64,000 nucleotides of DNA from Microtetraspora sp. NBRC 13810 (lineage in GTDB: Bacteria > Actinomycetota > Actinomycetes > Streptosporangiales > Streptosporangiaceae), in the NCBI RefSeq assembly GCF_030268685.1, contig NZ_BSRQ01000018.1, positions 62,001-126,000 of the forward strand. The letters are read 5' to 3'. A model generated the notes under the pieces. That model saw nothing but the letters and a program-made list of their open reading frames with translations, did no database searches and was not told the DNA's origin. A program made the translations under genes and the position numbers. Below, in pieces: positions 1 through 64,000 of the stretch (position 1 is its first letter; each line of letters begins with the position of its first letter).

Positions 1-81
1 CAGCGCTTCCCCGAACTCCACAGCGCTGGCGGGGACCGGGTACGGGCGCGGCGCCGGCCCCAGCGGCTGACTTGACGACAT
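1..81 (-). CDS. N-terminus of an unknown protein, cut by the window edge
   Basis: Only the first 27 codons are visible, read leftward from an ATG at 81; the protein begins MSSSQPLGPAPRPYP. A Shine-Dalgarno AAGGAG about 9 nt upstream on the minus strand decides the start. The visible part is Pro/Ala-rich and matches no family I recognise. The gene is divergent from the membrane protein gene at 295, so bases 82-294 are probably a shared promoter region. Confidence 0.55.
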   Translation of the reverse strand, partial: MSSSQPLGPAPRPYPVPASAVEFGEAL

Positions 82-294
82 CGTTCGTGACTCCTTGCGG
101 CTGCTCGTGCGCATTGTGCGAGCAACCATGATGCCCGCGCGGGTCGTGCCCTCGCCCCGGCTTTCCGTGCCCGCCCCCGGAATTCCGGGAAAGCGCCCCG
201 GAATCCCGGATTCGTCGCCGGAACCATCACCCACTGTGACTGTGATGCCACGACGCGGGGACAGGCCCCGCGCCCCGGCACGAACGGAGCACGC

Positions 295-1041
295 ATGCCG
301 GATATCTTTCTCGGATGGTGGCGCGCGCGGACGGTGCGGCCACTGCTGTGGTGGACGCTCGGCGTCATCGGCTCTCTTCTGCCCGTCCCGCAGCACCTGG
401 TGCTCGCGCTGATCGTGTGGCTGGGGGTCGCGCTCACGATCACGGTCAGGCGCATCCGCGAGTCCGGCCGTCAAGCTCTCGACACGGCCGGGCGGGTACG
501 GGTCATCGCCGATCGGATCGCCGACGCCGTCACCGGCCGCGTCCGCCACACCGGCCCGCCGCCGGCGCGCGACTACGGGCACCCCGCAGCCGCGGCCGGC
601 TACGCCTCGCCCGCGCCCGAGCTTCCGCGGGTGGCGGTGTACTGCCCCGGCGTCCTGCTCGCCGCCGTGAGGGCGGTGTTGGCCGCCGAAGGCATCCCCA
701 CCCACAGCGGACCCGCGCCGGCTGAGTGCGCGCAGCTACTCACCCGGCACGGCATCGCACTGCTACCCGGCGCGCCCGGCCCCACCGCCCGCACCCTGGC
801 CGGCCTGCGCCCAGGTGCGGCCCGCCCCTACCGCGCCGCACCTCCGGCACTGCTGGCCGCAGCAATCGCGGCCATCCTCGCCGCCGACGGGGTACTACCG
901 GCCCGGCTGCACCCCGCCGACGCCGACGCGCTCACCGCCGACACCGCCGCGCTACTCGACGCGCTCGATATCGTGCCGCACCCCGGCGCTGGACCATCGC
1001 AGGCGTGGCCCGTCCTGGCCGACATCGCCGGCGGCTGGTGA
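295..1041 (+). CDS. hypothetical membrane-anchored protein, 248 aa
   Basis: I do not recognise a family. Residues about 17-50 form one or two hydrophobic segments (WWTLGVIGSLLP, then LVLALIVWLGVALTI), followed by a basic stretch (RRIRES) that should lie inside the cell. The rest is Ala/Pro-rich with two similar halves (each has an LLAAAxxAxLAADG-like stretch, near residues 120 and 187), which suggests a duplicated small helical domain. The ATG at 295 is preceded by CGGAGC at a good distance. Such short N-terminal anchors followed by an A/P-rich region are common among accessory genes of actinomycete integrative elements, but nothing here proves that. Confidence 0.6.
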   Translation: MPDIFLGWWRARTVRPLLWWTLGVIGSLLPVPQHLVLALIVWLGVALTITVRRIRESGRQALDTAGRVRVIADRIADAVTGRVRHTGPPPARDYGHPAAAAGYASPAPELPRVAVYCPGVLLAAVRAVLAAEGIPTHSGPAPAECAQLLTRHGIALLPGAPGPTARTLAGLRPGAARPYRAAPPALLAAAIAAILAADGVLPARLHPADADALTADTAALLDALDIVPHPGAGPSQAWPVLADIAGGW

Positions 1042-1224
1042 TGCGCACAGGCGATTCGCGCTGTTCCTGGAAGGAATGACTTCCGCTGATGTAGTTCTTG
1101 ACGAAACGGGCCATCGGATGTGAGCTGACCGCCCACGCGTGGGTGACGCGGCATCGTGAAGAGCTTCATTGACCAGTCGGGCCTCGCCCTCTGGACGCCG
1201 GCACATCCGCCACCAGGCGTTTAT

Positions 1225-1255
1225 CTCAGTAGTTACCGGCTACTCGGAGTAGTCC
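1225..1255. repeat. AGTAG-motif repeat, copy 1
   Basis: The stretch reads CTCAGTAGTTA, four bases, CTACTC, three bases, then AGTAGTCC. It thus holds three AGTAG words in alternating orientation. The same architecture recurs at 1652-1682, on the other side of the 79-aa gene at 1317-1556. It looks like a protein-binding array rather than coding sequence. Confidence 0.5.
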
Positions 1256-1316
1256 AAGACTGTGGCGCCCTCGAAGTAAAGCCCGGTCACCGAGGACAAC
1301 TACACCGGGATTCAAT

Positions 1317-1556
1317 CTATTGGTCGGGCAGAACGTCAACGCCGCCCCCGTCGAGTCCGACATATACCATCAGCTGCATGATCTCATTGATGGCGTCGAA
1401 AGTGGCGGGATCGTTGGGGTCCAGCCTTACGGACCAATGCCGGTCATCGGTGGTATTGGTCATCCCCCATCTTTTGAAGGTGTCCACCTGCTGTTGAACA
1501 TACTCCGGCTCTACTTGGGTGTTAGTCGTGGCCAACACCAGCACCTTGAAGGTCAT
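1317..1556 (-). CDS. hypothetical protein, 79 aa
   Basis: The protein begins MTFKVLVLATTNTQ and ends GGGVDVLPDQ. Alternating hydrophobic and polar residues suggest a small alpha/beta fold, and the composition (acidic, with many Thr, Asn and Gln) looks like a real cytoplasmic protein rather than a GC-driven shadow. The codons are less GC-biased than those of the flanking core genes. No Shine-Dalgarno is evident before the ATG at 1556, so it may be leaderless. It is flanked on both sides by the AGTAG repeats, which may be its operators. No family recognised. Confidence 0.5.
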   Translation of the reverse strand: MTFKVLVLATTNTQVEPEYVQQQVDTFKRWGMTNTTDDRHWSVRLDPNDPATFDAINEIMQLMVYVGLDGGGVDVLPDQ

Positions 1557-2252
1557 GATCTAGTTCTACGCCACAGCTGCGAAGAGGTCAACGGCGGCCA
1601 GGTCCACGGCCGGGGCCGGGGCCGGCCGGATAGCCGAGTCGGACAATGTCCCTCAGTAGTTAGCCACTACTCCTCGTAGTTCGGGCGACCTGCGAAAACG
1701 AACTAATTTGCAGTTTGTACGGAGAAGAAACGTCGACATGATTTGTTTACCAGTCTCAGATGGCTCTCTCGAGTTGTGTTGGTGGGACAGTCCGGCAAGG
1801 GACGGAACGGCACCGCCACCTCTGCGGCCATGCGCCTCATTGAAATAACCACTGAGCTTGCGCCGGTTACTCGGATCGGTGTCAGCGCTCTGTGTGCGTG
1901 ATTTGGGAAACGTACGGCGGGCCAGGCCGGTCGGGCGGAAGCGAAGAGGTCGGTTGCCATTGCCGGATCTCCCTTGAGAGGGAGAACACGCGGGCTTGTC
2001 CGAGGTAGGCGTGGGTGAGGCAGGAGATGTTCCGGGAGGGGCCCAGACGATCTCGTAGCCGGCCCGCGAGGCACGCCGGAGGGAATGATTTCCAGGGAGA
2101 TGGATGGGAGCGGCATGCCCTCCAGGAGCTGGCCCGGTTGGCCCGCCATGACCTGGTCGTCGGCGATTCGATGGTGAAGGACGGACTCCTCCATGAGGAT
2201 GGCGAACCGACCGTCTCCCTCGAACCACGGACATCAGCCGGAGAAGTCAGAA
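1557..2252. other. gene-poor stretch without a convincing gene
   Basis: Open frames exist on both strands, but all are Arg/Pro/Ser-rich, unlike conserved proteins, and none has a good ribosome binding site. The stretch holds the second AGTAG repeat (1652-1682). Base composition from about 1680 to 1880 is clearly lower in GC than the core genes. It may be decayed or recently acquired DNA to the left of the tRNA operon. Confidence 0.4.
1652..1682. repeat. AGTAG-motif repeat, copy 2
   Basis: This is the second copy of the element at 1225-1255: CTCAGTAGTTA, four bases, CTACTC, then a third GTAGT word. The first 11 bases and the CTACTC block are identical in both copies while the spacers differ, as expected for conserved protein-contact sites. 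It lies about 100 bp upstream of the 79-aa gene start. Confidence 0.5.
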
Positions 2253-2285
2253 GGCCGCCAACGCCCGAAGTGGGCTTTGGCGGCC
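2253..2285 (-). terminator. hairpin terminator of the tRNA operon
   Basis: GGCCGCCAA (2253-2261) pairs with TTGGCGGCC (2277-2285), with a further CGCCC/GGGC pairing inside. On the minus strand the hairpin is followed by TTCT. It lies 39 bp beyond the 3' end of the tRNA-Val gene, the last tRNA of the operon. Confidence 0.65.
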
Positions 2286-2323
2286 GTTTGACCAGGTCAG
2301 CCCATAGGTGCTATGGGCAGTGG

Positions 2324-2395
2324 TGGGCGATACTGGGATTGAACCAGTGGCCTCTACCGTGTCAAGGTAGCGCTCTCCCACTGAGCTAATCGCCC
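2324..2395 (-). tRNA. tRNA-Val (GAC)
   Basis: The acceptor stem GGGCGAT pairs with ATCGCCC, with discriminator A. The anticodon loop TTGACAC gives anticodon GAC, and the T-loop TTCAATC is standard. CCA is not encoded. It is the last gene of a four-tRNA operon on the minus strand. Confidence 0.93.
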
Positions 2396-2405
2396 CGGTA
2401 AACAG

Positions 2406-2478
2406 AGCGGACGACGGGATTCGAACCCGCGACCCTCACCTTGGCAAGGTGATGCTCTACCAGCTGAGCCACGTCCGC
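2406..2478 (-). tRNA. tRNA-Gly (GCC), copy 1
   Basis: The acceptor stem GCGGACG pairs with CGTCCGC, with discriminator T. The anticodon loop TTGCCAA gives GCC for glycine, and the T-arm carries GGTTCGAATC. The gene is identical over its full 73 nt to the second tRNA-Gly gene at 2635-2707. Confidence 0.93.
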
Positions 2479-2551
2479 GTGATCGCTTCGGGCTTGGAGG
2501 CCCTTGGCGTCTGCCTTACTTTAGCGGATTCCGGAAGGTCCGGAGTCCTTG

Positions 2552-2622
2552 AGGTGGAGACGGGATTTGAACCCGTGTACGCGGCTTTGCAGGCCGCTGC
2601 CTCGCCTCTCGGCCACTCCACC
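2552..2622 (-). tRNA. tRNA-Cys (GCA)
   Basis: The acceptor stem GGTGGAG pairs with CTCCACC, and discriminator T (U73) is typical of tRNA-Cys. The anticodon loop CTGCAAA gives GCA. It lies between the two tRNA-Gly genes. Confidence 0.93.
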
Positions 2623-2634
2623 GGGATGAACCCG

Positions 2635-2707
2635 AGCGGACGACGGGATTCGAACCCGCGACCCTCACCTTGGCAAGGTGATGCTCTACCAGCTGAGCCA
2701 CGTCCGC
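2635..2707 (-). tRNA. tRNA-Gly (GCC), copy 2
   Basis: This is the first tRNA of the minus-strand operon and an exact copy of the gene at 2406-2478, including a few flanking bases. The Gly-Cys-Val order is common in actinobacteria; here an extra Gly copy sits between Cys and Val. Confidence 0.93.
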
Positions 2708-2780
2708 GTGCGGCCGGTGAACCGGCCCACGTGGAAACCTTATCGTCATCTCGGACCACGCCACGCCATCGCCATGCGGA

Positions 2781-5700
2781 TCAGCTCCTAATTACCCGCA
2801 CGTCGTCGCTCCTGACGAACATGACCCGGTGCCCGAACTGGATCTGGTGATAGGTCAGGCCGCCGCGCACGATGACGTGCCGGGCCGGGTCGAAGGTGGC
2901 CGCCCGCAGGTAAGAGGCGTCGACGGTGAGGCCGACGGTGTAGTGCTGGCCCGCGGCGAACCTGTACTGCAACGGCACCAGCTTCTGCACCGGGACGCCC
3001 TGCGGGTAGGCGGACGCCTCGGGATAGGCCCTGCCGTACAGGGGGACCGAGGTGAGGCCGGGGCGCGGGGTGACGATCCGGCCGCCGGCCGGGACAGCCG
3101 TCCGGGCGCCGGGCGGGTTGTGGAACCACGCCCGCCGCCCCAGGTACCAGATCGCGGTCCACTCGCCGCGCTGACCGGCCAGGACGTACTTCTGCCCGGT
3201 CGAGGCGCGGGCCGCGTGGTCGTACACGCTGCGGGTGGAGCCGCCGCCCGGGTGCTTGCCCTCGTCCCTGACCAGGGGCGCGTCGTGGCTGGGCGCGTCG
3301 TGCAGCCAGACGGACGCCGCGCCGCCGCTCGGGCACACCCGCTCCGGCCGCCTGCCGCTGCACCCGGTGAACGTGGGGCGGTGCGTGTCGAAGTCCGGCG
3401 CGATCATGATCGCGCGGGGTCCGGACGGCTCCGCCGCCCGTATCCGGTACCCGGCCGGGACGTGCATCCCCGGCTCGGCCACGTCCGCCGAGGGCGGGCG
3501 CGGCGGCGGTCTGAGCGGCATGATCGGCCGCGGCGGCGGGCTCGCCGGCGTGTCGTGCCTCGGGCGCGGGACGGGGTCCAGCGACGTGTCATGCCGGGGC
3601 CGGGGCACCGTGTCCAGCGACGACGCGTGCCGGGGCCGGGGTGCCGTGTCGAGCGAGGTGCCGTGCCGGGGACGCGGGACGGTGTCGAGCGAGGTGCCGT
3701 GGCGCGGGCGCGGGACGGTGTCCAGGGACGATCCGTGGCGCGGGCGGGGGGCGGTGTCCATGGATGTGGCGTGGCGGGGGCGGGGGGCCGGGCTCGTGGC
3801 CTCGTCCTGGGGCGGGCTGGACGGCGGGTTCGACGTGGTGCCGGCGGAGGACCCGGGCGTGGCGCTCAAAGGGGTGGCGCCCGGCGGTGGCGCCGCAGGC
3901 GTGCCCGGGTCCGGGTCAGGGGCCGTCGCTCCGGCGCTGAAGGGGTGGATGGCCGTGCCCGCTGTGCCGACGGCCGCTGCGCCGAGGGCCGTCCGGGGAG
4001 AGGTGGGAGGGGAGGCGGTGAGGGGTGTCCGGGAGGAGGTGGGGTGAGAGGCGGCGAGGATCGTCCGGAAGGAGACGGGGCGGGAGGCCGCGAGATGCGC
4101 GGGGCTGCCGGACCGTGGTCGCTCCGGGACGGTCGCGGCCGACGGGGTCTGCGCGGCCAACAGCGGGTGCGCGGCCGACGGGGGGTGGGAGTCCGACCGG
4201 GGGTGTGCGTTCAGGGGTGGGTGGGCGGTGGTGGTGTGGGGTGGGTGGGGGGTCGCGTCGACGGGGGCGGCCAGGTGGCGGGTGGGGGTGGGTCTGAGGG
4301 GGGCGCCGAGGAGGCGGAAGTAGTGGGCCCAGTCCCAGTACGGGCCGGGGTCCTCGTGCATGCCCTGGACCTCGGAGGGGGTGGTGCCGGGCACGTTGTC
4401 GTGGCCGAGGATGTGCGCGCGGTCCAGCGGGATCCGGTACTTCCCGGCGAGATGACGCACCAGCTTCGCCGACGCGCGGTACATCGCCTCGGTGTACCAG
4501 GCGCCTCCCTGGGCGAGGTACCCCTCGTGCTCCAGGCCGATCGATCGCGCGTTGACGTACCAGTTGCCGCTGTGCCAGCCGATGTCACGGGTCCGCAGGT
4601 GCTGGGCGATCTGCCCGTCGCGGGAGCGCAGGGTGTAGTGCCAGCTCACGTAGGAGGGGTTCTTGCTCAGCCGGGTCATGGTGTCGTAGGTGGTCTCGCC
4701 GTCGTGGACGATGATGTAGTCGATCTCCCGGGGGCCGCGCAGCCGGTCGTGGTTGCCGTACCTGCCCTTGCCGAGCTTCTCGTACGCGCCGGGCATCCAT
4801 TCGCACGACACCGACGCGGGACACTCGGCCTGCCCGCTCCCGGACCGGTCGGGCGCCGGGGTCCTGCTCGCCGCCCGCAGCCCGGGGGCCGGCGCGAGCC
4901 GTACGGCGTGGCCGTCGTCGGTGGTCGCCTGCATCCCCGACCTGATCAGCGCGTAGACCTCCTCGGCGAATCCGGAGCGCCGGGCAGGCTCGCCGGTCGG
5001 GGAGGCGTAGGCGGCGACGGCGTCGTACCACCGGGCGGGGTCGGCGGAGAGCGGCCCGCCGAGCCGCCGCTGGTGCTCGGCGAGAAGCGCCGCGCCGCCC
5101 CGGATGTTGGCCGCCGGATCGGACCGGAGTACGGCCGAGTCGAGCCCGGTGATCCGCGCCGCCCGCATGACGTTGTCCACCTGGGGAACCATCCCGGTGG
5201 CCGCCTCCCGCGACGCGCCCGCCCCGTGCCGGACGCCGGCCACCCGGGCGGCGCCGGACAGCGCGCGGCGGGCGGAGCCGGGGTGCGGGAAGGGGGCGGA
5301 GAGGGGGGCGGATCCTCGGTGGGGGGTGGAGTCGTGGCCGGGGTCCAGGAGGGAGGCGGAGCCGGGGGAGTGGAGGGTCAGGCGTGGGCGGCTGTCGTCG
5401 CCGCGCGGGTCCTCGGTCCCGTCGTGGTGGTGGCCGTGGGGGTGCGCGGCGTGCCGCGGGGGTGCGGTCGTGAGGTGCATCGGGCCGTAGCCGCCCGCGG
5501 TGCTGGGCAGCCCGCCGTGGGTGTCCCAGCGCGACTCCAGGTAGGAGACGGCGAGCAGCACGCTCTCCGGCACGCCGTACGCCCGCGCGGCCCGCGCGTA
5601 GTCGGCCTGCCGGGCGGACCCGGCGTCCCCGGCGGACCCCGCGGACCCGCCGGACCCGGCGGCGTCGGAGGGGACATGCGCGGAGGCGGTGGGATGCGCG

Positions 5701-5810
5701 GAGGCGGTGGGAAGGGCGGGCAGGGCGTGGGCGGGCGGGGTGATGGCGAGGTCGGCGACGGCGAGAGTGACGGCGAGAGTGACGGCGGCGGACGGCGATC
5801 CGGAACGCAT
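2781..5810 (-). CDS. secreted N-acetylmuramoyl-L-alanine amidase with lysozyme-like N-terminus, 1009 aa
   Basis: It probably cleaves the amide bond between muramic acid and the stem peptide of peptidoglycan outside the cell. Residues 1-29 are a signal peptide ending AHA. Residues about 67-290 hold two blocks typical of transglycosylase/lysozyme-like folds (ESVLLAVSYLESRWD; NIRGGAALLAEHQRRLG). The Amidase_2 domain covers about 335-500, with likely zinc ligands H369 (IIVHDGE) and H470 (ILGHDNVPG). A long Pro/Ser/Thr-rich linker follows, with six to seven copies of a 12-residue repeat (PRPRHGTSLDTV), then a C-terminal part (about 790-1009) with SH3-like spacing. The ATG at 5810 has GAGGAG seven bases upstream. 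The gene is unusually long for this family because of the linker. Confidence 0.85.
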   Translation of the reverse strand: MRSGSPSAAVTLAVTLAVADLAITPPAHALPALPTASAHPTASAHVPSDAAGSGGSAGSAGDAGSARQADYARAARAYGVPESVLLAVSYLESRWDTHGGLPSTAGGYGPMHLTTAPPRHAAHPHGHHHDGTEDPRGDDSRPRLTLHSPGSASLLDPGHDSTPHRGSAPLSAPFPHPGSARRALSGAARVAGVRHGAGASREAATGMVPQVDNVMRAARITGLDSAVLRSDPAANIRGGAALLAEHQRRLGGPLSADPARWYDAVAAYASPTGEPARRSGFAEEVYALIRSGMQATTDDGHAVRLAPAPGLRAASRTPAPDRSGSGQAECPASVSCEWMPGAYEKLGKGRYGNHDRLRGPREIDYIIVHDGETTYDTMTRLSKNPSYVSWHYTLRSRDGQIAQHLRTRDIGWHSGNWYVNARSIGLEHEGYLAQGGAWYTEAMYRASAKLVRHLAGKYRIPLDRAHILGHDNVPGTTPSEVQGMHEDPGPYWDWAHYFRLLGAPLRPTPTRHLAAPVDATPHPPHTTTAHPPLNAHPRSDSHPPSAAHPLLAAQTPSAATVPERPRSGSPAHLAASRPVSFRTILAASHPTSSRTPLTASPPTSPRTALGAAAVGTAGTAIHPFSAGATAPDPDPGTPAAPPPGATPLSATPGSSAGTTSNPPSSPPQDEATSPAPRPRHATSMDTAPRPRHGSSLDTVPRPRHGTSLDTVPRPRHGTSLDTAPRPRHASSLDTVPRPRHDTSLDPVPRPRHDTPASPPPRPIMPLRPPPRPPSADVAEPGMHVPAGYRIRAAEPSGPRAIMIAPDFDTHRPTFTGCSGRRPERVCPSGGAASVWLHDAPSHDAPLVRDEGKHPGGGSTRSVYDHAARASTGQKYVLAGQRGEWTAIWYLGRRAWFHNPPGARTAVPAGGRIVTPRPGLTSVPLYGRAYPEASAYPQGVPVQKLVPLQYRFAAGQHYTVGLTVDASYLRAATFDPARHVIVRGGLTYHQIQFGHRVMFVRSDDVRVIRS
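3550..3789 (-). repeat. 36-bp tandem repeat inside the amidase gene
   Basis: Six full units and one partial unit each encode PRPRH(A/G/D)(T/S)S(L/M)D(T/P)(A/V). The period is exactly 36 bp, so copy-number change keeps the frame. The units differ by silent and conservative changes, so the array is not a very recent expansion. Confidence 0.8.
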
Positions 5811-5990
5811 AGAGTTACTCCTCGAATGCTCTTCGCTGCATAGAGTAACCGGTTGCGGGCGATGTCCCTTTTAGGCGAGGAACCTCGGCGAGCCGTCAAG
5901 GAGGATCGGTATGCAAAACACGCGGCGTTCTGCCCGAATTCGGGCAGAAAAGTTGTTGATCGCTACTTCGGCTGCGTAAGGTCCTGCTCT

Positions 5991-6266
5991 GTGACCGTGA
6001 CGCGGCATCCTCATCAGGATCTGATCATCCACCTCACCAGGACGAGCGCGCTCGGCCCCGGTGAGGCGGCGCGGGTCGTGGCCGATGTGCTGACCTACTT
6101 CTCCGAGGGCACGGAGGCGTTCGTTCGCCGCCGGCACGGGGAGTTGAAGTCCGGCGGGCTGACCAACGAGGAGATCTTCCGACGGATCTCCGCGGAACTG
6201 CCGTCCAGGCGGGTCGCGGCACCGGAGCTGTCCGTGCGGCAGCTCCGCAGGATCGTTTACGGGTAA
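5991..6266 (+). CDS. small conserved-looking protein coupled to glmS, 91 aa
   Basis: From GTG at 5991 the protein begins MTVTRHPHQDLIIHLTRTSAL and has a helical, charged composition (FSEGTEAFVRRRHGELKSGG; LTNEEIFRRISAELPSRRV). Its TAA stop is part of TAAGGAG, which is the Shine-Dalgarno of glmS, so the two genes are translationally coupled. No domain recognised; the repeated basic patches and C-terminal LSVRQLRRIVYG could bind nucleic acid or a partner protein. Longer starts exist upstream (to 5853), but the extra residues look random. Confidence 0.65.
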   Translation: MTVTRHPHQDLIIHLTRTSALGPGEAARVVADVLTYFSEGTEAFVRRRHGELKSGGLTNEEIFRRISAELPSRRVAAPELSVRQLRRIVYG

Positions 6267-6279
6267 GGAGCTCTATTCG

Positions 6280-8100
6280 ATGTGCGGAATTGTCGCCTAT
6301 GTGGGGCCGAAAGACGCTGCGCCGATCCTGCTGGAGGGGTTGCAGCGTCTTGAGTACCGCGGCTATGACTCTGCCGGTCTGGCCGTCGTCAACCGGGGGC
6401 TGAAGACGCGCAAGGTCAAGGGCAGGGTCGCCGACCTGGCCTCCGCCGTACCGGCGCGGTTCAAGGGCGGCATCGGCATCGGGCACACCCGCTGGGCCAC
6501 CCACGGCGTGCCCAGCGACCTCAACGCCCACCCGCACCTCGACGCCGCCGAGCGGATCGCGGTCGTGCACAACGGCATCATCGAGAACGCCGACGAGCTG
6601 CGCGCCAAGCTGACGGCCGACGGCGTCGACTTCGCCTCGGAGACCGACAGCGAGGTGCTCGCGCACCTGATCTCCCGCACCGTGAAGGACACCGACTCCC
6701 TGGAGGAGGCGGTCAGGACCGCGCTCAAGCTGGTCGTCGGCACGTACGGGATCGCCGTGGTGGACGCGGAGCGGTCCGGCGAGGTGGTCGTGGCGCGCAA
6801 CGGCAGCCCGATCGTGCTCGGCATCGGTGAGAAGGAGATGTTCGCCGCCTCCGACGTGGCCGCGCTGGTCCGGTACACCCGCCAGGTCGTGCACCTGGAG
6901 GACGGCGAGCTCGCGGTGCTGCGCGCGGACGGCTTCCACACCTTCACGATGGACGCCAGGGAGACGGCCAAGGTGCCGCTCACCGTGGACTGGGACGCGG
7001 GCCACTACGACACCGGCGGCTACGAGCACTACCTGCTCAAGGAGATCTCCGAGCAGCCGGACACGGTGGCCCGGACGCTGCGCGGCCGGATCGACGACCG
7101 CTTCCACATCGCCCACCTGGGCGGGCTCAACCTCACGCCGCACGAGACCCGGGCGTTCCGCCGGGTGAAGATCATCGGTTGCGGCTCCGCTTACTACTCC
7201 GGCCAGATCGGCGCCCAGCTCATCGAGGAGCTGGCCCGCATCCCGGCCGACGCCGAGCCCGCCAGCGAGTTCCGCTACCGCAACCCGGTGGTCGAGCACG
7301 ACACGCTCTACGTCGCGATCAGCCAGTCCGGCGAGACCTACGACACGCTGGCAGCCGTGCAGGAGCTCAAGCGCAAGGGCGGCCGGGTCCTCGGCATCGT
7401 CAACACGGTGGGCAGCGCGATCGCCCGGGAGTGCGACGGCGGCGTCTACCTGCACGCGGGGCCGGAGGTGTCGGTGGCCTCCACCAAGGCGTTCACCTCC
7501 ACGGCGGTGTCGTTCGCGCTGCTGGCCCTGCACTTCGGCCGGGTGCACGACCTGTCGCCGGCCGACGGCCGCCGGATCTGCGAGGCGCTGCGGCTGCTGC
7601 CCGGCCAGATCGCGCAGATCCTGGAGCTGGAGCCGAGGATCGCCGAGCTGGCCCGCAAGTACGCCGATCACCCCAGCATGATGTTCGTCGGCCGGGTCCG
7701 GGGCTATCCGGTGGCCAGGGAGGGCGCGCAGAAGCTCAAGGAGATCTCCTACGTGCACGCGGAGGCGTATCCCGCGAGCGAGCTCAAGCACGGCCCGCTG
7801 GCGCTGATCGGCCCGGACATGCCGACGGTGGCGATCGTCCCCGACGACGAACTGCTGGACAAGAACCTCACCACGCTGGGCGAGATCCGGGCCCGCGGCG
7901 GCCGGGTGCTCATGGTGGGCCACCGCGAGGCCGACCCCAGGCTGGCCGACGACTGCATCGTGGTGCCCAAGAGCGAGGTCGAGCTGGACCCGATCCTGCT
8001 GACGCTGCCGCTCCAGCTCTTCGCCTACCACGCGGCCGTGGCGCTGGGCCGCGACGTGGACAAGCCGCGCAACCTCGCCAAGAGCGTCACGGTGGAGTAG
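6280..8100 (+). CDS. glmS: glutamine-fructose-6-phosphate aminotransferase (isomerizing), 606 aa
   Basis: It makes glucosamine-6-phosphate from fructose-6-phosphate and glutamine, the first step toward UDP-GlcNAc and the cell wall. The start MCGIVAYVG gives the catalytic Cys2 of the class II glutaminase domain (about 1-230). Two SIS sugar-isomerase domains follow (about 285-425 and 455-600), with ISQSGETYDTL and SELKHGPLALI. The C-terminus LAKSVTVE matches the family exactly. Length is normal. AAGGAG lies nine bases before the ATG. The stop codon directly abuts the stop of the convergent P450 gene, with no base between them. No glmS ribozyme is seen. Confidence 0.97.
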   Translation: MCGIVAYVGPKDAAPILLEGLQRLEYRGYDSAGLAVVNRGLKTRKVKGRVADLASAVPARFKGGIGIGHTRWATHGVPSDLNAHPHLDAAERIAVVHNGIIENADELRAKLTADGVDFASETDSEVLAHLISRTVKDTDSLEEAVRTALKLVVGTYGIAVVDAERSGEVVVARNGSPIVLGIGEKEMFAASDVAALVRYTRQVVHLEDGELAVLRADGFHTFTMDARETAKVPLTVDWDAGHYDTGGYEHYLLKEISEQPDTVARTLRGRIDDRFHIAHLGGLNLTPHETRAFRRVKIIGCGSAYYSGQIGAQLIEELARIPADAEPASEFRYRNPVVEHDTLYVAISQSGETYDTLAAVQELKRKGGRVLGIVNTVGSAIARECDGGVYLHAGPEVSVASTKAFTSTAVSFALLALHFGRVHDLSPADGRRICEALRLLPGQIAQILELEPRIAELARKYADHPSMMFVGRVRGYPVAREGAQKLKEISYVHAEAYPASELKHGPLALIGPDMPTVAIVPDDELLDKNLTTLGEIRARGGRVLMVGHREADPRLADDCIVVPKSEVELDPILLTLPLQLFAYHAAVALGRDVDKPRNLAKSVTVE

Positions 8101-9348
8101 TCAGCGCCGGACGAGGAGTCTCGTGGGCCGGTGCACCAGGGTGCCTTCGGTCCACGGGACCTCGCCGGCGGGCACGGCCAGGGTGAGGCCGGGGGCCAGC
8201 TCGGTCAGCACGGTCAGGATCTCGCGCAGCTCCATCCTGGCCAGGTTGGCGCCCAGGCAGAAGTGCGGGCCGCGGCCGAAGGCGAGGTGCGGCGGGCCCT
8301 CCCGGTCCAGGACGAGGGCTCCGGCCTCGGTGAAGGCCGTCGGGTCGTGGTTGGCGCCGGCCAGCCCGGCGATCACGCCCTCGCCCTTGCGCACCGTGCC
8401 CGAGGGCAGCTCGACGTCCTCGGTGGCCACCCGGAGGAACGCCGCCAGCGCCGGCGACTCCACCCGCAGCAGCTCCTCCACCGCGGTGCCGGCCAGCTCG
8501 GGCTCGGCGACCAGCCGCTCGTAGCCGTCGCGCGGGTCGAGCAGCCGCAGCATCGCGCGGGCCAGCAGGGACGCCGTGGTCTCGTGCCCGGCGAGGAAGA
8601 GCCCGATCGTGTTGATCACCAGCTCCTCGTCGGTCAGCCGGTCGCCCTCGTCCCTGGCCCTGATCATCGAGGCGAGCAGGCCGTCACCCGGGTCGTCGCG
8701 GTGCGTGGCGATCAGCTCGGTGGTGTAGGCGTGGAACTCCGCGGCGGCGGCGACCTTCTCCTCCGGCGGCAGGCTCGACGTGGACAGCATCGCCTCGGAC
8801 CAGCCGCGCACCCGCGCGACGTCGATCCCGGCCACTCCCATCACGTCGCACATGATCTGGATGGGCAACGGGAAGGCGAAGTCGTCCACCAGGTCGAACC
8901 CGGCCGGCAGCGCGGTGAGCAGGTCGCGGGCGATCGCGCGCACCCGGGGCCGCCAGGACTCGACCTGGCGCGGGGTGAAGGTGCCCGACAGCAGCCTGCG
9001 CATCCTGGTGTGCCGGGGCGGGTCCATGCTGAGCAGCGTGTCGGGGAGGGCCGCGAGGTCGAAGCCGTCGAACATCCGGGGCGCGCCCGGATAGAACAGC
9101 TCCCTGCTGAACCGCGGGTCGATCAGCACCGCGGCGACGTCGTCGTGCCTGACGGCGAGGGTGACGACGTCGCCGCTGGGCAGCCGCACCGGCCCGAGCG
9201 GGTCGTCCCGCCGCCTCGCGTCCCACTCGTGCGCGGGGCAACCCCGAGGGCCGCTCTGAAAGGGATAGCTCTCGATTTCGGCCACGAGCGGACCATACCC
9301 GCGGATCCGCGGGCTGAGAAGGCCCGGACTCCCCACCCTCGTGGTCAC
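8101..9348 (-). CDS. cytochrome P450, 415 aa
   Basis: This is a soluble bacterial heme-thiolate monooxygenase. The I-helix oxygen-activation motif is LFLAGHETTAS, the ExxR motif is ELLRVESP, and the heme loop FGRGPHFCLG places the axial Cys at residue 364. The order and spacing are complete. The start is uncertain: GTG at 9348 gives a long N-terminus, and a GTG at 9285 (MAEIESYPFQ) would fit usual P450 lengths better; neither has a clear Shine-Dalgarno. No ferredoxin or biosynthetic cluster is adjacent, so the substrate cannot be inferred. It converges on glmS with abutting stops. Confidence 0.93.
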   Translation of the reverse strand: MTTRVGSPGLLSPRIRGYGPLVAEIESYPFQSGPRGCPAHEWDARRRDDPLGPVRLPSGDVVTLAVRHDDVAAVLIDPRFSRELFYPGAPRMFDGFDLAALPDTLLSMDPPRHTRMRRLLSGTFTPRQVESWRPRVRAIARDLLTALPAGFDLVDDFAFPLPIQIMCDVMGVAGIDVARVRGWSEAMLSTSSLPPEEKVAAAAEFHAYTTELIATHRDDPGDGLLASMIRARDEGDRLTDEELVINTIGLFLAGHETTASLLARAMLRLLDPRDGYERLVAEPELAGTAVEELLRVESPALAAFLRVATEDVELPSGTVRKGEGVIAGLAGANHDPTAFTEAGALVLDREGPPHLAFGRGPHFCLGANLARMELREILTVLTELAPGLTLAVPAGEVPWTEGTLVHRPTRLLVRR

Positions 9349-9404
9349 GTTCCGTGATGAGGGGATAACCTATGGTATGAGTCCTTTCGTGGGAAGTGGG
9401 GCAC

Positions 9405-10406
9405 ATGTACCGTCGGGGGTTTCTCGCGCTCGGGGCCGGGCTGGTCGCCGCGGCCGCGGGCTGCTCCACCCGCGGCCCTACGGCGGAGCGCTCCCTGACC
9501 GGGCTCTCCGTGGTCGCCGCGACGGCGGCCAGGCCGGAGTGGCGTGAGGTCGCCGCCGTCCTCGTCGCGGCGCTCGGCGCCGCGGGGCTCGCCCGCGCGC
9601 CCCGGGCCGACAGCCGCTCCGACGCGCCCGTCACGGTGGTCAGGGACGTGCTGGGCGGGCGGCCCGCGGCGGGATCCGCCGGGTGGCTCCTCGCCGGGGT
9701 GCCGCTGGTCGCCTCGGTCGAGATGGACGATGCCGGGCGCGCGCTGGAGTCCGCGACCCCGCTCGCCCGGCTGATCGGCGACCGGGAGGTGCTCGTGGTG
9801 CCCCACGCTTCCCGGCTGCGCGACTTCGAGGCGTTCGCCGCCGCGCTCCGGCGGGCGCCGGACAGCCTCCACGTCGCGGGCGGCCCCGCGGGCGGCGCCG
9901 AGCACGTGCTCTTCGGCCTGATCGCCCAGGGCCTCGGCGTGGACGCCAGGCGGGTGGAGTACGCGGGCTACTCGACCGCGGGCCTGGCGGCCTCGGCCGT
10001 GCTCGCCGGGCGGGTGCCGGTGGCCATCGGCAGGCTGGGGGAGTGGCGGCGGCTGCTGAGCTCCGGCGCGGCCAGGGCGCTCGCCGTGTCCTCCGCCGCC
10101 AGGATCGACGGCGTCGACGCGCCGAGCCTGCTCGAATGCGGCGTCGGGGTCGACTTCGCCGACTGGTGCGGCCTGCTGGGACCCGCGGGGATGACCGACG
10201 ACGAGCGGGTGGCCGCGGCCGGCGTCTGCGACCGGCTGGGAGAGGCCTCCGGCTGGCGGGACGCGTGCCGGGCCCACGGCTGGCCCCCGCTGCACCTCGG
10301 CGGCGACGGCTTCGCCCAGTGGTTCGGCGCCGAGATCGCCAGAACCCGGGCCGTGCTCCGCGATCTCGGCCTCCTCGCCCACCCGGACACAACTTATGGG
10401 GGGTAG
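9405..10406 (+). CDS. TctC/Bug-like solute-binding lipoprotein with Tat-type signal, 333 aa
   Basis: The N-terminus MYRRGFLALGAGLVAAAAGC combines a twin-arginine motif with a lipobox (AAGC), so it is probably exported folded by Tat and lipid-anchored. The body resembles tripartite tricarboxylate-type (Bug/TctC) binding proteins: domain 1 with a VVRDVLGGRPAAGS loop, then GGPAGGAEHVLFGLIAQGLG and YAGYSTAGLAASAVLAG. The partner membrane genes tctA and tctB are absent from the window. The ATG at 9405 follows a GGAAGTGGGG stretch; earlier in-frame starts lack support. It is divergent from the P450. Confidence 0.7.
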   Translation: MYRRGFLALGAGLVAAAAGCSTRGPTAERSLTGLSVVAATAARPEWREVAAVLVAALGAAGLARAPRADSRSDAPVTVVRDVLGGRPAAGSAGWLLAGVPLVASVEMDDAGRALESATPLARLIGDREVLVVPHASRLRDFEAFAAALRRAPDSLHVAGGPAGGAEHVLFGLIAQGLGVDARRVEYAGYSTAGLAASAVLAGRVPVAIGRLGEWRRLLSSGAARALAVSSAARIDGVDAPSLLECGVGVDFADWCGLLGPAGMTDDERVAAAGVCDRLGEASGWRDACRAHGWPPLHLGGDGFAQWFGAEIARTRAVLRDLGLLAHPDTTYGG

Positions 10407-10442
10407 TTGCGTTCCCCGCCACTAGATGTAGGATCCCGTGAT

Positions 10443-10636
10443 GTTGCTGGTTCGCCTGTCACAGGCGAGGCAAGAGGGAACCCGGTGGAAGTCCGGGACT
10501 GCCCCGCAGCGGTGAACGGGAACGACCGCCGTCAAGAGCACTGGGCCGATCGCACGGCCCGGGAAGCGACGGCCAGTAGGACGCGCCTGGTGCCTCACCG
10601 GGCGCGGCGCCCGTGAGTCCGAAGACCTGCCGGCGA
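10443..10636 (+). promoter_or_regulatory. cobalamin (adenosylcobalamin) riboswitch
   Basis: The leader shows the family's landmarks in order: GAGGGAACCCGGTG, CCGGGACTGCCCCGCAGCGG, then GCACTGGGCC, GGGAAGCGACGGCCAGTAGG and the conserved B12 box AGTCCGAAGACCTGCCGGC at 10615-10633. It lies upstream of nrdA. In Streptomyces a B12 riboswitch represses the class Ia nrdAB operon when cobalamin allows the class II enzyme to work; the arrangement here is the same. Confidence 0.93.
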
Positions 10637-10639
10637 CGC

Positions 10640-10665
10640 CGCGCGCCCCCGGCCGGGGGCGCGCG
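10640..10665 (+). terminator. perfect GC hairpin after the riboswitch
   Basis: GCGCGCCCCC and GGGGGCGCGC around GGCC form a perfect palindrome (10641-10664), extended by one more pair. It follows the B12 box by about 8 bases, where the expression platform should be. There is no T run, so it could terminate in the T-less actinobacterial manner or act through the 118-base leader before the start codon. Confidence 0.55.
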
Positions 10666-10782
10666 CGGTCCAGGGCCTCGAGGGAGGGCCGCGGGACGGC
10701 ACGGCGCGGGCTCGCCAACCGGCGGACCCGCGGCGTCCTCACGCGTGCCCTTCCGGGGGAAGAGCTCGCGAGGAGAGTACAC

Positions 10783-12996
10783 GTGACGACAGTCATGACA
10801 CCCGCCCGACGACGTGCGGCCATCGAGGAGGCCGCCGCGAGGGTGCTCATCGACCCGGAGAACTCCCGGGTCGCGGCCCGGCTGCTGGCCGACGAGATCG
10901 CCGAGGAGGCGGCGGCCGGCGGGGTGCGGGAGTTCTCCGAGTCGGTCGCGGCCACCCACGCCGCCGGGCTGGTCCAGGACGGGCTGGCGGCGTTCGTCGC
11001 CGAGCACGCCGCCGCCCTCGACGCGCTGATCGCCCCCGGCGCCGACGACGTCTTCGAGTACTTCGGGCTGCGCACCGTCTACGACCGCTACCTGCTGCGC
11101 CACCCGGTCACCCGCAAGGTGCTCGAACGGCCGCAGCACTTCTTCCTGCGCGTCGCCTGCGGGCTCGCCGGCACCGTCGCGGAGGCGGAGGAGCTCTACC
11201 GGCTGATGGCCGGCCTGTCCTACCTGCCCAGCTCGCCGACACTGTTCAACGCGGGCGCCCGCCGGCCCCAGCTCTCCTCCTGCTTCCTGCTCGACTCCCC
11301 GCGCGACGAACTGGAGTCCATCTACGAGCGGTACGGCCAGGTCGCCCGCCTGTCCAAGTACGCCGGCGGCATCGGGATCTCCTGGACCCGGGTGCGCTCG
11401 CGCGGATCGCTGATCCGCGGCACCAACGGCCACTCCAACGGCATCGTCCCGTGGCTGCGCACCCTCGACGCCTCGGTGGCCGCGGTCAACCAGGGCGGCC
11501 GGCGCAAGGGCGCCGCGTGCGTCTACCTCGAACCGTGGCACGCCGACGTCGAGGAGTTCCTCGAACTGCGCGACAACACCGGCGAGGACGCCCGGCGCAC
11601 GCACAATCTCAACCTGGCCAACTGGATCCCGGACGAGTTCATGCGGCGGGTGGAGGAGGACGGCGTCTGGTCGCTGTTCGACCCCAAGGAGGTGCCCGAG
11701 CTCACCGACCTGTGGGGCGCGGAGTTCGACGCGGCCTACCGGGCGGCCGAGGCGGCCGGGCGGTACACCGGCCAGGTACGGGCCCGCGCGCTCTACGGCC
11801 GGATGATGCGCACCCTCGCGCAGACCGGCAACGGCTGGATGACGTTCAAGGACGCGGCCAACCGCACCTCCAACCAGACCGCGCTGCCCGCCAACGTCAT
11901 CCACCTGTCCAACCTGTGCACCGAGATCCTGGAGGTCACCGGCGACACGGAGACCGCCGTGTGCAACCTCGGCTCGGTCAACCTCGCCGCCCACCTGTCC
12001 GGCGGCGACGGCGGCGACGGCGACGGCGAGGCCGCCGGCATGGACTGGGCGCGGCTGCGCCGTACCGTGCGGACCGCGGTGCGGGTGCTGGACCGGACGA
12101 TCGACCTGGGGTACTACCCGACGCCGGAGGCCGAGCGGGCCAACCGGAAGTGGCGGCCGGTGGGGCTCGGCGTGATGGGCCTCGCGGACGTGTTCTTCGC
12201 GCTGCGGCTGCCGTTCGACTCGCCGCGGGCTCGGGAGCTGTCGGCCCGGATCGCCGAGGAGGTGGCGCTCGCCGCGTACGGCGCCTCGGCCGAGCTCGCC
12301 GAAGAACTGGGCGCGCATCCGGCCTACCCCGACACCCGGGCGGCGGCCGGCGTGCTGCACCCCGACCACTACCCGGACGCCGTGCCCGCGCACCCCGCGG
12401 AGTGGGCGGCGCTGCGGGCCCGGGTCGCGGTCACCGGCCTGCGCAACTCGCTGCTCGTCGCCATCGCGCCGACCGCGACCATCGCCTCCATCGCCGGCTG
12501 CTACGAGTGCATCGAGCCCCAGGTGTCCAACGTGTTCAAACGGGAGACCCTGTCCGGGGAGTTCCTCCAGGTCAACCGGTATCTCGTGGCCGACCTCAAG
12601 GCGCGCGGCCGGTGGACCGGGGAGGTCAGGGACGCGATCAAGCGGGCCGACGGGTCCGTGCAGGACATCGCGGAGATCCCCGGCGAGCTGAGGACGCTCT
12701 ACCGCACGGCGTGGGAGCTCCCGCAGAAGGCGCTGATCGACCTCGCCGCCGCGCGGCAGCCGTACATCGACCAGGGCCAGGCGCTGAACCTGTTCATGGC
12801 CTCGCCGACCATCGGGAAGCTGTCCTCGATGTACGCCTACGCCTGGCGGGCGGGCCTCAAGACCACCTACTACCTGCGGTCCCGTCCGGCGACCAGGATC
12901 GCCCAGACCACCGTGAGCCCCGTCGCCGAGGTCCTGCCGGCCGACGCGGTGGCGTGCTCGCTGGAGAACCCCGAGATCTGCGAGGCGTGCCAGTGA
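10783..12996 (+). CDS. nrdA: class Ia ribonucleoside-diphosphate reductase, large subunit, 737 aa
   Basis: It reduces ribonucleotides to deoxyribonucleotides with the NrdB radical subunit. Redox-active C167 (SSCFLLDS) and C394 (VCNLGSVNL), the N377/C379/E381 triad (NLCTEI), the radical-relay tyrosines Y696-Y697 (TTYYLRSR) and the C-terminal reducing pair C733/C736 (CEACQ) are all present. I see no ATP-cone at the N-terminus, so overall activity control by dATP may be missing. The GTG at 10783 has CGAGGAGAG before it. It overlaps nrdB by 4 bases (GTGA). Expression should be repressed by cobalamin through the upstream riboswitch. Confidence 0.96.
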   Translation: MTTVMTPARRRAAIEEAAARVLIDPENSRVAARLLADEIAEEAAAGGVREFSESVAATHAAGLVQDGLAAFVAEHAAALDALIAPGADDVFEYFGLRTVYDRYLLRHPVTRKVLERPQHFFLRVACGLAGTVAEAEELYRLMAGLSYLPSSPTLFNAGARRPQLSSCFLLDSPRDELESIYERYGQVARLSKYAGGIGISWTRVRSRGSLIRGTNGHSNGIVPWLRTLDASVAAVNQGGRRKGAACVYLEPWHADVEEFLELRDNTGEDARRTHNLNLANWIPDEFMRRVEEDGVWSLFDPKEVPELTDLWGAEFDAAYRAAEAAGRYTGQVRARALYGRMMRTLAQTGNGWMTFKDAANRTSNQTALPANVIHLSNLCTEILEVTGDTETAVCNLGSVNLAAHLSGGDGGDGDGEAAGMDWARLRRTVRTAVRVLDRTIDLGYYPTPEAERANRKWRPVGLGVMGLADVFFALRLPFDSPRARELSARIAEEVALAAYGASAELAEELGAHPAYPDTRAAAGVLHPDHYPDAVPAHPAEWAALRARVAVTGLRNSLLVAIAPTATIASIAGCYECIEPQVSNVFKRETLSGEFLQVNRYLVADLKARGRWTGEVRDAIKRADGSVQDIAEIPGELRTLYRTAWELPQKALIDLAAARQPYIDQGQALNLFMASPTIGKLSSMYAYAWRAGLKTTYYLRSRPATRIAQTTVSPVAEVLPADAVACSLENPEICEACQ

Positions 12997-14006
12997 ACGA
13001 GCCGATGCTGCTCGACCCCGGGATGGACCTGACGCTGCGGCCGATGCGCTACCCGGACTTCTACGAGCGCTACCGGGCCGCGATCCGCAACACCTGGACG
13101 GTGGAGGAGGTCGACCTGCACTCCGACCTCGCCGACCTGGCCAGGATGAGCGACCGGGAGCGGCACCTCATCAACCGGCTCGTCGCGTTCTTCGCCACCG
13201 GCGACTCGATCGTGGCCAACAATCTGGTGCTCAACCTGTACCAGCACGTCAACGCCCCGGAGGCGCGGCTCTACCTGAGCAGGCAGCTCTTCGAGGAGGC
13301 CGTGCACGTCCAGTTCTACCTGACCCTGCTGGACACCTACCTGCCCGACCACGACGAGCGGGCCAGGGCGTTCGCCGCGGTCGAGCACATCCCGTCCATC
13401 AGGGCCAAGGCGGAGTTCTGCTTCCGCTGGATCGACTCGCTGGGCGGGCTGCGGCGGCTGGAGACCAGGGAGGACCGGCGGGCGTTCCTGCTCAACCTGA
13501 TCTGCTTCGCCGCCTGCATCGAGGGACTGTTCTTCTACGGCGCCTTCGCCTACGTCTACTGGTTCCGCTCCCGGGGGCTGCTCGGCGGGCTGGCCACCGG
13601 GACGAACTGGGTGTTCCGCGACGAGTCCATGCACATGGAGTTCGCCTTCAGCGTCGTGGACACCGTCCGCGCCGAGGAGCCCGGCCTGTTCGACGACGAG
13701 CTGGGCGCGCAGGTCGTCACGATGATGGAGGAGGCGGTCGCCGCCGAGCTCGCCTTCGCCCTCGACCTGTGCGGCGACGGCGACGACCTCGGCCGGATGA
13801 GCGCCGCCCGGATGCGGCTCTACCTGGAGTACGTCGCCGACCGCAGGCTCGCCCGCCTCGGCCTGCCCACCCGGTACGGCTCGGCCAACCCGTTCGCGTT
13901 CATGGAACTCCAGGACGTTCAGGAACTGGCCAACTTCTTCGAACGCCGGGTCTCGGCCTACCAGGTCGGGGTGGTGGGCGACGTCACCCTGGATGAGGCT
14001 TTCTGA
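12993..14006 (+). CDS. nrdB: class Ia ribonucleoside-diphosphate reductase, small subunit, 337 aa
   Basis: This is the di-iron tyrosyl-radical subunit. Predicted ligands are D71 (ATGDSI), E102 and H105 (FEEAVHVQFY), E177 (CIEG), E211 and H214 (DESMHMEF); the radical tyrosine is Y109, seven residues after E102 as in E. coli. It thus keeps Tyr rather than the Phe of manganese/iron class Ic enzymes. The start is GTG at 12993, overlapping the nrdA stop. The nrdS regulator that follows nrdAB in Streptomyces is not present; an MscS gene follows instead. Confidence 0.96.
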   Translation: MNEPMLLDPGMDLTLRPMRYPDFYERYRAAIRNTWTVEEVDLHSDLADLARMSDRERHLINRLVAFFATGDSIVANNLVLNLYQHVNAPEARLYLSRQLFEEAVHVQFYLTLLDTYLPDHDERARAFAAVEHIPSIRAKAEFCFRWIDSLGGLRRLETREDRRAFLLNLICFAACIEGLFFYGAFAYVYWFRSRGLLGGLATGTNWVFRDESMHMEFAFSVVDTVRAEEPGLFDDELGAQVVTMMEEAVAAELAFALDLCGDGDDLGRMSAARMRLYLEYVADRRLARLGLPTRYGSANPFAFMELQDVQELANFFERRVSAYQVGVVGDVTLDEAF

Positions 14007-14073
14007 CCTCCTTATCCGACCGGACATAGGGCAAGGTATGGGAAAGGAGTAACCGACAAAGGGGCAAGGTGGC

Positions 14074-15291
14074 GTGTCCGGGATTCCTCAGTGGCTGGTT
14101 CTGATCGTGGCCGTGGCGGCGGCGGTGGGCGCGGTGGAGGTGGTGCGCCGATTGTTGCGATCCAGGCTGGGCGAGCGCTGGGTGCTCGCCCGGCCCCTCG
14201 TCCGGCGGTGCACCTGGCCCGGGTTCGCCACGGCGGTCGCGGCCACCGTGAACTCCGTCTGGGAGCCGGCGCCCACCGGCGGCCTGGAGCGCGGCCTCGA
14301 CCTGCTGATGATCGGCTGCGTCACCTGGCTCGTGGTCCAGGCGGCCTACGCGATCACTGATGTCGTGCTGGACCGGCTGATCGCGGTGGAGGGCGACGGC
14401 AACGTGCGGGCCCGCCGGGCGCGGACCCAGATCATGCTGGTCCGGCGGGTCGCCACCGCGGTGTTCGTGGTGGTGGCGCTGGGCGCGATGCTGTTCACCT
14501 TCCCCGCGGTGCGGACGCTCGGCGCCGGGCTGCTCGCCTCGGCGGGCATCGCCGGCGTCGTCGTCGGCATCGCGGCGCAGTCCACGATCGGGAACGTGCT
14601 CGCCGGGCTGCAACTGGCCTTCAGCGACGCGATCAGGATCGACGACGTGGTCGTGGTGCGCAACGAGTGGGGCCGGATCGAGGAGCTGACCCTCACCTAC
14701 GTCGTGCTGCGGCTGTGGGACGAGCGCCGTCTCGTGCTCCCGGTGTCCTACTTCACCACCAACCCGTTCGAGAACTGGACCAGGCACGGGAGCCGGGTCG
14801 TCGGCACGGTGTTCCTCCGGGTCGACTGGACGGTGCCGGTGGACGACCTGCGCACCGAGCTCTACCGCTACCTGCGCGAGCACCCGCTGTGGGACCAGAA
14901 GGACTGGACCCTCCAGGTCACCGACGTGCACGAGAACGGCCTGGTCGAGGTGCGCGCGCTGATGAGCGCCGCCGACTCGGCCAGCGCCTGGGACCTGCGC
15001 TGCGACGTGCGCGAGCATCTCGTCGCCTACGTCCGGGACCGTCACCCGCACACGCTGCCCCGGCTGCGCGTCGAGGAGCGCCCGGCCTTCCAGGCGCCCA
15101 CCCGCTCCGGCTTCGCCGACCGTGACGGCCAGGACGGCGGTGACCGCCGAGACGGTCAGGACGGCCGGGACGGCCGCAGTCCGTTCGACGGGGACGGCGT
15201 GCACGGCGGCGGGCGGCGCGCGGACGGTGAGCCGCACGAGGCGCGACCGGTCGGCGCGCCGGGGCTGCGCGACGGTCAGGATCCGGACTGA
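14074..15291 (+). CDS. small-conductance mechanosensitive (MscS-type) channel, 405 aa
   Basis: It would open under membrane tension to release solutes during osmotic downshock. Transmembrane segments lie near residues 5-20, 50-95 and 115-175. The pore helix is rich in Gly/Ala (LGAGLLASAGIAGVVVGIAAQ), followed by the MscS beta-domain signature (FSDAIRIDDVVVV; GRIEELTLTYVVLRLWDERRL; PVSYFTTNPFENW). From about residue 340 the tail is a low-complexity Asp/Gly/Arg region with DGQDGGDRRDGQDGRDGR. The GTG at 14074 is the best start. A 35-bp repeat of its last codons lies just downstream. Confidence 0.9.
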   Translation: MSGIPQWLVLIVAVAAAVGAVEVVRRLLRSRLGERWVLARPLVRRCTWPGFATAVAATVNSVWEPAPTGGLERGLDLLMIGCVTWLVVQAAYAITDVVLDRLIAVEGDGNVRARRARTQIMLVRRVATAVFVVVALGAMLFTFPAVRTLGAGLLASAGIAGVVVGIAAQSTIGNVLAGLQLAFSDAIRIDDVVVVRNEWGRIEELTLTYVVLRLWDERRLVLPVSYFTTNPFENWTRHGSRVVGTVFLRVDWTVPVDDLRTELYRYLREHPLWDQKDWTLQVTDVHENGLVEVRALMSAADSASAWDLRCDVREHLVAYVRDRHPHTLPRLRVEERPAFQAPTRSGFADRDGQDGGDRRDGQDGRDGRSPFDGDGVHGGGRRADGEPHEARPVGAPGLRDGQDPD

Positions 15292-15344
15292 AGACCCGGA
15301 TTGAGGAGACGCCGGGGCTGCGCGACGGTCAGGACCCGGACTGA
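15257..15344. repeat. 35-bp direct repeat at the 3' end of the MscS gene
   Basis: Copies at 15257-15291 and 15310-15344 differ at one base (15282 versus 15335) and start 53 bp apart. Copy 1 encodes the last residues (GLRDGQDPD) and stop of the channel. Copy 2 overlaps the stop codon region of the convergent gene at 15329. A slippage duplication of the gene end is likely. Confidence 0.85.
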
Positions 15345-16927
15345 GGGCGCAGCACCCGCGCCGCCCCGGCGATCAGCGCGGTCGCGAGGATCCACCCCGC
15401 GACGATGATCACGCCGGCCAGCCACTGGGTCCAGCCCACCGGCTCCCACGCGGCGCGCTGCTCGAAGACGCTCACCGGGGCCAGCAGGTCCAGGGTGTAG
15501 ATGAACGGCTGGAACGCCCGGACCTCCTCCGGGTCGATCTTGGTGGGCGGCACCAGGGAGAACGCCGTCGTGCCCACCGCCAGCAGCAGCCCGGCCCAGC
15601 CCGCGGCCAGCCAGGGGCGGTAGCCGTACCCGACCATGACGTCGAGGAGGCGGCCCCAGCCGCGGCCGGCCGCGGGGAGGGTGCCGCGGCGCTCGCGCTG
15701 CTTGGCGACCAGCACCCGGCGGGCGTCCGGCTCGTGGCCGATGCGGCGGTACCAGGCCGCGAGCTGCTCGTACGGCTGCGGCCGGTAGCCGCCCGGGTCC
15801 CGGCACACCCATTTCAGGCGTTCCGCGACGGTCCAGTCGCCGCGCAGCGATTCGTAGGTCGTGCCGTTGAGGTGCACGGCGTCCGGGTACACGGCGGGGC
15901 GGTCGAGCAGTACGCCGATCCGGGAGTAGCCGAGGTTGACCTCGCCCTCGATCTTCTCCGCGGTGAGGATCAGCTCGTCCACCTGCATGTGACTCAGATG
16001 CAGCGAACGGCCGGGGGCCTTCACGGTGGCCTTGTCGAAGGACAGGACGCCGGCGATGCGGGCGCCGCGCAGCCGCACGGTGCCCTCGGCGCTGAACCCG
16101 CCGCTGAACTCGGCGCTGGCGGTCTCCATGTGGTCGCCGTTCACCGCCTGGGTGCCGATCGCCTTCACCACGGCCTCCCGCAGGTAGAGGCCGCCGCTGA
16201 AGCGGGTGCCGATCAGCCGCAGGCCGCCGGTGGCGCGCAGGCCGCGCATGAAGGCGCCGCCGTCCACGCTGAGCCCGCCCGCCCACACGGCCCACTGGTC
16301 CTGGACGTAGCCGCGCTCCTTCAGCTCCTCCCCGGAGTAGGGGGCGCGGATGTCGCGCAGGTGTCTCTCGCCACCGCCGTCGCCGCCGGGCCGAGGCGCG
16401 GAGACCCGCGCCCTGGACAGCCGGAACTGGCCGGTGACGTGCGTGTTGTCCAGCCGCATGCCCTGGTGCACGGTCGAGCCGTCCAGGTCCAGCAGGCCGT
16501 CGATCCTGCACCGCCCGGCGCGCAGCCGGCGCAGGTCGCAGCCGCGCAGCCGGACGCCCTTGGTGACCGAGTCGGTGAGGTCCACCGTCTCGGCCAGGTG
16601 GCAGTTGAGCAGGTGCACCTTGGTGGTGATCTCGGCGTCGGACAGGTCGAGCGCCCCGGTGATCCTGGCGCCGGCCAGCCGCAGGCCCGGTGTGTGGCCG
16701 GGCTCGGCCGGGGCCATGCCGAGCAGCAGCGCGACGAGGACCTCCGCCCGCACCGTGCGCTCCGGCCCCCAGGCGCCCCCGCCCGCGGGGTCGTCCCGCT
16801 CCCGGTCGCCGGTGCGCAGGTCGACCCACTCGCCGGTGGGATAGGCCTCCCAGACGCTGTGCTCGGCTGGACTCAGATGCCAGAACGGCCGCGATCTACG
16901 CACAGCCGGAACAGTAGTGTAGATCAC
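15329..16927 (-). CDS. membrane protein with long repetitive beta-helix-like domain, 532 aa
   Basis: Residues about 80-330 consist of irregular repeats such as LRLAGARITGALDLSDAEI and GLRLIGTRFSGGLYL. Their 20-residue rhythm and leucine/glycine pattern suggest a right-handed beta-helix akin to pentapeptide-repeat proteins. The C-terminus has two transmembrane segments (about 415-440 and 500-525), so the repeat domain is presumably membrane-tethered. Function unknown; related proteins are often annotated only as membrane or pentapeptide proteins. The GTG at 16927 begins MIYTTVPAVRRS. Its 3' end overlaps the second copy of the MscS-tail repeat. Confidence 0.75.
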   Translation of the reverse strand: MIYTTVPAVRRSRPFWHLSPAEHSVWEAYPTGEWVDLRTGDRERDDPAGGGAWGPERTVRAEVLVALLLGMAPAEPGHTPGLRLAGARITGALDLSDAEITTKVHLLNCHLAETVDLTDSVTKGVRLRGCDLRRLRAGRCRIDGLLDLDGSTVHQGMRLDNTHVTGQFRLSRARVSAPRPGGDGGGERHLRDIRAPYSGEELKERGYVQDQWAVWAGGLSVDGGAFMRGLRATGGLRLIGTRFSGGLYLREAVVKAIGTQAVNGDHMETASAEFSGGFSAEGTVRLRGARIAGVLSFDKATVKAPGRSLHLSHMQVDELILTAEKIEGEVNLGYSRIGVLLDRPAVYPDAVHLNGTTYESLRGDWTVAERLKWVCRDPGGYRPQPYEQLAAWYRRIGHEPDARRVLVAKQRERRGTLPAAGRGWGRLLDVMVGYGYRPWLAAGWAGLLLAVGTTAFSLVPPTKIDPEEVRAFQPFIYTLDLLAPVSVFEQRAAWEPVGWTQWLAGVIIVAGWILATALIAGAARVLRPQSGS

Positions 16928-16947
16928 GGCCGATCGGTTGATTCTTG

Positions 16948-17619
16948 TCAGACCGGGCGAACCGTCTTGCCGATCTGGTCGAACAGCTGCTGCTTGTCCT
17001 TCTGGTCGGTGCTGAGCGTGACCAGGCAGGTCCTGCCGCCCGCGGGCACGTAGTACTGGGTGCCGCGGACCTTCACGTCCTTGCTGGTGAACGTGTAGGT
17101 GACGCGCACCGCCTGACCGGCCTCGACCGGCACCTCGGCGGCCTCGTCGATGGTCGCGTCGAGCCGGCCGAGCTGCGACTTCGCCGAACTGATCAGCTGC
17201 TCCGTGGTCTCACCCGCGCTGGGCTGGCAGAAGCCGTTCAGGTTGGTGGCGAACTTGTCCGGCGACTGCGCCGCCGACGCCGGGTCCGAGGCCCACAGGG
17301 CCTTGCTGGACACCAGCGACTCCAGTCCGCGCTTGGCCTGGCGCAGCGCGCCGCCGCTCAGCCCGCTCTGCGCCAGGCCCTGGTCCAGGTCGTCCTTGGT
17401 CAGGTCGAGCGCGGTCCAGGACTCGGGGACGGCGACGGTGACCCCGTTGGCCTCGCCGCCCACCGTCTTGAAGCCGGCAGGCGGCTGCGCGTCCTTCGCC
17501 GCCTGCGTGTCCTCGGCCGGAGCCGACGCGTTCTCACCGGTCTGGCCGCCCCCGCAGCCGGTCAGTGTCAGACATGTCCCGAGTACGCCCGTGGTCACGA
17601 TGTAGTGGCGCCTTCGCAC
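16948..17619 (-). CDS. hypothetical lipoprotein, 223 aa
   Basis: The N-terminus (MRRRHYIVTTGVLGTC, then LTLTGCGGG) is a lipoprotein signal with lipobox TGC at residue 22. The mature part has a Ser/Ala/Glu-rich linker and a compact domain (VTVAVPESWTALDLTKDDL) seen in actinobacterial surface proteins of unknown role. A GGGGGGCAG stretch before the GTG at 17619 can serve as ribosome binding site. A 16-bp palindrome lies 18 bases upstream of the start. Confidence 0.8.
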   Translation of the reverse strand: MRRRHYIVTTGVLGTCLTLTGCGGGQTGENASAPAEDTQAAKDAQPPAGFKTVGGEANGVTVAVPESWTALDLTKDDLDQGLAQSGLSGGALRQAKRGLESLVSSKALWASDPASAAQSPDKFATNLNGFCQPSAGETTEQLISSAKSQLGRLDATIDEAAEVPVEAGQAVRVTYTFTSKDVKVRGTQYYVPAGGRTCLVTLSTDQKDKQQLFDQIGKTVRPV

Positions 17620-17636
17620 CAGACTGCCCCCCTTGC

Positions 17637-17652
17637 GGGCCTGTACAGGCCC
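17637..17652. promoter_or_regulatory. 16-bp perfect palindrome upstream of the lipoprotein gene
   Basis: GGGCCTGTACAGGCCC is perfectly self-complementary and lies between the glgC terminator and the lipoprotein ribosome binding site. It could be an operator or a small leader hairpin. Confidence 0.4.
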
Positions 17653-17690
17653 GATGCCGTTGTGACCCGCGGGAGCCTACAGGCTGTGAC

Positions 17691-17725
17691 GGTGCCGACA
17701 CCGCCGTTCCGCCGGAATCGGCACC
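17691..17725 (-). terminator. hairpin downstream of glgC
   Basis: GGTGCCGA (17691-17698) pairs with TCGGCACC (17718-17725) around a GC-rich loop that can fold further. It starts 12 bases past the glgC stop codon. No T run follows. Confidence 0.5.
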
Positions 17726-17737
17726 AAGGTCGTCCGA

Positions 17738-18973
17738 TCAGCGGTCAATGATCTCGTTCTTCCCGATGACGACGACGCCGCCGCGGGTGACCGCGTAGCG
17801 GCTGCGGTCCGCCTCCAGGTCGAAGCCGATGCGGGCGCCGTCCGGGATCACCACGTTCTTGTCGATGATCGCGCGGCGGATCATCGCGCCCCTGCCCACC
17901 CGCACGCTGTCCATCAGCACCGAGTCCTCGACCTGCGAGTGCGAGTGCATCATCACCCGCGGCGACAGGATCGAACGGCACGCCATGCCCCCGGAGATGA
18001 TCACACCGGGGGAGACCAGCGAGTCCACCGCCCGGCCCACCCGGTCGCCGTCGTTGTGCACGAACTTCGCCGGCGGCAGCGGGTCGTGCCCGGTGTGGAT
18101 CGGCCAGCGGGCGTTGTAGAGGTTGAACACCGGGTGCGCGGAGATCAGGTCCATGTGCGCCTCGTAGTAGGCGTCCAGGGTCCCCACGTCACGCCAGTAG
18201 CCGCGGTCCCGGTCGGTCGAGCCGGGCACCACGTTGTTGGCGAAGTCGTACACCTCGGCCCCGCCCGACTTCACCATCATCGGGATGATGTTCCCGCCCA
18301 GGTCGTGCTTGCTGACCGGGTCGAGCGCGTCCTCCCGCACGGCGTCGATCAGCGCCTGGGTCCTGAACACGTAGTTGCCCATCGACGCGTACACCTGGTC
18401 GGGGGCGTCCGGCAGGCCCACGGCGTCCTTCGGCTTCTCCCGGAAGGCGACGATCTTGCGCCCGGCCGGGTCGGTCTCGATCACGCCGAACTGGTCGGCC
18501 AGCGACAGCGGCTGCCTGATCGCGGCCACCGTCACGTCCGTGCCGCTGTCCACGTGCTGCTGCACCATCTGCCGGGGGTCCATCCGGTAGATGTGGTCGG
18601 CGCCGAACACGATCGCGTGCTCGGGCATCTCGTCGTAGATCAGGTTGAGGTTCTGGAACAGCGCGTCCGCCGACCCCGCGAACCACCGCGGCCCGAGGCG
18701 CTGCTGCGCGGGCACCGGCGTGACGTAGTTGCCGAGCATCGCCGACAGCCGCCAGGTCCGCGAGATGTGCCGGTCCAGGCTGTGGTTCTTGTACTGCGTC
18801 AAGACGACGATCTTCAGGTAGTGCCCGTTGGCCAGGTTGGACAGCACGAAGTCGATCAACCGGTAGATCCCGCCGAACGGTACGGCGGGTTTGGCGCGAT
18901 CGGCCGTCAACGGCATGAGCCGCTTCCCCTCGCCACCGGCCAACACGATCGCAAGGACACTCGGGGTCGTCAT
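17738..18973 (-). CDS. glgC: glucose-1-phosphate adenylyltransferase, 411 aa
   Basis: It makes ADP-glucose for glycogen or alpha-glucan synthesis. The N-terminal nucleotidyltransferase motif [42 protein letters not shown] and the FREKP substrate loop are present; the C-terminal third is a left-handed beta-helix. The ATG at 18973 ([14 protein letters not shown]) matches the family start; an upstream extension in frame is unlike glgC proteins. In mycobacteria glgC is directly divergent from glgM; here the partner gene is 2.7 kb away beyond an insert. Confidence 0.96.
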
Positions 18974-19133
18974 AGCCAGGACGATAACCCTACTAAAGCC
19001 CACCAAACATGATTTACACCCGGTCATCTCCACGCGCCGCCCGCCAGGCGGGTGCGTCACCGCTCGCGAGCCCGTGATGGTGCGACCGCACGCACCGGGC
19101 GAGCCTGCCGTTCGCCCACCGGGTAAGCGTGAC

Positions 19134-19160
19134 GCCCCGCCGATCATCGTTCGGCGGGGC
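19134..19160 (+). terminator. hairpin at the left end of the XRE insert
   Basis: GCCCCGCCGA pairs with TCGGCGGGGC around TCATCGT, followed on the plus strand by TTCTT. No plus-strand gene ends here; the XRE gene ends 33 bp away on the other strand. The same arms (GCCCCGCCG/CGGCGGGGC plus TTC) recur at 21527-21570 at the other end of the insert. Confidence 0.6.
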
Positions 19161-19192
19161 TTCTTCGCGCTTCACCGAGGCAGCCGGGGGCT

Positions 19193-20437
19193 TCACGTCA
19201 AGGGGCGATGGCCCAGCGTGACACCGTATTCCTCGTGGAGCGCCGAGCCGTAGTCGGTCACCAGACGCTCACGGGGATACTGCTCACGCAGCGCTGCGTG
19301 CAGTTCAACGGCGCGCGGCAGAAGCTGGGCGGATCGCCGCTCCAACATGAGCGCCGTCCCGGCCTGAGACACGGCTTCTTCGAGGTCGCCCCGACGGGTG
19401 GCGATCACGGCGAGATCGAGGCTCGTGATGGCCAGGCGCATCGGCCAACGGATGCCGCCCCCTGGCCGCTTGCACTGCTCGATCACCTCGCGTACGTGCT
19501 CCTCTGCCGCCGCGTCGTCGTGCCCGAGCTGCGTGAAGATCGTCCCGGCATAGAACTCGTACTTGGCGGGATCGAACACGAAGTGGTGATCTGGAGACGT
19601 GGGTTGCGGTAGTTGGTTAAGCGCGGCCTTCCCGATCTTGAGGGCTTCGGTCGCGCGAGCATCCCCCATCCGGGCGTAGCCGCGCCCGGCCTGGAGGGTG
19701 AGCTGGGCGCCCGCGCTGGAGTTCCGGGCGTAGCGTTGCCCGCCCTCGGCGTAGGTGACCACGTCACTGAACCGCCCATCGACAAGTGCGAACCAGGCGG
19801 CGAGTTCCCAGGACCAGGCGATGATCTCGCCATGCCCGGCCTGCTCGCCGAGACGGAGGGTGAGCCGTCGAGCCATATCGGCGGCGAGCCGGTCGCCCAG
19901 GTCGAAGTAGACGCACCCCAGTAGCGCGGCCAGCCATCCGGCGTGAACGAGGAGTTCCTTGTGCTGCGCCAAGGTTGTGCGGGAATCGAGCAGGTCCATG
20001 ACGTACTTCAGATGTGTCTTGGCCCGACGCTGAAGCACCGCAGGTGCCGTTCGCGGATACTCGCGGCAGAGCTGATCGACGACCGCGTCAAGATCGTCCA
20101 AGGTGCCGGCTCCAAGCTGGGACGTCTCGGCCCGGCCGGCGAGCGTCATCAACTCGACGGCGTCGCTGTCGCCGTCGTCGCGGGGACGGCCATCGCCGAA
20201 CAACTTGCCCTCATCGGCACCGAGCGCTCGCGCAATCAGCATCGGGTAGGGGGCGCGCGGGCGGTGGGCGCCGCTCTCCCAGCTCTTCACCGCCCGGATC
20301 AGCGACTCCCGTTGCGGCATGGGAACACCCATTTCGGCAGCCACGTCGGCTATGTGGCGCGCAAGATCCTTCTGCGCCCAGCCTCGCGCCAGTCGCGCAG
20401 AGCGCAGCCGTTCGGCCAGGTCCGAATTCGTCTTCAC
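19193..20437 (-). CDS. XRE-family regulator with C-terminal TPR-like domain, 414 aa
   Basis: Residues about 5-70 form a helix-turn-helix (LAERLRSARLARGWAQKDLA, then VKSWESGAHRPR), and the remaining 300 residues are helical repeats (LAALLGCVYFDLGDR, QAGRGYARMGDARATEALKI) of TPR type. Such proteins are numerous in actinomycetes, often beside small coupled genes, and their ligand is usually unknown. The GTG at 20437 is chosen over 20446 because GAGG lies eight bases before it. Codon use is less GC-biased than in glgC. It is divergent from the three small genes at 20610-21474, whose promoter it probably controls. Confidence 0.85.
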   Translation of the reverse strand: MKTNSDLAERLRSARLARGWAQKDLARHIADVAAEMGVPMPQRESLIRAVKSWESGAHRPRAPYPMLIARALGADEGKLFGDGRPRDDGDSDAVELMTLAGRAETSQLGAGTLDDLDAVVDQLCREYPRTAPAVLQRRAKTHLKYVMDLLDSRTTLAQHKELLVHAGWLAALLGCVYFDLGDRLAADMARRLTLRLGEQAGHGEIIAWSWELAAWFALVDGRFSDVVTYAEGGQRYARNSSAGAQLTLQAGRGYARMGDARATEALKIGKAALNQLPQPTSPDHHFVFDPAKYEFYAGTIFTQLGHDDAAAEEHVREVIEQCKRPGGGIRWPMRLAITSLDLAVIATRRGDLEEAVSQAGTALMLERRSAQLLPRAVELHAALREQYPRERLVTDYGSALHEEYGVTLGHRPLT

Positions 20438-20609
20438 GGCGAACACCTCGGGGCAGGGGAAACGCCTTCTCCCCTAGTCTCCCTCACTCGCACCTGTCCG
20501 CGCGTGCTCACGGAGAGTTGAGATGGGGAGTGCCGCAGTTTGGCGGAACCCGCCGAGCGATCCAAGCGCATCGACGGGTCCCTTGATCGCACAACGGAGG
20601 TGCGACCCA

Positions 20610-20891
20610 ATGCCACACCTTATGGGCTGTCCGTGCGGGCATCCCCACCCGAAGGTCGTCCACGGACGGTATGACCAGGCGCAGCGGGAAGCCGCGGCCT
20701 GCCTCGACGCCGGCCACCCGGCGTGGCTGGTGATGTACAGCCTCTTCCGGCGCCAGTTCTACGCCATCGCCGCATGGGCCGCGCCCGAGCCGCTCACTCT
20801 GTGGGCTCGGACGGCCGAGGACCTCGCCCAGCAGATGCGCGCGATGACCCCCGTGGTCCCCCGGCCTCGCGTCCTGGGAGGTGCCCGATGA
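20610..20891 (+). CDS. small hypothetical protein 1 of the XRE module, 93 aa
   Basis: The protein starts MPHLMGCPCGHPHPKVVHGR, with a CxC/His cluster that could bind a metal, then YDQAQREAAACLDAGHPAWL and the aromatic core MYSLFRRQFYAIAAWA. The ATG at 20610 follows CGGAGG at good spacing. The stop overlaps the next start (ATGA). Small proteins with this rhythm are frequent partners of XRE regulators in Streptosporangiales, but I know of no assigned function. Confidence 0.7.
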   Translation: MPHLMGCPCGHPHPKVVHGRYDQAQREAAACLDAGHPAWLVMYSLFRRQFYAIAAWAAPEPLTLWARTAEDLAQQMRAMTPVVPRPRVLGGAR

Positions 20892-21208
20892 GTGACCAGC
20901 CGACGCCGCGCCCGCTCGTGGCACTCGCCCGCAGGACGACCGCCATCGCTCATCTGACCCGCCTGGCGGTGCTCCTCAAGGACCGCGGCCTCGAAGCCGG
21001 AGTGAAGGCCGACGGCCGGATGCCGCACCTCGTGGTGACCAACCCCGGCGCGCGGCAGCTGACGGAGACCATCTACGCCGGGCCCGGCTTCGCCGACGTA
21101 TGGCGGTTCTGGTGGTCCTGGCACGAGCCGATCGACACCGTGGACGACGACCGCGAGGCGGCCGAGCGGATCGCACGTGTCTTGAGCTTCGCGGAACAGC
21201 GGCGATGA
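20888..21208 (+). CDS. small hypothetical protein 2 of the XRE module, 106 aa
   Basis: It begins MSDQPTPRPLVALARRTTAI; the second half carries tryptophans in FADVWRFWWSWHEPIDTVDD and ends AAERIARVLSFAEQRR. It overlaps both neighbours by 4 bases (ATGA at each side), so the three proteins are likely made in fixed ratio. No domain recognised. Confidence 0.7.
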   Translation: MSDQPTPRPLVALARRTTAIAHLTRLAVLLKDRGLEAGVKADGRMPHLVVTNPGARQLTETIYAGPGFADVWRFWWSWHEPIDTVDDDREAAERIARVLSFAEQRR

Positions 21209-21474
21209 CCCCGGACGAGGCCGCCTCGGTGCCCCAGGACGACGACGGGCGGCTGCTGGAGGCGCTCCGCAACCTCTACCCCGGATGGGACATCGAGCAC
21301 GACGGCGTGTGGTGGGCGATCCGGCGCGGTGGTGTGACCGGACGCGAACTCCGGCAGGGCCTTCGGACCGCCATCGGCCGGTGCCGGCTCCGCGACCTCG
21401 CGACGCGTCTCAACGAGCAGGACGAGATCCTCGAACGCCGCCGCGGAGCGCTGAACCACTGCGCCCGCCCATGA
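21205..21474 (+). CDS. small hypothetical protein 3 of the XRE module, 89 aa
   Basis: It starts MTPDEAASVPQDDDGRLLEA; the core NLYPGWDIEHDGVWWAIRRG is Trp-rich and the C-terminus is a helix with LRDLATRLNEQDEILERRRG. Start and upstream stop overlap (ATGA). A hairpin terminator follows 50 bp downstream. No family assignment. Confidence 0.7.
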   Translation: MTPDEAASVPQDDDGRLLEALRNLYPGWDIEHDGVWWAIRRGGVTGRELRQGLRTAIGRCRLRDLATRLNEQDEILERRRGALNHCARP

Positions 21475-21526
21475 GCCCCTCGGTGGGGGCCGCGCTCTCC
21501 GGGCCGGCTCCCGCCGAGGCCCCACA

Positions 21527-21570
21527 GCCCCGCCGCTTGAGTCCATCCGCGAGGGACGGAGCGGCGGGGC
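21527..21570 (+). terminator. terminator of the small-gene operon
   Basis: GCCCCGCCGC (21527-21536) pairs perfectly with GCGGCGGGGC (21561-21570), followed by TTCCT. The loop of 24 bases can pair further. It is the last structure before the glgM promoter region. Confidence 0.65.
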
Positions 21571-21727
21571 TTCCTACTGCCCGGCGGGCTTGCTTCGCGT
21601 TGGGCACGCGATACGTGGCTCAACCGATGGTCATGGCGCGCCGAAGAGGGGTTCGGGGGCCGGACGGGTCCTCGCGCCGGTCCGCCGCCCGTCCTTCGTG
21701 CGCGGGGTTGGGGCTAAGGTGCGGGGT

Positions 21728-22897
21728 ATGCGTGTCGATCTGTTGAGCCGGGAGTATCCGCCGGAGGTCTACGGCGGGGCCGGGGTGCACGTCGAGTATC
21801 TGGCGCGGGAGCTGCGCCGGCTGGCCGACGTGCGGGTGCGCTGTTTCGGCGCGCCGCGGGCGGAGGAGGGCGTGACCGCGTACCGCGCGCCGGAGGGGCT
21901 GGCGCGGGCCAACGCCGCGCTCCAGGTGCTCGGCGCCGACCTGGAGATGGCCGCCGGCTGCGCGGGCGCGGACGTCGTGCACAGCCACACGTGGTACGCC
22001 AACTTCGCCGGCCACGTCGCCAAGATGCTGTACGGCACGCCGCACGTGGTCACCACGCACAGCCTGGAGCCGCTGCGCCCGTGGAAGGCGGAGCAGCTCG
22101 GCGGCGGCTACACCCTGTCGTCCTGGGCCGAGCGCACCGCGCTGGCGGCGGCGGACGCGGTGGTGGCGGTGTCGGAGGGGATGCGCAAGGACGTCCTCAC
22201 GACTTATCCCGAAATATCGCCTGAAAAGGTGACAGTGATTCACAACGGGATCGACACCGCCGAGTACGCGCCGGACCACGGCGTAGAGGCGCTCCGCGGG
22301 CACGGCATCGACCCCGGCCGGCCCTACGCCGTCTTCGTCGGCAGGATCACCCGGCAGAAGGGGCTGACGCACCTGCTGCGCGCGGCCCGCGACCTCGATC
22401 CGGGGGCGCAGCTCGTGCTCTGCGCCGGGGCGCCGGACACGCCGGAGATCGAGGCCGAGGTGCGCGCGCTGGTCGCGGGCCTGGACAGGGAGGGCGTGGT
22501 GTGGATCTCCGAGATGCTGCCCCGCCCCGAGGTCATCCAGATCCTCAGCCACGCCACGGTGTTCGTCTGCCCGTCGGTCTACGAGCCGATGGGCATCGTC
22601 AACCTGGAGGCGATGGCCTGCGAGACCGCCGTGGTGGCCACCGCCACCGGGGGCATCCCCGAGGTGGTCGCGGACGGCTCCACCGGGCTCCTCGTCCCCG
22701 TCGACCAGGCGGCCGACGGCACCCCGCACGACCCCGAGCTGTTCGCCGCCGGGCTCGCCACCCGGATCAACGCCCTGCTCGGCGACCCCGGGCGGGCCGC
22801 CGCCATGGGCCGGGCCGGGCGGGAGCGGGCCGTCGCCCACTTCTCCTGGACCAGGATCGCCGAACGCACCGCCGAGCTGTACAGGACACTGCGATGA
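21728..22897 (+). CDS. glgM: GT4 glucosyltransferase of alpha-glucan synthesis (GlgM/GlgA type), 389 aa
   Basis: The closest known functional type is mycobacterial Rv1212c, which uses ADP-glucose to form maltose-1-phosphate and to extend glucans. The N-terminus has SREYPPEVYGGAGVHVEYL, then HSHTWYANFAGH and the acceptor loop TTHSLEPLRPWK. The GT-B retaining motif EPMGIVNLE (E-x7-E) lies near the C-terminus, with VGRITRQKG before it. About 390 residues is normal for this actinobacterial branch; E. coli-type GlgA is longer. The ATG at 21728 fits; upstream in-frame residues look random. It overlaps the next gene by ATGA. Confidence 0.9.
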   Translation: MRVDLLSREYPPEVYGGAGVHVEYLARELRRLADVRVRCFGAPRAEEGVTAYRAPEGLARANAALQVLGADLEMAAGCAGADVVHSHTWYANFAGHVAKMLYGTPHVVTTHSLEPLRPWKAEQLGGGYTLSSWAERTALAAADAVVAVSEGMRKDVLTTYPEISPEKVTVIHNGIDTAEYAPDHGVEALRGHGIDPGRPYAVFVGRITRQKGLTHLLRAARDLDPGAQLVLCAGAPDTPEIEAEVRALVAGLDREGVVWISEMLPRPEVIQILSHATVFVCPSVYEPMGIVNLEAMACETAVVATATGGIPEVVADGSTGLLVPVDQAADGTPHDPELFAAGLATRINALLGDPGRAAAMGRAGRERAVAHFSWTRIAERTAELYRTLR

Positions 22898-23607
22898 TCT
22901 CCGTGGGCCGGGCCAGGATGGCCTTCACCGACCGCCACGGCGGCGTCAGCGCCGCGCCGTTCGACAGCAGGAACCTCGGCGCGCTGACCTCCGACGACCC
23001 CGCCGCGGTCGCCGAAAACCGCGCCAAGACCGCCGCCGACCTCGGTCTCGCGCCGGGACGGCTGGTTTTCCTCCGCCAGGTGCACAGCGCCGAGGTCGTC
23101 TACGTCACCGAGCCGTTCCCCGGCGAGCCGCCGGCGCTGGACGGCGCGGTGACCGACCGGCCGGGGCTCGGCCTCGCCGTGCTGGGCGCCGACTGCGCGC
23201 CCGTGCTGGTCGCCGACCCGGACAACGGCGTGGTCGGCGCGGCCCACGCCGGGCGCAAGGGCACGGTCGGCGGTGTGGTCACCGAGCTGGTGGCGGAGAT
23301 GGTGCGCCGCGGCGCCGACCCGTCGCGGGCCACCGCGGTGATCGGCCCGGCCGCGTGCGGCGGCTGCTACGAGGTGCCCGCGGAGATGCGCGAGGACGCG
23401 GCGCGGGTGCTGCCCGAGACCTGGTCCACCACCACCTGGGGCACCCCCGCCCTGGACCTGCGGGCCGGGATCGCCGCGCAGCTCGCCCGCGCGGGCGTCG
23501 GCGACGTACGGCACGACGACCGGTGCACGATCGAGAGCGCCGAACTCTTCTCGCACCGGCGCGAGCAGCACACCGGGAGGTTCGCCGGGATCGTCTGGCT
23601 GGTGTGA
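22894..23607 (+). CDS. YfiH/LACC1-family multicopper-like protein (peptidoglycan editing factor / purine phosphorylase type), 237 aa
   Basis: The family signature is complete: QVHSAEVV, LGADCAPVLV, AHAGRKGTVGGV, then PAACGGCYEVP and FSHRREQHTGRFAGIVWL. The conserved His-Cys-His zinc set is therefore H (QVH), C (ADC) and H (AHAG). Members act on purine nucleosides or edit peptidoglycan precursors. The usual AHAGWRG loop is AHAGRKG here. It is translationally coupled to glgM (ATGA); the functional link, if any, is unknown. In many actinobacteria this gene follows ftsZ instead, so its position is unusual. Confidence 0.88.
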   Translation: MISVGRARMAFTDRHGGVSAAPFDSRNLGALTSDDPAAVAENRAKTAADLGLAPGRLVFLRQVHSAEVVYVTEPFPGEPPALDGAVTDRPGLGLAVLGADCAPVLVADPDNGVVGAAHAGRKGTVGGVVTELVAEMVRRGADPSRATAVIGPAACGGCYEVPAEMREDAARVLPETWSTTTWGTPALDLRAGIAAQLARAGVGDVRHDDRCTIESAELFSHRREQHTGRFAGIVWLV

Positions 23608-23613
23608 CGGTCA

Positions 23614-23629
23614 TGTGACGGCGATCACA
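23614..23629. promoter_or_regulatory. Crp/GlxR-type binding site
   Basis: TGTGA-CGGCGA-TCACA matches the classical TGTGA-N6-TCACA consensus at every defined base, and the flanking A and T extend the symmetry. It lies 83 bp upstream of the Nramp-like gene start and 7 bp beyond the stop of the previous gene. Confidence 0.6.
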
Positions 23630-23711
23630 TCTGACTCTTGCCTTTGCCCTGAGTCCGGATCATGCTCGGGGAAAGACAGATCTCGGGGGAGGCATCCCAG
23701 GAGGCGCCTTC

Positions 23712-25205
23712 ATGACCGAAGGCACGCAGAAACGTCAGCTAGGAGTCAGCCGTCCAGCACTGGAGATCGCCGACCTCCCCACCCCGGAGGAGGTCTTCAA
23801 GGTCCCCAGGATAGGGACCAAGGAACTGTTTAAGTTCGCGGTCGGGCCCAGCCTGATCGCCCTCGGCATCTCGATCGGCAGCGGTGAGTGGCTGCTCGGC
23901 CCGCAGGCGGTCGGGCAGTACGGGTTCGTCGGCGTCGGCTGGGTGATCCTGGTCTCCGCCATCCTGCAGACCTTCTACAACGTCGAGTGCTCCCGCTACG
24001 TCATCGCCACCGGCGAGACCCCGGTGGTCGGCTGGGGCCGGGTCCCCCCGGGCTTCCTGCTCTGGGTGCCCATCTCCGTCTTCCTCGTGATCTTCGCGTT
24101 CATCGCCGGCGGCTGGGCCGCCTCCGCCGGGCAGGGGCTCTACGCGCTGGTGCACGGCGAGCTCGCGCCCTCCGGGGCCGAAGAACCGCGCCTGTGGGCC
24201 ATCGCCCTGCTGTTCCTGGTCTTCCTCATCACCGCCGCCGCCCGCCGGGTCAGCCGCGCCCTCGAACTCGCCAACTGGGTGATGGTGGGCGCGATCCTGG
24301 TCGCGCTGCTGCTCATCAACGTCTTCGTGGTGCCCTTCTCGCAGTGGTGGGACGCGATCGTCGGGTTCGTCACCCCCGCCGCGCCCCCGGCCGGCATCAC
24401 CGCCACCCAGCTCGGCGGCCTCGCCGGGTTCACCGCGCTCGCCTCCGGCCTCAACTGGTACGTCATGGGCCACTACCGCGACAAGGGGTACGGCATGGGC
24501 CACCGGGTCGGCTTCATCGCCGGCCTGCGCGGTGAACGCACCGAGATCCTGGCCAGCGGGGTGACCTTCCCCGACGACGAGCGCAACGCCGGGATGTGGA
24601 AGCGGTGGTACCGGCTGCTGCTCGTGGACATGTGGGGCGTCTTCTTCGTCGGCGCGATGCTCGGCATGCTGCTGCCCACCATCCTGATGAACCGCGCGGT
24701 CGAACTGTCCGGCGAGCGGCCCACCCAGGAGAACGTGCCCACCTTCGTGGCCAGCGCGCTCGGCGGCGAGTACGGCCAGGGGATGTTCTACGGGGCGCTG
24801 GTCCTCGGCGTGCTCATCCTCTTCTCCACCCAGCTCGGCATCTTCGAGGGCATGGTCCGGGTCGTTACCGACGCCTCGCACGCGACCAGCCCGCGGCTGC
24901 GCGCGCTGATCGAGGGCGACCCGCGCCGGTTCTACTACCCGTTCATGTTCTTCCTGATGGTGGTCATCTCGATCATCCTGCACTTCGCGCTGCCGATCAG
25001 CCTCGTCCAGTGGTCGGCCAACATGTCCAACCTGGGCGCGCTGATCTACCCGTTCCTGCTGATGTACCTCAACAGCAGGCTGCCCAAGGTGGCCCGGCCG
25101 CGCTGGTGGCACTACCTCTTCCTGGTGCTGAACTTCCTGTTCTTCGGCTTCTTCTTCGTCAACTTCATCGCCGACACCTTCGGAGAGCCGCTGGTCACCT
25201 TCTGA
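23712..25205 (+). CDS. Nramp-superfamily-like membrane transporter with altered metal motif, 497 aa
   Basis: About 11 transmembrane helices are evident. The first has FAVGPSLIALGISIGSGEWLLGP, placing G56-S57-G58-E59 where classical Nramp metal transporters carry DPGN. The sixth-helix region reads ALASGLNWYVMGHY, without the usual MPH. Nramp-related proteins with GSGE are known but their substrates are not established, so I do not call it MntH. AGGAGG lies 8 bases before the ATG. A consensus Crp-type site upstream suggests cAMP-dependent or related control. Confidence 0.75.
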   Translation: MTEGTQKRQLGVSRPALEIADLPTPEEVFKVPRIGTKELFKFAVGPSLIALGISIGSGEWLLGPQAVGQYGFVGVGWVILVSAILQTFYNVECSRYVIATGETPVVGWGRVPPGFLLWVPISVFLVIFAFIAGGWAASAGQGLYALVHGELAPSGAEEPRLWAIALLFLVFLITAAARRVSRALELANWVMVGAILVALLLINVFVVPFSQWWDAIVGFVTPAAPPAGITATQLGGLAGFTALASGLNWYVMGHYRDKGYGMGHRVGFIAGLRGERTEILASGVTFPDDERNAGMWKRWYRLLLVDMWGVFFVGAMLGMLLPTILMNRAVELSGERPTQENVPTFVASALGGEYGQGMFYGALVLGVLILFSTQLGIFEGMVRVVTDASHATSPRLRALIEGDPRRFYYPFMFFLMVVISIILHFALPISLVQWSANMSNLGALIYPFLLMYLNSRLPKVARPRWWHYLFLVLNFLFFGFFFVNFIADTFGEPLVTF

Positions 25206-25210
25206 GGCCC

Positions 25211-25240
25211 GTTCCGGGTGGTCCGCCCCGTGCCCGGAAC
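25211..25240 (+). terminator. hairpin after the Nramp-like gene
   Basis: GTTCCGGG (25211-25218) pairs with CCCGGAAC (25233-25240); it begins 5 bases after the stop codon. No T run. Confidence 0.5.
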
Positions 25241-25308
25241 GCCGATCCATTAAGGTGCGTTGACCGTTGGGAAGGTCGGACGCGACTGTCGAATGGAGAG
25301 GGCGCCTC

Positions 25309-26475
25309 ATGGCACTGCAGCGGCACTTGGCACGACGGGGGTCACCGATGCGGATGCGGGGCGGCCGGGGCGCCCTCGCGGCCGCGGTGACGGCCACGGT
25401 CGCCGTCGCGGCGGGCCTGTGGGCCCTGCGCGACATCCCCGCCTCATTGGGCGCGGCGCCCTCCGGCGCGCGCGCCCGGCGGGTGCGCCGGTCCCCGCAG
25501 TTCGACGGCGAGGCGTTCCGCAACCCGGTGCCGGGCGCGGTGATCCCGCACGGCACCGGCAAGCGGGTGCTGCGCCAGCTGCTCTTCGACGACGACCACC
25601 GCGCGCCGCGCGGCACGGTGCCCGTCGTGCGGCCCTCGACCGGCCCGGCCGGGCCGCTCACCACGGGCGGGCTGCACGTCACCTGGATGGGCCACTCCAC
25701 CGCGCTGGTGGAGATCGAGGGCCGCCGGGTGCTGTTCGACCCGGTCTGGAGCGACCGCTGCTCGCCGTCCGCGCTGGCCGGCCCGCGCCGCGTGCACCCG
25801 GTGCCGCTGCCCATCGAACGGCTGCCGCACATCGACGCCGTGGTGATCTCGCACGACCACTACGACCACCTCGACCGGGCCACCGTGCGGACCCTCACCC
25901 GGACCAGGTCGGTGCCGTTCCTGGTGCCGCTGGGCGTGGGCGCGCACCTGGAGCGGTGGGGTGTGCCGCGGTCCCGGATCGTGGAGCTCGACTGGGAGGA
26001 GGACGCCACCGTCGGCGGGCTGCGCTTCACCGCGACCGCCGCCCGGCACTTCTCCGGGCGGGCCTTCGCCCGCAACCAGACGCTGTGGAGCTCGTGGGTC
26101 GTCGCCGGCCAGCGCAGGCGGGTGTTCTACACCGGCGACTCGGGCTACTTCGACGGCTACGCGGAGATCGGCCGGGCGCACGGCCCGTTCGACCTGACGC
26201 TCATCCAGATCGGCGCCTACAGTGCGGCCTGGCCCGACATCCACATGACGCCGGAGGAGGCCGTCGAGGCCCACCTCGACCTGCGCGGCGACGTGCTGCT
26301 CCCGGTGCACTGGGGCACGTTCAAGCTGTCCGTGCACCCGTGGAGCGAGCCCGTCGACCGGCTCTGGACCGAGGCCAAGGCCAGGGACGTGCGCCTGGTG
26401 GTGCCGCGTCCCGGCGAGCGGATCAGCGCCGACGACCCGCCGCCGGTGGACGGCTGGTGGCAGACCCTGGCCTGA
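25309..26475 (+). CDS. metallo-beta-lactamase-fold hydrolase, NAPE-PLD/UlaG-like, membrane-anchored, 388 aa
   Basis: A hydrophobic N-terminal segment (AAAVTATVAVAAGLWAL) anchors or exports the protein. The MBL motif HDHYDHLD, then ARHFSGR, GDSGYFDG and the late HWG give a full binuclear metal site. WMGHSTALVEIEGRRVLFDP is typical of the branch that includes N-acylphosphatidylethanolamine phospholipase D. The ATG at 25309 is preceded by GGAGAG; the longer in-frame version lacks a ribosome binding site. Substrate unknown; a lipid or lactone is a fair guess. Confidence 0.85.
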   Translation: MALQRHLARRGSPMRMRGGRGALAAAVTATVAVAAGLWALRDIPASLGAAPSGARARRVRRSPQFDGEAFRNPVPGAVIPHGTGKRVLRQLLFDDDHRAPRGTVPVVRPSTGPAGPLTTGGLHVTWMGHSTALVEIEGRRVLFDPVWSDRCSPSALAGPRRVHPVPLPIERLPHIDAVVISHDHYDHLDRATVRTLTRTRSVPFLVPLGVGAHLERWGVPRSRIVELDWEEDATVGGLRFTATAARHFSGRAFARNQTLWSSWVVAGQRRRVFYTGDSGYFDGYAEIGRAHGPFDLTLIQIGAYSAAWPDIHMTPEEAVEAHLDLRGDVLLPVHWGTFKLSVHPWSEPVDRLWTEAKARDVRLVVPRPGERISADDPPPVDGWWQTLA

Positions 26476-26499
26476 GCCCCCTGTCCTCGGGAGGAGGCC

Positions 26500-27591
26500 C
26501 TATGGGCGACCGCTGCGGTGGACCGCGGCGGCGAGCGCGGTGGTCCTGCGGACCGAGTCCCGCCACGACGAGCCCGCCGGGTGGGCGGTCAGCAGCACCA
26601 TGATCAGCCGGTCGTCCCGGCCGACGATCCCGGTGGTGTGCAGCACCGGCCGGCCGTAGTCGGGAACCGCGCGGTTGCCCGCCTGCCGTGCCGGGGTGAC
26701 CGCGACGGCCTGCCGTGCCGGGGTGACCGTGCCCGCCTGCCGTGCCGGGGTGACGGCGACGGCCTGTTGTGCCGGGGTGACGGCGGTGGCCTGGGGGAGG
26801 GGAGGGCGGCCGGCCGAGGGGCCGCCGCAGCGGACCGGGGGCGTGGTGCCGAAGCCGGACCAGCCCTGCTTGACCGCCCACGGGCGGCTGATCGCGTCCG
26901 GGATGCCGAAGGACTGGTCGAAACCGTCGCTGCCGCACTTCGTCGCCTTGCGCAGGTGACCCAGGACGAGCCCGCGCACCTTCGGGTCGGCGCGGTCGAA
27001 GAGGTAGCGGTAGGTCTTCGCGATGTCGTGGGCGCTGATCGAGGTGTAGCCCCAGAACCCGGGCAGGTCGTCCGGCGGCGGCGCGGTGTCGGAGAGCCCC
27101 AGCTTCCGCGCCATCCGCTGGATGATCTGCTTCCGGCCGCCGCGGTTCCAGAACGTGGTGGCCGCGTCGTCGTCGCTGGACCTCAGCATGACCCTGAGCA
27201 GGGCGGCGTCGGAGTCCGGGACGCTTCCGGCGCGCTCCAGGTGGTCGACGGCGATGAGGATCTTGACCACCGACGCCGACCTGAACGGGCGGTGCGCGTT
27301 ACGCTGCGCGGTGATCTTCCCCGTCCTGCGGTCGAACACGACGTAGCCCGCCGTGGTCCCGGGCGGCACCTTCACCCCGGGCCTCGCCTCACGCCCGGCG
27401 GCGGACGCGGCGGGGCGCTCCGCGGCCGGCTCCGCCGGAGACTGCGGAGCGGCCCCGGCGGTGCTCCCGGGCGCCGCCCCGGCCGGGGGCCTGGGCGGCG
27501 CGGGGGCCGCGTCCGGCTCGGCGTGCGCGCACCCGGCGACGACTGGCAGGGCGGCCGCCGCGACCAGCCACGGCTTCCAACGACGTCTCAT
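26500..27591 (-). CDS. serine-hydrolase (class A beta-lactamase fold) lipoprotein with minisatellite, 363 aa
   Basis: Cys21 in VVAGC is the lipid-attachment site, followed by an Ala/Pro-rich linker to residue 72. The penicillin-binding fold shows S107-V-V-K110 (SASVVK), S139-D-D in place of the usual SDN, and KQG (VKQGWSG) in place of KTG. The triad is thus degenerate at two positions. Between KQG and the last strands lies an insertion with four copies of AVTPARQA(V/G). The protein may be a cell-wall-associated peptidase or a non-lytic homologue rather than a true beta-lactamase. The start ATG at 27591 begins MRRRWKPWLV. Confidence 0.8.
   Translation of the reverse strand: MRRRWKPWLVAAAALPVVAGCAHAEPDAAPAPPRPPAGAAPGSTAGAAPQSPAEPAAERPAASAAGREARPGVKVPPGTTAGYVVFDRRTGKITAQRNAHRPFRSASVVKILIAVDHLERAGSVPDSDAALLRVMLRSSDDDAATTFWNRGGRKQIIQRMARKLGLSDTAPPPDDLPGFWGYTSISAHDIAKTYRYLFDRADPKVRGLVLGHLRKATKCGSDGFDQSFGIPDAISRPWAVKQGWSGFGTTPPVRCGGPSAGRPPLPQATAVTPAQQAVAVTPARQAGTVTPARQAVAVTPARQAGNRAVPDYGRPVLHTTGIVGRDDRLIMVLLTAHPAGSSWRDSVRRTTALAAAVHRSGRP
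26681..26788 (-). repeat. 27-bp tandem repeat, four copies
   Basis: Units at 26681, 26708, 26735 and 26762 are nearly identical and encode nine residues each (AVTPARQAV and variants) in the serine-hydrolase lipoprotein. The first three share GCCTGCCGTGCCGGGGTGAC. Confidence 0.85.
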
Positions 27592-27662
27592 CCCGCCCTT
27601 TTACCAGATTCCGCCGCCGGGAGTCCGCCGATCAGGACACGGCCGGTCCCGCGCGGGGACGG

Positions 27663-28103
27663 TCAGGGCAGCCGCTCCAGCACCACGACGGGGATCTCCC
27701 TGTCGGTCTTGGTCTGGTACTCGTCGTAGGCCGGCCACGCGGCGGTCATCGTCCGCCACATCTCCGGCTTCTCCTCCGGCGTCGCCGTGCGCGCCCGCGC
27801 CCGGAACCTGTCGGCCTTGACCTGGACCTCGACCTCGGGGTTCGCCTGGAGGTTGAGGTACCAGGCGGGCGGGGCGTCGGAGCCGCCCTTGGAGGCGACG
27901 AGCAGGTAGTCGTCGCCGGACCGCTGGTAGATGAGGGGCGTGGAGTGCCGCTCGCCGCTCCTGCGGCCGGTGGTGGTGAGGATCAGCGTGACCGTCCCCT
28001 GCCACTCGTGGCCCTCTTCGCCGTCGGTGGCTCGATAACGCTTGACATGCTCTTCGCCGTACAGCATGGTGGCCTGCCTTTCGATCCTTGGCACATCGCT
28101 CAC
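27663..28103 (-). CDS. F420-dependent nitroreductase-family (Ddn/DUF385) protein, 146 aa
   Basis: The split-barrel family signature is clear: LILTTTGRRSGERHSTPLIY, then LLVASKGGSDAPPAWYLNL and NPEVEVQVKADRFRARA. Members use deazaflavin F420 to reduce small molecules or just bind it. The GTG at 28103 overlaps the stop of the acetyltransferase gene (GTGA); a later ATG (MLYGEEHVKRY) is an alternative. Length is normal. Confidence 0.9.
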   Translation of the reverse strand: MSDVPRIERQATMLYGEEHVKRYRATDGEEGHEWQGTVTLILTTTGRRSGERHSTPLIYQRSGDDYLLVASKGGSDAPPAWYLNLQANPEVEVQVKADRFRARARTATPEEKPEMWRTMTAAWPAYDEYQTKTDREIPVVVLERLP

Positions 28104-28663
28104 CTACCCAGCGCGCGGTGCCCCTCCCACTCGTCGTCGAGTGCGGAGTGCACGATCGAGTCGCGCCAGGCCCCCCGGGCCCGTACGTGGTGGCGGATCC
28201 GGCCCTCCTCCACCATTCCGGCGGTCAGCATCGCGAGCTGGGCGGCCGTGTTGGCGGGGGCGCGGGCGCCCCACATCCGGTGCAGGCCGAGCATCCTGAA
28301 CCCGTAGTGCAGCACCAGCCGGACGAGGTCGCTTCCCTGACCCCGCCCCCAGTGGTCGGGACGCAGACCGAGGCCGATCTCCGCGCTGTGCGGGTGATCG
28401 GCCTCGATCCGGATCCGTGCCACTCCGATGACCTGGCCGGTGTCCAGTTCGATCACCGACATCAGGTGGATCTGGCGTGGGTGCTCCGCCGCCGCGTCGA
28501 GCGCCTGGGCGATCATCCGCTCGACCTGTCCCCTGGTCCAGGGATCGAAGGGCATGTGCTCGGTGGCGGCGGGATCGCCGTAGACGGCGAGGAGCGCGTC
28601 GGCGTCCTGTGGGCGCACCTGGCGCAGCCCCAGGCCCTTGCCGGTGATCTCGAAGCCGCACAT
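28100..28663 (-). CDS. GNAT-family N-acetyltransferase (RimJ/RimL-like), 187 aa
   Basis: The pattern LGLRQVRPQDADALLAVYGD at the N-terminus, IGVARI, EIGLGLRPDHWGRGQGSDLV (acetyl-CoA loop) and HRMWGARAPANTAAQLAM is typical of GNAT enzymes that acetylate N-termini or small amines. It is the first gene of a two-gene operon with the F420-type protein. The target is unknown. Confidence 0.88.
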   Translation of the reverse strand: MCGFEITGKGLGLRQVRPQDADALLAVYGDPAATEHMPFDPWTRGQVERMIAQALDAAAEHPRQIHLMSVIELDTGQVIGVARIRIEADHPHSAEIGLGLRPDHWGRGQGSDLVRLVLHYGFRMLGLHRMWGARAPANTAAQLAMLTAGMVEEGRIRHHVRARGAWRDSIVHSALDDEWEGHRALGR

Positions 28664-28721
28664 GGGGCGACGTTAACCCCTAATCCACCACAGATCTAGC
28701 TATAACCCCCTGAAATATGAT

Positions 28722-29132
<411 letters not shown>

Positions 29133-29182
29133 GAGTACTCCCAATATCCCGATTTAGTACGCGATGGGTGACGGACAGATTG

Positions 29183-29203
29183 ATTGTGCACAATTTAATT
29201 GTG
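29183..29203. promoter_or_regulatory. OhrR-type operator
   Basis: CACAATT-T-AATTGTG at 29189-29203 is a perfect inverted repeat with one central base, close to the TACAATT-AATTGTA class known for OhrR. It overlaps a second palindrome, ATTGTGCACAAT, at 29183-29194, giving three ATTGTG half-sites in 21 bp between ohr and ohrR. Confidence 0.75.
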
Positions 29204-29228
29204 TGTCGTCAAGGTGTATCGTTCCCTC

Positions 29229-29672
29229 ATGGAGTCCGACTGGCTACTGCTCGACCGGCAGCTCTGCTTCGCCGTGCACGCCGCGTCGCGTGCCTTCGAC
29301 GGCGCCTACCGGCGTGTGCTCGGCGGTCTTGGTCTGACCTATCCGCAATACCTGGTGATGCTCGTGCTGTGGGAGCGCGAGCCGGTGACCGTCAAGGAGC
29401 TCGGCACGGCGCTGCGGCTGGACTCCGGCACGCTCTCCCCGCTGCTCAAGCGGCTGGAGGCGGCGGGTTTCGTGCGCCGCGAGCGCAGCCGGGCGGACGA
29501 GCGGTCCGTGCTGGTGCGGCTGACGCCCGAGGGGCGGCGGCTCAAGGAGCGGGCGGCGGACGTGCCGAAGACGATCGTCGGCTCCAGCGGGCTCGACCCG
29601 CGCGAGCTGGCCGAGCTCCGGTCCACCCTGCGGCGGCTCACCGCGACCCTTGACGCGGCCGTCGGTGCCTGA
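29229..29672 (+). CDS. ohrR: MarR-family organic peroxide sensor, 147 aa
   Basis: A winged-helix repressor. C13 (LLDRQLCFAVHAASRAF) is the conserved peroxide-sensing cysteine of OhrR, and the recognition region LGTALRLDSGTLSPLLKRLE and wing VRRERSRADERSVLV are typical. The start ATG at 29229 gives the standard N-terminus (MESDWLLLDRQLC). Oxidation of C13 should release the operator at 29183-29203. No second cysteine is visible, which points to the one-Cys type. Confidence 0.93.
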   Translation: MESDWLLLDRQLCFAVHAASRAFDGAYRRVLGGLGLTYPQYLVMLVLWEREPVTVKELGTALRLDSGTLSPLLKRLEAAGFVRRERSRADERSVLVRLTPEGRRLKERAADVPKTIVGSSGLDPRELAELRSTLRRLTATLDAAVGA

Positions 29673-29697
29673 GCACGGAGCGGGCGGCGGAGCCGGC

Positions 29698-30786
29698 ATG
29701 AACGTGACGGTGCTGACCGGGCCCGGGCTCGTCGCCGACCCCGACCTGGTGGAGAAGCTGGCCGGCCGCGAGTTCCGCGCCCTCGGCGTCCACGGGCGGG
29801 TGGCCGCCGCCGGGAGCGTGCCGGCCCTCGGCAGGCTGATCGGCGCCGCGGACGCGGGGGCGCTGGTGGTGCTGCCCGGCCCGGACCCCGAGGCCAGGCG
29901 GCTGATGACGCTGCACGGCCCGCACACGCCGCGCACCGTCTGGCTCGACCTGCACCGCACCGGCCCGCTCCCGGTGGCCGGCGGCGCCGCCCACCTGCAC
30001 GGCCGCGGCCTGTGGGGCCTCACCTGGGCGGTACGGCACGCCGTGCACCGCCTGCGCCGCCCCGCCCGCAGGATCCCGTACGGTCTGCACCCCGACCAGT
30101 GGGGAGAGCTCCGGCTGCCCGGCGGCATGGGCGAGCGGGTTCCACCGGTGACGGTGCTCATCCACGGCGGCAACTGGCGTTCGCCGTGGGGCGCCGACAC
30201 GATGGACGCGCTCTGCGTCGACCTGGCCGACCGCGGGTTCGCCGCCTGGAACCTCGAATACCGCCGCCCCGACGTGCACGGCTGGGCGGCCACCACCTCC
30301 GACGTCCGCGCCGGGCTGGCCGCCCTGGACCGCTTCCCCGCCCAGCTCCAGCGGGTGGACCTGCGGCGGGTGGTGGTGCTCGGGCACTCGGCCGGCGGGC
30401 AGCTCGCGCTGCGCGTCGCGGCCGAGGCGCCGGAGACCGTCACCCTGGCCGTCTCGCTGGCCGGGGTGTTCGACCTGGCCGAGCAGGACCGGCGGCACTA
30501 CGGCAACGGCGCCGTGCGCGACGCGCTCGGCGGCGGCCACGCGGAGCTGCCCGGCCTCTACGCCGCGGCCGATCCGCTGGCGCGGCTGCCGCTCGGCGTG
30601 CCGCAGGTCGTCGTCCAGGGCGCCGACGACGAGCCGGACCTCGTCGACGCCGGGCGGCGCTACGCCCGCGCGGCCGGCAGGGAGGCCGTCTACCTCGAAG
30701 GACCGGGCGACCACTTCGACGTCATCGACCCCGCCTCGCACCTGTGGCTGGACACCGCCGAGCAGATCGTCAAGTCACTGGGCTGA
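29698..30786 (+). CDS. kynurenine-formamidase-like alpha/beta hydrolase with extra N-terminal domain, 362 aa
   Basis: The C-terminal domain (about 145-362) has the HGGNW oxyanion motif (H156), nucleophile S231 in GHSAGG, an acidic residue in GADDEPD and H339 in GDHFDVID. HGGxW is the mark of arylformamidases, which hydrolyse N-formylkynurenine. Tryptophan 2,3-dioxygenase, the enzyme for the previous step, is encoded 560 bp away. Residues 1-128 are an extra domain; its pattern (VTVLTGPGLVADPDL; VWLDLHRTGPL; GRGLWGLTWAVRHAV) recalls a degenerate type II dehydroquinase fold. The ATG at 29698 has GGAG upstream. The gene overlaps the convergent lrp gene by 12 bases. Confidence 0.75.
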   Translation: MNVTVLTGPGLVADPDLVEKLAGREFRALGVHGRVAAAGSVPALGRLIGAADAGALVVLPGPDPEARRLMTLHGPHTPRTVWLDLHRTGPLPVAGGAAHLHGRGLWGLTWAVRHAVHRLRRPARRIPYGLHPDQWGELRLPGGMGERVPPVTVLIHGGNWRSPWGADTMDALCVDLADRGFAAWNLEYRRPDVHGWAATTSDVRAGLAALDRFPAQLQRVDLRRVVVLGHSAGGQLALRVAAEAPETVTLAVSLAGVFDLAEQDRRHYGNGAVRDALGGGHAELPGLYAAADPLARLPLGVPQVVVQGADDEPDLVDAGRRYARAAGREAVYLEGPGDHFDVIDPASHLWLDTAEQIVKSLG

Positions 30787-31212
30787 GGTCACCGGACGAT
30801 AGGGGACCGGGCTGGACAGCACCATCATGCTGGAGGGCTGCCCGTAGGGGGCGAGCCGGTCGATCAGCTCCTCGAAGCCGGGCATCGAGGCGGTGGCGAC
30901 GCGGAGCAGGCAGCACGTGTCGCCGGTGACCCGGTGCACCTCCATGATCTCCGGCCAGGCGAGGGCCTGCTGGTCGCGCAGAACGCAGCGCGGCCCGTAG
31001 CACGACATCCGGATCAGCGCGCTCACCGCGCGGCCGGCCCGGGCGAGGTCGACCCTGGCGTGGTAGCCGGAGATGACCCCGCTCTCCTCCAGCCGCCGCA
31101 CCCGCTCGGCGACCGCGGGGGCCGACATGTGCACCCGCCTGGCCAGCTCGCTGTAGGACAGCCGGGCGTCCGCCTGCAACTCGCCCAGCAGCGCCCAGTC
31201 CATCGCGTCCAT
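30775..31212 (-). CDS. Lrp/AsnC-family regulator, 145 aa
   Basis: An N-terminal helix-turn-helix (LSYSELARRVHMSAPAVAER) is followed by an effector-binding RAM domain (IMEVHRVTGDTCCLLRVATA). Lrp-type proteins sense amino acids, and the position between formamidase and tryptophan dioxygenase genes suggests tryptophan or kynurenine. Several starts are packed together (GTG 31218, ATG 31215, 31212, 31203); GGAGG just before 31218 best fits ATG 31212. It probably controls itself and the divergent dioxygenase gene. Confidence 0.9.
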   Translation of the reverse strand: MDAMDWALLGELQADARLSYSELARRVHMSAPAVAERVRRLEESGVISGYHARVDLARAGRAVSALIRMSCYGPRCVLRDQQALAWPEIMEVHRVTGDTCCLLRVATASMPGFEELIDRLAPYGQPSSMMVLSSPVPYRPVTSAQ

Positions 31213-31231
31213 CATCACCCTCCGTCACTCT

Positions 31232-31267
31232 GAAGGCGGAACCGGACAATCGCCTTCCGATCGGAAG
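31232..31267. promoter_or_regulatory. palindromes between the lrp and tryptophan dioxygenase genes
   Basis: CTTCCGATCGGAAG (31254-31267) is a perfect 14-bp palindrome. GAAGGCG (31232-31238) and CGCCTTC (31251-31257) form a second inverted repeat overlapping it. They lie just upstream of the lrp start and are candidate Lrp/AsnC operators. Confidence 0.5.
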
Positions 31268-31348
31268 CCCGGATCCGGGGAACCACGATAGACCCATCTT
31301 CTCCGGGCGCCCAGCGGTGTTACACGATGGGGGTGTGAAGGAGGAGTC

Positions 31349-32191
31349 ATGATCACGGAGAAGGAGCGGGCGGCCACGGCGGCGGGGAACCACGGAAGCC
31401 CGACGCTGGACTTCGGGCGGGCCACGCCGTACGACGAGTACGTGGGCACCGCCGTCCTGCACGGCCTCCAGCGGACGGTCACCGACGTGCCCGAGGAGCG
31501 CGTCTTCCTGGTCACCACGCAGGTCATGGAGCTCTACTTCGGGTTGCTGCGGGCCGAGTGGCGGCTCGCGCAACGGCACCTCGACGGCGACGACGTGACC
31601 GGGGCGACGGCGACCCTGCGGCGCAGCGTGTGCCACTTCGAGCCGCTGAACGCGGCCTGGGCGTCCCTGGGCAGGCTCACCCCGCAGCGGTTCAACCTGT
31701 TCAGGGACCAGCTGGGGGAGGCGTCGGGATTCCAGTCGGCGATGTACCGGCATGTGGAGTTCCTGCTCGGCAACAAGTCCGAGCCGCTGACCCGCCCGCA
31801 CCGGAGCGTGCCCGGCGCGTACCGCGAGCTGACCGAGGCGCTTGCCGCGCCCAGCCTGTACGACACCGCGCTGGCGCTGCTCGCCAGGCACGGCTACCCA
31901 GTGCCCGCCGCCGTGCTGGAGCGCGACCTGACCGCCGCCTACCGGCCGGGGGCGGAGGTCGAGGCGGCCTGGCGGGCGGTCTACGAGCGCGGGGAACTGG
32001 TCGAGCTGGCCGAGACGCTGGTGGACGTGGCCGGCCGCTTCGCGGAGTGGAAGCACCGCCATCTGCTCGCCGTGCGCAGGTCGATGGGGGCCAAGCCGGG
32101 TTCCGGCGGTTCCAGCGGGCTCGCCTGGCTGGAGCGCAGCCTGGCCAGGGAGGTCTTCCCCGAGCTGTGGACGGCCCGCACCGCCATGTGA
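31349..32191 (+). CDS. kynA: tryptophan 2,3-dioxygenase-family heme enzyme, 280 aa
   Basis: The family motifs are WKHRHLLAVRRSMG, with H238 as the proximal heme ligand, GSGGSSG, and SGFQSAMYRHVEFLLGN with the substrate-binding Arg. The enzyme should open the indole ring of tryptophan to N-formylkynurenine, fitting the formamidase-like gene nearby. At the position of the active-site His of classical enzymes (His55 in Xanthomonas) this protein has T57 (FLVTTQVMELYF). Related heme enzymes with other aromatic substrates exist, so the exact reaction is less certain. AAGGAGGAG precedes the ATG. Confidence 0.85.
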   Translation: MITEKERAATAAGNHGSPTLDFGRATPYDEYVGTAVLHGLQRTVTDVPEERVFLVTTQVMELYFGLLRAEWRLAQRHLDGDDVTGATATLRRSVCHFEPLNAAWASLGRLTPQRFNLFRDQLGEASGFQSAMYRHVEFLLGNKSEPLTRPHRSVPGAYRELTEALAAPSLYDTALALLARHGYPVPAAVLERDLTAAYRPGAEVEAAWRAVYERGELVELAETLVDVAGRFAEWKHRHLLAVRRSMGAKPGSGGSSGLAWLERSLAREVFPELWTARTAM

Positions 32192-32312
32192 GACGGCTGA
32201 AAATTTCATCCGCCACCATGCCGCTGACCTGCGAGGATGTGCCTCCGACAAGGGCTGGGCGGGCGGCGCCTCGGTGCCGGCCGGATGCGGACGTAACCTC
32301 CCAATGCATGCA

Positions 32313-32326
32313 TGGGAGCGCTCCCG
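32313..32326. promoter_or_regulatory. CebR/CelR-type operator (cellulose utilisation)
   Basis: TGGGAGCGCTCCCG matches the TGGGAGCGCTCCCA operator of the LacI-family cellobiose regulators CebR (Streptomyces) and CelR (Thermobifida) at 13 of 14 positions. No intact gene begins downstream of it on the plus strand; the LPMO gene reads toward it from the other side. Confidence 0.65.
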
Positions 32327-32420
32327 CACGTCTCGCCGGACCAAGGAGGTGAGGCCGCTCAAGAAGTGGCCACCACTCGCGTGCAACACCTGCCCCTGCG
32401 AAGGGCACCGCCCGGATATT

Positions 32421-32463
32421 CAGCACGGCCGGTCGCGGAGAACCTCCGAGACCGGCCGTGCTG
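32421..32463. terminator. bidirectional terminator between the dioxygenase and LPMO genes
   Basis: CAGCACGGCCGGTC pairs perfectly with GACCGGCCGTGCTG (14 bp), with an inner CGGAG/CTCCG stem. TCTTGCCGTTTT follows on the plus strand. It lies 53 bp past the LPMO stop on the minus strand. Confidence 0.75.
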
Positions 32464-32515
32464 TCTTGCCGTTTTCGCGATTTCGCCTCAGATCAGCCTC
32501 GGGTCAACCCTCGGG

Positions 32516-33649
32516 TCACCCGCAGCTGATGTTCGTGAAGGACGGGGAGCCCGAGCCGGTCGCGAGGAATCCGGCGTTCGCCGACGCCCCCGGGGCCAGG
32601 GTTCCGTTCCACGCCGCCGCGTGGATCATCGCCGTGGTCCCGCTCTGCATGTGCGTGCCGTTCCAGCTCTGGCTGATGGTCACGCCCGCCGGTTGGGTCC
32701 ACTGCACGTACCAGTTGTTGATCGGGCTCGTGCCGGTGTTGCGGATCGTCACCGCCCCCTGGAACCCGTCGCTCCAGGTGGTGGTGGCCGTGACGGTGGC
32801 GGTGCAGGACGCCGGGTCCGGCGGGACGGTCGGCGTCACCGTGGGGGTCACCGTGGGGGTCACCGTCGGGGGCACCGTGGGCGTGACCGTGGGATTGGCG
32901 GTGGGCGTCACCGGCGGGGTGGTGCCGTTCGGGCCCACGCCGGTGACCTGGCCGTTGCCGCCGTCGAAGGTGACGTCGGAGCAGCTGTAGAAGTTCTCCT
33001 GGCTGTCGGAGCGGATCCAGTGCACGAAGATGATGTGCCTGCCGGACTTGCCGGAGGGAAGCTGGGCGTTCCAGTAGTAGTAGTTGAGCGCTCCGGGCGG
33101 GCCGGACTGGGGCGGGTTGGTGACCGTGTTGAACCGCTCCAGGTCGCTCCAGGCCAGCGGGGCGTTGGGGTTCCAGCCGTTCCTGGTGACGTAGAGGTCG
33201 AACCTGCCCGGATGGTGCGCCCAGTTGCTGAACCGCCACTGGATGTTCGCCCCGGAGGTCAGGTGGGTCAGCGGCCAGTCCGTCCGGGCCGCGTTGTAGG
33301 CCGCGTACTTCGTGGTGCCGGCGCCGCAGATCTGGCCGTCGGGGATGAACCCGCTGGTCCGGCCGTTGGCGTCGGAGCGAAGCACGCTGTACCAGTCGTA
33401 CAGCGGCTGCTGGCCGCCCTGGTTGACCGCCGCCGCGCAGGCGGGGTTGTAGGGGATGATCTGCCCGTTGGCCCGCAGGCCGTCCTGGTAGCACAGCCAG
33501 GTGCGGCTGCCGGGCACCATCGCGGCGCCGTGCGCGTCCGCCTCGTCGGGCAGGGTGATGAGCGCCGTCACCAGGGCGACCACCCCGGCCAGGGCGAACA
33601 GCCACAGGCGCCGCCGGAAGGCGGTCACCCCGTCGGTTCTGGATGTCAC
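32516..33649 (-). CDS. secreted AA10 lytic polysaccharide monooxygenase with CBM2, 377 aa
   Basis: A copper enzyme that oxidatively cleaves cellulose or chitin outside the cell. The signal peptide ends at residue 39 (EADA), exposing H40 as the N-terminal copper ligand (HGAAMVPGSRTW). The second His of the brace is H145 or H146 in WAHHPGRFDLYVT. The catalytic domain ends near residue 236. A Thr/Pro/Val linker follows, then a CBM2 (about 278-377) with surface tryptophans and terminal cysteines (ASCTATV, NISCG). CBM2 and the nearby CebR-type operator suggest cellulose. The GTG at 33649 has AAAGGA upstream. Confidence 0.94.
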   Translation of the reverse strand: MTSRTDGVTAFRRRLWLFALAGVVALVTALITLPDEADAHGAAMVPGSRTWLCYQDGLRANGQIIPYNPACAAAVNQGGQQPLYDWYSVLRSDANGRTSGFIPDGQICGAGTTKYAAYNAARTDWPLTHLTSGANIQWRFSNWAHHPGRFDLYVTRNGWNPNAPLAWSDLERFNTVTNPPQSGPPGALNYYYWNAQLPSGKSGRHIIFVHWIRSDSQENFYSCSDVTFDGGNGQVTGVGPNGTTPPVTPTANPTVTPTVPPTVTPTVTPTVTPTVPPDPASCTATVTATTTWSDGFQGAVTIRNTGTSPINNWYVQWTQPAGVTISQSWNGTHMQSGTTAMIHAAAWNGTLAPGASANAGFLATGSGSPSFTNISCG

Positions 33650-33958
33650 GTGCGAGTCCTTTGCGCTGCGGGCGCCGTGTGGAGGATCGGCGCCCGGGAA
33701 CGGCGCGGCCTTGCCTGCACCCCGCCGGTGAGCGCGGAAGGAGGATCCCGCACACCGGAGGGGCGGCGCACGGCGCCGCCGTCTGCCGCACGCCCTCCTG
33801 CGACCTGCCCGCCCGGCAATCGCGTCGCTGGAGAAATGGCCACCGGCACTCGCGTTAAGCGCATTGAAGCACGCGTCCCGCCGGGCGGCAACGGCCTTTC
33901 CCCGACCGGCCGGCCGGGCGGGCCGCGCTTCCCCGGGGCCGGGCCCCGGGGAAGCGGT
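33650..33958. other. intergenic region upstream of the LPMO gene
   Basis: It holds the LPMO ribosome binding site and presumably its promoter. I find no CebR-type palindrome here. At its far end lies the hairpin 33926-33956, belonging to the protease gene. No gene is supported. Confidence 0.45.
33926..33956 (-). terminator. 31-bp perfect inverted repeat after the S8 protease gene
   Basis: GCTTCCCCGGGGCC and GGCCCCGGGGAAGC flank a single central G, and one more C/G pair closes it. It begins two bases past the protease stop on the minus strand. No T run. Confidence 0.65.
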
Positions 33959-36900
33959 TCAGCGGGCGATCCGGTAGGCCCGGATGACCGTCTGTTCGAC
34001 GGTGTTGCCCGCGGCGTCGGCCGAACTTGCGCGCAGCGACACGAACCCGTCCGAGGACGGGTGCCGCAGCACGAGCGTGCCGTTCCCGCCGGAGCGCAGC
34101 ACCTTCGCCGGTTCCCAGGTGGCGCCGTCGTCGTAGGACACCTCGGCGGAGAGGTCACGCGTCGGACCGGCCGAAGACTCCGGCTGCGCCTGTACGGTCA
34201 CCGGGACGGTGAACACCCTGCCCGCGGGCGCGGTGTTGTGCCGGTCCAGGTCGGGGGAGAACCGGATCACCGACAGCGGAAGCGCCGTCCTCGTGCCGTC
34301 CCGGCCGGCGGCCGAGCGGAACGTCCAGGCGACCGAGGTGCGGGCGGACGGCAGGGAACCGTCGCCGCGCTCGGCTTCGGCCACCAGGCGGTAGGCCGCG
34401 TCCTCGGGCGGCACCTCCACGTTCGTGAACAGGAACGGCTCGTCGGTCAGCAGTCGCCCGTCACGGTAGAGGGCGAGGCGTTCCCGCGTGAGAGGCCCCC
34501 AGTATCCCGCGTGCCCGGCCCCGTCGCCGTAAAGCAACGGCTGAGCTGTGATCCTGTCGCCGGTGCGGGTGACGGCGGGGGCGTCCCTGCCGATGAGGAG
34601 GGCCGGCCCGAAGACTCCGCGGTTCCACTTCTCGGCGTAGGCGCGCCTCGCCTCGTACCGGGTCGCGGACGAGCTCTGGCCTCCCACGTCGTCGGAGCCG
34701 GACTCGTGGAAGGAGGTCCTCCAGCGGATCCCGCCGTCGGTGTTGACGTACTCGGTGTGGGTGAAGGGCAGGGCGAAATTCGTGAGGAACGTGGTGGTGA
34801 AGAACCAGTCGTCAGCGGGCCAGGCGCCGCTTCCCGCCTCGCCGAGCGAGCCGGGCCGCTGCGCGGCGTAGTCCCTGCGGATCGTCGCCAGGTCCTTCTG
34901 GGCGACGTTCCTCGTGAAGCCCGTGGGCACCCCGCCGGGGATGAACCACGCCAGCCGGTAGGCGGACGGGCTGCCGTCCGGGCCGCCGTCCGGTCCGCCG
35001 TCCGGTCCGGGCACGGCCCATTGGCCCCCGACCTTGGTGAGCAGGTCGTGCTTCCGGGCCGGGCCGAGTTGCGCGACGAACCGCCGGTCGAACGAATCGG
35101 CGATGAAGCCCTCGAAGAACTTCTGGCCGTCGAGGAGTTCGCCGCCATACGTCACCTCGCTGAGCAGGGAGATCGCGGACCTGTCGGGGACACCGACGGA
35201 CACCGGGCGGCCGAGGCGCGTGTCGAGCACCAAGGTCTGCGAGGAGTGCAGTTCCAGGCCCGGATGGACGAGCATGGTGTCCCCTTGGTCGTCGAGGGTC
35301 CTGCTGTCGATCAGGTATTCCCCCTTGGGGAGCCGCAGGGTGATCGTGCCGTCACCGTTCTCGACCTCCAGGGGACGCGCCTCCTCCTGGGTGACGTCGG
35401 TCCTGAGGATGAACGTGTAGTCGTTCGGCGCGGGCCGGCCTTCGCGGTCGAGGTGCTCCAGCGTCAGGTCGTAGCTCTCCACCTCCTTCTCGACCCCCAG
35501 CGGCGTGCCGACGGACACGCCGTCGTCCCCGGTCGCCACCAGGTAGCCGCCGATGAACCCGTCCGCGACGTCCGCGCGGGTGTCGGCGGTGACGGTCGCC
35601 TGCGCCTCACCTCCCGCCGGGACGGTCACCGTGTCCGGGCTCACGGAGAACGGTGACGACGACAGCGGCCTGCCGCGCCCGTCGATCGCCCGGATCGTGA
35701 GCCGGAGCGTCGTCGAGGTGGGGCCCGTGTTGCGGTATGTCACCTTCCTGGTGATCGGCTGATCGTCGGTGTGCGGCCACATCTGGCGGCCGAAGCCCAG
35801 CCCGCCGGGCTGGGCCGTCACGAGCTGGGACGTCGCCCGCGCCACGTCCACCCGGCCCGCGCCCTGGGCGAAGACGCCGGTCTCCGGATGCGGCCGCGCG
35901 CTCGCCATCAGCGCCGACTTCAGCGCGTCCGGCTTCCACCCGGGGTGTTGTCCCGCGAGGATCGCGGCCGCGCCGGCGACATGCGGCGTGGCCATCGAGG
36001 TGCCGGACATGACCGTGTAGGGGCCCTCGCCGGGGGAGTCCTTGCTCCGCGCCGCGCTGATGTCGACCCCCGGTGCTGTGAGGTCGGGCTTCAGCGCCGA
36101 GTCGCCGGCGCGCGGGCCCCGGCTGGAGAAGCCCGCCGGCGCACCGGACCTGTCCACGGCGCCCACGGTGAGCGCCGAGTCGGCACTTCCGGGGGAGTTG
36201 ACGGTGCGGTCGGCGCCCCGGTTGCCGGCGGCCACCACGAACAGGATGCCGTACCGGTCGGTCAGGGTCTGGACGGCCTGTTCCAGCGGGTCGAGTCCGG
36301 GGAAGTCCTGGTGGCCCAGGCTGAGGTTCGCGATCTGGGCGCCCTGCTCGGCGGCCCACTGCATCCCCGCCAGGATCGCCGAGTCGGCGCAGAGGGTGGA
36401 TACGCAGACCCTGGCGTCCAGCAGCGTGGCGTCGGGTGCGACCCCCCGGTGGGTTCCGCCGGAGGCCGCGCCACTGCCGGCGATGGTCGAGGCGACGTGG
36501 GTGCCGTGCCCGACCAGATCCCGCTCGCCGGGCTCCTCGGTGAAGTCGGCCCGTGCCGCCACCTTGCCGGCCAGGTCGGGGTGGGTGGCGTCCACGCCGG
36601 TGTCCACGACCGCGACCTTGACTCCCTTCCCGGTGTACCCCTTCGCCCAGGCGACGGGGGCGCCGATCTGCCCGACGCTGACGTCCAGCGACACCTTCGC
36701 CTTGCCGTCCAGCCAGACCTTGGCCGACGGCGCGGCCAGCGTCCGGGAGTCCGGACCGCGGACGAGGTCCTTCCAGAGGCGGGCGCCGTCGGCCTTGCTC
36801 TCCCGCACGGCGACGCCGTTCACGGCGGGCAGGTCACGGACGACCCGGGCGCCGTGCGCGGCCAGCGGCGACCGCAGCTCGGCCGCGCCGCCGGAGCGGG

Positions 36901-37318
36901 TCAGGATGAGCGGCAGGTCCGCCCGCCGGTCGTCGTAGCCGAACTCCAGCAGCGTCGTCACGTCGAACAGCCGGGGGTCCAGACGGTCCTGGCGCAGCAG
37001 TGCGAACGCGTCGCCGGGGATGACCCGCAGCCGCCCGCCGACCTGCTGGGTGGCGAAGGTGACGCCCTCGCGCCCCTTACCCGCGGTCACCTGGACGCCG
37101 CCGTCCGCCAGGACCGTCACCCGGTCCCCGGTGATCAGCGTCACGGTGCGCCGCTGCCCCGCCGTGCCGGGCACCGCGGGGGCCGCCGCGGCGTCTGGCG
37201 AGGACCCGGGCGACGCCGTCCGGGCGGCCTCGGCGGCGGCGGGTACGTCGTCCACGCCGTTGACCAGCAGCGCGACGCCGAGCAGGACGGCGGCCGAGCC
37301 CCGTCGCACGGCGGTCAC
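33959..37318 (-). CDS. secreted subtilisin-family (S8) serine protease, 1119 aa
   Basis: The catalytic triad is D239 (VVDTGVDATHP), H271 (GHGTHVAS) and S441 (SGTSMATPHVAG); the oxyanion Asn lies in VVAAGNRGADR. An N-terminal hydrophobic segment (VLLGVALLVNGV) and a pro-region with TVTLITGDRVTVL, typical of large actinobacterial S8 enzymes, precede it. The 650 residues after the catalytic domain carry beta-sandwich-like repeats (TVTVPAGGEAQATVTADTRA) and Ig-like strands. The GTG at 37318 overlaps the upstream stop by 4 bases (GTGA). A run of GGPDGGPDG lies near residue 770. Confidence 0.93.
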   Translation of the reverse strand: MTAVRRGSAAVLLGVALLVNGVDDVPAAAEAARTASPGSSPDAAAAPAVPGTAGQRRTVTLITGDRVTVLADGGVQVTAGKGREGVTFATQQVGGRLRVIPGDAFALLRQDRLDPRLFDVTTLLEFGYDDRRADLPLILTRSGGAAELRSPLAAHGARVVRDLPAVNGVAVRESKADGARLWKDLVRGPDSRTLAAPSAKVWLDGKAKVSLDVSVGQIGAPVAWAKGYTGKGVKVAVVDTGVDATHPDLAGKVAARADFTEEPGERDLVGHGTHVASTIAGSGAASGGTHRGVAPDATLLDARVCVSTLCADSAILAGMQWAAEQGAQIANLSLGHQDFPGLDPLEQAVQTLTDRYGILFVVAAGNRGADRTVNSPGSADSALTVGAVDRSGAPAGFSSRGPRAGDSALKPDLTAPGVDISAARSKDSPGEGPYTVMSGTSMATPHVAGAAAILAGQHPGWKPDALKSALMASARPHPETGVFAQGAGRVDVARATSQLVTAQPGGLGFGRQMWPHTDDQPITRKVTYRNTGPTSTTLRLTIRAIDGRGRPLSSSPFSVSPDTVTVPAGGEAQATVTADTRADVADGFIGGYLVATGDDGVSVGTPLGVEKEVESYDLTLEHLDREGRPAPNDYTFILRTDVTQEEARPLEVENGDGTITLRLPKGEYLIDSRTLDDQGDTMLVHPGLELHSSQTLVLDTRLGRPVSVGVPDRSAISLLSEVTYGGELLDGQKFFEGFIADSFDRRFVAQLGPARKHDLLTKVGGQWAVPGPDGGPDGGPDGSPSAYRLAWFIPGGVPTGFTRNVAQKDLATIRRDYAAQRPGSLGEAGSGAWPADDWFFTTTFLTNFALPFTHTEYVNTDGGIRWRTSFHESGSDDVGGQSSSATRYEARRAYAEKWNRGVFGPALLIGRDAPAVTRTGDRITAQPLLYGDGAGHAGYWGPLTRERLALYRDGRLLTDEPFLFTNVEVPPEDAAYRLVAEAERGDGSLPSARTSVAWTFRSAAGRDGTRTALPLSVIRFSPDLDRHNTAPAGRVFTVPVTVQAQPESSAGPTRDLSAEVSYDDGATWEPAKVLRSGGNGTLVLRHPSSDGFVSLRASSADAAGNTVEQTVIRAYRIAR

Positions 37319-38268
37319 GGGGTCTCCCCAGGCTTGTCGACCAGGCCCGAGGCGAGGACGGAGCCGCCGACGACCCGTCCCGAACGAGTCAGGTCCTTCA
37401 CCCCGAGATAGCGGTAGTCGACCGGATCGAGAATCGTGTAGTGCTTTCCACCGGGGCCCGCGTCGAAGACGACGCCGATGCCCTTGCGGCCCTCTGTCGT
37501 CGTCGCGTTCTCGTCGAGCTGGATGCCCGGGATCATGGCCATCGCCCGGTACATCGCCGCGGCCTTGTCCGGCGGGATGAGCGGGCCGTACTCCATGTAC
37601 CACCGGAGCGCCGCGTACGCCTCGACGTCCTTCTCCGTACCCGCCGGGCAAGGGGGGGACGGATCACCGCAGATGGTGCGGCCGAATCGCATCCCGTCCG
37701 CGTCCTCCCGGAAGTGTTCCAGCATCGCGCCCGGGTCGGAGGGAAGGTTCTCGATCTTCCGCTGGGTCTTGGCGGGGTTCATCGGCCCCTTCTCCCCCGG
37801 CCCCACCCTGAGCTTGCCGTCCGCTTCGCGCACCGCCTGCCGCTCGCCGTCCATCCGGGTCCACAGCTCGTACACCGGGAGAACCGGGGAGCCGGGCTGC
37901 GTCTTCTTCAGGTAGAACCACTGCTCCGGCCGCCATGCGACGACCTTGCTCTTCTCGGCGACCAGGGCCGCCTTCTCCAGCACCGACGCGGCGCTGACCT
38001 GCACGGCGGCCACGGGAGGCCGGGTGACCGGTGTCTTCGGCCCGCCGTCGAGCCGGGCGACGGTGACGGTCACGGCGGCGGCCAGGCCGAAAGCCCCGGC
38101 CAGCGCCAATCCCCGGCGCAGCCGGACCTTCGGGCGCGCCGGCCCGAGCCGGACGGGCACCGACGACTCACCACGTATCTCGGCGAGCAGGCGGTTCCTC
38201 TCCGCGCCCACGTCCTGCTGCGGCGGAATGCCCTCGCGCAGCCGGTTGAGTACGGTCATCTCATCCAC
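37315..38268 (-). CDS. CU044_5270-family membrane protein, possible anti-sigma partner, 317 aa
   Basis: A short cytoplasmic N-terminus (MDEMTVLNRLREGIPPQQDV), one transmembrane helix (LALAGAFGLAAAVTVTVA, about 55-72) and a large outer domain match the CU044_5270 family, which habitually follows ECF sigma genes in actinobacteria. The layout resembles membrane anti-sigma factors, though no zinc-binding motif is present. The GTG at 38268 has GAGGAG seven bases upstream and overlaps the sigma gene by 8 bases. The outer domain is rich in aromatic residues and has one Cys pair (C201/C207 region). Confidence 0.8.
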   Translation of the reverse strand: MDEMTVLNRLREGIPPQQDVGAERNRLLAEIRGESSVPVRLGPARPKVRLRRGLALAGAFGLAAAVTVTVARLDGGPKTPVTRPPVAAVQVSAASVLEKAALVAEKSKVVAWRPEQWFYLKKTQPGSPVLPVYELWTRMDGERQAVREADGKLRVGPGEKGPMNPAKTQRKIENLPSDPGAMLEHFREDADGMRFGRTICGDPSPPCPAGTEKDVEAYAALRWYMEYGPLIPPDKAAAMYRAMAMIPGIQLDENATTTEGRKGIGVVFDAGPGGKHYTILDPVDYRYLGVKDLTRSGRVVGGSVLASGLVDKPGETP

Positions 38269-38908
38269 GTGGGAACTCCTCGTTCACGGCGGTCGGATCG
38301 ATGTCGCCGAGCGTCCGGCGCAGTTTCTTGCGAGCCCGGTTGACCCGGGAGCGGACCGTTCCCACGGCGACGCCCAGCGACTGGGCCGCGTCCTCGTAGG
38401 AAAGCCGGCCCCAGGTGACCAGCAGCAACGCGTCACGGTGCCCGTCGGGCAGTCCGGCCAGAGCGTCCGCGAGCCTGCCGCGCATCCCGCCGGCGGCCAC
38501 GCGCTGTTCGACCCGGTCGGTGAACGGCTCCATGACCGGGTCGGCCCCCGTACGGCTCAGCGCGCGGTACAGGTCGATCTCGCTCCGGCGGTGCCGGGCG
38601 ATGAGGTTGGTCGCGATCCCGTACAACCACGGCCTCGCGTCACCGAAGGTCAGGTCGTACGACGCCCGCTTCCGGAACGCCACGATGAAGGCCTCCGCCA
38701 CGATGTCCTCGGCGGCCTCCGTGCCAAGGCGCCGGACGGCGTACTGCTTGAGCGCCGGGGCGTGCCGCGAGAACAGCGTGGCGAACGCTTCGGGCTCGCG
38801 CCGGGATAGAGCGATCACCGCGGCGTCGGTGGCCACGTCATCGGCCCCGTCGGCGGTCACGTTGGCGGTCACGGGCGCGGCCAACGTGGGCCGGCTCTGT
38901 TGTCGCAT
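38261..38908 (-). CDS. ECF-type RNA polymerase sigma factor, 215 aa
   Basis: Region 2 is at about 40-110 (FATLFSRHAPALKQYAVRRL; DIVAEAFIVAFRKR; ARPWLYGIATNLIARHRR) and region 4 at about 150-205 (LPDGHRDALLLVTWGRLSYE; VAVGTVRSRVNRARKKLRR). No long C-terminal extension is present. It leads an operon with the CU044_5270 protein and the S8 protease, which suggests a regulatory unit with an exported protease as output or as signal processor. Confidence 0.93.
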   Translation of the reverse strand: MRQQSRPTLAAPVTANVTADGADDVATDAAVIALSRREPEAFATLFSRHAPALKQYAVRRLGTEAAEDIVAEAFIVAFRKRASYDLTFGDARPWLYGIATNLIARHRRSEIDLYRALSRTGADPVMEPFTDRVEQRVAAGGMRGRLADALAGLPDGHRDALLLVTWGRLSYEDAAQSLGVAVGTVRSRVNRARKKLRRTLGDIDPTAVNEEFPRG

Positions 38909-39096
38909 CTACATGCCTTTCGCGTGTCGGCATTGACACCAGTGGTTCTTGCGAGAGGCAGGCGGAGTTCCCGGTTCGGCGAACTTTTCTGGGTAGAACG
39001 GCCATTTCCCTGGAGGGTGCTCCTTCTCAGAGAGGCCGCATCGGCTTCTGATGGATGCCGGAAGGCCGGTGTGATCGTATCGAGAGTCCTCTCACG

Positions 39097-39136
39097 CCGA
39101 CGGCCGCGCTCCCGGGTGGTGGAGCGCGGCCGTCGG
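39097..39136 (-). terminator. terminator of the PTS operon
   Basis: CCGACGGCCGCGCTCC pairs perfectly with GGAGCGCGGCCGTCGG (16 bp) around an 8-base loop. It begins 10 bp past the HPr stop codon. Confidence 0.7.
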
Positions 39137-39146
39137 CGGGCGGGCC

Positions 39147-39431
39147 TCAGGCGCCCGCGGGTTCCGCCGTGTCGAGGTCCTGGGCGAGCAGGTCGGCGAG
39201 GGCGGCCAGCGCCTCCTCCGCGCCCGGCCCCTCGGCCTCCAAGGTCACCTCGGTGCCGTGCGTGGCGCCGAGCGACAGCACGCCGAGCATGCTGTTGGCC
39301 GGCACCGCCTTGCCGTCGCCGACCCGGACGCGTACGGGCACCCCCTGCCGCGCCGCCGCCTGTACGAAGATCTTCGCGGGCCGGGCGTGCAGCCCGGAAC
39401 CCGCCCCGACGGTGACTGTCCTCTCGGGCAT
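39147..39431 (-). CDS. HPr phosphocarrier protein of the PTS, 94 aa
   Basis: H15 in GLHARPA is the phosphorylated histidine, and ANSMLGVLSLG holds the conserved Ser region of the regulatory site. The ATG at 39431 begins MPERTVTVGAGS. It is the last gene of the hexitol-type PTS operon, 26 bases after the dehydrogenase gene. A dedicated HPr inside a sugar-specific operon is less usual than one near ptsI; no enzyme I gene is in the window. Confidence 0.95.
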   Translation of the reverse strand: MPERTVTVGAGSGLHARPAKIFVQAAARQGVPVRVRVGDGKAVPANSMLGVLSLGATHGTEVTLEAEGPGAEEALAALADLLAQDLDTAEPAGA

Positions 39432-39457
39432 CTTGCGCCTTCCTCTCTCGCCGGTGG

Positions 39458-40498
39458 TCAGGGCTCCACGGTTACCTTGATGGCTTCGCCCCGGCTCACG
39501 ATGCCGATGCCGTCGAGCACCTGGTCGAGCGGCAGCCGGTGGGTGATCAGGTCCGAGACCGGGACCGCGCCCTCGGCGATGAGGCGGAGCGCCTGCTTGT
39601 TGTGCTGCGGGCTGGACCCGTTGGCGCCGACGATGGTCAGCTCCCGGTAGTGCACGAGGTTGGCGTCGGCCGAGATGATCGGCGCGTCCTTGGGCAGGCC
39701 GCCGAAGAAGCTGATCCGGCCCTGCCGTGCGGCCATCTGGATCGCCTGCTCCTGCGCCGCGCCGGACGCCGCCGCGGTGATCACCACGTCGGCGCCCCTG
39801 CCCTCGGTCAGCTTGAGCACCTCGTCCACCACGTCGGTCTCGTCGCCGCGGATCGACGCGTCCGGGTGGACGAGGCCGGCCGCCATGGCGAGACGCCCGG
39901 CGTTGAGGTCCACCAGGAAGACCCGGGCCGCGCCGCGCGAGCGGGCCAGCCGTACGTGCAGGCAGCCGATCGGGCCCGAGCCCATGATGACCACGTCGTC
40001 GCCCTCGCCGACCCTGGCGAGTTCCTGGCCGTTCAGCACGCAGGCGAGCGGTTCGGCCACGGACGCCTCGGCGAAGCCGACGCCGTCCGGGATGCGGTTG
40101 AGGCCGTCCACGGCCAGCACCTTGGCCGGGACCGTCATGAACTCCGCGAAGCCGCCCTCGAAGTGGTAGCCCATCGACTCCTGGTTCGGGCACACCGTCA
40201 TCCGGCCGCGCCGGCACTCCTCGCACCGGCCGCACGGGATCGCGGCGATGACCTGGACGCGGTCGCCGGCCTGCCACCCGGTGACCTCGTCGCCGACCTC
40301 CACGATCTCGCCGGCGATCTCGTGCCCCATCACCCTGGGCGGCCGGATGTGGTGGTGGCCGAACTTGTAGATCTTGGCGTCGGTGCCGCAGGTGGAGCAG
40401 TTGCGCACCCGGATCTTGACCTCGCCGGTCCGCGCCGTGGGTTCCGGCGCGTCCTCCACGCGGATGTCGCCGGGAGCGTGGAAACGGGCGACTTTCAT
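39458..40498 (-). CDS. zinc-dependent medium-chain polyol(-phosphate) dehydrogenase, 346 aa
   Basis: Catalytic zinc ligands are in NCSTCGTD and GHEIAGEI; the structural zinc site is CGRCEECRRGRMTVC; the NAD-binding motif is IMGSGPIGCLHV. In a PTS operon the substrate is probably a hexitol phosphate (mannitol-1-, sorbitol-6- or galactitol-1-phosphate), oxidised to a ketose phosphate. The start ATG at 40498 overlaps the EIIA stop (ATGA). Family members differ in substrate, so the exact sugar is not settled. Confidence 0.88.
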   Translation of the reverse strand: MKVARFHAPGDIRVEDAPEPTARTGEVKIRVRNCSTCGTDAKIYKFGHHHIRPPRVMGHEIAGEIVEVGDEVTGWQAGDRVQVIAAIPCGRCEECRRGRMTVCPNQESMGYHFEGGFAEFMTVPAKVLAVDGLNRIPDGVGFAEASVAEPLACVLNGQELARVGEGDDVVIMGSGPIGCLHVRLARSRGAARVFLVDLNAGRLAMAAGLVHPDASIRGDETDVVDEVLKLTEGRGADVVITAAASGAAQEQAIQMAARQGRISFFGGLPKDAPIISADANLVHYRELTIVGANGSSPQHNKQALRLIAEGAVPVSDLITHRLPLDQVLDGIGIVSRGEAIKVTVEP

Positions 40499-40953
40499 TC
40501 TTCTGAGTCCTCTCCGATGGGTTGAAGCAGCCGCAGCACGCCGGCGGTGTCCGCCGACTCGCGCAGGGCACGGGCGCGGTCCGGGGCGAGCAGGATCTGG
40601 GCGAGTTCCGACAGCAGCCGCACGTGGCCGTCGCCCTTGGCCGCGATGCCGACGCAGACGGTGACCCGGTTCCCGTCCCAGTCGACGCCGGCGGGGAAGC
40701 GCACCACGCAGATCGCGTCGTGGTGCACGGTGTCCTTGCCCAGCACGGTGCCGTGCGGGATGGCCACCTCCTCGCCGACGTAGGTGGACAGCGACCGCTC
40801 GCGCTCGATCATCGTCTCGATGTACGGCTCCTCGATCGCGCCGACGTTCAGCAGCGCCCGCCCGCACTGGCGGATCGCGTCGTCCCGGTCGGCCGCGACC
40901 GCGTCGAGCAGTACGGCCCGCGGATCGAGCGGGAGCGCGGCCGTGTCAGGCAT
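40495..40953 (-). CDS. PTS EIIA component, mannitol/fructose class, 152 aa
   Basis: H67 in VAIPHGTV is the phosphohistidine of the EIIA-Mtl/Fru fold; ERERSLSTYVGEEVAIPHG is the family signature. It accepts phosphate from HPr and passes it to the EIIB protein encoded just upstream. It overlaps EIIB by 8 bases and the dehydrogenase by 4. Confidence 0.93.
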   Translation of the reverse strand: MPDTAALPLDPRAVLLDAVAADRDDAIRQCGRALLNVGAIEEPYIETMIERERSLSTYVGEEVAIPHGTVLGKDTVHHDAICVVRFPAGVDWDGNRVTVCVGIAAKGDGHVRLLSELAQILLAPDRARALRESADTAGVLRLLQPIGEDSEE

Positions 40954-41254
40954 TGACGGTCCCGCCGCTCTTGATGGTGGCGACGAGCTTGTTCACCGCC
41001 GGGTCGCCGATGAAGATCTGGAACGGCACCAGCGGCTTGCCCGGCGCGGTCGCCCTGGCCCGGTCGGCGAGGGCGACGTGGCAGAGCACGACGTCGGCGT
41101 CGGCCGGGATGCGGTCCACCGGGGTGTGCTCCACGGTGACCGAGGAGCCCTTGAGCTGCTTGCGGAGCTGGCCGGCCAGCATGACGCTGCTGCCCATGCC
41201 GGCGTCGCAGGCCACGACGATCTTGTGGATGTCCTTGCTCTCGATGCTGGCCAT
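40946..41254 (-). CDS. PTS EIIB component, mannitol class, 102 aa
   Basis: C16 in VVACDAGMGSS is the phosphocysteine. The ATG at 41254 follows AAGGAGG; an upstream GTG at 41263 is less likely. In many bacteria this domain is fused to EIIC (MtlA); here it is a separate protein. Confidence 0.93.
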   Translation of the reverse strand: MASIESKDIHKIVVACDAGMGSSVMLAGQLRKQLKGSSVTVEHTPVDRIPADADVVLCHVALADRARATAPGKPLVPFQIFIGDPAVNKLVATIKSGGTVNA

Positions 41255-41259
41255 GCCGA

Positions 41260-42501
41260 TCACGCCTCCTTCATGACGGGTGCGCCGTCTTTGTCGGTGA
41301 TGGTGTGGGTCGTCCCCGCCTGCTGGGGTTCGATGCCGTCCCGCGTCTCCGTGGCTGCCGCGGCTCCCGTGGCGCCCGTGGGTCCCGTGGGTCCCGTGGT
41401 CTCCGCCGTCTCCGTGCTCTCCGCGGCCGGTGTGCCGCCGGGGGTCTCGTCGTCGCTTCCCCGCCCGAAGCCCAGCAGCACGGCGGCGACGGCGAAGGAG
41501 ACGACGGTGGCGGCCAGGACGCCGGCGATGACGCCGAAGTAGCCGCCGCGCGGGGTCATCGCCATGTAGGCGAGGATGCTGCCCGGCGACGGGGCGGCGA
41601 CCAGCCCGGCGCCGGTGACGACGAAGGTGAAGACGCCGGCCGCGCCGCCCGCGACGACCGCCAGGATCAGTCGCGGCTTCATCAGCACGTAGGGGAAGTA
41701 GATCTCGTGGATGCCGCCGAAGAAGTGGATGACCATCGAGGCCGGGGTCGTCGAGCGCATCGAGCGCGGGCCGAAGAACAGGTAGGCGAGCAGCAGGCCG
41801 AGCCCGGGACCGGGGTTCGACTCCAGCATGAACAGGATCGACTTGCCCTGGTCGGCGACCTCCGCCGAGCCGAGCGGGGTGAGCACGCCGTGGTTGATCG
41901 CGTTGTTGAGGAACAGCACCTTGGCGGGCTCGATGAGCACCGAGGCGACCGGCAGCAGGTTGTGGTGCAGCAGCCACTCGACGCCGTTGCCCGCGGCGGT
42001 GGTGAACACCTGCACGACCGGCCCGATGCCCAGGGCGCCCAGGACCGCCATCGCGGCGCCGACGATGCCGGCGGAGAAGTTGTCCACCAGCATCTCGAAC
42101 CCGGCCCTGGTCCGGGACTCGGTGAAGCCGTCCACCAGCTTGATCAGGTAAGCGGCCAGCGGGCCGACGATCATGGCGCCGAGGAACATCGGCACGTCGG
42201 ACCCGACGACGACGCCCATCGTCGCGACGGCGCCGACGACCGCGCCACGCTGGTCGTGCACCATGCGCCCGCCGGTGTAGCCGATCAGGACCGGGAGCAG
42301 GTACTTGAGGATGGGGTCGACCAGTTCCGCGAGGGTCGCGTTGGGCAGCCAGCCCGTGTCGATGAAGAGCGCGGTGATCAGACCCCAGGCGATGAACGCG
42401 CCGATGTTGGGCATGATCATGCCCGCGAGACGACCGCCGAGTCGCTGAACTGTGGCCTTTATGCCGGTCCCGTAGACCGTTGGTGTGTAGGCGGTGGCCA
42501 T
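41260..42501 (-). CDS. PTS EIIC component, mannitol-type permease, 413 aa
   Basis: About eight membrane segments and the MtlA landmarks are present: IMPNIGAFIAWGLITALFID, GGRMVHDQRGAVVGAVATMG, NNAINHGVLTPLG and HFFGGIHEIYFPYVLMKP with the GIHE motif of the substrate site. The last 60 residues are a hydrophilic tail with TGPTGPTGATG, unrelated to EIIB. The ATG at 42501 is preceded by AAAGGAG. Confidence 0.93.
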   Translation of the reverse strand: MATAYTPTVYGTGIKATVQRLGGRLAGMIMPNIGAFIAWGLITALFIDTGWLPNATLAELVDPILKYLLPVLIGYTGGRMVHDQRGAVVGAVATMGVVVGSDVPMFLGAMIVGPLAAYLIKLVDGFTESRTRAGFEMLVDNFSAGIVGAAMAVLGALGIGPVVQVFTTAAGNGVEWLLHHNLLPVASVLIEPAKVLFLNNAINHGVLTPLGSAEVADQGKSILFMLESNPGPGLGLLLAYLFFGPRSMRSTTPASMVIHFFGGIHEIYFPYVLMKPRLILAVVAGGAAGVFTFVVTGAGLVAAPSPGSILAYMAMTPRGGYFGVIAGVLAATVVSFAVAAVLLGFGRGSDDETPGGTPAAESTETAETTGPTGPTGATGAAAATETRDGIEPQQAGTTHTITDKDGAPVMKEA

Positions 42502-42564
42502 CGATTACTCCTTTTCCGGGGCGCCGGCGCCGTGATGCCGGACGCGGGTGGAACGCGTCGCTGT

Positions 42565-43506
42565 CTAACCCCCGGATGACAGCGGCTGGGTGGGATCGGC
42601 TTCTCCGACGCGAACGGCGTCGCGCCGGATGTCGGCGGGAGAGGGCATGCGGCTGCCCGGCAGGCCCACCGCGGCGGTGGCCCAGGCGAGTCCTTCGACG
42701 AGTGCCGTCTCGCCCTCGGCTCCCGCCGCCAGGAATCCGGCGAGCATGGCGTCGCCGGCTCCCACGGTGCTGCGCCGCTCCGCGACCGGGCACTCGCCGT
42801 GCCACACCCGGTCCTCGGTCACCAGCACGGCGCCGTCCGGCCCGAGGCTGGCCAGCACCGTGCCCGCGCCCATGGCGCGCAGCTTGCGGGCGGCGCCGAT
42901 GGCGTCGCCCAGCGTCGTGATCGGCACTCCGGTGGCCTCGGCCAGCTCCTCGCGGTTCGGCTTGACCAGCGCGGGGCGCGCTGTGAGGGATTCCAGCAGG
43001 GCGGGCCCGCTGGTGTCGATCGCGACGTGGATGCCCGCCCCGGCGAACCTGCGGCACAGCGCCGCGTACACGTCGGCGGGGACCTCGGGCGGCAGGCTGC
43101 CCGAGGCGACCACCCAGTCGGCGGAGTGCGCGGCCGAGAGTACGGCGTCGGCCACGGTGTCGAGCTCGGCGGCGGACAGCGCCGTGCCCGGCTCGTTGAT
43201 CTTGGTGACCGTGCCGTCGGACTCGGCCAGCGTGACGTTGGACCGGGTCGTCCCGGCGACCGGCACGGTGATCATGTCGATGCCCTCGGCGGAGAGCAGT
43301 TCGACGAGCCTGCGGCCCTCGTCCCCGCCGTAGGGGATGACCGCGCACGAGCGGACGCTGTTGGCGAGCAGCGCCCGCGAGACGTTGACGCCCTTGCCGC
43401 CCGGGTCGAGGTGCGCCGTGCCCGCCCGGATCACCGCGCCGCGGGTCAGCGAGCCGACCTCGATCGTGCGGTCCAGGCTCGGGTTGAGGGTCAGCGTGAG
43501 GATCAC
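42565..43506 (-). CDS. PfkB-family sugar-phosphate kinase (1-phosphofructokinase type), 313 aa
   Basis: It phosphorylates a ketose phosphate to the bisphosphate, feeding glycolysis. PfkB signature 1 is HLDPGGKGVNVSRAL and signature 2 is VGAGDAMLAGFLA, with the catalytic Asp in GAGD. The GTG at 43506 overlaps the deoR stop (GTGA). With the dehydrogenase in the operon, fructose-6-phosphate or tagatose-6-phosphate are both possible substrates, so I leave fruK unassigned. Confidence 0.9.
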   Translation of the reverse strand: MILTLTLNPSLDRTIEVGSLTRGAVIRAGTAHLDPGGKGVNVSRALLANSVRSCAVIPYGGDEGRRLVELLSAEGIDMITVPVAGTTRSNVTLAESDGTVTKINEPGTALSAAELDTVADAVLSAAHSADWVVASGSLPPEVPADVYAALCRRFAGAGIHVAIDTSGPALLESLTARPALVKPNREELAEATGVPITTLGDAIGAARKLRAMGAGTVLASLGPDGAVLVTEDRVWHGECPVAERRSTVGAGDAMLAGFLAAGAEGETALVEGLAWATAAVGLPGSRMPSPADIRRDAVRVGEADPTQPLSSGG

Positions 43507-44264
43507 GCGCGCACCACCTCCGGTCCCGCCGCGGTCAGCTCCGCGGCGAGCGCCGGGTCCAGACCGGTGTCGCTGATCACCACGTCGATCTCCGCCATGG
43601 AGGCGAAGCGGGCCAGGTAGGTGTTGGTGAACTTGGTGTGGTCGGCCAGCAGCACGCAGCGCTCGGCGGCCCTGACCATCGCCCGCTTGATCGCGGCCTC
43701 GGCCGGATCGGGGGTGGTCAGCCCCTTGGCCACCGAGCAGCCGTTCGCCGCGATGAAGGCGACGTCGGCGTTGAGGTGGGCGAGCGGCTGGAGGGCCCAG
43801 TCGTCCACGGTGGCCAGGGTGCGGCCTCTCACCCGGCCGCCCAGCATGATCACGCTCAGGTTGGGCCGGGCGGCCAGCGCCGTGGCCAGCGGCGGCGAGT
43901 TGACGATGACGGTGAGCTCCCGGTCGGCGGGCAGTATCTGCACCAGGCGGCCGGTGGTCGTGCCCGCGTCGATGATGACCGACCCGTCCTCCGGCAGCTC
44001 CGCCAGCGCCGCCTTGGCGATGCGCTCCTTCTCGGCCGTCATCACCTCGTCCCTGGTGGCGAGCTCGGGCTCGAAGCCCAGCCGCTCCACCGGGATGGCC
44101 CCGCCGTGCACCCGGCGCAGCACCCCGGCGCGCTCCAGGGCGGTGAGGTCGCGACGGATCGTCTCGGTGGTGACGGTGAACTCCTCGGCCAGCGTCACCA
44201 CGTCCACCCGGCCGGCGGTTCGCGCCCGGCGCAGGATCTCCTGCTGTCGCTCCTCGGCGTACAT
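43503..44264 (-). CDS. DeoR-family transcriptional regulator of the PTS operon, 253 aa
   Basis: Winged helix at the N-terminus (VVTLAEEFTVTTETIRRDLTALE, here split by convention at the turn) and a sugar-phosphate-sensing domain with DAGTTTGRL and ADHTKF. It is first in the operon and probably represses it until a phosphorylated sugar binds. The 60 bases upstream are AT-richer with repeated CAAAC/GAAAC words, suitable as operators. Confidence 0.92.
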   Translation of the reverse strand: MYAEERQQEILRRARTAGRVDVVTLAEEFTVTTETIRRDLTALERAGVLRRVHGGAIPVERLGFEPELATRDEVMTAEKERIAKAALAELPEDGSVIIDAGTTTGRLVQILPADRELTVIVNSPPLATALAARPNLSVIMLGGRVRGRTLATVDDWALQPLAHLNADVAFIAANGCSVAKGLTTPDPAEAAIKRAMVRAAERCVLLADHTKFTNTYLARFASMAEIDVVISDTGLDPALAAELTAAGPEVVRA

Positions 44265-44419
44265 CGTGTTGATTCACCACCGTTTCGGCTTGGTTTCGTC
44301 TTTGTTTATACCCGTTTGTGTTGCCGGTCAAGGGTTGACGAAGCCGGGGAAGCCGCTTGGCGGAACTGTTACCGGAGCCGGTCGGCGGGCCGGCGGGGGA
44401 GCGGGGGCGGGCATGAAAA

Positions 44420-44440
44420 AGGGCCCCTGAACGGGGCCCT
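44420..44440 (-). terminator. intrinsic terminator of mtnD
   Basis: AGGGCCCC pairs with GGGGCCCT around TGAAC, and on the minus strand a T5 run follows directly. It is the most canonical rho-independent terminator in the window, 70 bp past the mtnD stop. Confidence 0.88.
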
Positions 44441-44510
44441 CTCTCCTGTACGGAGCCGTGTCCGCGGGGTCGCGCGGACGCGCCGCCTCCCCCTGCGCCG
44501 AAGGGTGCCT

Positions 44511-45092
44511 TCAGGCGGCGCGGCGGGCGGTGATGGTGTCGAAGTCGGGGATGCGGGAGGCGATCGAGTCGCCGGTGAAGGCGCCGATCCAGCCGTCGTC
44601 GTCGTGGAAGAAGCGGATGGCGGTGAAGTCGGGGCTGGTGCCCATGTCGAACCAGTGCGTGGTGTTGGCGGGGACGCTCAGCAGGTCGCCCGGCTCGCAC
44701 AGCACGGCGTGCACCTTGCCGCCCACGTGCAGGTAGAAGATGCCGGAGCCGCCGACGAAGAAGCGGACCTCGTCGTCGTCGTGGGTGTGCTCGTTGAGGA
44801 ACTTCTCCCGCGCGGCCTTCGCCCGCTTGGGCCAGTCGGCGCTGTCGTCAGGGTGCAGCTGGGCCACGTCGACGAAGGTGTAGCCTTCCTCCGCGACGAC
44901 CCTGGCCACCTCCTCGCGGTAGGCGTCGAGGATGGTCTCCTGGTCGGCCCCCGTCGCGAGGTCACCGATGACCTCCCAGTGGCGCAGCCGTACCTCGATC
45001 TCCTTGAGTGCGGCCGCGATCTCCTCGGCGTCACCGGTCTCCAGCAGGGTCTCCGGGGTCTCGCCATCCGTGTAAACGGTCAGGTATGTCAT
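44511..45092 (-). CDS. mtnD: acireductone dioxygenase, 193 aa
   Basis: It converts acireductone to 4-methylthio-2-oxobutanoate and formate, the last oxidative step of methionine salvage. The cupin metal set is H102, H104, E108 ([12 protein letters not shown]) and H146 (NTTHWFD). Length is normal. The ATG at 45092 begins [11 protein letters not shown]. It is divergent from the RbsB-type importer operon that ends with mtnK, so the two share a 98-bp promoter region. Confidence 0.95.
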
Positions 45093-45190
45093 ACACCCGA
45101 TTGTCGGTCAGAGGATGACAAGTCGCCAAATCCCCTTATACCCATGGGAAAAGTGGACATTGCGCCCCAAATGGGCCTATCATCCCGGGT

Positions 45191-46291
45191 GTGATTCACG
45201 CAAGACTCCGCGGAACCGTCTTCTTCCTCACGGCCGCTCTCACGCTGGCAGGCTGCTCACAGGGTACGCCCGCCACCAGCACGGCAGCGGCGCCGACCCC
45301 CGCCTCGCCGTCCTCGACCCCCGCCGCCCCGACGGCCGCGGTCCCCGAGCGGTTCGCCAAGGGTGACGTCACCGTGGCGCTCGTGCGGCAGCTCTCCTCC
45401 GGCGACTACTTCGAGCAGTGGCTGGCCGGCGCGAAGGCCGAGGCCCAGGCCCTGAACGTGAAGCTGGACGTCTCCAGCGGCGACGGCAACAACGACAAGC
45501 AGGCGCTCAACCTGGAGCAGGCCGTCAACCAGAAGGCCGACGCGATCATCGTCGACCACGGCTTCGCGCAGACCATGCAGCCCGCGATCAAGAAGGCCGT
45601 GGCGGCGAAGATCCCGGTGGTGGCGTTCGACGTGGATCCCGGCACGCCGGAGGCCGTCGCCCTCGCCCAGGACGACCACAGCATCGCCGAGCAGGCGCTG
45701 AGCTCCCTCAAGGCGGACACCGGCGGCACCGGCGACGTCGTCTACGTCTACGCCGCCGGCTACGCGGCGCTGGACCGGCGCAACGAGACGTGGACGCAGT
45801 TCAAGAAGGACAACCCGGGCATCAAGCAGGTCGCCCAGATCGGCGTGGTCAACAGCTCCACCGCGTCGGCGGTCGCCGACCAGGCCAAGGCGGCCCTCCA
45901 GGCCAACCCGGACGTGAAGGCGATCTTCGCGCCCTACGACGAGTTCGCCAAGGGCGCGGCGCTGGCGGTCAAGGAACTCGGCCTGCAGAGCAAGGTCAAG
46001 ATCTACGGGGCGGACATCTCGACCGCGGACATCGGCGTGATGACCGAGCCCGACAGCCCGTGGGTGGCCACCTCCACCACCGACCCGTCCAACGTGGGAC
46101 GCATCGCCGTCCGCGCCGCCGCGCTGCTGGTCGCGGGCGAGAAGGTGGACCCGCAGCTCAGCGTGCCGCCCGCGCTGGTCACCCAGAAGCAGTTGCGCGA
46201 CGGCGGCATCACCACCATCGACCAGCTCACCCGCGCCGTCCCCGCCCTCCTGACGCCGGACGTCGCACGGGTGCCCTGGGCGACGTCTTGA
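45191..46291 (+). CDS. RbsB-type sugar-binding lipoprotein of an ABC importer, 366 aa
   Basis: The lipobox is LTLAGC after a GTG start at 45191. The periplasmic-binding-protein fold of the ribose/galactose class is evident (VALVRQLSSGDYFEQWLAGA; ADAIIVDHGFAQTMQPAIKK; VVAFDVDPGTPEA; GADISTADIGVM). It is the first gene of a four-gene operon ending with mtnK, so its likely ligand is methylthioribose or a related 5-thio sugar. That ligand is inferred from context only. Confidence 0.88.
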   Translation: MIHARLRGTVFFLTAALTLAGCSQGTPATSTAAAPTPASPSSTPAAPTAAVPERFAKGDVTVALVRQLSSGDYFEQWLAGAKAEAQALNVKLDVSSGDGNNDKQALNLEQAVNQKADAIIVDHGFAQTMQPAIKKAVAAKIPVVAFDVDPGTPEAVALAQDDHSIAEQALSSLKADTGGTGDVVYVYAAGYAALDRRNETWTQFKKDNPGIKQVAQIGVVNSSTASAVADQAKAALQANPDVKAIFAPYDEFAKGAALAVKELGLQSKVKIYGADISTADIGVMTEPDSPWVATSTTDPSNVGRIAVRAAALLVAGEKVDPQLSVPPALVTQKQLRDGGITTIDQLTRAVPALLTPDVARVPWATS

Positions 46292-47892
46292 CCGCCGCCG
46301 CCGAGCCGGTGGTGTCCGTCTCGGGGGTGTCCAAACGGTACGGCGCCACGCTCGCCCTGGACGACGTCACCCTCGACGCCCGTCCCGGCGAGGTCGTCGG
46401 CCTCATCGGCACCAACGGGGCGGGCAAGTCCACCCTGATCAAGGTGCTGTCCGGGGTGACCCGGCCCAGCGCCGGCACGATCCACCTGGCCGGGACGCGG
46501 GCCGAGCCCGCCGGGCCGCTGGAGGCCCAGGCGGCGGGCGTGCAGACCGTGCACCAGAACATCGACGACGGCGTGGTCTTCGGCACCACCGTGGCGGAGA
46601 ACCTGCTGCTGGACTCCTTCGGCAGGCGCCACTCGGGCTGGTTCACCACCCGGGCCAGGATCCGCGCGCGGGCCGCGGAGGTGGCCCGCGCGGTGCGGCT
46701 CGACCTGCCGCTCGACGCCCCGGTGGAGACGCTGCCGGCCAGCGCCAGGCAGCAGATCGTCATCGCCCGCGCGCTGTCCCGGCGGGCCCGGCTGCTCATC
46801 CTGGACGAGCCGACCTCCACGCTGTCCGCGGTGGAGGCGGACGCGCTCATGGCCAGGGTGCGCGAGGCCGCCGCCGGCGGCGTGGCGGTGCTCTACGTCT
46901 CGCACCGGCTCGCCGAGATCGAGGATTTGTGTGACCGCGTCGTGGTGCTCCGCGACGGGCGGGTACGGCGGATCTTCACCGCTCCGCTGGACCGCGCCGC
47001 CATCGTCGAGGCCATGCTCGGCGAGGTCGGCCACGTCTCGGCCGCCGGGCGGGAGACCGCGCCCGGCGGCCGGGGCAGGCCGGTGCTGGAGGCCGAGGGC
47101 GTACGCACGACGGCGGGCGGGCGGCCGTTCGGGCTCGTCGTCCGCGAAGGGGAGGTGCTCGGCGTGACCGGGCTGGTCGGGTCGGGCAAGACGGAACTGC
47201 TCGAACAACTCGGCGGGGCCCGCCCGCTGGTGTCCGGCGAACTGCGGGTGGACGGCCGGCCGTACCGGCCGGGGCACCCGCGGGCGGCCATCGCCGCGGG
47301 CGTCGCCTTCGCCGCCGAGGAACGCTCGGCGCAGGCGATCGTGCCGGGCTGGTCGATCCGCGCGCACGTCACGCTGCCCTGGCTGCGCGCGCACAGCCGC
47401 GCCGGGCTGCTGTCGCGCGGGTCGGAGACGGACTCGGCGCGGCGCGTGGTGGACCTGTTCGGGGTGCGCGGCGCGGGGCGGGCGGCCTCGCCGGACGCCG
47501 CCATCGAGACGCTGTCCGGCGGCAACCAGCAGAAGGTCGTCGTCGGCCGCTGGCTGGAGACCTCGCCCCGGGTGCTGCTCCTCGACGAGCCCTTCCGCGG
47601 GGTGGACGTCGGAGCCCGCGCCGACATCGGCCGGGTGGTGCGGGAGCACGCCGCGGGAATGGCGGTCGTCGTGGCCTCCTCCGACCCGCAGGAGATCGTC
47701 GAACTCGCCGACCGCGTCCTCGTCCTGCACGAGGGCGCCCCCACCGGCGAGCTGCCCGTCGCCGACGTGACGGCCGAACGCCTGGCCGCCCTCATGTCCG
47801 GCGGCACCGACGGCGACCCGCCCCCGCACGACCCGGGGGACGGGACGGACCCGCGGCGCGGCGCCGCGACGGAGCAGGGAGGGGAGCGATGA
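46288..47892 (+). CDS. RbsA-type double ATPase of the importer, 534 aa
   Basis: Two ABC cassettes: the first with GTNGAGKST and ILDEPTSTLSAVE, the second with GLVGSGKTELL, LSGGNQQKVVVGRW and LLDEPFRGVDVG. The first signature motif is degenerate (LPASARQQIVIARAL), as is common in RbsA-like proteins. The start is taken as TTG at 46288, which overlaps the stop of the binding-protein gene (TTGA) and fits the coupling pattern of the operon; GTG at 46309 is the alternative. The C-terminal 30 residues are a Pro/Asp-rich tail. Confidence 0.9.
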   Translation: MTAAAEPVVSVSGVSKRYGATLALDDVTLDARPGEVVGLIGTNGAGKSTLIKVLSGVTRPSAGTIHLAGTRAEPAGPLEAQAAGVQTVHQNIDDGVVFGTTVAENLLLDSFGRRHSGWFTTRARIRARAAEVARAVRLDLPLDAPVETLPASARQQIVIARALSRRARLLILDEPTSTLSAVEADALMARVREAAAGGVAVLYVSHRLAEIEDLCDRVVVLRDGRVRRIFTAPLDRAAIVEAMLGEVGHVSAAGRETAPGGRGRPVLEAEGVRTTAGGRPFGLVVREGEVLGVTGLVGSGKTELLEQLGGARPLVSGELRVDGRPYRPGHPRAAIAAGVAFAAEERSAQAIVPGWSIRAHVTLPWLRAHSRAGLLSRGSETDSARRVVDLFGVRGAGRAASPDAAIETLSGGNQQKVVVGRWLETSPRVLLLDEPFRGVDVGARADIGRVVREHAAGMAVVVASSDPQEIVELADRVLVLHEGAPTGELPVADVTAERLAALMSGGTDGDPPPHDPGDGTDPRRGAATEQGGER

Positions 47893-48947
47893 CGACGACG
47901 CGGGAGGAGACGGCGGGCCCGCCGGGAACGGCGGCACCCGTACGGCGGGCGGTGGCGGAGACCGCGGCCACGGTCGCCTACCGTTACGGGCTGGTCGTCG
48001 TCCTCGTGGTCATGCTGGTGGTGTTCGCCGCGCTGCGACCGGCGTTCGCCACGTACGGCAACGCGCTGATCGTCCTGCAGTCGGTCGCCGTCGTCGGCGT
48101 GGTGGCGCTCGGCGTGACCGTGTCGATGACCACCGGCGGCTTCGACCTGTCCGCCGGCGCCTGTGTCGGCACGGTGGTGATGGTGACCGCCCTGACCATG
48201 GTGCGGTTCAACCTCACCGGCGCCACGGCGATCCTGTTCGGCCTGCTCACCGGGCTGCTGGTGGCCGGGGTCAACGTGCTGCTCACCGTGGTGGCGCGGG
48301 TGCCCGACCTGGTGGCCACGCTGGGCACGATGTTCCTGTTCCAGGGGCTCGCGCTCATCGCCACCTCCGGCCAGTCGGTGTCGGCCGGCATGACCATCGA
48401 CGGCGCGCCCGCGCCCGGCAGGTACACCGAGGGTTTCACCTGGCTGGGCGGTGGCACGATCGCCTCCGTGCCGGTCCCGGTGGTGGTCTTCGCCGTGCTC
48501 GCCGCGGCCGTCTACGTCTTCCTCAACCACACCCGCTGGGGGCGCGCGCTGTACGCGATCGGCGGCAACGCCGAGGCGGCCAGGCTGGCGGGCATCCGGG
48601 TGGGCCGCTACCGGGCGCTGGCCTACGCCGTGTCCGGCGTGTGCGCGGCGGTGGCCGGCATCCTGCTGTCGGCGAGGCTCGGCCGCGGCGACGTGGGCGC
48701 CGGTGACCCGTACCTGCTCCAGTCGGTGGCCGCGGCCCTGATCGGCTTCGCCGTCCTCGGCGCGAACCGGCCCAACGCGGTGGGTACGGTGGTGGGCGCG
48801 CTGTTCATCGGAGTGATGATCAACGGTCTCACGATGCTCAACGCGCCCTACTACGCGCAGACGTTCGTCCAGGGGGCGCTGCTGGTCGGCTCGCTGGTCG
48901 TCAGCTACGCCCTGACCCCCGGGCGAAGAGAAAGGAAGATACGGTGA
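47889..48947 (+). CDS. RbsC-type permease of the importer, 352 aa
   Basis: About ten membrane segments with the family features GVTVSMTTGGFDLSAGACVG and YAIGGNAEAARLAGIRVGRY. The ATG at 47889 overlaps the ATPase stop, and its own stop overlaps the mtnK start (GTGA). Transporter and kinase are thus made together. Confidence 0.92.
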   Translation: MTTTREETAGPPGTAAPVRRAVAETAATVAYRYGLVVVLVVMLVVFAALRPAFATYGNALIVLQSVAVVGVVALGVTVSMTTGGFDLSAGACVGTVVMVTALTMVRFNLTGATAILFGLLTGLLVAGVNVLLTVVARVPDLVATLGTMFLFQGLALIATSGQSVSAGMTIDGAPAPGRYTEGFTWLGGGTIASVPVPVVVFAVLAAAVYVFLNHTRWGRALYAIGGNAEAARLAGIRVGRYRALAYAVSGVCAAVAGILLSARLGRGDVGAGDPYLLQSVAAALIGFAVLGANRPNAVGTVVGALFIGVMINGLTMLNAPYYAQTFVQGALLVGSLVVSYALTPGRRERKIR

Positions 48948-50176
48948 CCGTCACCGTCGGCGCCGGGCAGTCCTACGAACTGCTCACGGTCGAGAACGTG
49001 CCCGACTACATCGCCGGGCGGCCCGCGCTGAGCCGCCTGCTGGACCCCGCGGACATCACCGGGGTCCGCGAGGTCGGCGACGGCAACATGAACCTCGTCT
49101 TCGTGGCCGAGGGGGCCGGCCGGGGGCTCGCCCTCAAGCAGGCGCTGCCGCACGTGCGGGTGGACCCGACGTGGCCGTTCACCCCCGAGCGCAACGCGTT
49201 CGAGGCCCGCGCCCTGCGCGCGCACGGGCGCGTCGCCCCCGGCCTGGTGCCGGAGATCCACGACGAGGACACCGCCAGGCACGTGCTGGCGATCGAGGAC
49301 CTGTCGGACCACCGGGTGTGGCGCGGCCTGCTCAACGAGGGGGTCAGGAACCCGGGCGTGGCCGGCGACCTCGGCAGGTACGTGGCCCGGGTGGCGTTCG
49401 GCACGTCGATCTTCGGGCTCGGCGCCAAGGCGCACAAGGCGGCGCTGGCGGAGGCGGTCAACCCGGAGCTGTGCGAGATCACCGAGGACCTCGTCTACAC
49501 CGAGCCGTACATCACGCACGAGCACAACAGGATCCTGCCCGCCAACCAGGCCGACGTGGCCGGGTACGCGGGCGACCCGGCGGTGCGCTCGGCGATCGGC
49601 ATGGCCAAGATCACGTTCATGACGCACGCCGAGGCGCTCATCCACGGCGACCTGCACACCGGCTCGGTCCTGGTGCGCGCCGCGGAGGACGGCAGGCCGC
49701 GCTCGACCAAGGCGTTCGACCCCGAGTTCGCCTTCTACGGCCCGGTCGGGTTCGACATCGGCGCCCTGTGGGGCAACTACGTGCTCAACGCCGCCCGCGG
49801 TCTCGCGCTCGGCGACACCGGGCACGCCGGCTGGGTGCTCGGCCTGGCCGGGGAGACCTGGCGGGCCTTCGCCGAGGAGTTCGCAGCCCTGTGGCCCGGC
49901 CGCGCCGACCCCCGGGTGTTCGGCTCCGGCGTCATGGAGGGCTACCTGGGCAAGGTGTACGGCGACGCCGTCGCGGCCGGGGCGGCCAAGGCGGCCCGGC
50001 GGGTGATCGGCTTCTCCCGGGTGACCGACATCGAGACGCTGGAGGAGCCGGCCAGGGTCAGGGCGATCCGCGGCGTGCTCGGCGCCGCCCGGTTCCTGCT
50101 GGTGGAGGGCGCGCGGACGCGCGAGCCGGAGGCGCTGTTCGGCCGCGTCGGCGAGATCCTCACCGACGCGGCCTGA
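48944..50176 (+). CDS. mtnK: S-methyl-5-thioribose kinase, 410 aa
   Basis: It phosphorylates methylthioribose at C1. The aminoglycoside-phosphotransferase-like fold shows HGDLHTGSVLV (catalytic loop), DPEFAFYGPVGFDIG (metal-binding loop) and the N-terminal GDGNMNLVFV glycine loop. Residues TPERNAFEARALR and PYITHEHNRILP are typical of MtnK. GTG at 48944 couples it to the permease gene. It converges on mtnB with 18 bases between stops. Confidence 0.94.
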   Translation: MTVTVGAGQSYELLTVENVPDYIAGRPALSRLLDPADITGVREVGDGNMNLVFVAEGAGRGLALKQALPHVRVDPTWPFTPERNAFEARALRAHGRVAPGLVPEIHDEDTARHVLAIEDLSDHRVWRGLLNEGVRNPGVAGDLGRYVARVAFGTSIFGLGAKAHKAALAEAVNPELCEITEDLVYTEPYITHEHNRILPANQADVAGYAGDPAVRSAIGMAKITFMTHAEALIHGDLHTGSVLVRAAEDGRPRSTKAFDPEFAFYGPVGFDIGALWGNYVLNAARGLALGDTGHAGWVLGLAGETWRAFAEEFAALWPGRADPRVFGSGVMEGYLGKVYGDAVAAGAAKAARRVIGFSRVTDIETLEEPARVRAIRGVLGAARFLLVEGARTREPEALFGRVGEILTDAA

Positions 50177-50184
50177 ACGCCCGG

Positions 50185-50218
50185 TCCTACGCCCTCACCT
50201 GGTGGCGAGGGCGTAGGA
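50185..50218. terminator. shared hairpin between convergent mtnK and mtnB
   Basis: TCCTACGCCCTC (50185-50196) pairs perfectly with GAGGGCGTAGGA (50207-50218). The mtnB stop codon (50195-50197) is inside the structure, so the last codons of mtnB form one arm. It can end transcription from both sides. Confidence 0.75.
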
Positions 50219-50818
50219 CAGCAGCCACTCCACGCACTCGGTGACGTGCCGGGCCCGCTTCAGGTCCGAGCCCCACGTGTACAGGCCGTGTGAGGCCACG
50301 ATGACGGCCGGGGTGCGCGGGTCGTAGGCGGCCTCGAACCGGTCGCCCAGTTCGGCCATGTCCTGGCTGTTGCCGATCACCGGGATGACCACCTCGTCGT
50401 CGTGCGCGAGGCGGCCGATGCCCTTCAGCGTCTCCACGTCGCGCAGCCGTACGCCGTCCGGCCAGTGGTGGCCCGCCACGACGGCGCTCAGCGCGTGCAC
50501 GTGCACGACCGCGTCGGCGCCGGTCAGGTCGGCCACCCGGGCGTGCAGCCCCGCCTCGGCGGAGGGGACGAGCGGTGCCACCCCGTCCACCGGGGCGGGC
50601 CGCCCGGCCGCGTCGACCACGGCCACGTCGGAGGCGGCCAGCTCGCCCTTGTCCAGGCCGCTGGCGGTGACGGCGAGGCGCAGCGGGTCGCGGGCGACGA
50701 CCTCCGACAGGTTGCCCGACGTGCCGCGCATCCAGCCGAAACCGGTGAACCGGGCCGACTCCGCGGCCAGCCTCTCGCCGGCCAGCAGGATGCGCCCGGC
50801 GGTGAGCGGGTGAGTCAC
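50195..50818 (-). CDS. mtnB: methylthioribulose-1-phosphate dehydratase (class II aldolase fold), 207 aa
   Basis: It dehydrates methylthioribulose-1-phosphate to the diketo compound. The class II aldolase zinc site is HVHALSAVVAGHHW with a further His in ASHGLYTWG. GWMRGTSGNLSEVV is the phosphate-binding start typical of MtnB. GTG at 50818 overlaps the mtnC stop. Length normal. Confidence 0.94.
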   Translation of the reverse strand: MTHPLTAGRILLAGERLAAESARFTGFGWMRGTSGNLSEVVARDPLRLAVTASGLDKGELAASDVAVVDAAGRPAPVDGVAPLVPSAEAGLHARVADLTGADAVVHVHALSAVVAGHHWPDGVRLRDVETLKGIGRLAHDDEVVIPVIGNSQDMAELGDRFEAAYDPRTPAVIVASHGLYTWGSDLKRARHVTECVEWLLSYALATR

Positions 50819-51486
50819 TTGATCTCCTCGAAGGACGCGATGACGGGATGGGCGCCGAAGTCGGCGTCCGCGCTGGGCTCGCCGGGACGCCGGACGCCGG
50901 TCGTCCGCCAGCCCGCCGCGGCGGCCGCGTCCAGCTCGGCCGGCACGTCGGACAGGAAGAGCAGCCCGGCGGGCGGGCCGAGCGTCTCGGCGATCCTGAG
51001 ATAGGAGGCGGGCTCCCGCTTGGGGCCGGCGTTGACCGTGTCGAAGTGGTGCTCGACCAGGACCGACAGGTCGCCGGCCGTACTGTGCCTGAACCAGGGA
51101 CGCTGGCTCGCCACCGAGCCGGAGGAGAACACCGCGAGGCGCCGCCCCTGCGCGTGCCAGGCCCGCAGCACCGGCGCGACGTCGGGGAAGAAATGCGCGG
51201 TGAGCTCCCCGGCGGCGAACCCGGCCGCCCAGATCTGCCCCTGGAGCGTCTTCAGCGGCGTCGCCTTGACGTCGCCGTCCATCCAGCCGTGCAGGATCGC
51301 GACGGTCTCCGCGGTGGTCGCCCCGCCCGTCTGGCGCACGGCCTCGCGCACGTCCGGGTCGTCGGGGTGCGCGTCGATCCACGGGCCCAGCCGGGGCCGG
51401 GCGTAGGAGTAGAGCCCCACGTGCACGGACTCGGTCGAACTCGTCGTGCCTTCGATGTCCAGCACGACCCACGAAGGGGACGTCAT
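50815..51486 (-). CDS. mtnC: enolase-phosphatase E1 (HAD family), 223 aa
   Basis: It enolises and dephosphorylates diketo-methylthiopentyl-1-phosphate to acireductone. The HAD motif is VVLDIEGTTSS (D10, E12), motif II VFSSGSVASQRPWF, then KREPASYLRIAE and LFLSDVPAELDAA. D-x-E in place of D-x-D is usual for MtnC. ATG at 51486 overlaps the nucleoside hydrolase stop. Confidence 0.95.
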   Translation of the reverse strand: MTSPSWVVLDIEGTTSSTESVHVGLYSYARPRLGPWIDAHPDDPDVREAVRQTGGATTAETVAILHGWMDGDVKATPLKTLQGQIWAAGFAAGELTAHFFPDVAPVLRAWHAQGRRLAVFSSGSVASQRPWFRHSTAGDLSVLVEHHFDTVNAGPKREPASYLRIAETLGPPAGLLFLSDVPAELDAAAAAGWRTTGVRRPGEPSADADFGAHPVIASFEEIK

Positions 51487-52439
51487 CGGGACAGCACCTC
51501 CACGAAATCGGTCACGAAACGCCAGGAGTCGACGGCGGTGATCACCCGGGTGTCCGGCGCCGGTTCGTACCGGAAGGCCGGCGGCAGCCCGTCGAAGGTG
51601 CGCATCAGCCGCGCCCTGGCCATGAAGCCGTTGCTCACCACGTTGACCGGGCCGTCGGTCCAGGCGGTGGCGAAGCCCGGGTCGAGCAGGATGCCGGCCG
51701 CCAGCGGGTCGTGCAGCGGGATGATCCGGCGGCCCCACTCATTCTGGTAGAAGTCCAGGTAGGCGTCGAGGATCTCGGTCGCGAAGCGCGCCTTCGGGGT
51801 GCCGGCCGCGCGCAGGGCCGCGATCGCCTTCTCGTCCAGGATGGTCGTCCCGGTGACGTTCACCCCGACCATCACCAGCTCGTTGCGCGGCGCGGCGAAC
51901 ACAGCGCGGGCCGCCTCCGCGTCGTTGTTGATGTTGGCGTCCACCATGAGGGACGTGCCGGGCGGGCCGTACGGTCCCGAGCCGCCCATCAGCACGACCG
52001 AGCGGTACTTCGTGAACAGTCCGGGGTCGATGCGCAGGGCCAGGCCCAGGTTGGTCAGCGGGCCGAGCGCCAGCAGGTCCAGCTCGCCCGGCCGCTCGGC
52101 GGCCAGCCGTACCAGCATCTCCGCGCCGCTCTCCCCGGTGACCTCGGGCAGCGGGCGGTCATAGCCCATGTCGCCCAGGCCGTCCTTGCCGTGCACGTAA
52201 CCGGCGATGCGCGGGCTCCCGGTGAGCGGCGCGGCGGCGCCCCTGGCCACCGGCACGTCCAGGCCGAGCAGCCGGTTGACGTAGCCGATGTTGCGGGTCG
52301 CGTCCTCCTCGACGCAGTTGCCGTAGACCGAGGTGATCGCGACGATCTCGGCGTCCGGCCGTCCCGCGAGGTAGAGCAGCGTGTGTGCGTCGTCCACGCC
52401 GGTGTCGGTGTCGACGACGACGTGTCGGATCTGGCTCAA
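51483..52439 (-). CDS. inosine-uridine-preferring-type nucleoside hydrolase, 318 aa
   Basis: The calcium-binding N-terminus VVVDTDTGVDDAHTLLYL and the ALGPLTNLGLAL and PLHDPLAAGILL segments define the IUNH family, which splits nucleosides into base and ribose. The start is TTG at 52439, overlapping the mtnA stop (TTGA), with AAGGAG eight bases upstream. No methylthioadenosine nucleosidase or phosphorylase gene is in the window, and this hydrolase sits between mtnA and mtnC. It is therefore the candidate enzyme releasing methylthioribose from methylthioadenosine, or it handles imported nucleosides. Confidence 0.9.
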   Translation of the reverse strand: MSQIRHVVVDTDTGVDDAHTLLYLAGRPDAEIVAITSVYGNCVEEDATRNIGYVNRLLGLDVPVARGAAAPLTGSPRIAGYVHGKDGLGDMGYDRPLPEVTGESGAEMLVRLAAERPGELDLLALGPLTNLGLALRIDPGLFTKYRSVVLMGGSGPYGPPGTSLMVDANINNDAEAARAVFAAPRNELVMVGVNVTGTTILDEKAIAALRAAGTPKARFATEILDAYLDFYQNEWGRRIIPLHDPLAAGILLDPGFATAWTDGPVNVVSNGFMARARLMRTFDGLPPAFRYEPAPDTRVITAVDSWRFVTDFVEVLSR

Positions 52440-53452
52440 AGAAGGCTCTCCTTGACTTGTCCTGGCTGGTAGACGCCGTTCTCGGTGACGATCGCGGTGA
52501 CGAGGCGCGGCGGCGTCGTGTCGAAGGCGGGGTAGTAGCCGGTGACGCCCGGCGCGGCGGTGCGCGTCCCGAGGACGTGCAGCACCTCGTCGCCGTCGCG
52601 GTGTTCGATCACCACGTCGGCCGCGGTCGGCGCGAGCGGGTCGGGGGCCTGCACCAGCGCGTAGTACGGCACGCCGAAGGCGGAGGCGGCCAGCGCCACG
52701 CCGAGCGTGCCCACCTTGTTGATCACATGCCCGTCCAGGGTCACCCGGTCGGCCGCGGTCAGCGTCACGTCGGCGATCCCGTCGGCCAGCGCCGCCGCGA
52801 CCATCCCGTCGGTGATCAGGGTGGGCGTGTACCCCATCTCCACCAGGGTGGCCGCGGTGAGCCGGGCGCCCTGCAGGTAGGGGCGGGTCTCGGTGCACAC
52901 GAAGGACAGGCGCCTGCCCGCCTCCTGCGCCGCCCGCACGGTCGCTATCAGGTAGGCGTCCGCCCAGCAGTGCGTGAGCACCCGCGCGCCGTCCGGAAGC
53001 AGCGACGCCGCGTGCCCGCCGAGGGCCGCGCTGCGCGCCCAGTACGCCGCGTCGTGCCCGGCCGCCGCCTCCGCCACCGCCTCCGCCAGTTCCTCGCCCG
53101 CGGCCTCGGCCAGCGGACCGTCCGCGGTGGCGGCGAGGATCGCGTGCACGGCGTCGCGGATGTGGTTGTTCGTCGGCCGGGTGGCGATCAGCCGCTCGCC
53201 GGCCGCGCGCAGCCGAGCGGCTGCCCGGCCGGGCGGCTCGTGCCTGCCCTCCCTGGCGGCGAGCGTCATGCCGGCCGTGGTGGCGAAGAGCGGCCCGGAG
53301 CTCTGCGTGACCATCTGCTCGATGGCCGTCGCGACCTCCTCACTGGTGGCGCAGCGCACCCAGCGCACCTCGAAGGGGTAGACGCGGCGGTCGAGGATCT
53401 CCACCGCGTCGCCGGCCATCCGTACCGAGTCGGCCAGGGCCGGGGTGTTCAT
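52436..53452 (-). CDS. mtnA: S-methyl-5-thioribose-1-phosphate isomerase, 338 aa
   Basis: It isomerises methylthioribose-1-phosphate to methylthioribulose-1-phosphate. The IF2B-like fold has the catalytic C162 (VLTHCWADAYL, equivalent to Cys160 of Bacillus MtnA) and D235 (AADRVTLDGHVINKVGT). RPTNNHIRDAV and CTETRPYLQGARL are family motifs. The related ribose-1,5-bisphosphate isomerases are excluded by context. The ATG at 53452 overlaps the permease stop. Confidence 0.93.
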   Translation of the reverse strand: MNTPALADSVRMAGDAVEILDRRVYPFEVRWVRCATSEEVATAIEQMVTQSSGPLFATTAGMTLAAREGRHEPPGRAAARLRAAGERLIATRPTNNHIRDAVHAILAATADGPLAEAAGEELAEAVAEAAAGHDAAYWARSAALGGHAASLLPDGARVLTHCWADAYLIATVRAAQEAGRRLSFVCTETRPYLQGARLTAATLVEMGYTPTLITDGMVAAALADGIADVTLTAADRVTLDGHVINKVGTLGVALAASAFGVPYYALVQAPDPLAPTAADVVIEHRDGDEVLHVLGTRTAAPGVTGYYPAFDTTPPRLVTAIVTENGVYQPGQVKESLL

Positions 53453-54342
53453 CGTGCCTCCACTGTCTGCCGCCGCCTGCCCGCCGCGCCGGCGACGACC
53501 AGGGCGAGCAGCGTGATCACATAGGGTGCCGCGTCCGCCGCCTGCTGCGGCAGCCCGGCACCCTGCAGGCGGAAGCCGAACGCCTCCGCCGCGCCGAAGA
53601 GCAGGCAGGCCAGCAGCACCCGGTAGGGTCGCGAGCCGCCCAGCATGACCGCCACGACGGCCACCCAACCGCGCCCGGCGCTCATGCCCTCGCTGAAGAG
53701 GGTCACGTTGCCCAGGGCGAGCTGCGCCCCGGCGAGCCCGCAGAGCGCGCCGGCGGCGAGCACCACCCCGTGCCGGTAGACGCCGACCCGCAGGCCGAGG
53801 GACTCGGCGGCGTCCGCGTGCTGCCCGATGCCGCGCAGCCGCAGCCCGGCCCGGGTCCGCTTCAGCCACAGCGCCACCGCGACCACCAGTGCGAGCGTCA
53901 CCGGCACCAGCGGCGACTGGGAGCCGAGCACCGGCACGTCCAGGCCGAGGTCGGCGAGGGTGGGCAGGCCGCGCAGGTCGGGGGAGGTGTAGGTGCCGCC
54001 GACGCCGAAGACCTGCCGCATCAGGAACGCGGTCAGCCCGAGCGCCAGCAGGTTCATGCCCACCGCGACCACCACCGGGTCGGCCCGGAAGGTCACCGCC
54101 GACACCGACAGGATGGCCGAGTAGAGCACGGTGGCGAGCACGCCGCCCAGCACGCCCAGCCACGCGCTGCCGGTGAGGTAGCTGAACACCACCGCCGTGA
54201 ACGCCCCCCACAGCAACTGGCCCTCCAGCGCCATGTTGAACACGCCGGACACCGAGCTGAGCAGCCCGCCCAGCGCGGCGAGCACGACGGGCGCGGTGGC
54301 GGTCAGCACCGCGGCGAAGAACGTCGCCTCGAAGATGTTCAC
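53449..54342 (-). CDS. nucleoside-type ABC permease 2 (NupQ/YufQ-like), 297 aa
   Basis: About eight membrane helices and the family stretch LLSSVSGVFNMALEGQLLWGAF. It pairs with the permease at 54339-55553 in a BMP-type importer. GTG at 54342 overlaps the upstream stop, and its stop overlaps the mtnA start (ATGA). Confidence 0.92.
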   Translation of the reverse strand: MNIFEATFFAAVLTATAPVVLAALGGLLSSVSGVFNMALEGQLLWGAFTAVVFSYLTGSAWLGVLGGVLATVLYSAILSVSAVTFRADPVVVAVGMNLLALGLTAFLMRQVFGVGGTYTSPDLRGLPTLADLGLDVPVLGSQSPLVPVTLALVVAVALWLKRTRAGLRLRGIGQHADAAESLGLRVGVYRHGVVLAAGALCGLAGAQLALGNVTLFSEGMSAGRGWVAVVAVMLGGSRPYRVLLACLLFGAAEAFGFRLQGAGLPQQAADAAPYVITLLALVVAGAAGRRRQTVEAR

Positions 54343-55553
54343 GCGCCCGCCTCCGTTCTGGCGTTCCGTCTCCGCCGGACGTGCCGCACCGTCGCGAACA
54401 CGGCGACGATCACGATGATGAGCCCCTGCACGATCTGGGTGAGCTGGCTCGGCACGCCCGCGTCGCGTTCCATGCCCGGCCCGCCCGCCGACAGGATCGT
54501 CAGCAGCGCGACGGTGAAGGGCACCGCCACCGGCCGCCCGGTGGCCAGCAGCACCGCCGCGATGGCGGTGAAGGTGTAGCCGGGCGCGGTCAGCGCGCCG
54601 TCCACGAACCGGTACGGCGGGCCGAGCACGATCAGCGCGCCCACCAGGCCGGCGAACGCGCCGCCCCCGGCGAGCGTCACCGCGGCCAGCCGGTTCACCG
54701 CGACCCCGCCGTACCGGGCGAACTCCCGGTTGGAACCGGTGGCCCGGATCTCGTAGCCGAGCACGCCGCGGGCGTCGGCGAGCAGCCAGGCGGCGGTGAG
54801 CAGCGCGATCAGCGGCAGCCCGAGCGTGACGTACTCGCTGCCCGCGAGGGCCGGCAGGTGCGCCGCGTCGGGCAGCGTGGGCGTCTGCGCGTTGCCGGTG
54901 CCCTGCTCGGCGAGCGGGAAGCGCACCAGGTAGGACGCGAGGGCCACGGCCGGGGTGCTGACCAGCAGCGTCGTCACGATGGCCGGGACGCCGAGCCGGG
55001 TGCGCAGCGGCGCGGAGATCCCCGCGACCAGCGCGCCGGTGAGCGCGGCGGCCACCAGCGGCAGCAGCACGCCGAGCCCGGCGGGCAGCGTCACGTTCAG
55101 GGCGAGCGCCGCCGCGACGACGCCGCCGAGCGCCATCTGGCCGTCCCCGCCCAGGTTGAACTCCCCGGCCCGCAACGGGATCGCGAACGCCAGCGCCATG
55201 CCCAGCGTCGGGACGAACGCCGCGATCGTGTACTCCAGGTTGCCGTCGTACAGCGCGCCCCTGACCAGCGCGGGGTAGGCCAGCGCCGGGTCCACGCCGA
55301 CGGCCAGCATGACCAGCGTGGTCAGCACGAGCGCCCCGGCGACCGCGAGCACGGCGGGCGCGAGCACGATCCGCCCCGCGAGCGCCACCACCGCGCCGGC
55401 CCCCCGCCGCCCCGGCACGGGGCCGTCCACGCCGCGCCCGTCCACCTCGCGCCCGTCCGTGTGGTGCTCGTTCGCGTCGCGCCCGTCCGCGTGCTGCCCG
55501 TTCGCGTGCTGCCCGTTCGCGTCGTGCCCGTCCACCGTCGGCCCGCCGCTCAC
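54339..55553 (-). CDS. nucleoside-type ABC permease 1 (NupP/YufP-like) with repetitive N-terminus, 404 aa
   Basis: The membrane part (about 50-395) has the family segment LRAGEFNLGGDGQMALGGVV and RATGSNREFARYGGV. Residues 8-42 are seven copies of a five-residue unit (DGHDA, NGQHA, NGQHA, DGRDA and variants), a His/Asp-rich cytoplasmic tail not usual in the family. GTG at 55553 overlaps the ATPase stop. It works with permease 2, the double ATPase and the BMP lipoprotein. Confidence 0.9.
   Translation of the reverse strand: MSGGPTVDGHDANGQHANGQHADGRDANEHHTDGREVDGRGVDGPVPGRRGAGAVVALAGRIVLAPAVLAVAGALVLTTLVMLAVGVDPALAYPALVRGALYDGNLEYTIAAFVPTLGMALAFAIPLRAGEFNLGGDGQMALGGVVAAALALNVTLPAGLGVLLPLVAAALTGALVAGISAPLRTRLGVPAIVTTLLVSTPAVALASYLVRFPLAEQGTGNAQTPTLPDAAHLPALAGSEYVTLGLPLIALLTAAWLLADARGVLGYEIRATGSNREFARYGGVAVNRLAAVTLAGGGAFAGLVGALIVLGPPYRFVDGALTAPGYTFTAIAAVLLATGRPVAVPFTVALLTILSAGGPGMERDAGVPSQLTQIVQGLIIVIVAVFATVRHVRRRRNARTEAGA
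55428..55532 (-). repeat. 15-bp tandem repeat, seven copies, at the permease 1 N-terminus
   Basis: Each 15-bp unit encodes (D/N)-G-x-x-x with His, Asp or Arg; two adjacent units encode identical NGQHA. The array begins seven codons after the start codon and keeps the reading frame. Confidence 0.8.
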
Positions 55554-57127
55554 GAGGCCGCCCCGGAGGTGCCGCCGGTCGTGGTTCCGGACGCGCCGCC
55601 GGTCGTGGCTCCCGTCATGGCGGCGCCGAGGCGTTCGTCGCCGGCCTCCTCGCCGGTGATCTCGGCGACCACCCGGCCCTCGAACATCACCAGCACCCGG
55701 TCGGCGAGCGCGCGCAGCTCGGTCAGCTCGCTGGACTGGAGCAGCACCGCCTGCCCCTGGTCGCGGGCGTCGGCGATGAGCGCGTGGATCTGCTCCTGCG
55801 CGCCCACGTCCACGCCCTGGGTGGGCTCCTCGACCACGATCACCGGCGTCCCCCTGGACAGCTCGCGGGCCAGCACGGCCTTCTGGGCGTTGCCGCCGGA
55901 CAGGCTGGAGATCGGATCGGAGACGGAGGCGGCGCGGATGGAGAAGCGCTCGGTGAGCGTCCTGGCCCGCTCGCGGACGGCCGAGGCGGACAGGCCGAGC
56001 CGCCCGCGCAGGGCGGGGGTCCGCTGGTCGCCCATGATGAGGTTCTCGGCCAGCGACATGCCGGGCGAGGTCGCCCTGCCGCGCCGGTCCTCCGGCACGT
56101 ACGCCACGGCGGGATGCCGGCCGCGCCGTACCGGGGCGCCGGACAGCAGCACCTCGCCGGAGTCGCCGCGTCCAGGGCCGCGCAGGCCGGTGACCGTGTC
56201 GAGCAGCTCGCGCTGGCCGCTGCCGGCCACGCCCGCGATGCCGACGATCTCGCCCGGCCGCACGCCGAAGGACACCCCGTCCAGCCGCGGCACCCCGTCG
56301 CGGTCCCGCACCCGCAGGTCGCGCACCTCCAGCGCGTACGGCCCGTCCGCCGGCGGCCGGGTGGCCCGGCGGGGCGTGGCGGGGCCGAGGGATCGGCCGA
56401 TCATGGCCATGACCAGCTCGTCCGCCGTGGTGGTCGCGGTGTCGAAGCGGCCGGTGACCCGGCCGCGGCGCAGCACGGTGACCCGGTCGCCGGCCGCGAG
56501 CACCTCGGTCAGCTTGTGCGTGACCAGCACGACCGAGGCGCCGGTGGCGGTGACCGTGCGCAGCACGTCGAACAGCCGGGTCGCCTCGCCCGGCGTGAGC
56601 ACGGCGGTCGGCTCGTCCAGGATGAGCACCTCGGCCCGCCGGTAGAGCGCCTTGAGGATCTCCACCCGCTGCCGGATCCCGACCGGCAGGCCGTCGATCC
56701 GCGCGTCCGGGTCGGCGCGCAGGCCGTAGAGGTCGCCGAGCCGCTCGACCTCGCGGCGCGCCGCGGCCAGGTCGAGCACGCCGCCCCTGGTGGGCTCGGC
56801 GCCGATCACCACGTTCTCGGCGACGGTCAGCTCGGGGAAGAGGCGGAAGTGCTGGTGGACCATGCCGAGCCCGTGCGAGATGGCGTCGGCGGGGGAGCGC
56901 AGCCGGATCCTGGCGCCGTTGCGCGCGACGTGCCCGGCGTCGGGGCGGTGCAGGCCGTACAGGATGGACATCAGGGTGGACTTGCCCGCCCCGTTCTCGC
57001 CCACGACGGCGTGGATCTCGCCCTTGGCGATCGCCAGGTCGATCCCGTCGTTCGCCACGACGGGACCGAACCTCTTGGAGACGCCCACCAGCTCGGCGGC
57101 CGGGGGCTCGGCGGGGGAGACCGCCAC
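55550..57127 (-). CDS. nucleoside-type double ABC ATPase (NupO/YufO-like), 525 aa
   Basis: Two nucleotide-binding domains: GENGAGKSTLM with LILDEPTAVLTPGE, and GVAGSGQRELL with LSGGNAQKAVLARELSRG. The second Walker A is degenerate (GSGQRE), normal for this group. GTG at 57127 is two bases after the BMP gene stop. Confidence 0.92.
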   Translation of the reverse strand: MAVSPAEPPAAELVGVSKRFGPVVANDGIDLAIAKGEIHAVVGENGAGKSTLMSILYGLHRPDAGHVARNGARIRLRSPADAISHGLGMVHQHFRLFPELTVAENVVIGAEPTRGGVLDLAAARREVERLGDLYGLRADPDARIDGLPVGIRQRVEILKALYRRAEVLILDEPTAVLTPGEATRLFDVLRTVTATGASVVLVTHKLTEVLAAGDRVTVLRRGRVTGRFDTATTTADELVMAMIGRSLGPATPRRATRPPADGPYALEVRDLRVRDRDGVPRLDGVSFGVRPGEIVGIAGVAGSGQRELLDTVTGLRGPGRGDSGEVLLSGAPVRRGRHPAVAYVPEDRRGRATSPGMSLAENLIMGDQRTPALRGRLGLSASAVRERARTLTERFSIRAASVSDPISSLSGGNAQKAVLARELSRGTPVIVVEEPTQGVDVGAQEQIHALIADARDQGQAVLLQSSELTELRALADRVLVMFEGRVVAEITGEEAGDERLGAAMTGATTGGASGTTTGGTSGAAS

Positions 57128-57129
57128 GG

Positions 57130-58155
57130 CTAGCCCGCCAGCGGGTCGGCGACAGTGATCTTGCCGGCCACGATGTCGTCGCGGACCTGCTTGACCTTGG
57201 CCTGCAGGTCGACGTCGCCCGCCGTGGTGCACTGGGAGGAGGAGAAGTCCGCCTGCAGGGCGCCGACGCCGACGCCGTCCTCGGCCAGGCCGTAGACCTT
57301 GACGCCGCCCGTCTTGCCGGCCGCGATCTCCTTGATGGCCGCGATCTCGGCGACGTCCACGCGCTTGAGGACGTTGTCGATGACGTTGCCCGGGCTCTGC
57401 GGGCACTGGTCCACGTCCACGCCGATGGCCTTGACCTTGCCCGCCGCGGCCGCCTCGAACACGCCCTGGTTGCCGGCCGAGGCCGCCGCCGTGATCACGT
57501 CGGCGCCGCGCCCGATCAGGGTCTGCGCCTGGGACTTGGCCCGCGCCGGGTCGCTGAACGGGTTGCTGCCGCCGACGAACAGCGAGGTGCCCCGCACGTC
57601 CGGCCGGACGGACTTGGCGCCCTCGAAGAACGGCTCGATCCAGCGGTGGACGAACGGCGTGTCCTGCGCGGCCACGACGCCGATCTGCCCGCTCCTGGTG
57701 AGCAGCCCGGCCTCCACGCCGGCGAGGTAGGCCGCCTCGTGCTCCTTGAACGACACGCAGGCGAGGTTTGGCGCCTGGTCCTTGGCGCAGGAGTCCACCT
57801 GGAGGAACTGCTGGCCGGGGTGCTGCTTGGGCACGGTGGCGAAGACGTCGTCGAAGGAGAAGCTGATGCCGACGATGATCGTGGGCTTGGCCCGGACCGC
57901 GGCGTCGACGTTCTGCGCGATGCTGGTGGGATCCTTGCTCTCGTACAGCTTGAAGGACGCGCCGATCTCCTTGGCGGCGGCCTCCGCGCCCTTGACGCCG
58001 AGCTGGAGGAAGCTGTTGGTGCCGACCGGGTTCGGGGTGATGAAGATGACCGACTTGCTCGGTGCGGCCTGGGCGCCGTCCGCCGCCGGCTCGCCGCCGC
58101 AGGCCGTCAGGGTGAGGGCCGAGACGAGTACGGCCAGCGCAGGGGTGATTCGCAT
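57130..58155 (-). CDS. BMP-family nucleoside-binding lipoprotein, 341 aa
   Basis: The lipobox LTLTAC and the BMP/Med fold (SKSVIFITPNPVGTNSFLQL; SFKEHEAAYLAGVEAGL; GIGVVAAQDTPF-like stretch QIGVVAAQDTPFVHRW) are clear. BMP proteins bind nucleosides, so this importer likely takes up methylthioadenosine or other nucleosides for the hydrolase and the mtn enzymes encoded downstream. The ATG at 58155 begins the eight-gene operon. Confidence 0.92.
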   Translation of the reverse strand: MRITPALAVLVSALTLTACGGEPAADGAQAAPSKSVIFITPNPVGTNSFLQLGVKGAEAAAKEIGASFKLYESKDPTSIAQNVDAAVRAKPTIIVGISFSFDDVFATVPKQHPGQQFLQVDSCAKDQAPNLACVSFKEHEAAYLAGVEAGLLTRSGQIGVVAAQDTPFVHRWIEPFFEGAKSVRPDVRGTSLFVGGSNPFSDPARAKSQAQTLIGRGADVITAAASAGNQGVFEAAAAGKVKAIGVDVDQCPQSPGNVIDNVLKRVDVAEIAAIKEIAAGKTGGVKVYGLAEDGVGVGALQADFSSSQCTTAGDVDLQAKVKQVRDDIVAGKITVADPLAG

Positions 58156-58184
58156 GATGTGGTCTGTCCTTACGAAACGGCTAA

Positions 58185-58220
58185 TCCCACCAGATGGGAC
58201 GAAAGCCCAGAATACTGGGC
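58185..58220. promoter_or_regulatory. two inverted repeats between the BMP operon and the cupin gene
   Basis: TCCCA-N5-TGGGA (58185-58199) and GCCCAG-AATA-CTGGGC (58205-58220) share CCCA...TGGG arms, and their centres are about 20 bp apart, two helical turns. They lie in the 117-bp divergent promoter region and are candidate operators for the salvage operon. Confidence 0.55.
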
Positions 58221-58272
58221 GTAAGCATATATCTACTCATTTCCTACTCGGGTGCCAGGTTTGGAGTGCCAC

Positions 58273-58725
58273 ATGACGAACGATCTCCCCGAGGACCCCT
58301 TCCACCGGCGGCTGCACCACATCGCGCCCTCCGGGCTGAGCGGTGAGACGGCCCAGTCCTCCGGCATGGAACGGCGCGCGGCGATCAGCGGCGCCACCGT
58401 CGGATCCCGGCGGCTGTGGATGGGACAGGCCCACGTCGCGCCCGGCACCGTCTCCGCCGACCACCACCACGGCGACTCCGAGACCGCCATCTACGTCGTC
58501 AGCGGCAACCCGTCGTTCGTCTTCCTCGACGTGGACGCCGACGAGCCCCGCGAGGTGCGGATCACCGCCAAACCGGGCGACTACATCTTCGTGCCGCCCT
58601 TCGTGCCGCACCGCGAGGAGAACACCGACCCCGACGAGGAGGCGGTCGTGGTCGTCGCGCGCAGCACCCAGGAGGCCATCGTGGTCAACCTCGACGGGCT
58701 GCGCTGGGGGCCCACCGGCGGCTGA
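58273..58725 (+). CDS. cupin-domain protein, 150 aa
   Basis: One cupin barrel with metal-binding residues in ADHHHGDSETAIYVVSG and VPPFVPHREEN. GGAG lies seven bases before the ATG at 58273; a GTG at 58252 is an alternative. It is divergent from the BMP/mtn operon and may share its control; the substrate is unknown. It is not an acireductone dioxygenase by motif. Confidence 0.8.
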   Translation: MTNDLPEDPFHRRLHHIAPSGLSGETAQSSGMERRAAISGATVGSRRLWMGQAHVAPGTVSADHHHGDSETAIYVVSGNPSFVFLDVDADEPREVRITAKPGDYIFVPPFVPHREENTDPDEEAVVVVARSTQEAIVVNLDGLRWGPTGG

Positions 58726-58775
58726 CCGGGGACGCCGCCGCTGCTCAGCGGCGTGCCGCGGTGTTGCACGCCCCC

Positions 58776-58794
58776 CGTGACAGCCCGTGTCACG
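58776..58794. promoter_or_regulatory. inverted repeat upstream of the Dpp-type operon
   Basis: CGTGACA-N5-TGTCACG is a perfect 7+7 inverted repeat 70 bp before the binding-protein start. It follows a small ACGCCGC/GCGGCGT hairpin after the cupin gene. A candidate operator. Confidence 0.45.
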
Positions 58795-58863
58795 CGTGCG
58801 TCCTACCGTTTACCAAGGCCACAATGGTCGGCCTGCCCCCGAGTTCCTGGAGACACGACCTCG

Positions 58864-60390
58864 ATGAGAAGCCCGAGAATCATCGCCCTGGCCGTGACCG
58901 CGCTGCTCCTCGCGGCGGGCTGCGGCGCCGCCGACGACGGGTCGCCGACCGGAGCCGCCCCGGGGCGCCCCGATCCCCGCGCCGAGGTCGACGTCCGGCT
59001 GCTCCTCGAACCCACCAGCCTGGACATCACCAAGGTCGCCGGTGCCGCCCTGGAGCAGATCCTGCTTGGCAACGTCTACGAGGGCCTGGTGAAGTACACC
59101 GACGACGGGAAGATCGAGCCCGGCCTCGCCGCCCTGCCCGAGGTGTCCGGCGACGGGCTGACCTACACCTTCACTCTCAACAGGGCCACCTTCCACGACG
59201 GCTCCCCGGTCACCGCCGCCGACGTCGAGGACTCCTTCGGCAAGGTCATCGCCGCCGACTCGGTCAACCCGGCCAAGGCGTCCTTCGCCTCGGTCGAGAA
59301 GGTCGAGGCCAAGGACGACACCACCGTCGTCATCACGCTGGCCCGCCGCGACACGACGTTCCTCTACGCCCTCGCCGGCCGGGGCGGGGTCGTGCTCAAG
59401 AAGGGCGCGGCCAACCGGCTCGACGACTCCGAGAACGGCACCGGCCCGTTCCGGCTGCAGAACTGGCAACGCGGCTCCACGATCACCTTCGTCCGGGACG
59501 ACGCCTACTGGGGCCAGGCCAAGGCGAAGGTCGCCAAGGTGGTGTTCCACTACATCGCGGACGAGAACACCGCGCTCAACGCGCTGCGCGCGGGCGAGAT
59601 CGACCTCTACACCGGCACCACCGGCGACAGCTACGCCGCGGTCCAGGGCGACCCCGGCTTCACCGTCACCACCGGCAACAGCAACACGATCTTCGTGCTC
59701 GCCTTCAACAACTCCCGCGGCCCGCTCAAGGACCCGCGGGTACGGCACGCCCTGCGCCGCGCGGTGGACAAGGACGGCCTGGTCACCACGCTCGGCGGCG
59801 ACCACCTCTACGCCAAGGCCGGCAGCCACACCGCGCCCACCGACCCGTGGTACGAGGACCTGACCTCGATCGACTCCTACGACCCCGCCGCCGCCAAGGC
59901 GCTGCTGGCGCAGGCGGGCCACGCCGCGGGGCTCGACCTGGAGCTGACCGTGCCCAACATCTACCCGTCCACGATGGCCGACTACATCGCCGCGCAGTAC
60001 AAGGCGGTCGGCGTCAACCTCAAGGTGAACACCGTCGAGTTCGGCGTCTGGCTGGACAAGGTCTACACGAAGGCCGACTACGACCTGTCGCTGGTCGCGC
60101 ACGTCGAGCCGCTGACCATCCTGCAGTACGCCCAGCCCGGCTACTACTGGCGCTACGACAACCCCGACGTGCGGAAGTGGACCGAGGAGGCGATCTCCGC
60201 CGGGAGCGACGCCGAGCGGGACACCCTGCTCGGGCAGGTCGCCAGGAAGATCTCCGAGGACGCCGCCGCCGACTGGGTGGTGCGCTCCCTCAGCACCAGC
60301 ATCGCCCGCCCCGGCGTGACCGGCTTCCCGAAGAACGACACCAACGCCCGGCTCGACCTGTCCGGCCTGACCGTGACCACACCACGATGA
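58864..60390 (+). CDS. peptide/solute-binding lipoprotein, SBP family 5, 508 aa
   Basis: The lipobox LLLAAGC follows MRSPRIIALAVTA. The family 5 fold (Dpp/Opp/Nik) is clear: LLLEPTSLDITKVAGAALEQ, NVYEGLVKY, FHDGSPVTAADVEDSF, and DPRVRHALRRAVDK. Ligand not predictable. It starts a five-gene ABC operon; the next start overlaps its stop (ATGA). Confidence 0.92.
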   Translation: MRSPRIIALAVTALLLAAGCGAADDGSPTGAAPGRPDPRAEVDVRLLLEPTSLDITKVAGAALEQILLGNVYEGLVKYTDDGKIEPGLAALPEVSGDGLTYTFTLNRATFHDGSPVTAADVEDSFGKVIAADSVNPAKASFASVEKVEAKDDTTVVITLARRDTTFLYALAGRGGVVLKKGAANRLDDSENGTGPFRLQNWQRGSTITFVRDDAYWGQAKAKVAKVVFHYIADENTALNALRAGEIDLYTGTTGDSYAAVQGDPGFTVTTGNSNTIFVLAFNNSRGPLKDPRVRHALRRAVDKDGLVTTLGGDHLYAKAGSHTAPTDPWYEDLTSIDSYDPAAAKALLAQAGHAAGLDLELTVPNIYPSTMADYIAAQYKAVGVNLKVNTVEFGVWLDKVYTKADYDLSLVAHVEPLTILQYAQPGYYWRYDNPDVRKWTEEAISAGSDAERDTLLGQVARKISEDAAADWVVRSLSTSIARPGVTGFPKNDTNARLDLSGLTVTTPR

Positions 60391-61340
60391 CGCCGGTCTT
60401 CCTGGTGCGGCGGCTGGGTCTCCTGGCCGCCGCCCTCTTCGGGGTCAGCCTCCTGATCTTCGTGCTGCTCCGGCTGCTCCCCGGGGACGTCGCGACGATC
60501 GTCGGCGGCGTGCAGGCCACCCCGGAGCAACTCGCCGTCCTGCGCGAACGGCTGGGCACCGACCGCCCGCTGCCCGTGCAGTACGCCGAGTGGGCGGGCG
60601 GCGTGCTCACCGGGGACTTCGGCCGTTCCATGCTCAACGGCGTCTCGGTCACCGACGAGCTCGCCCGCAAGCTCGTCGTCACCCTCCCGCTCACCCTGAC
60701 CGCCGCCGTGCTCGCCGTGGCGATCGCCGTGCCGCTCGGCGCCTACGCGGCGCTGCGGCAGCGCGCCCCGGACGGCGCGGCGGTGTCCGCGCTGGGCCAG
60801 CTCGGCGTCGCGGTGCCGACGTTCTGGATGGGCATCATGCTCTCCGTCGTCTTCGCCGTGCAGCTCCGCCTGCTGCCCGCGCAGGGCTTCCCCGCCGACG
60901 GCTGGGCCGAACCCGGCCGGGCCGCCGCGAGCCTGGTGCTCCCCGTCCTCACCCTCGCCCTGGCCCAGGCGGCCGTGCTGCTGCGCTTCGTCCGCTCGGC
61001 CACGCTGGAGGTGCTCCAGGCCGACTTCCTGCGCACCGCTCGGGCCAAGGGGCTCACCACCGGGGCGGCGCTGCTCCGCCACGGGCTGCGCAACGCCGCG
61101 ATGCCGGTGGTGTCGGTCCTCGGCATCCAGATCGCCTCGCTGATCGTCGGGGCCGTCGTCGTCGAGCAGGCGTTCAGCCTGCCGGGCGTGGGCAAGATGC
61201 TCCTCGCCGACGTGGGCAACCGCGACCTCGTCAAGGTCCAGGGCACCGTCCTGCTCCTGTCCGGCCTGGTCCTCGTCCTCGGCACCGTGATCGACATCGT
61301 CCACCGGCTGGCCGACCCCCGCCTGCGGGACACCCCATGA
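60387..61340 (+). CDS. DppB-type ABC permease, 317 aa
   Basis: Six membrane helices; family marks FVLLRLLPGDVAT at the N-terminus and ARAKGLTTGAALLRHGLRNA (EAA-like loop). Coupled on both sides by ATGA overlaps. Confidence 0.94.
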   Translation: MTPVFLVRRLGLLAAALFGVSLLIFVLLRLLPGDVATIVGGVQATPEQLAVLRERLGTDRPLPVQYAEWAGGVLTGDFGRSMLNGVSVTDELARKLVVTLPLTLTAAVLAVAIAVPLGAYAALRQRAPDGAAVSALGQLGVAVPTFWMGIMLSVVFAVQLRLLPAQGFPADGWAEPGRAAASLVLPVLTLALAQAAVLLRFVRSATLEVLQADFLRTARAKGLTTGAALLRHGLRNAAMPVVSVLGIQIASLIVGAVVVEQAFSLPGVGKMLLADVGNRDLVKVQGTVLLLSGLVLVLGTVIDIVHRLADPRLRDTP

Positions 61341-62170
61341 CCGGGGCGTTCCGGTCGCTGGTGCGCAGCCGGTCCGGGCTGCTCGGGCTGGCGCTGTCGG
61401 CCGTGGTGGTCGCGGCCACACTGGTCTCCCTGGTGTGGACGCCCTACGACCCGGGAGCCGTGGACCCGCGGGCGAGCTGGGCGCCGGTCTCCGGCGCGCA
61501 CTGGTTCGGCGCCGACCGGCTCGGCCGGGACCTGTTCAGCCTGGTCCTCGCCGGCGCCCGCACCACGCTGCTGGTGAGCCTCGCGGCCACCGTCGTCGCC
61601 GCGGTGACCGGCACGCTGCTCGCCGCCGCCGCGGCGGTCACCCCAGGCTGGGTGCGCGCCGCCGTCGGCTACGGGATCGACGTGCTCATCGCCTTCCCCA
61701 CCCTGCTGCTGGCCATGGTGCTCGTCGCCGTGCACGGCGCCTCCACGCTGACCGCCGTGCTCGCGATCGGGCTCGGCGAGGGCTTCTTCGTCGCCAGGGT
61801 CATGCGGGCCGAGATGACCCGGGTGCTCGCCGCCGACTACGTCCTCGCCGCGCGGGCCGGCGGCGCGGGCACCTGGCGCATCCTGTACGCGCACGTGCTG
61901 CCCAACGCGCTGCCCACCCTCACCGTGCTGCTCTCCCTGGTCATGGCGATCGCCGTACTCGCCGAGGCCGCCCTGTCCTACCTCGGGTATGGCGTGCCGT
62001 CCAGCACCCCCACCTGGGGCCGGATGCTGCACGACCTGCAGACCCAGCTCACGATCAGGCCGCAGGTGCTGGTGTGGCCCGGCCTCGCGATCGTGGCCAC
62101 CGTGCTCGGCTTCAACCTGCTCGGCGACGGGCTGCGCGACGCCGGCGACCCGAAGGCGAGGCGGACGTGA
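61337..62170 (+). CDS. DppC-type ABC permease, 277 aa
   Basis: Six membrane helices; HWFGADRLGRDLFSLVLAGA and ARAGGAGTWRILYAHVLPNA are the DppC signatures. It overlaps the next gene by GTGA. Confidence 0.94.
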   Translation: MTGAFRSLVRSRSGLLGLALSAVVVAATLVSLVWTPYDPGAVDPRASWAPVSGAHWFGADRLGRDLFSLVLAGARTTLLVSLAATVVAAVTGTLLAAAAAVTPGWVRAAVGYGIDVLIAFPTLLLAMVLVAVHGASTLTAVLAIGLGEGFFVARVMRAEMTRVLAADYVLAARAGGAGTWRILYAHVLPNALPTLTVLLSLVMAIAVLAEAALSYLGYGVPSSTPTWGRMLHDLQTQLTIRPQVLVWPGLAIVATVLGFNLLGDGLRDAGDPKARRT

Positions 62171-62961
62171 GACTGCTGGAGGTCGAGGACCTGACCGTGC
62201 GGTTCGGCGACTCCACCGTGGTCGCCGGGGTGCGGCTCTCGCTCGGCGCGGGGGAGCGGCTCGGGCTGATCGGCGAGTCGGGATCGGGCAAGACGCTCAC
62301 CGCGCTCGCCGTCGCCGGTCTGCTGCCCCCCGGCGCCGCCGTGACCGGCTCGGTCCGTTTCGAAGGCTCCGAACTCCTCGGCCGCCGGGAACGCGCGATC
62401 GCCCCGCTGCGCGGCGCCGGGATCGGCTTCGTCTTCCAGGAGCCGCTGACCGCGCTGAACCCGCTCATGCGGATCGGCGCGCAGATCGGCGAGCCGCTGC
62501 GCATCCATCGGGGCCTGTCCCGGCGGGCGGCGCGCGGCGCGGCGGCCGAACTGGCCGCCAGGGTCGGCCTCCCCGACCCGGAGCGGATCGTCCGCGCCTA
62601 CCCGCACCAGCTCTCCGGCGGCCAGCGGCAGCGGGTCGGGATCGCCATCGCGATCGCCGCCCGCCCCGCGCTGATCGTCGCCGACGAGCCGACCACGGCG
62701 CTGGACGTGACCGTGCAGGCCGAGATCCTCCGGCTGCTCACCGCCCTGGTCGAGGAGGAGGGCAGCGCCCTGCTGTTCATCAGCCACGACCTGGCCGTGG
62801 TCGCCCAGGTCAGCCGCCGCCTCGCCGTCATGCGGGCCGGCCGGGTCGTCGAGGAGGGCCCCACCCTGGACGTCCTGCGCGACCCGCGCGAGCCGTACAC
62901 CCGGCAGCTCGTCGCCGCGGCCAGAGCCACCAGTTGGAACCCCCAGGAGACCCCGTCGTGA
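62167..62961 (+). CDS. DppD-type ABC ATPase, 264 aa
   Basis: Walker A GESGSGKTLT, Q-loop FVFQEPLTALNP, signature LSGGQRQRVGIAIA and Walker B ALIVADEPTTALD are all intact. The zinc/iron-sulfur Cys tail seen in some DppD proteins is absent and the length is short (264 aa). Confidence 0.94.
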   Translation: MRLLEVEDLTVRFGDSTVVAGVRLSLGAGERLGLIGESGSGKTLTALAVAGLLPPGAAVTGSVRFEGSELLGRRERAIAPLRGAGIGFVFQEPLTALNPLMRIGAQIGEPLRIHRGLSRRAARGAAAELAARVGLPDPERIVRAYPHQLSGGQRQRVGIAIAIAARPALIVADEPTTALDVTVQAEILRLLTALVEEEGSALLFISHDLAVVAQVSRRLAVMRAGRVVEEGPTLDVLRDPREPYTRQLVAAARATSWNPQETPS

Positions 62962-63011
62962 ACCTGCTCACCGGACCACCCGCCGCACCGCCGCCCGGGA
63001 CGCGCACATGA
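62958..63011 (+). CDS. 17-residue coupling ORF between the two ATPase genes
   Basis: GTG at 62958 overlaps the first ATPase stop (GTGA), and its own TGA (63009-63011) overlaps the ATG of the second ATPase (ATGA). The peptide is VNLLTGPPAAPPPGTRT. It fills a 46-base gap by two exact 4-base overlaps and probably acts as a translational bridge; the peptide itself may have no function. Confidence 0.5.
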   Translation: MNLLTGPPAAPPPGTRT

Positions 63012-63856
63012 CCGCCGACACGACCGGGGACATGACCGCCGACATGGCCGCTGCCGGGCCGGACGTTCCGCTGCTGGAGGCGGTGGGGCTGCGGCGGGGG
63101 TATCCGCTGCCGCGTACCTCGCTGACCGGGCGGCGGGCCCGCAGGGAGGCGGTGCGGGACGTGAGCCTGCGCGTCGAGGAGGGCGCGGCGCTGGGCATCG
63201 TGGGCGAGTCGGGAGCCGGCAAGTCCACCCTGGTCCGGCTGCTGCTCGCGCTGGACCGGCCGGACGCGGGCACGGTCCGCTACCGGGGCAGAGAGGTGCG
63301 GCCGGGGCGGCCGTCGAGCCTGCGCTGGTTCCGGCGCGAGGCGCAGATCGTGCTCCAGGACCCGATGAGCTCGCTCGACCCGCGGATGACGGTCGCCCGC
63401 GCCGTCGCCGAGCCGCTGCGCGCCCTCGGCGTGGCCGGCGACCGGGCGGCCACCGCGGCCCGGGTGGCCGAGGTGCTGACCGCGGTCGGCCTGGAGCCGG
63501 AGATGGGCCGCCGCTACCCGCACGAGTTCTCCGGCGGGCAGCGGCAGCGGATCGCCATCGCCCGAGCCCTCGCCCCCAGGCCCCGGATCCTCGTCGGCGA
63601 CGAGCCGGTCAGCGCGCTGGACGTCTCGGTACGCGCCCAGGTGCTCGACCTGCTGGCCCGCCTCGCGGCGACGGAGGGACTCACGCTGATCGTCGTCTCG
63701 CACGACCTCGGCGTGGTCCGTCACCTGTGCGACCAGGTGCTGATCCTGCACGAGGGCGCCGTCGCCGAACACGGCCCCACCGCCAGGGTCCTCACCGACC
63801 CCGCCCACCCCTACACCCGCCGCCTCCTCGACGCCGTCCCCCGACTCCCCGTCTGA
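63008..63856 (+). CDS. DppF-type ABC ATPase, 282 aa
   Basis: Walker A GESGAGKSTL, Q-loop IVLQDPMSSLDP, signature FSGGQRQRIAIARAL and Walker B RILVGDEPVSALD. ATG at 63008; residues 1-20 (rich in Thr, Asp and Met) are poorly conserved, and a later start is possible. Last gene of the operon. Confidence 0.94.
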   Translation: MTADTTGDMTADMAAAGPDVPLLEAVGLRRGYPLPRTSLTGRRARREAVRDVSLRVEEGAALGIVGESGAGKSTLVRLLLALDRPDAGTVRYRGREVRPGRPSSLRWFRREAQIVLQDPMSSLDPRMTVARAVAEPLRALGVAGDRAATAARVAEVLTAVGLEPEMGRRYPHEFSGGQRQRIAIARALAPRPRILVGDEPVSALDVSVRAQVLDLLARLAATEGLTLIVVSHDLGVVRHLCDQVLILHEGAVAEHGPTARVLTDPAHPYTRRLLDAVPRLPV

Positions 63857-63919
63857 CTGCGGGACGGAAAACCCAGTAAGTTGATCACTTTGGGGGATCG
63901 CGGTCTGAGGAGAAGGTTC

Positions 63920-64000
63920 GTGAAGAGAGTTCAAGGCATCGGGTTCGCACTCGTGGCGCTGGCGCTGGTGAGCGGCTGCGGCGGTGGCGGCGAGACGGCC
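63920..64000 (+). CDS. N-terminus of a lipoprotein, cut by the window edge
   Basis: GTG at 63920 has GAGGAGAAGG before it. The 27 visible residues are MKRVQGIGFALVALALVSGC then Gly-rich, a typical lipoprotein signal with lipobox VSGC. A further solute-binding protein is likely but cannot be shown. Confidence 0.75.
   Translation, partial: MKRVQGIGFALVALALVSGCGGGGETA

Follow-up and report, generated by a model that had tools for sequence, protein, structure and literature searches.

Introduction

The locus considered here lies in a window of 64,000 nucleotides (the whole stretch of DNA that was analysed) and raises the question of whether methionine-salvage enzymes and two ABC importers, encoded side by side, serve to take up 5-methylthioribose (MTR) and methylthioadenosine (MTA) from outside the cell, and for what use. 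In our opinion, the best answer, to which we give a probability of roughly 0.6, is a system of uptake and salvage with two entries, which would convert external 5-methylthio compounds into methionine. Sequence comparison and structural models establish the gene content, the coupling of the genes, their conservation, an MTR-type binding protein and an altered ribose pocket in the nucleoside hydrolase; from these we infer substrates, direction of transport and physiology.

Organization of the Cluster

Thirteen genes occupy positions 44511–58155 of the window, and all those named in an earlier note on this DNA (mtnD, mtnK, mtnB, mtnC, mtnA, a nucleoside hydrolase gene and two complete sets of importer genes) were found, with matches to the corresponding families. 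In the left half, mtnD (44511–45092, minus strand) is divergent from the genes of an RbsBAC-type importer and mtnK, which lie on the plus strand and encode an RbsB-like lipoprotein (sbpB, 45191–46291), an RbsA-type two-domain ABC ATPase (46285–47892), an RbsC-type permease (47889–48947) and the kinase (48944–50176). The right half is a convergent operon on the minus strand with the order bmp (57130–58155), nupA (55550–57127), genes of Nup-type permeases 1 (54339–55553) and 2 (53449–54342), mtnA (52436–53452), nucleoside hydrolase (51483–52439), mtnC (50815–51486) and mtnB (50195–50818).

The physical and translational coupling of enzymes to importers, also claimed earlier, is borne out by the measured junctions: sbpB and rbsA overlap by 7 bp, and eight further junctions have overlaps of 4 bp. 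The spacing between nupA and bmp is 2 bp, 18 bp separate the convergent genes mtnK and mtnB, and mtnD stands separately, 98 bp from sbpB. The terminal transaminase had been described as the only missing component; it is indeed not found among the 13 genes, but neither are MtnN and MtnP, and no transaminase was recognized when the ORFs in the gaps of orthologous loci were read by eye.

The promoter-like element TGGACA-N18-TATCAT (45154–45183, plus strand), with related sequences in orthologous mtnD–sbpB gaps, ends 7 bp short of the GTG start codon of sbpB, whose transcript is possibly leaderless. Upstream of bmp there is a conserved promoter/operator-like element, GTAGGAAATGAGTAGATATATGCT (58224–58247, minus strand). 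A wider regulon for it was considered and rejected: the genome holds a single copy at up to 3 mismatches, and therefore no regulator could be deduced. Both promoter regions are enriched in the hexamer GTAGGA/TCCTAC, in a set of sequences related to one another, and no riboswitch was found in or near the cluster by Rfam matching at gathering thresholds. In one orthologous locus (L065), a GntR-like regulator was observed.

Two Importers

The RbsB-like lipoprotein (PF13407) has its best PDB match in 4ry8 (E 2.3e-68), and its model can be superimposed on that structure with Z 41.8. The Yersinia protein 5ulb is second (Z 38.3) and the rest lie at Z 32 and below, which sets 4ry8 well above other sugar-binding proteins and places the lipoprotein in the clade of MtrB/TLET_1677-type CUT2 importers. 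Linkage to mtnK, typical of such importers, is present too, as a 4-bp overlap of rbsC and mtnK in a conserved arrangement. The two partners are an ATPase with PF00005 in two stretches, matching NCBIfam sugar ATPases, and a permease of PF02653 (E 3e-39). Since the lipoprotein is 40% identical over 315 residues to 4RY8, titled in the PDB as 5-methylthioribose transporter solute binding protein, TLET_1677, the prediction that RbsBAC imports MTR is well supported.

The second importer has the BMP/PnrA-Nup architecture, with a BMP/PnrA-type lipoprotein (PF02608, E 4.5e-42), a Nup/RbsA-type two-domain ATPase (PF00005, two stretches) and two permeases (PF02653, BPD_transp_2) encoded in one operon. 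PDB relatives of the lipoprotein, a predicted binder of MTA (purine nucleoside), include T. pallidum TmpC. Uptake of MTA by this importer, coupled to the hydrolase, is a plausible prediction.

Salvage Enzymes and Their Genomic Context

MtnK (S-methyl-5-thioribose kinase), MtnB (methylthioribulose-1-phosphate dehydratase) and MtnC (acireductone synthase, or enolase-phosphatase) score above curated NCBIfam cut-offs: 342.7 bits for TIGR01767 (cut-off 275), 159.6 bits for TIGR03328 (137) and 194.4 bits for TIGR01691 (128), respectively. MtnD exceeds the Pfam cut-off for acireductone dioxygenase (ARD; PF03079, E 4e-31), has the metal-site motifs HxHxxxE and TTHWF and, by family search, is the sole ARD of the genome. 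The MtnA of the cluster is a predicted, divergent methylthioribose-1-phosphate isomerase, which passes the Pfam IF-2B cut-off (PF01008, E 7.5e-48) and falls just below those of NCBIfam (PRK05720, 269.8 vs 271; TIGR00512, 203.7 vs 279). It keeps the catalytic Cys and Asp and lacks both the IRGAPA loop and a segment that follows this Cys; the nearest solved structures are those of MtnA proteins.

A separate MtnP and a canonical MtnA are encoded elsewhere in the genome. Its four matches to PF01048, the MtnN/MtnP superfamily, are an MtnP-like protein, a PunA-like protein and two fused proteins, with no recognizable MtnN among them. Because MtnB, MtnC and MtnD occur once each in the genome, all in the cluster, the latter presumably also completes the internal recycling that begins at MtnP.

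General aminotransferases can carry out the MtnE step (PMC3228920). The enzyme set is supported as a full route to methionine, and therefore use of methylthio compounds as a source of sulfur/methionine (and adenine) is supported and their use as a carbon source is not. Scavenging of external methylthio compounds for both sulfur and carbon, as proposed earlier, may thus be retained in part: it is well supported for MTR, with 4ry8 as the closest structure, and plausible for MTA, and the sulfur role stands while the carbon role does not.

A Subfamily of Nucleoside Hydrolases

The cluster hydrolase belongs to PF01156 (E 9e-66), outside the MtnN family PF01048. The DxDxxxDD motif, a downstream Asp with its preceding His and the fold are those of IU structural group I, and the model resembles the plant purine-type hydrolase ZmNRh2b with Z 44. 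It differs from this group in the ribose pocket, where Gly and Asp stand in place of Asn160 and Glu166, two residues which we take, from CfNH structures, to contact O5' specifically. The replacement is found in 68/68 relatives (L073–L140) vs 0/49 background hydrolases, 46 of which keep Glu166, and the genome's other two hydrolases do not have it. The 68 relatives keep DxDxxxDD, Asn39, His82 and Asp242, and nearly all of them retain His241 and the two Tyr of the purine type; the loop preceding the Gly/Asp positions is two residues longer than in IU-type hydrolases.

In RihC, the ribose cavity is lined by the counterparts of this Asn and Glu (PMC10778931). The 5'-OH side chain of the substrate is bound in 19/19 structures of known hydrolases (PMC12648331), 5'-deoxy substrates are barely turned over by known hydrolases, and two Tyr mark purine activity (PMC8910321). 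Promiscuous activity on 5'-fluoro-5'-deoxyadenosine is attributed to the T. vivax enzyme in work cited in PMC7408626. No report of an IU hydrolase with MTA cleavage as its natural function was found in the open-licence literature.

The best reading of the altered pocket, the model and the adjacency to mtnK in other genomes is that the cluster hydrolase is probably an MTA-cleaving enzyme standing in for MtnN. The Gly/Asp signature alone does not prove MTA to be the substrate, because it is also carried by genomes of Frigoribacterium, Subtercola, Microbacterium and Mycetocola without MtnK, beside other genes. Strict tracking of MtnK by Gly160/Asp166 was rejected on account of a subclade without MtnK.

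Distribution among Actinobacteria

A search for the same gene set in other actinomycetes, suggested by the earlier note, found the arrangement again in about 30 genomes of the order; it is thus not due to chance. Streptosporangiaceae conserve the cluster as a unit, and it has relatives in Geodermatophilaceae, Jiangella and Microbacteriaceae. At mtnK loci, the hydrolase and the BMP/Nup importer are both present in 28 of 41 cases and both absent in 11, with one discordant case each way (raw counts). In Blastococcus, Trujillonella, Jiangella and Sphaerisporangium, mtnK starts inside the end of the hydrolase gene (overlap of 4–8 bp). The bmp-nup-hydrolase module of Microbacteriaceae is usually apart from mtn genes; MtnK was found in 23/23 checked genomes with the module or its near relatives (including L100, L101, L103, L105–L111, L113–L116, L120, L121, L124, L125, L132, L139 and others of the clade), compared with only 10 of 297 genomes in the class and 34 of 347 in the order with a score over the MtnK cut-off (raw counts in related genomes).

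Proposed Pathway and Alternative Explanations

MTR would enter through the RbsBAC-type importer and be phosphorylated by MtnK, while MTA would enter through the BMP/Nup-type importer and be split in the cytoplasm into adenine and MTR by the nucleoside hydrolase, replacing MtnN and feeding MtnK. MtnA, MtnB, MtnC and MtnD would convert MTR-1-phosphate to 2-keto-4-methylthiobutyrate, from which an unlinked aminotransferase would make methionine. Internal MTA would pass through the separate MtnP and canonical MtnA, presumably sharing MtnB, MtnC and MtnD.

It is unlikely, in our view, that the BMP/Nup importer and the hydrolase form an ordinary module for scavenging purine nucleosides or nucleosides at large, yielding bases and ribose and merely co-located with an RbsBAC-MtnK system for MTR. 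Importers and hydrolases of these families normally are nucleoside systems, the hydrolase has purine-type tyrosines and plant purine/pyrimidine hydrolases as its nearest solved relatives, and the module of most Microbacteriaceae lies away from mtn genes. However, neither a ribokinase nor a nucleoside kinase is among the accompanying genes, several genera have the hydrolase gene overlapping mtnK, the ribose-pocket change extends across the subfamily and spares the genome's other two hydrolases, and genomes with the module also have MtnK.

The MtnB score, the conservation of MtnC and MtnD (two enzymes that the DHAP shunt does not use) and the closeness of the binding protein to an MTR structure also make it improbable, more so than mere co-location, that the cluster serves to process the radical-SAM waste products 5-deoxyribose and 5'-deoxyadenosine, either by themselves or with MTR/MTA, as that shunt does. 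This possibility draws on the action of E. coli MtnK/MtnA-type enzymes on both 5-deoxyribose and MTR (PMC12632272), on a changed ribose pocket that would suit any 5'-modified nucleoside and on the divergence of the cluster MtnA. Very improbable is a role of the importers mainly in recapturing self-leaked MTR and MTA, that is, internal recycling with retrieval and not foraging. Other bacteria are known to export MTR (PMC3228920, PMC6302742), and the confinement of MtnB, MtnC and MtnD to the cluster agrees with such a role, but MtnP makes MTR-1-phosphate directly, bypassing free MTR, and in a genome with MtnP and without recognizable MtnN little leakage of MTR is expected.

With the two-entry uptake and salvage system as the preferred reading, we consider it on balance probable that actinobacteria have evolved, from the IU family, an MTA-specific hydrolase unrelated to MtnN/MtnP and coupled it to a dedicated MTA importer, so that two parallel entries for external methylthio compounds meet at MtnK. 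If so, this hydrolase would represent a third, unrelated enzyme family for MTA cleavage, and the BMP/Nup system perhaps the first dedicated bacterial MTA importer, no report of one having been found in open-licence papers. Many organisms release MTA and MTR, so that soil actinobacteria with the cluster could take reduced sulfur and adenine from their neighbours. In dozens of genomes, the sequence signature would also serve to correct the annotations "inosine-uridine hydrolase", "ribose importer" and "B6/nucleoside importer".

Comparison with Known Systems

Importer-tied salvage, presented in the earlier note as a departure from internal recycling, is not new: mtrACB with mtnKADCBE has been described in enterobacteria, and Bacillus cereus has a transporter that is probably for MTR (PMC3228920). 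Both mtrACB and the present cluster link a CUT2-type ABC importer to salvage with MtnK entry, and 5ulb, a binding protein from Yersinia, ranks second among the solved structures closest to the RbsB-like protein. A second importer and a nucleoside hydrolase are not described there (PMC3228920), and the regulation by MetJ or a SAM riboswitch known there was not recognized in this cluster. With TLET_1677 of Thermotoga lettingae (4RY8) the window protein shares fold and family, MTR being its predicted ligand.

The E. coli DHAP shunt operon (mtnK, mtnA, ald2 and a putative transporter; PMC12632272, PMC10986504) has the same MtnK/MtnA entry, and the predicted use of external MTA is a further point in common: E. 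coli with this shunt grows on exogenous MTA (PMC12632272) and 5-deoxypentoses. In the shunt, Pfs/MtnN cleaves MTA and the Ald2 aldolase replaces MtnB, MtnC and MtnD, giving carbon and not methionine; in contrast, the cluster has an MtnB over its cut-off instead of an Ald2-type aldolase, together with MtnC and MtnD.

The reaction proposed for the cluster hydrolase, MTA to MTR and adenine, is that of the MTA/SAH nucleosidase MtnN, but the two enzymes belong to unrelated families, the IU nucleoside hydrolases (PF01156) and PF01048. With CfNH, ZmNRh2b and RihA/B/C the hydrolase shares the fold, the Ca-binding DxDxxxDD motif and catalytic residues, and differs in having Gly/Asp for their Asn160/Glu166. 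Since importer-coupled MTR salvage is already known from mtrACB, it may be concluded that this cluster is a new variant rather than the first case.

Gene organisation and surroundings of the cluster

The genome of Microtetraspora sp. NBRC 13810 (9.0 Mb in 114 contigs) carries the cluster of 13 genes at window 44511-58155 (the window being C18:62001-126000, where C18 is the contig NZ_BSRQ01000018.1). Gene bounds were derived from ORF lists and translation, and gene identities from Pfam and NCBIfam; all the genes named in an earlier note were found there. The cluster is transcribed in three directions: mtnD is solitary on the minus strand; the genes of a binding protein, RbsA, RbsC and mtnK lie on the plus strand, starting at a 98-bp divergent gap; and those of a BMP protein, Nup ATPase and two permeases, followed by mtnA, the nucleoside hydrolase, mtnC and mtnB, occupy the minus strand. 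The convergent mtnK and mtnB are separated by 18 bp. Because the genes at most junctions share 4 bp (rbsC/mtnK, permease/mtnA, mtnA/hydrolase and hydrolase/mtnC among them), the coupling of importers to enzymes claimed in that note is real. No riboswitch was found within the cluster.

Between a promoter-like element, TGGACA-N18-TATCAT (window 45154-45183), with similar ones in many orthologues, and the GTG start codon of the binding-protein gene there are 7 bp, and a leaderless transcript is therefore possible. GTAGGA/TCCTAC elements are enriched across orthologues in both promoter regions (45093-45190 and 58224-58247). A fructose-type operon (DeoR regulator, 1-phosphofructokinase and PTS IIB; 40946-44264) is situated immediately left of the cluster; on the right, and divergent from bmp, are genes for a cupin protein and for an ABC importer of the peptide/nickel type (58255-63856). 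The window also contains a cobalamin riboswitch (RF00174, 87.6 bits; 10431-10648) upstream of the gene 10783-12996 and a row of four tRNA genes on the minus strand (2324-2707).

Distribution in actinobacteria

Of the 347 genomes of the order, 34 had an MtnK above the cut-off, as did 10 of the 297 genomes sampled across the class. Neighbourhoods of 40 of these mtnK genes were fetched and mapped, giving 41 loci with the window. The gene set, which the earlier note suggested seeking in other actinomycetes, is present with its two importers, hydrolase and five mtn genes at 23 of the 41 loci, the window counted. Scanning named genomes with a hydrolase alignment located the same unit in Planotetraspora (with the closest relative of the window hydrolase, 86%), Microbispora, Nonomuraea, Herbidospora, Acrocarpospora, Streptosporangium, Sphaerisporangium, Thermocatellispora and Actinoallomurus; units related to it occur in Blastococcus, Trujillonella, Jiangella, Naasia and Cryobacterium. 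At one locus, matching Streptosporangium saharense, a TnpB-like transposon protein (recognised by eye; L042:14154-15140) lies between mtnC and the hydrolase.

Probable import of methylthioribose

The top solved relative of the RbsB-like lipoprotein (45191-46291, plus strand) is 4ry8 (E 2.3e-68), entitled 5-methylthioribose transporter solute binding protein TLET_1677. An AlphaFold model built from 27 orthologues (mean pLDDT 86.8) matched 4ry8 with Z 41.8 and 40% identity over 315 aligned residues, followed by the Yersinia protein 5ulb (Z 38.3) and by the remaining sugar-binding proteins, from Z 32.2. The mtrACB system was proposed as a 5-methylthioribose (MTR) transporter tied to mtn genes, with Yersinia among the genera (PMC3228920), and we infer that 5ulb is Yersinia MtrB. 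Judged by these matches, the RbsBAC-type importer very probably takes up MTR.

Nucleoside hydrolase and the second importer

The hydrolase (51483-52439, minus strand; PF01156) has the fold of group I IU nucleoside hydrolases (model pLDDT 93.9; Z 44 to ZmNRh2b). Compared with CfNH, whose numbering is used, the Ca-binding motif, Asn39, His82, Asn168, Tyr225, Tyr229, His241 and Asp242 are kept, whereas Asn160 is replaced by Gly and Glu166 by Asp. The Gly/Asp pair is common to 68 of 68 relatives (L073-L140), which were partly preselected for Asp166, as the motif used to find them contained this Asp; Gly160 was outside the motif. Among 49 background hydrolases from the class, Asn/Glu was found in 37, Glu166 in 46 and Gly/Asp in none, and the other two hydrolases of the same genome have Asn/Glu.

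From CfNH structures, we take Asn160 and Glu166 to hold O5'. The equivalent Asn and Glu of RihC line the ribose cavity (PMC10778931), the 5'-OH side chain is bound by nucleoside hydrolases in 19 of 19 structures surveyed (PMC12648331), 5'-deoxy nucleosides are scarcely acted on, and purine activity is marked by two Tyr in helix 8 (PMC8910321). A purine hydrolase without 5'-OH contacts would fit methylthioadenosine (MTA) as a substrate, and the enzyme is probably MTA-cleaving.

Genetic links point in the same direction. An additional mtnK begins inside the end of the hydrolase gene (4-8 bp overlap) in Blastococcus, Trujillonella, Jiangella and Sphaerisporangium, and at two further loci it is 77-104 bp downstream (automatic start calls). 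The hydrolase and BMP/Nup importer are both present at 28 of the 41 mtnK loci and both absent from 11, with one exception each way (kinship ignored); in one exception, L034, the hydrolase lies just beyond the fetched stretch, as seen from L098 on the same contig. In most Microbacteriaceae, the bmp-nup-hydrolase unit is separate from the mtn genes, yet the genomes carry MtnK; in ten fetched examples, mtnD / binding protein-RbsA-RbsC-mtnK / mtnB-mtnC-(mtnK2)-mtnA, complete in most, stands elsewhere without the hydrolase. The BMP/Nup importer (binding lipoprotein at 57130-58155, minus strand) is a plausible MTA importer, with slightly less confidence than the hydrolase assignment.

A remoter group of hydrolases, from Frigoribacterium, Subtercola, Microbacterium and Mycetocola, occurs mostly without MtnK and beside different genes; members of the subfamily therefore serve one further role or more. 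The Gly160/Asp166 hydrolase adjoins adenosine deaminase and an NMT1-type binding protein at L125, in a genome with MtnK, and an acyl-CoA dehydrogenase-like protein at L130 and L136, in genomes without it; a luciferase-like monooxygenase is also beside it at L130. MtnK is absent from most genomes of these subclades, whose hydrolases possibly act on another 5'-modified nucleoside. In Sphaerisporangium fuscum there is a second hydrolase, of greater divergence, which adjoins an mtnA of its own (L102:9998-11002).

Place in metabolism and comparison with known systems

The PF01048 matches of the genome, classed by reading their sequences, comprise one MtnP-like, one PunA-like and two fused proteins; none of them is recognisable as MtnN. 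A second, canonical-looking MtnA is encoded on another contig (C3). MtnC and MtnD, and MtnB above the cut-off, have their sole copies in the cluster, so internal MTA can use them, and would pass through MtnP and the canonical MtnA to the cluster MtnB, MtnC and MtnD. The cluster MtnK requires free MTR, necessarily supplied by import or by the hydrolase. The closest structures to the cluster MtnA (52436-53452) are true MtnA; it belongs to a divergent subfamily with the IRGAPA loop absent and a deletion after the catalytic Cys, and its predicted activity is the least certain among the cluster enzymes.

The earlier proposal that external methylthio compounds are scavenged is supported in part: uptake has good support for MTR from the 4ry8 match, while use as a carbon source is unsupported because the pathway ends in methionine. 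We give the whole two-branch scheme of import and salvage, as read from sequence, a probability of 0.62. Importer-linked MTR salvage is already known for mtrACB (PMC3228920), and in the DHAP shunt of E. coli, whose operon has a putative transporter, external MTA is used as carbon (PMC12632272, PMC10986504). The new element here is that MtnK is paired with a BMP/Nup importer and a changed IU hydrolase, in what would be a second entry branch.
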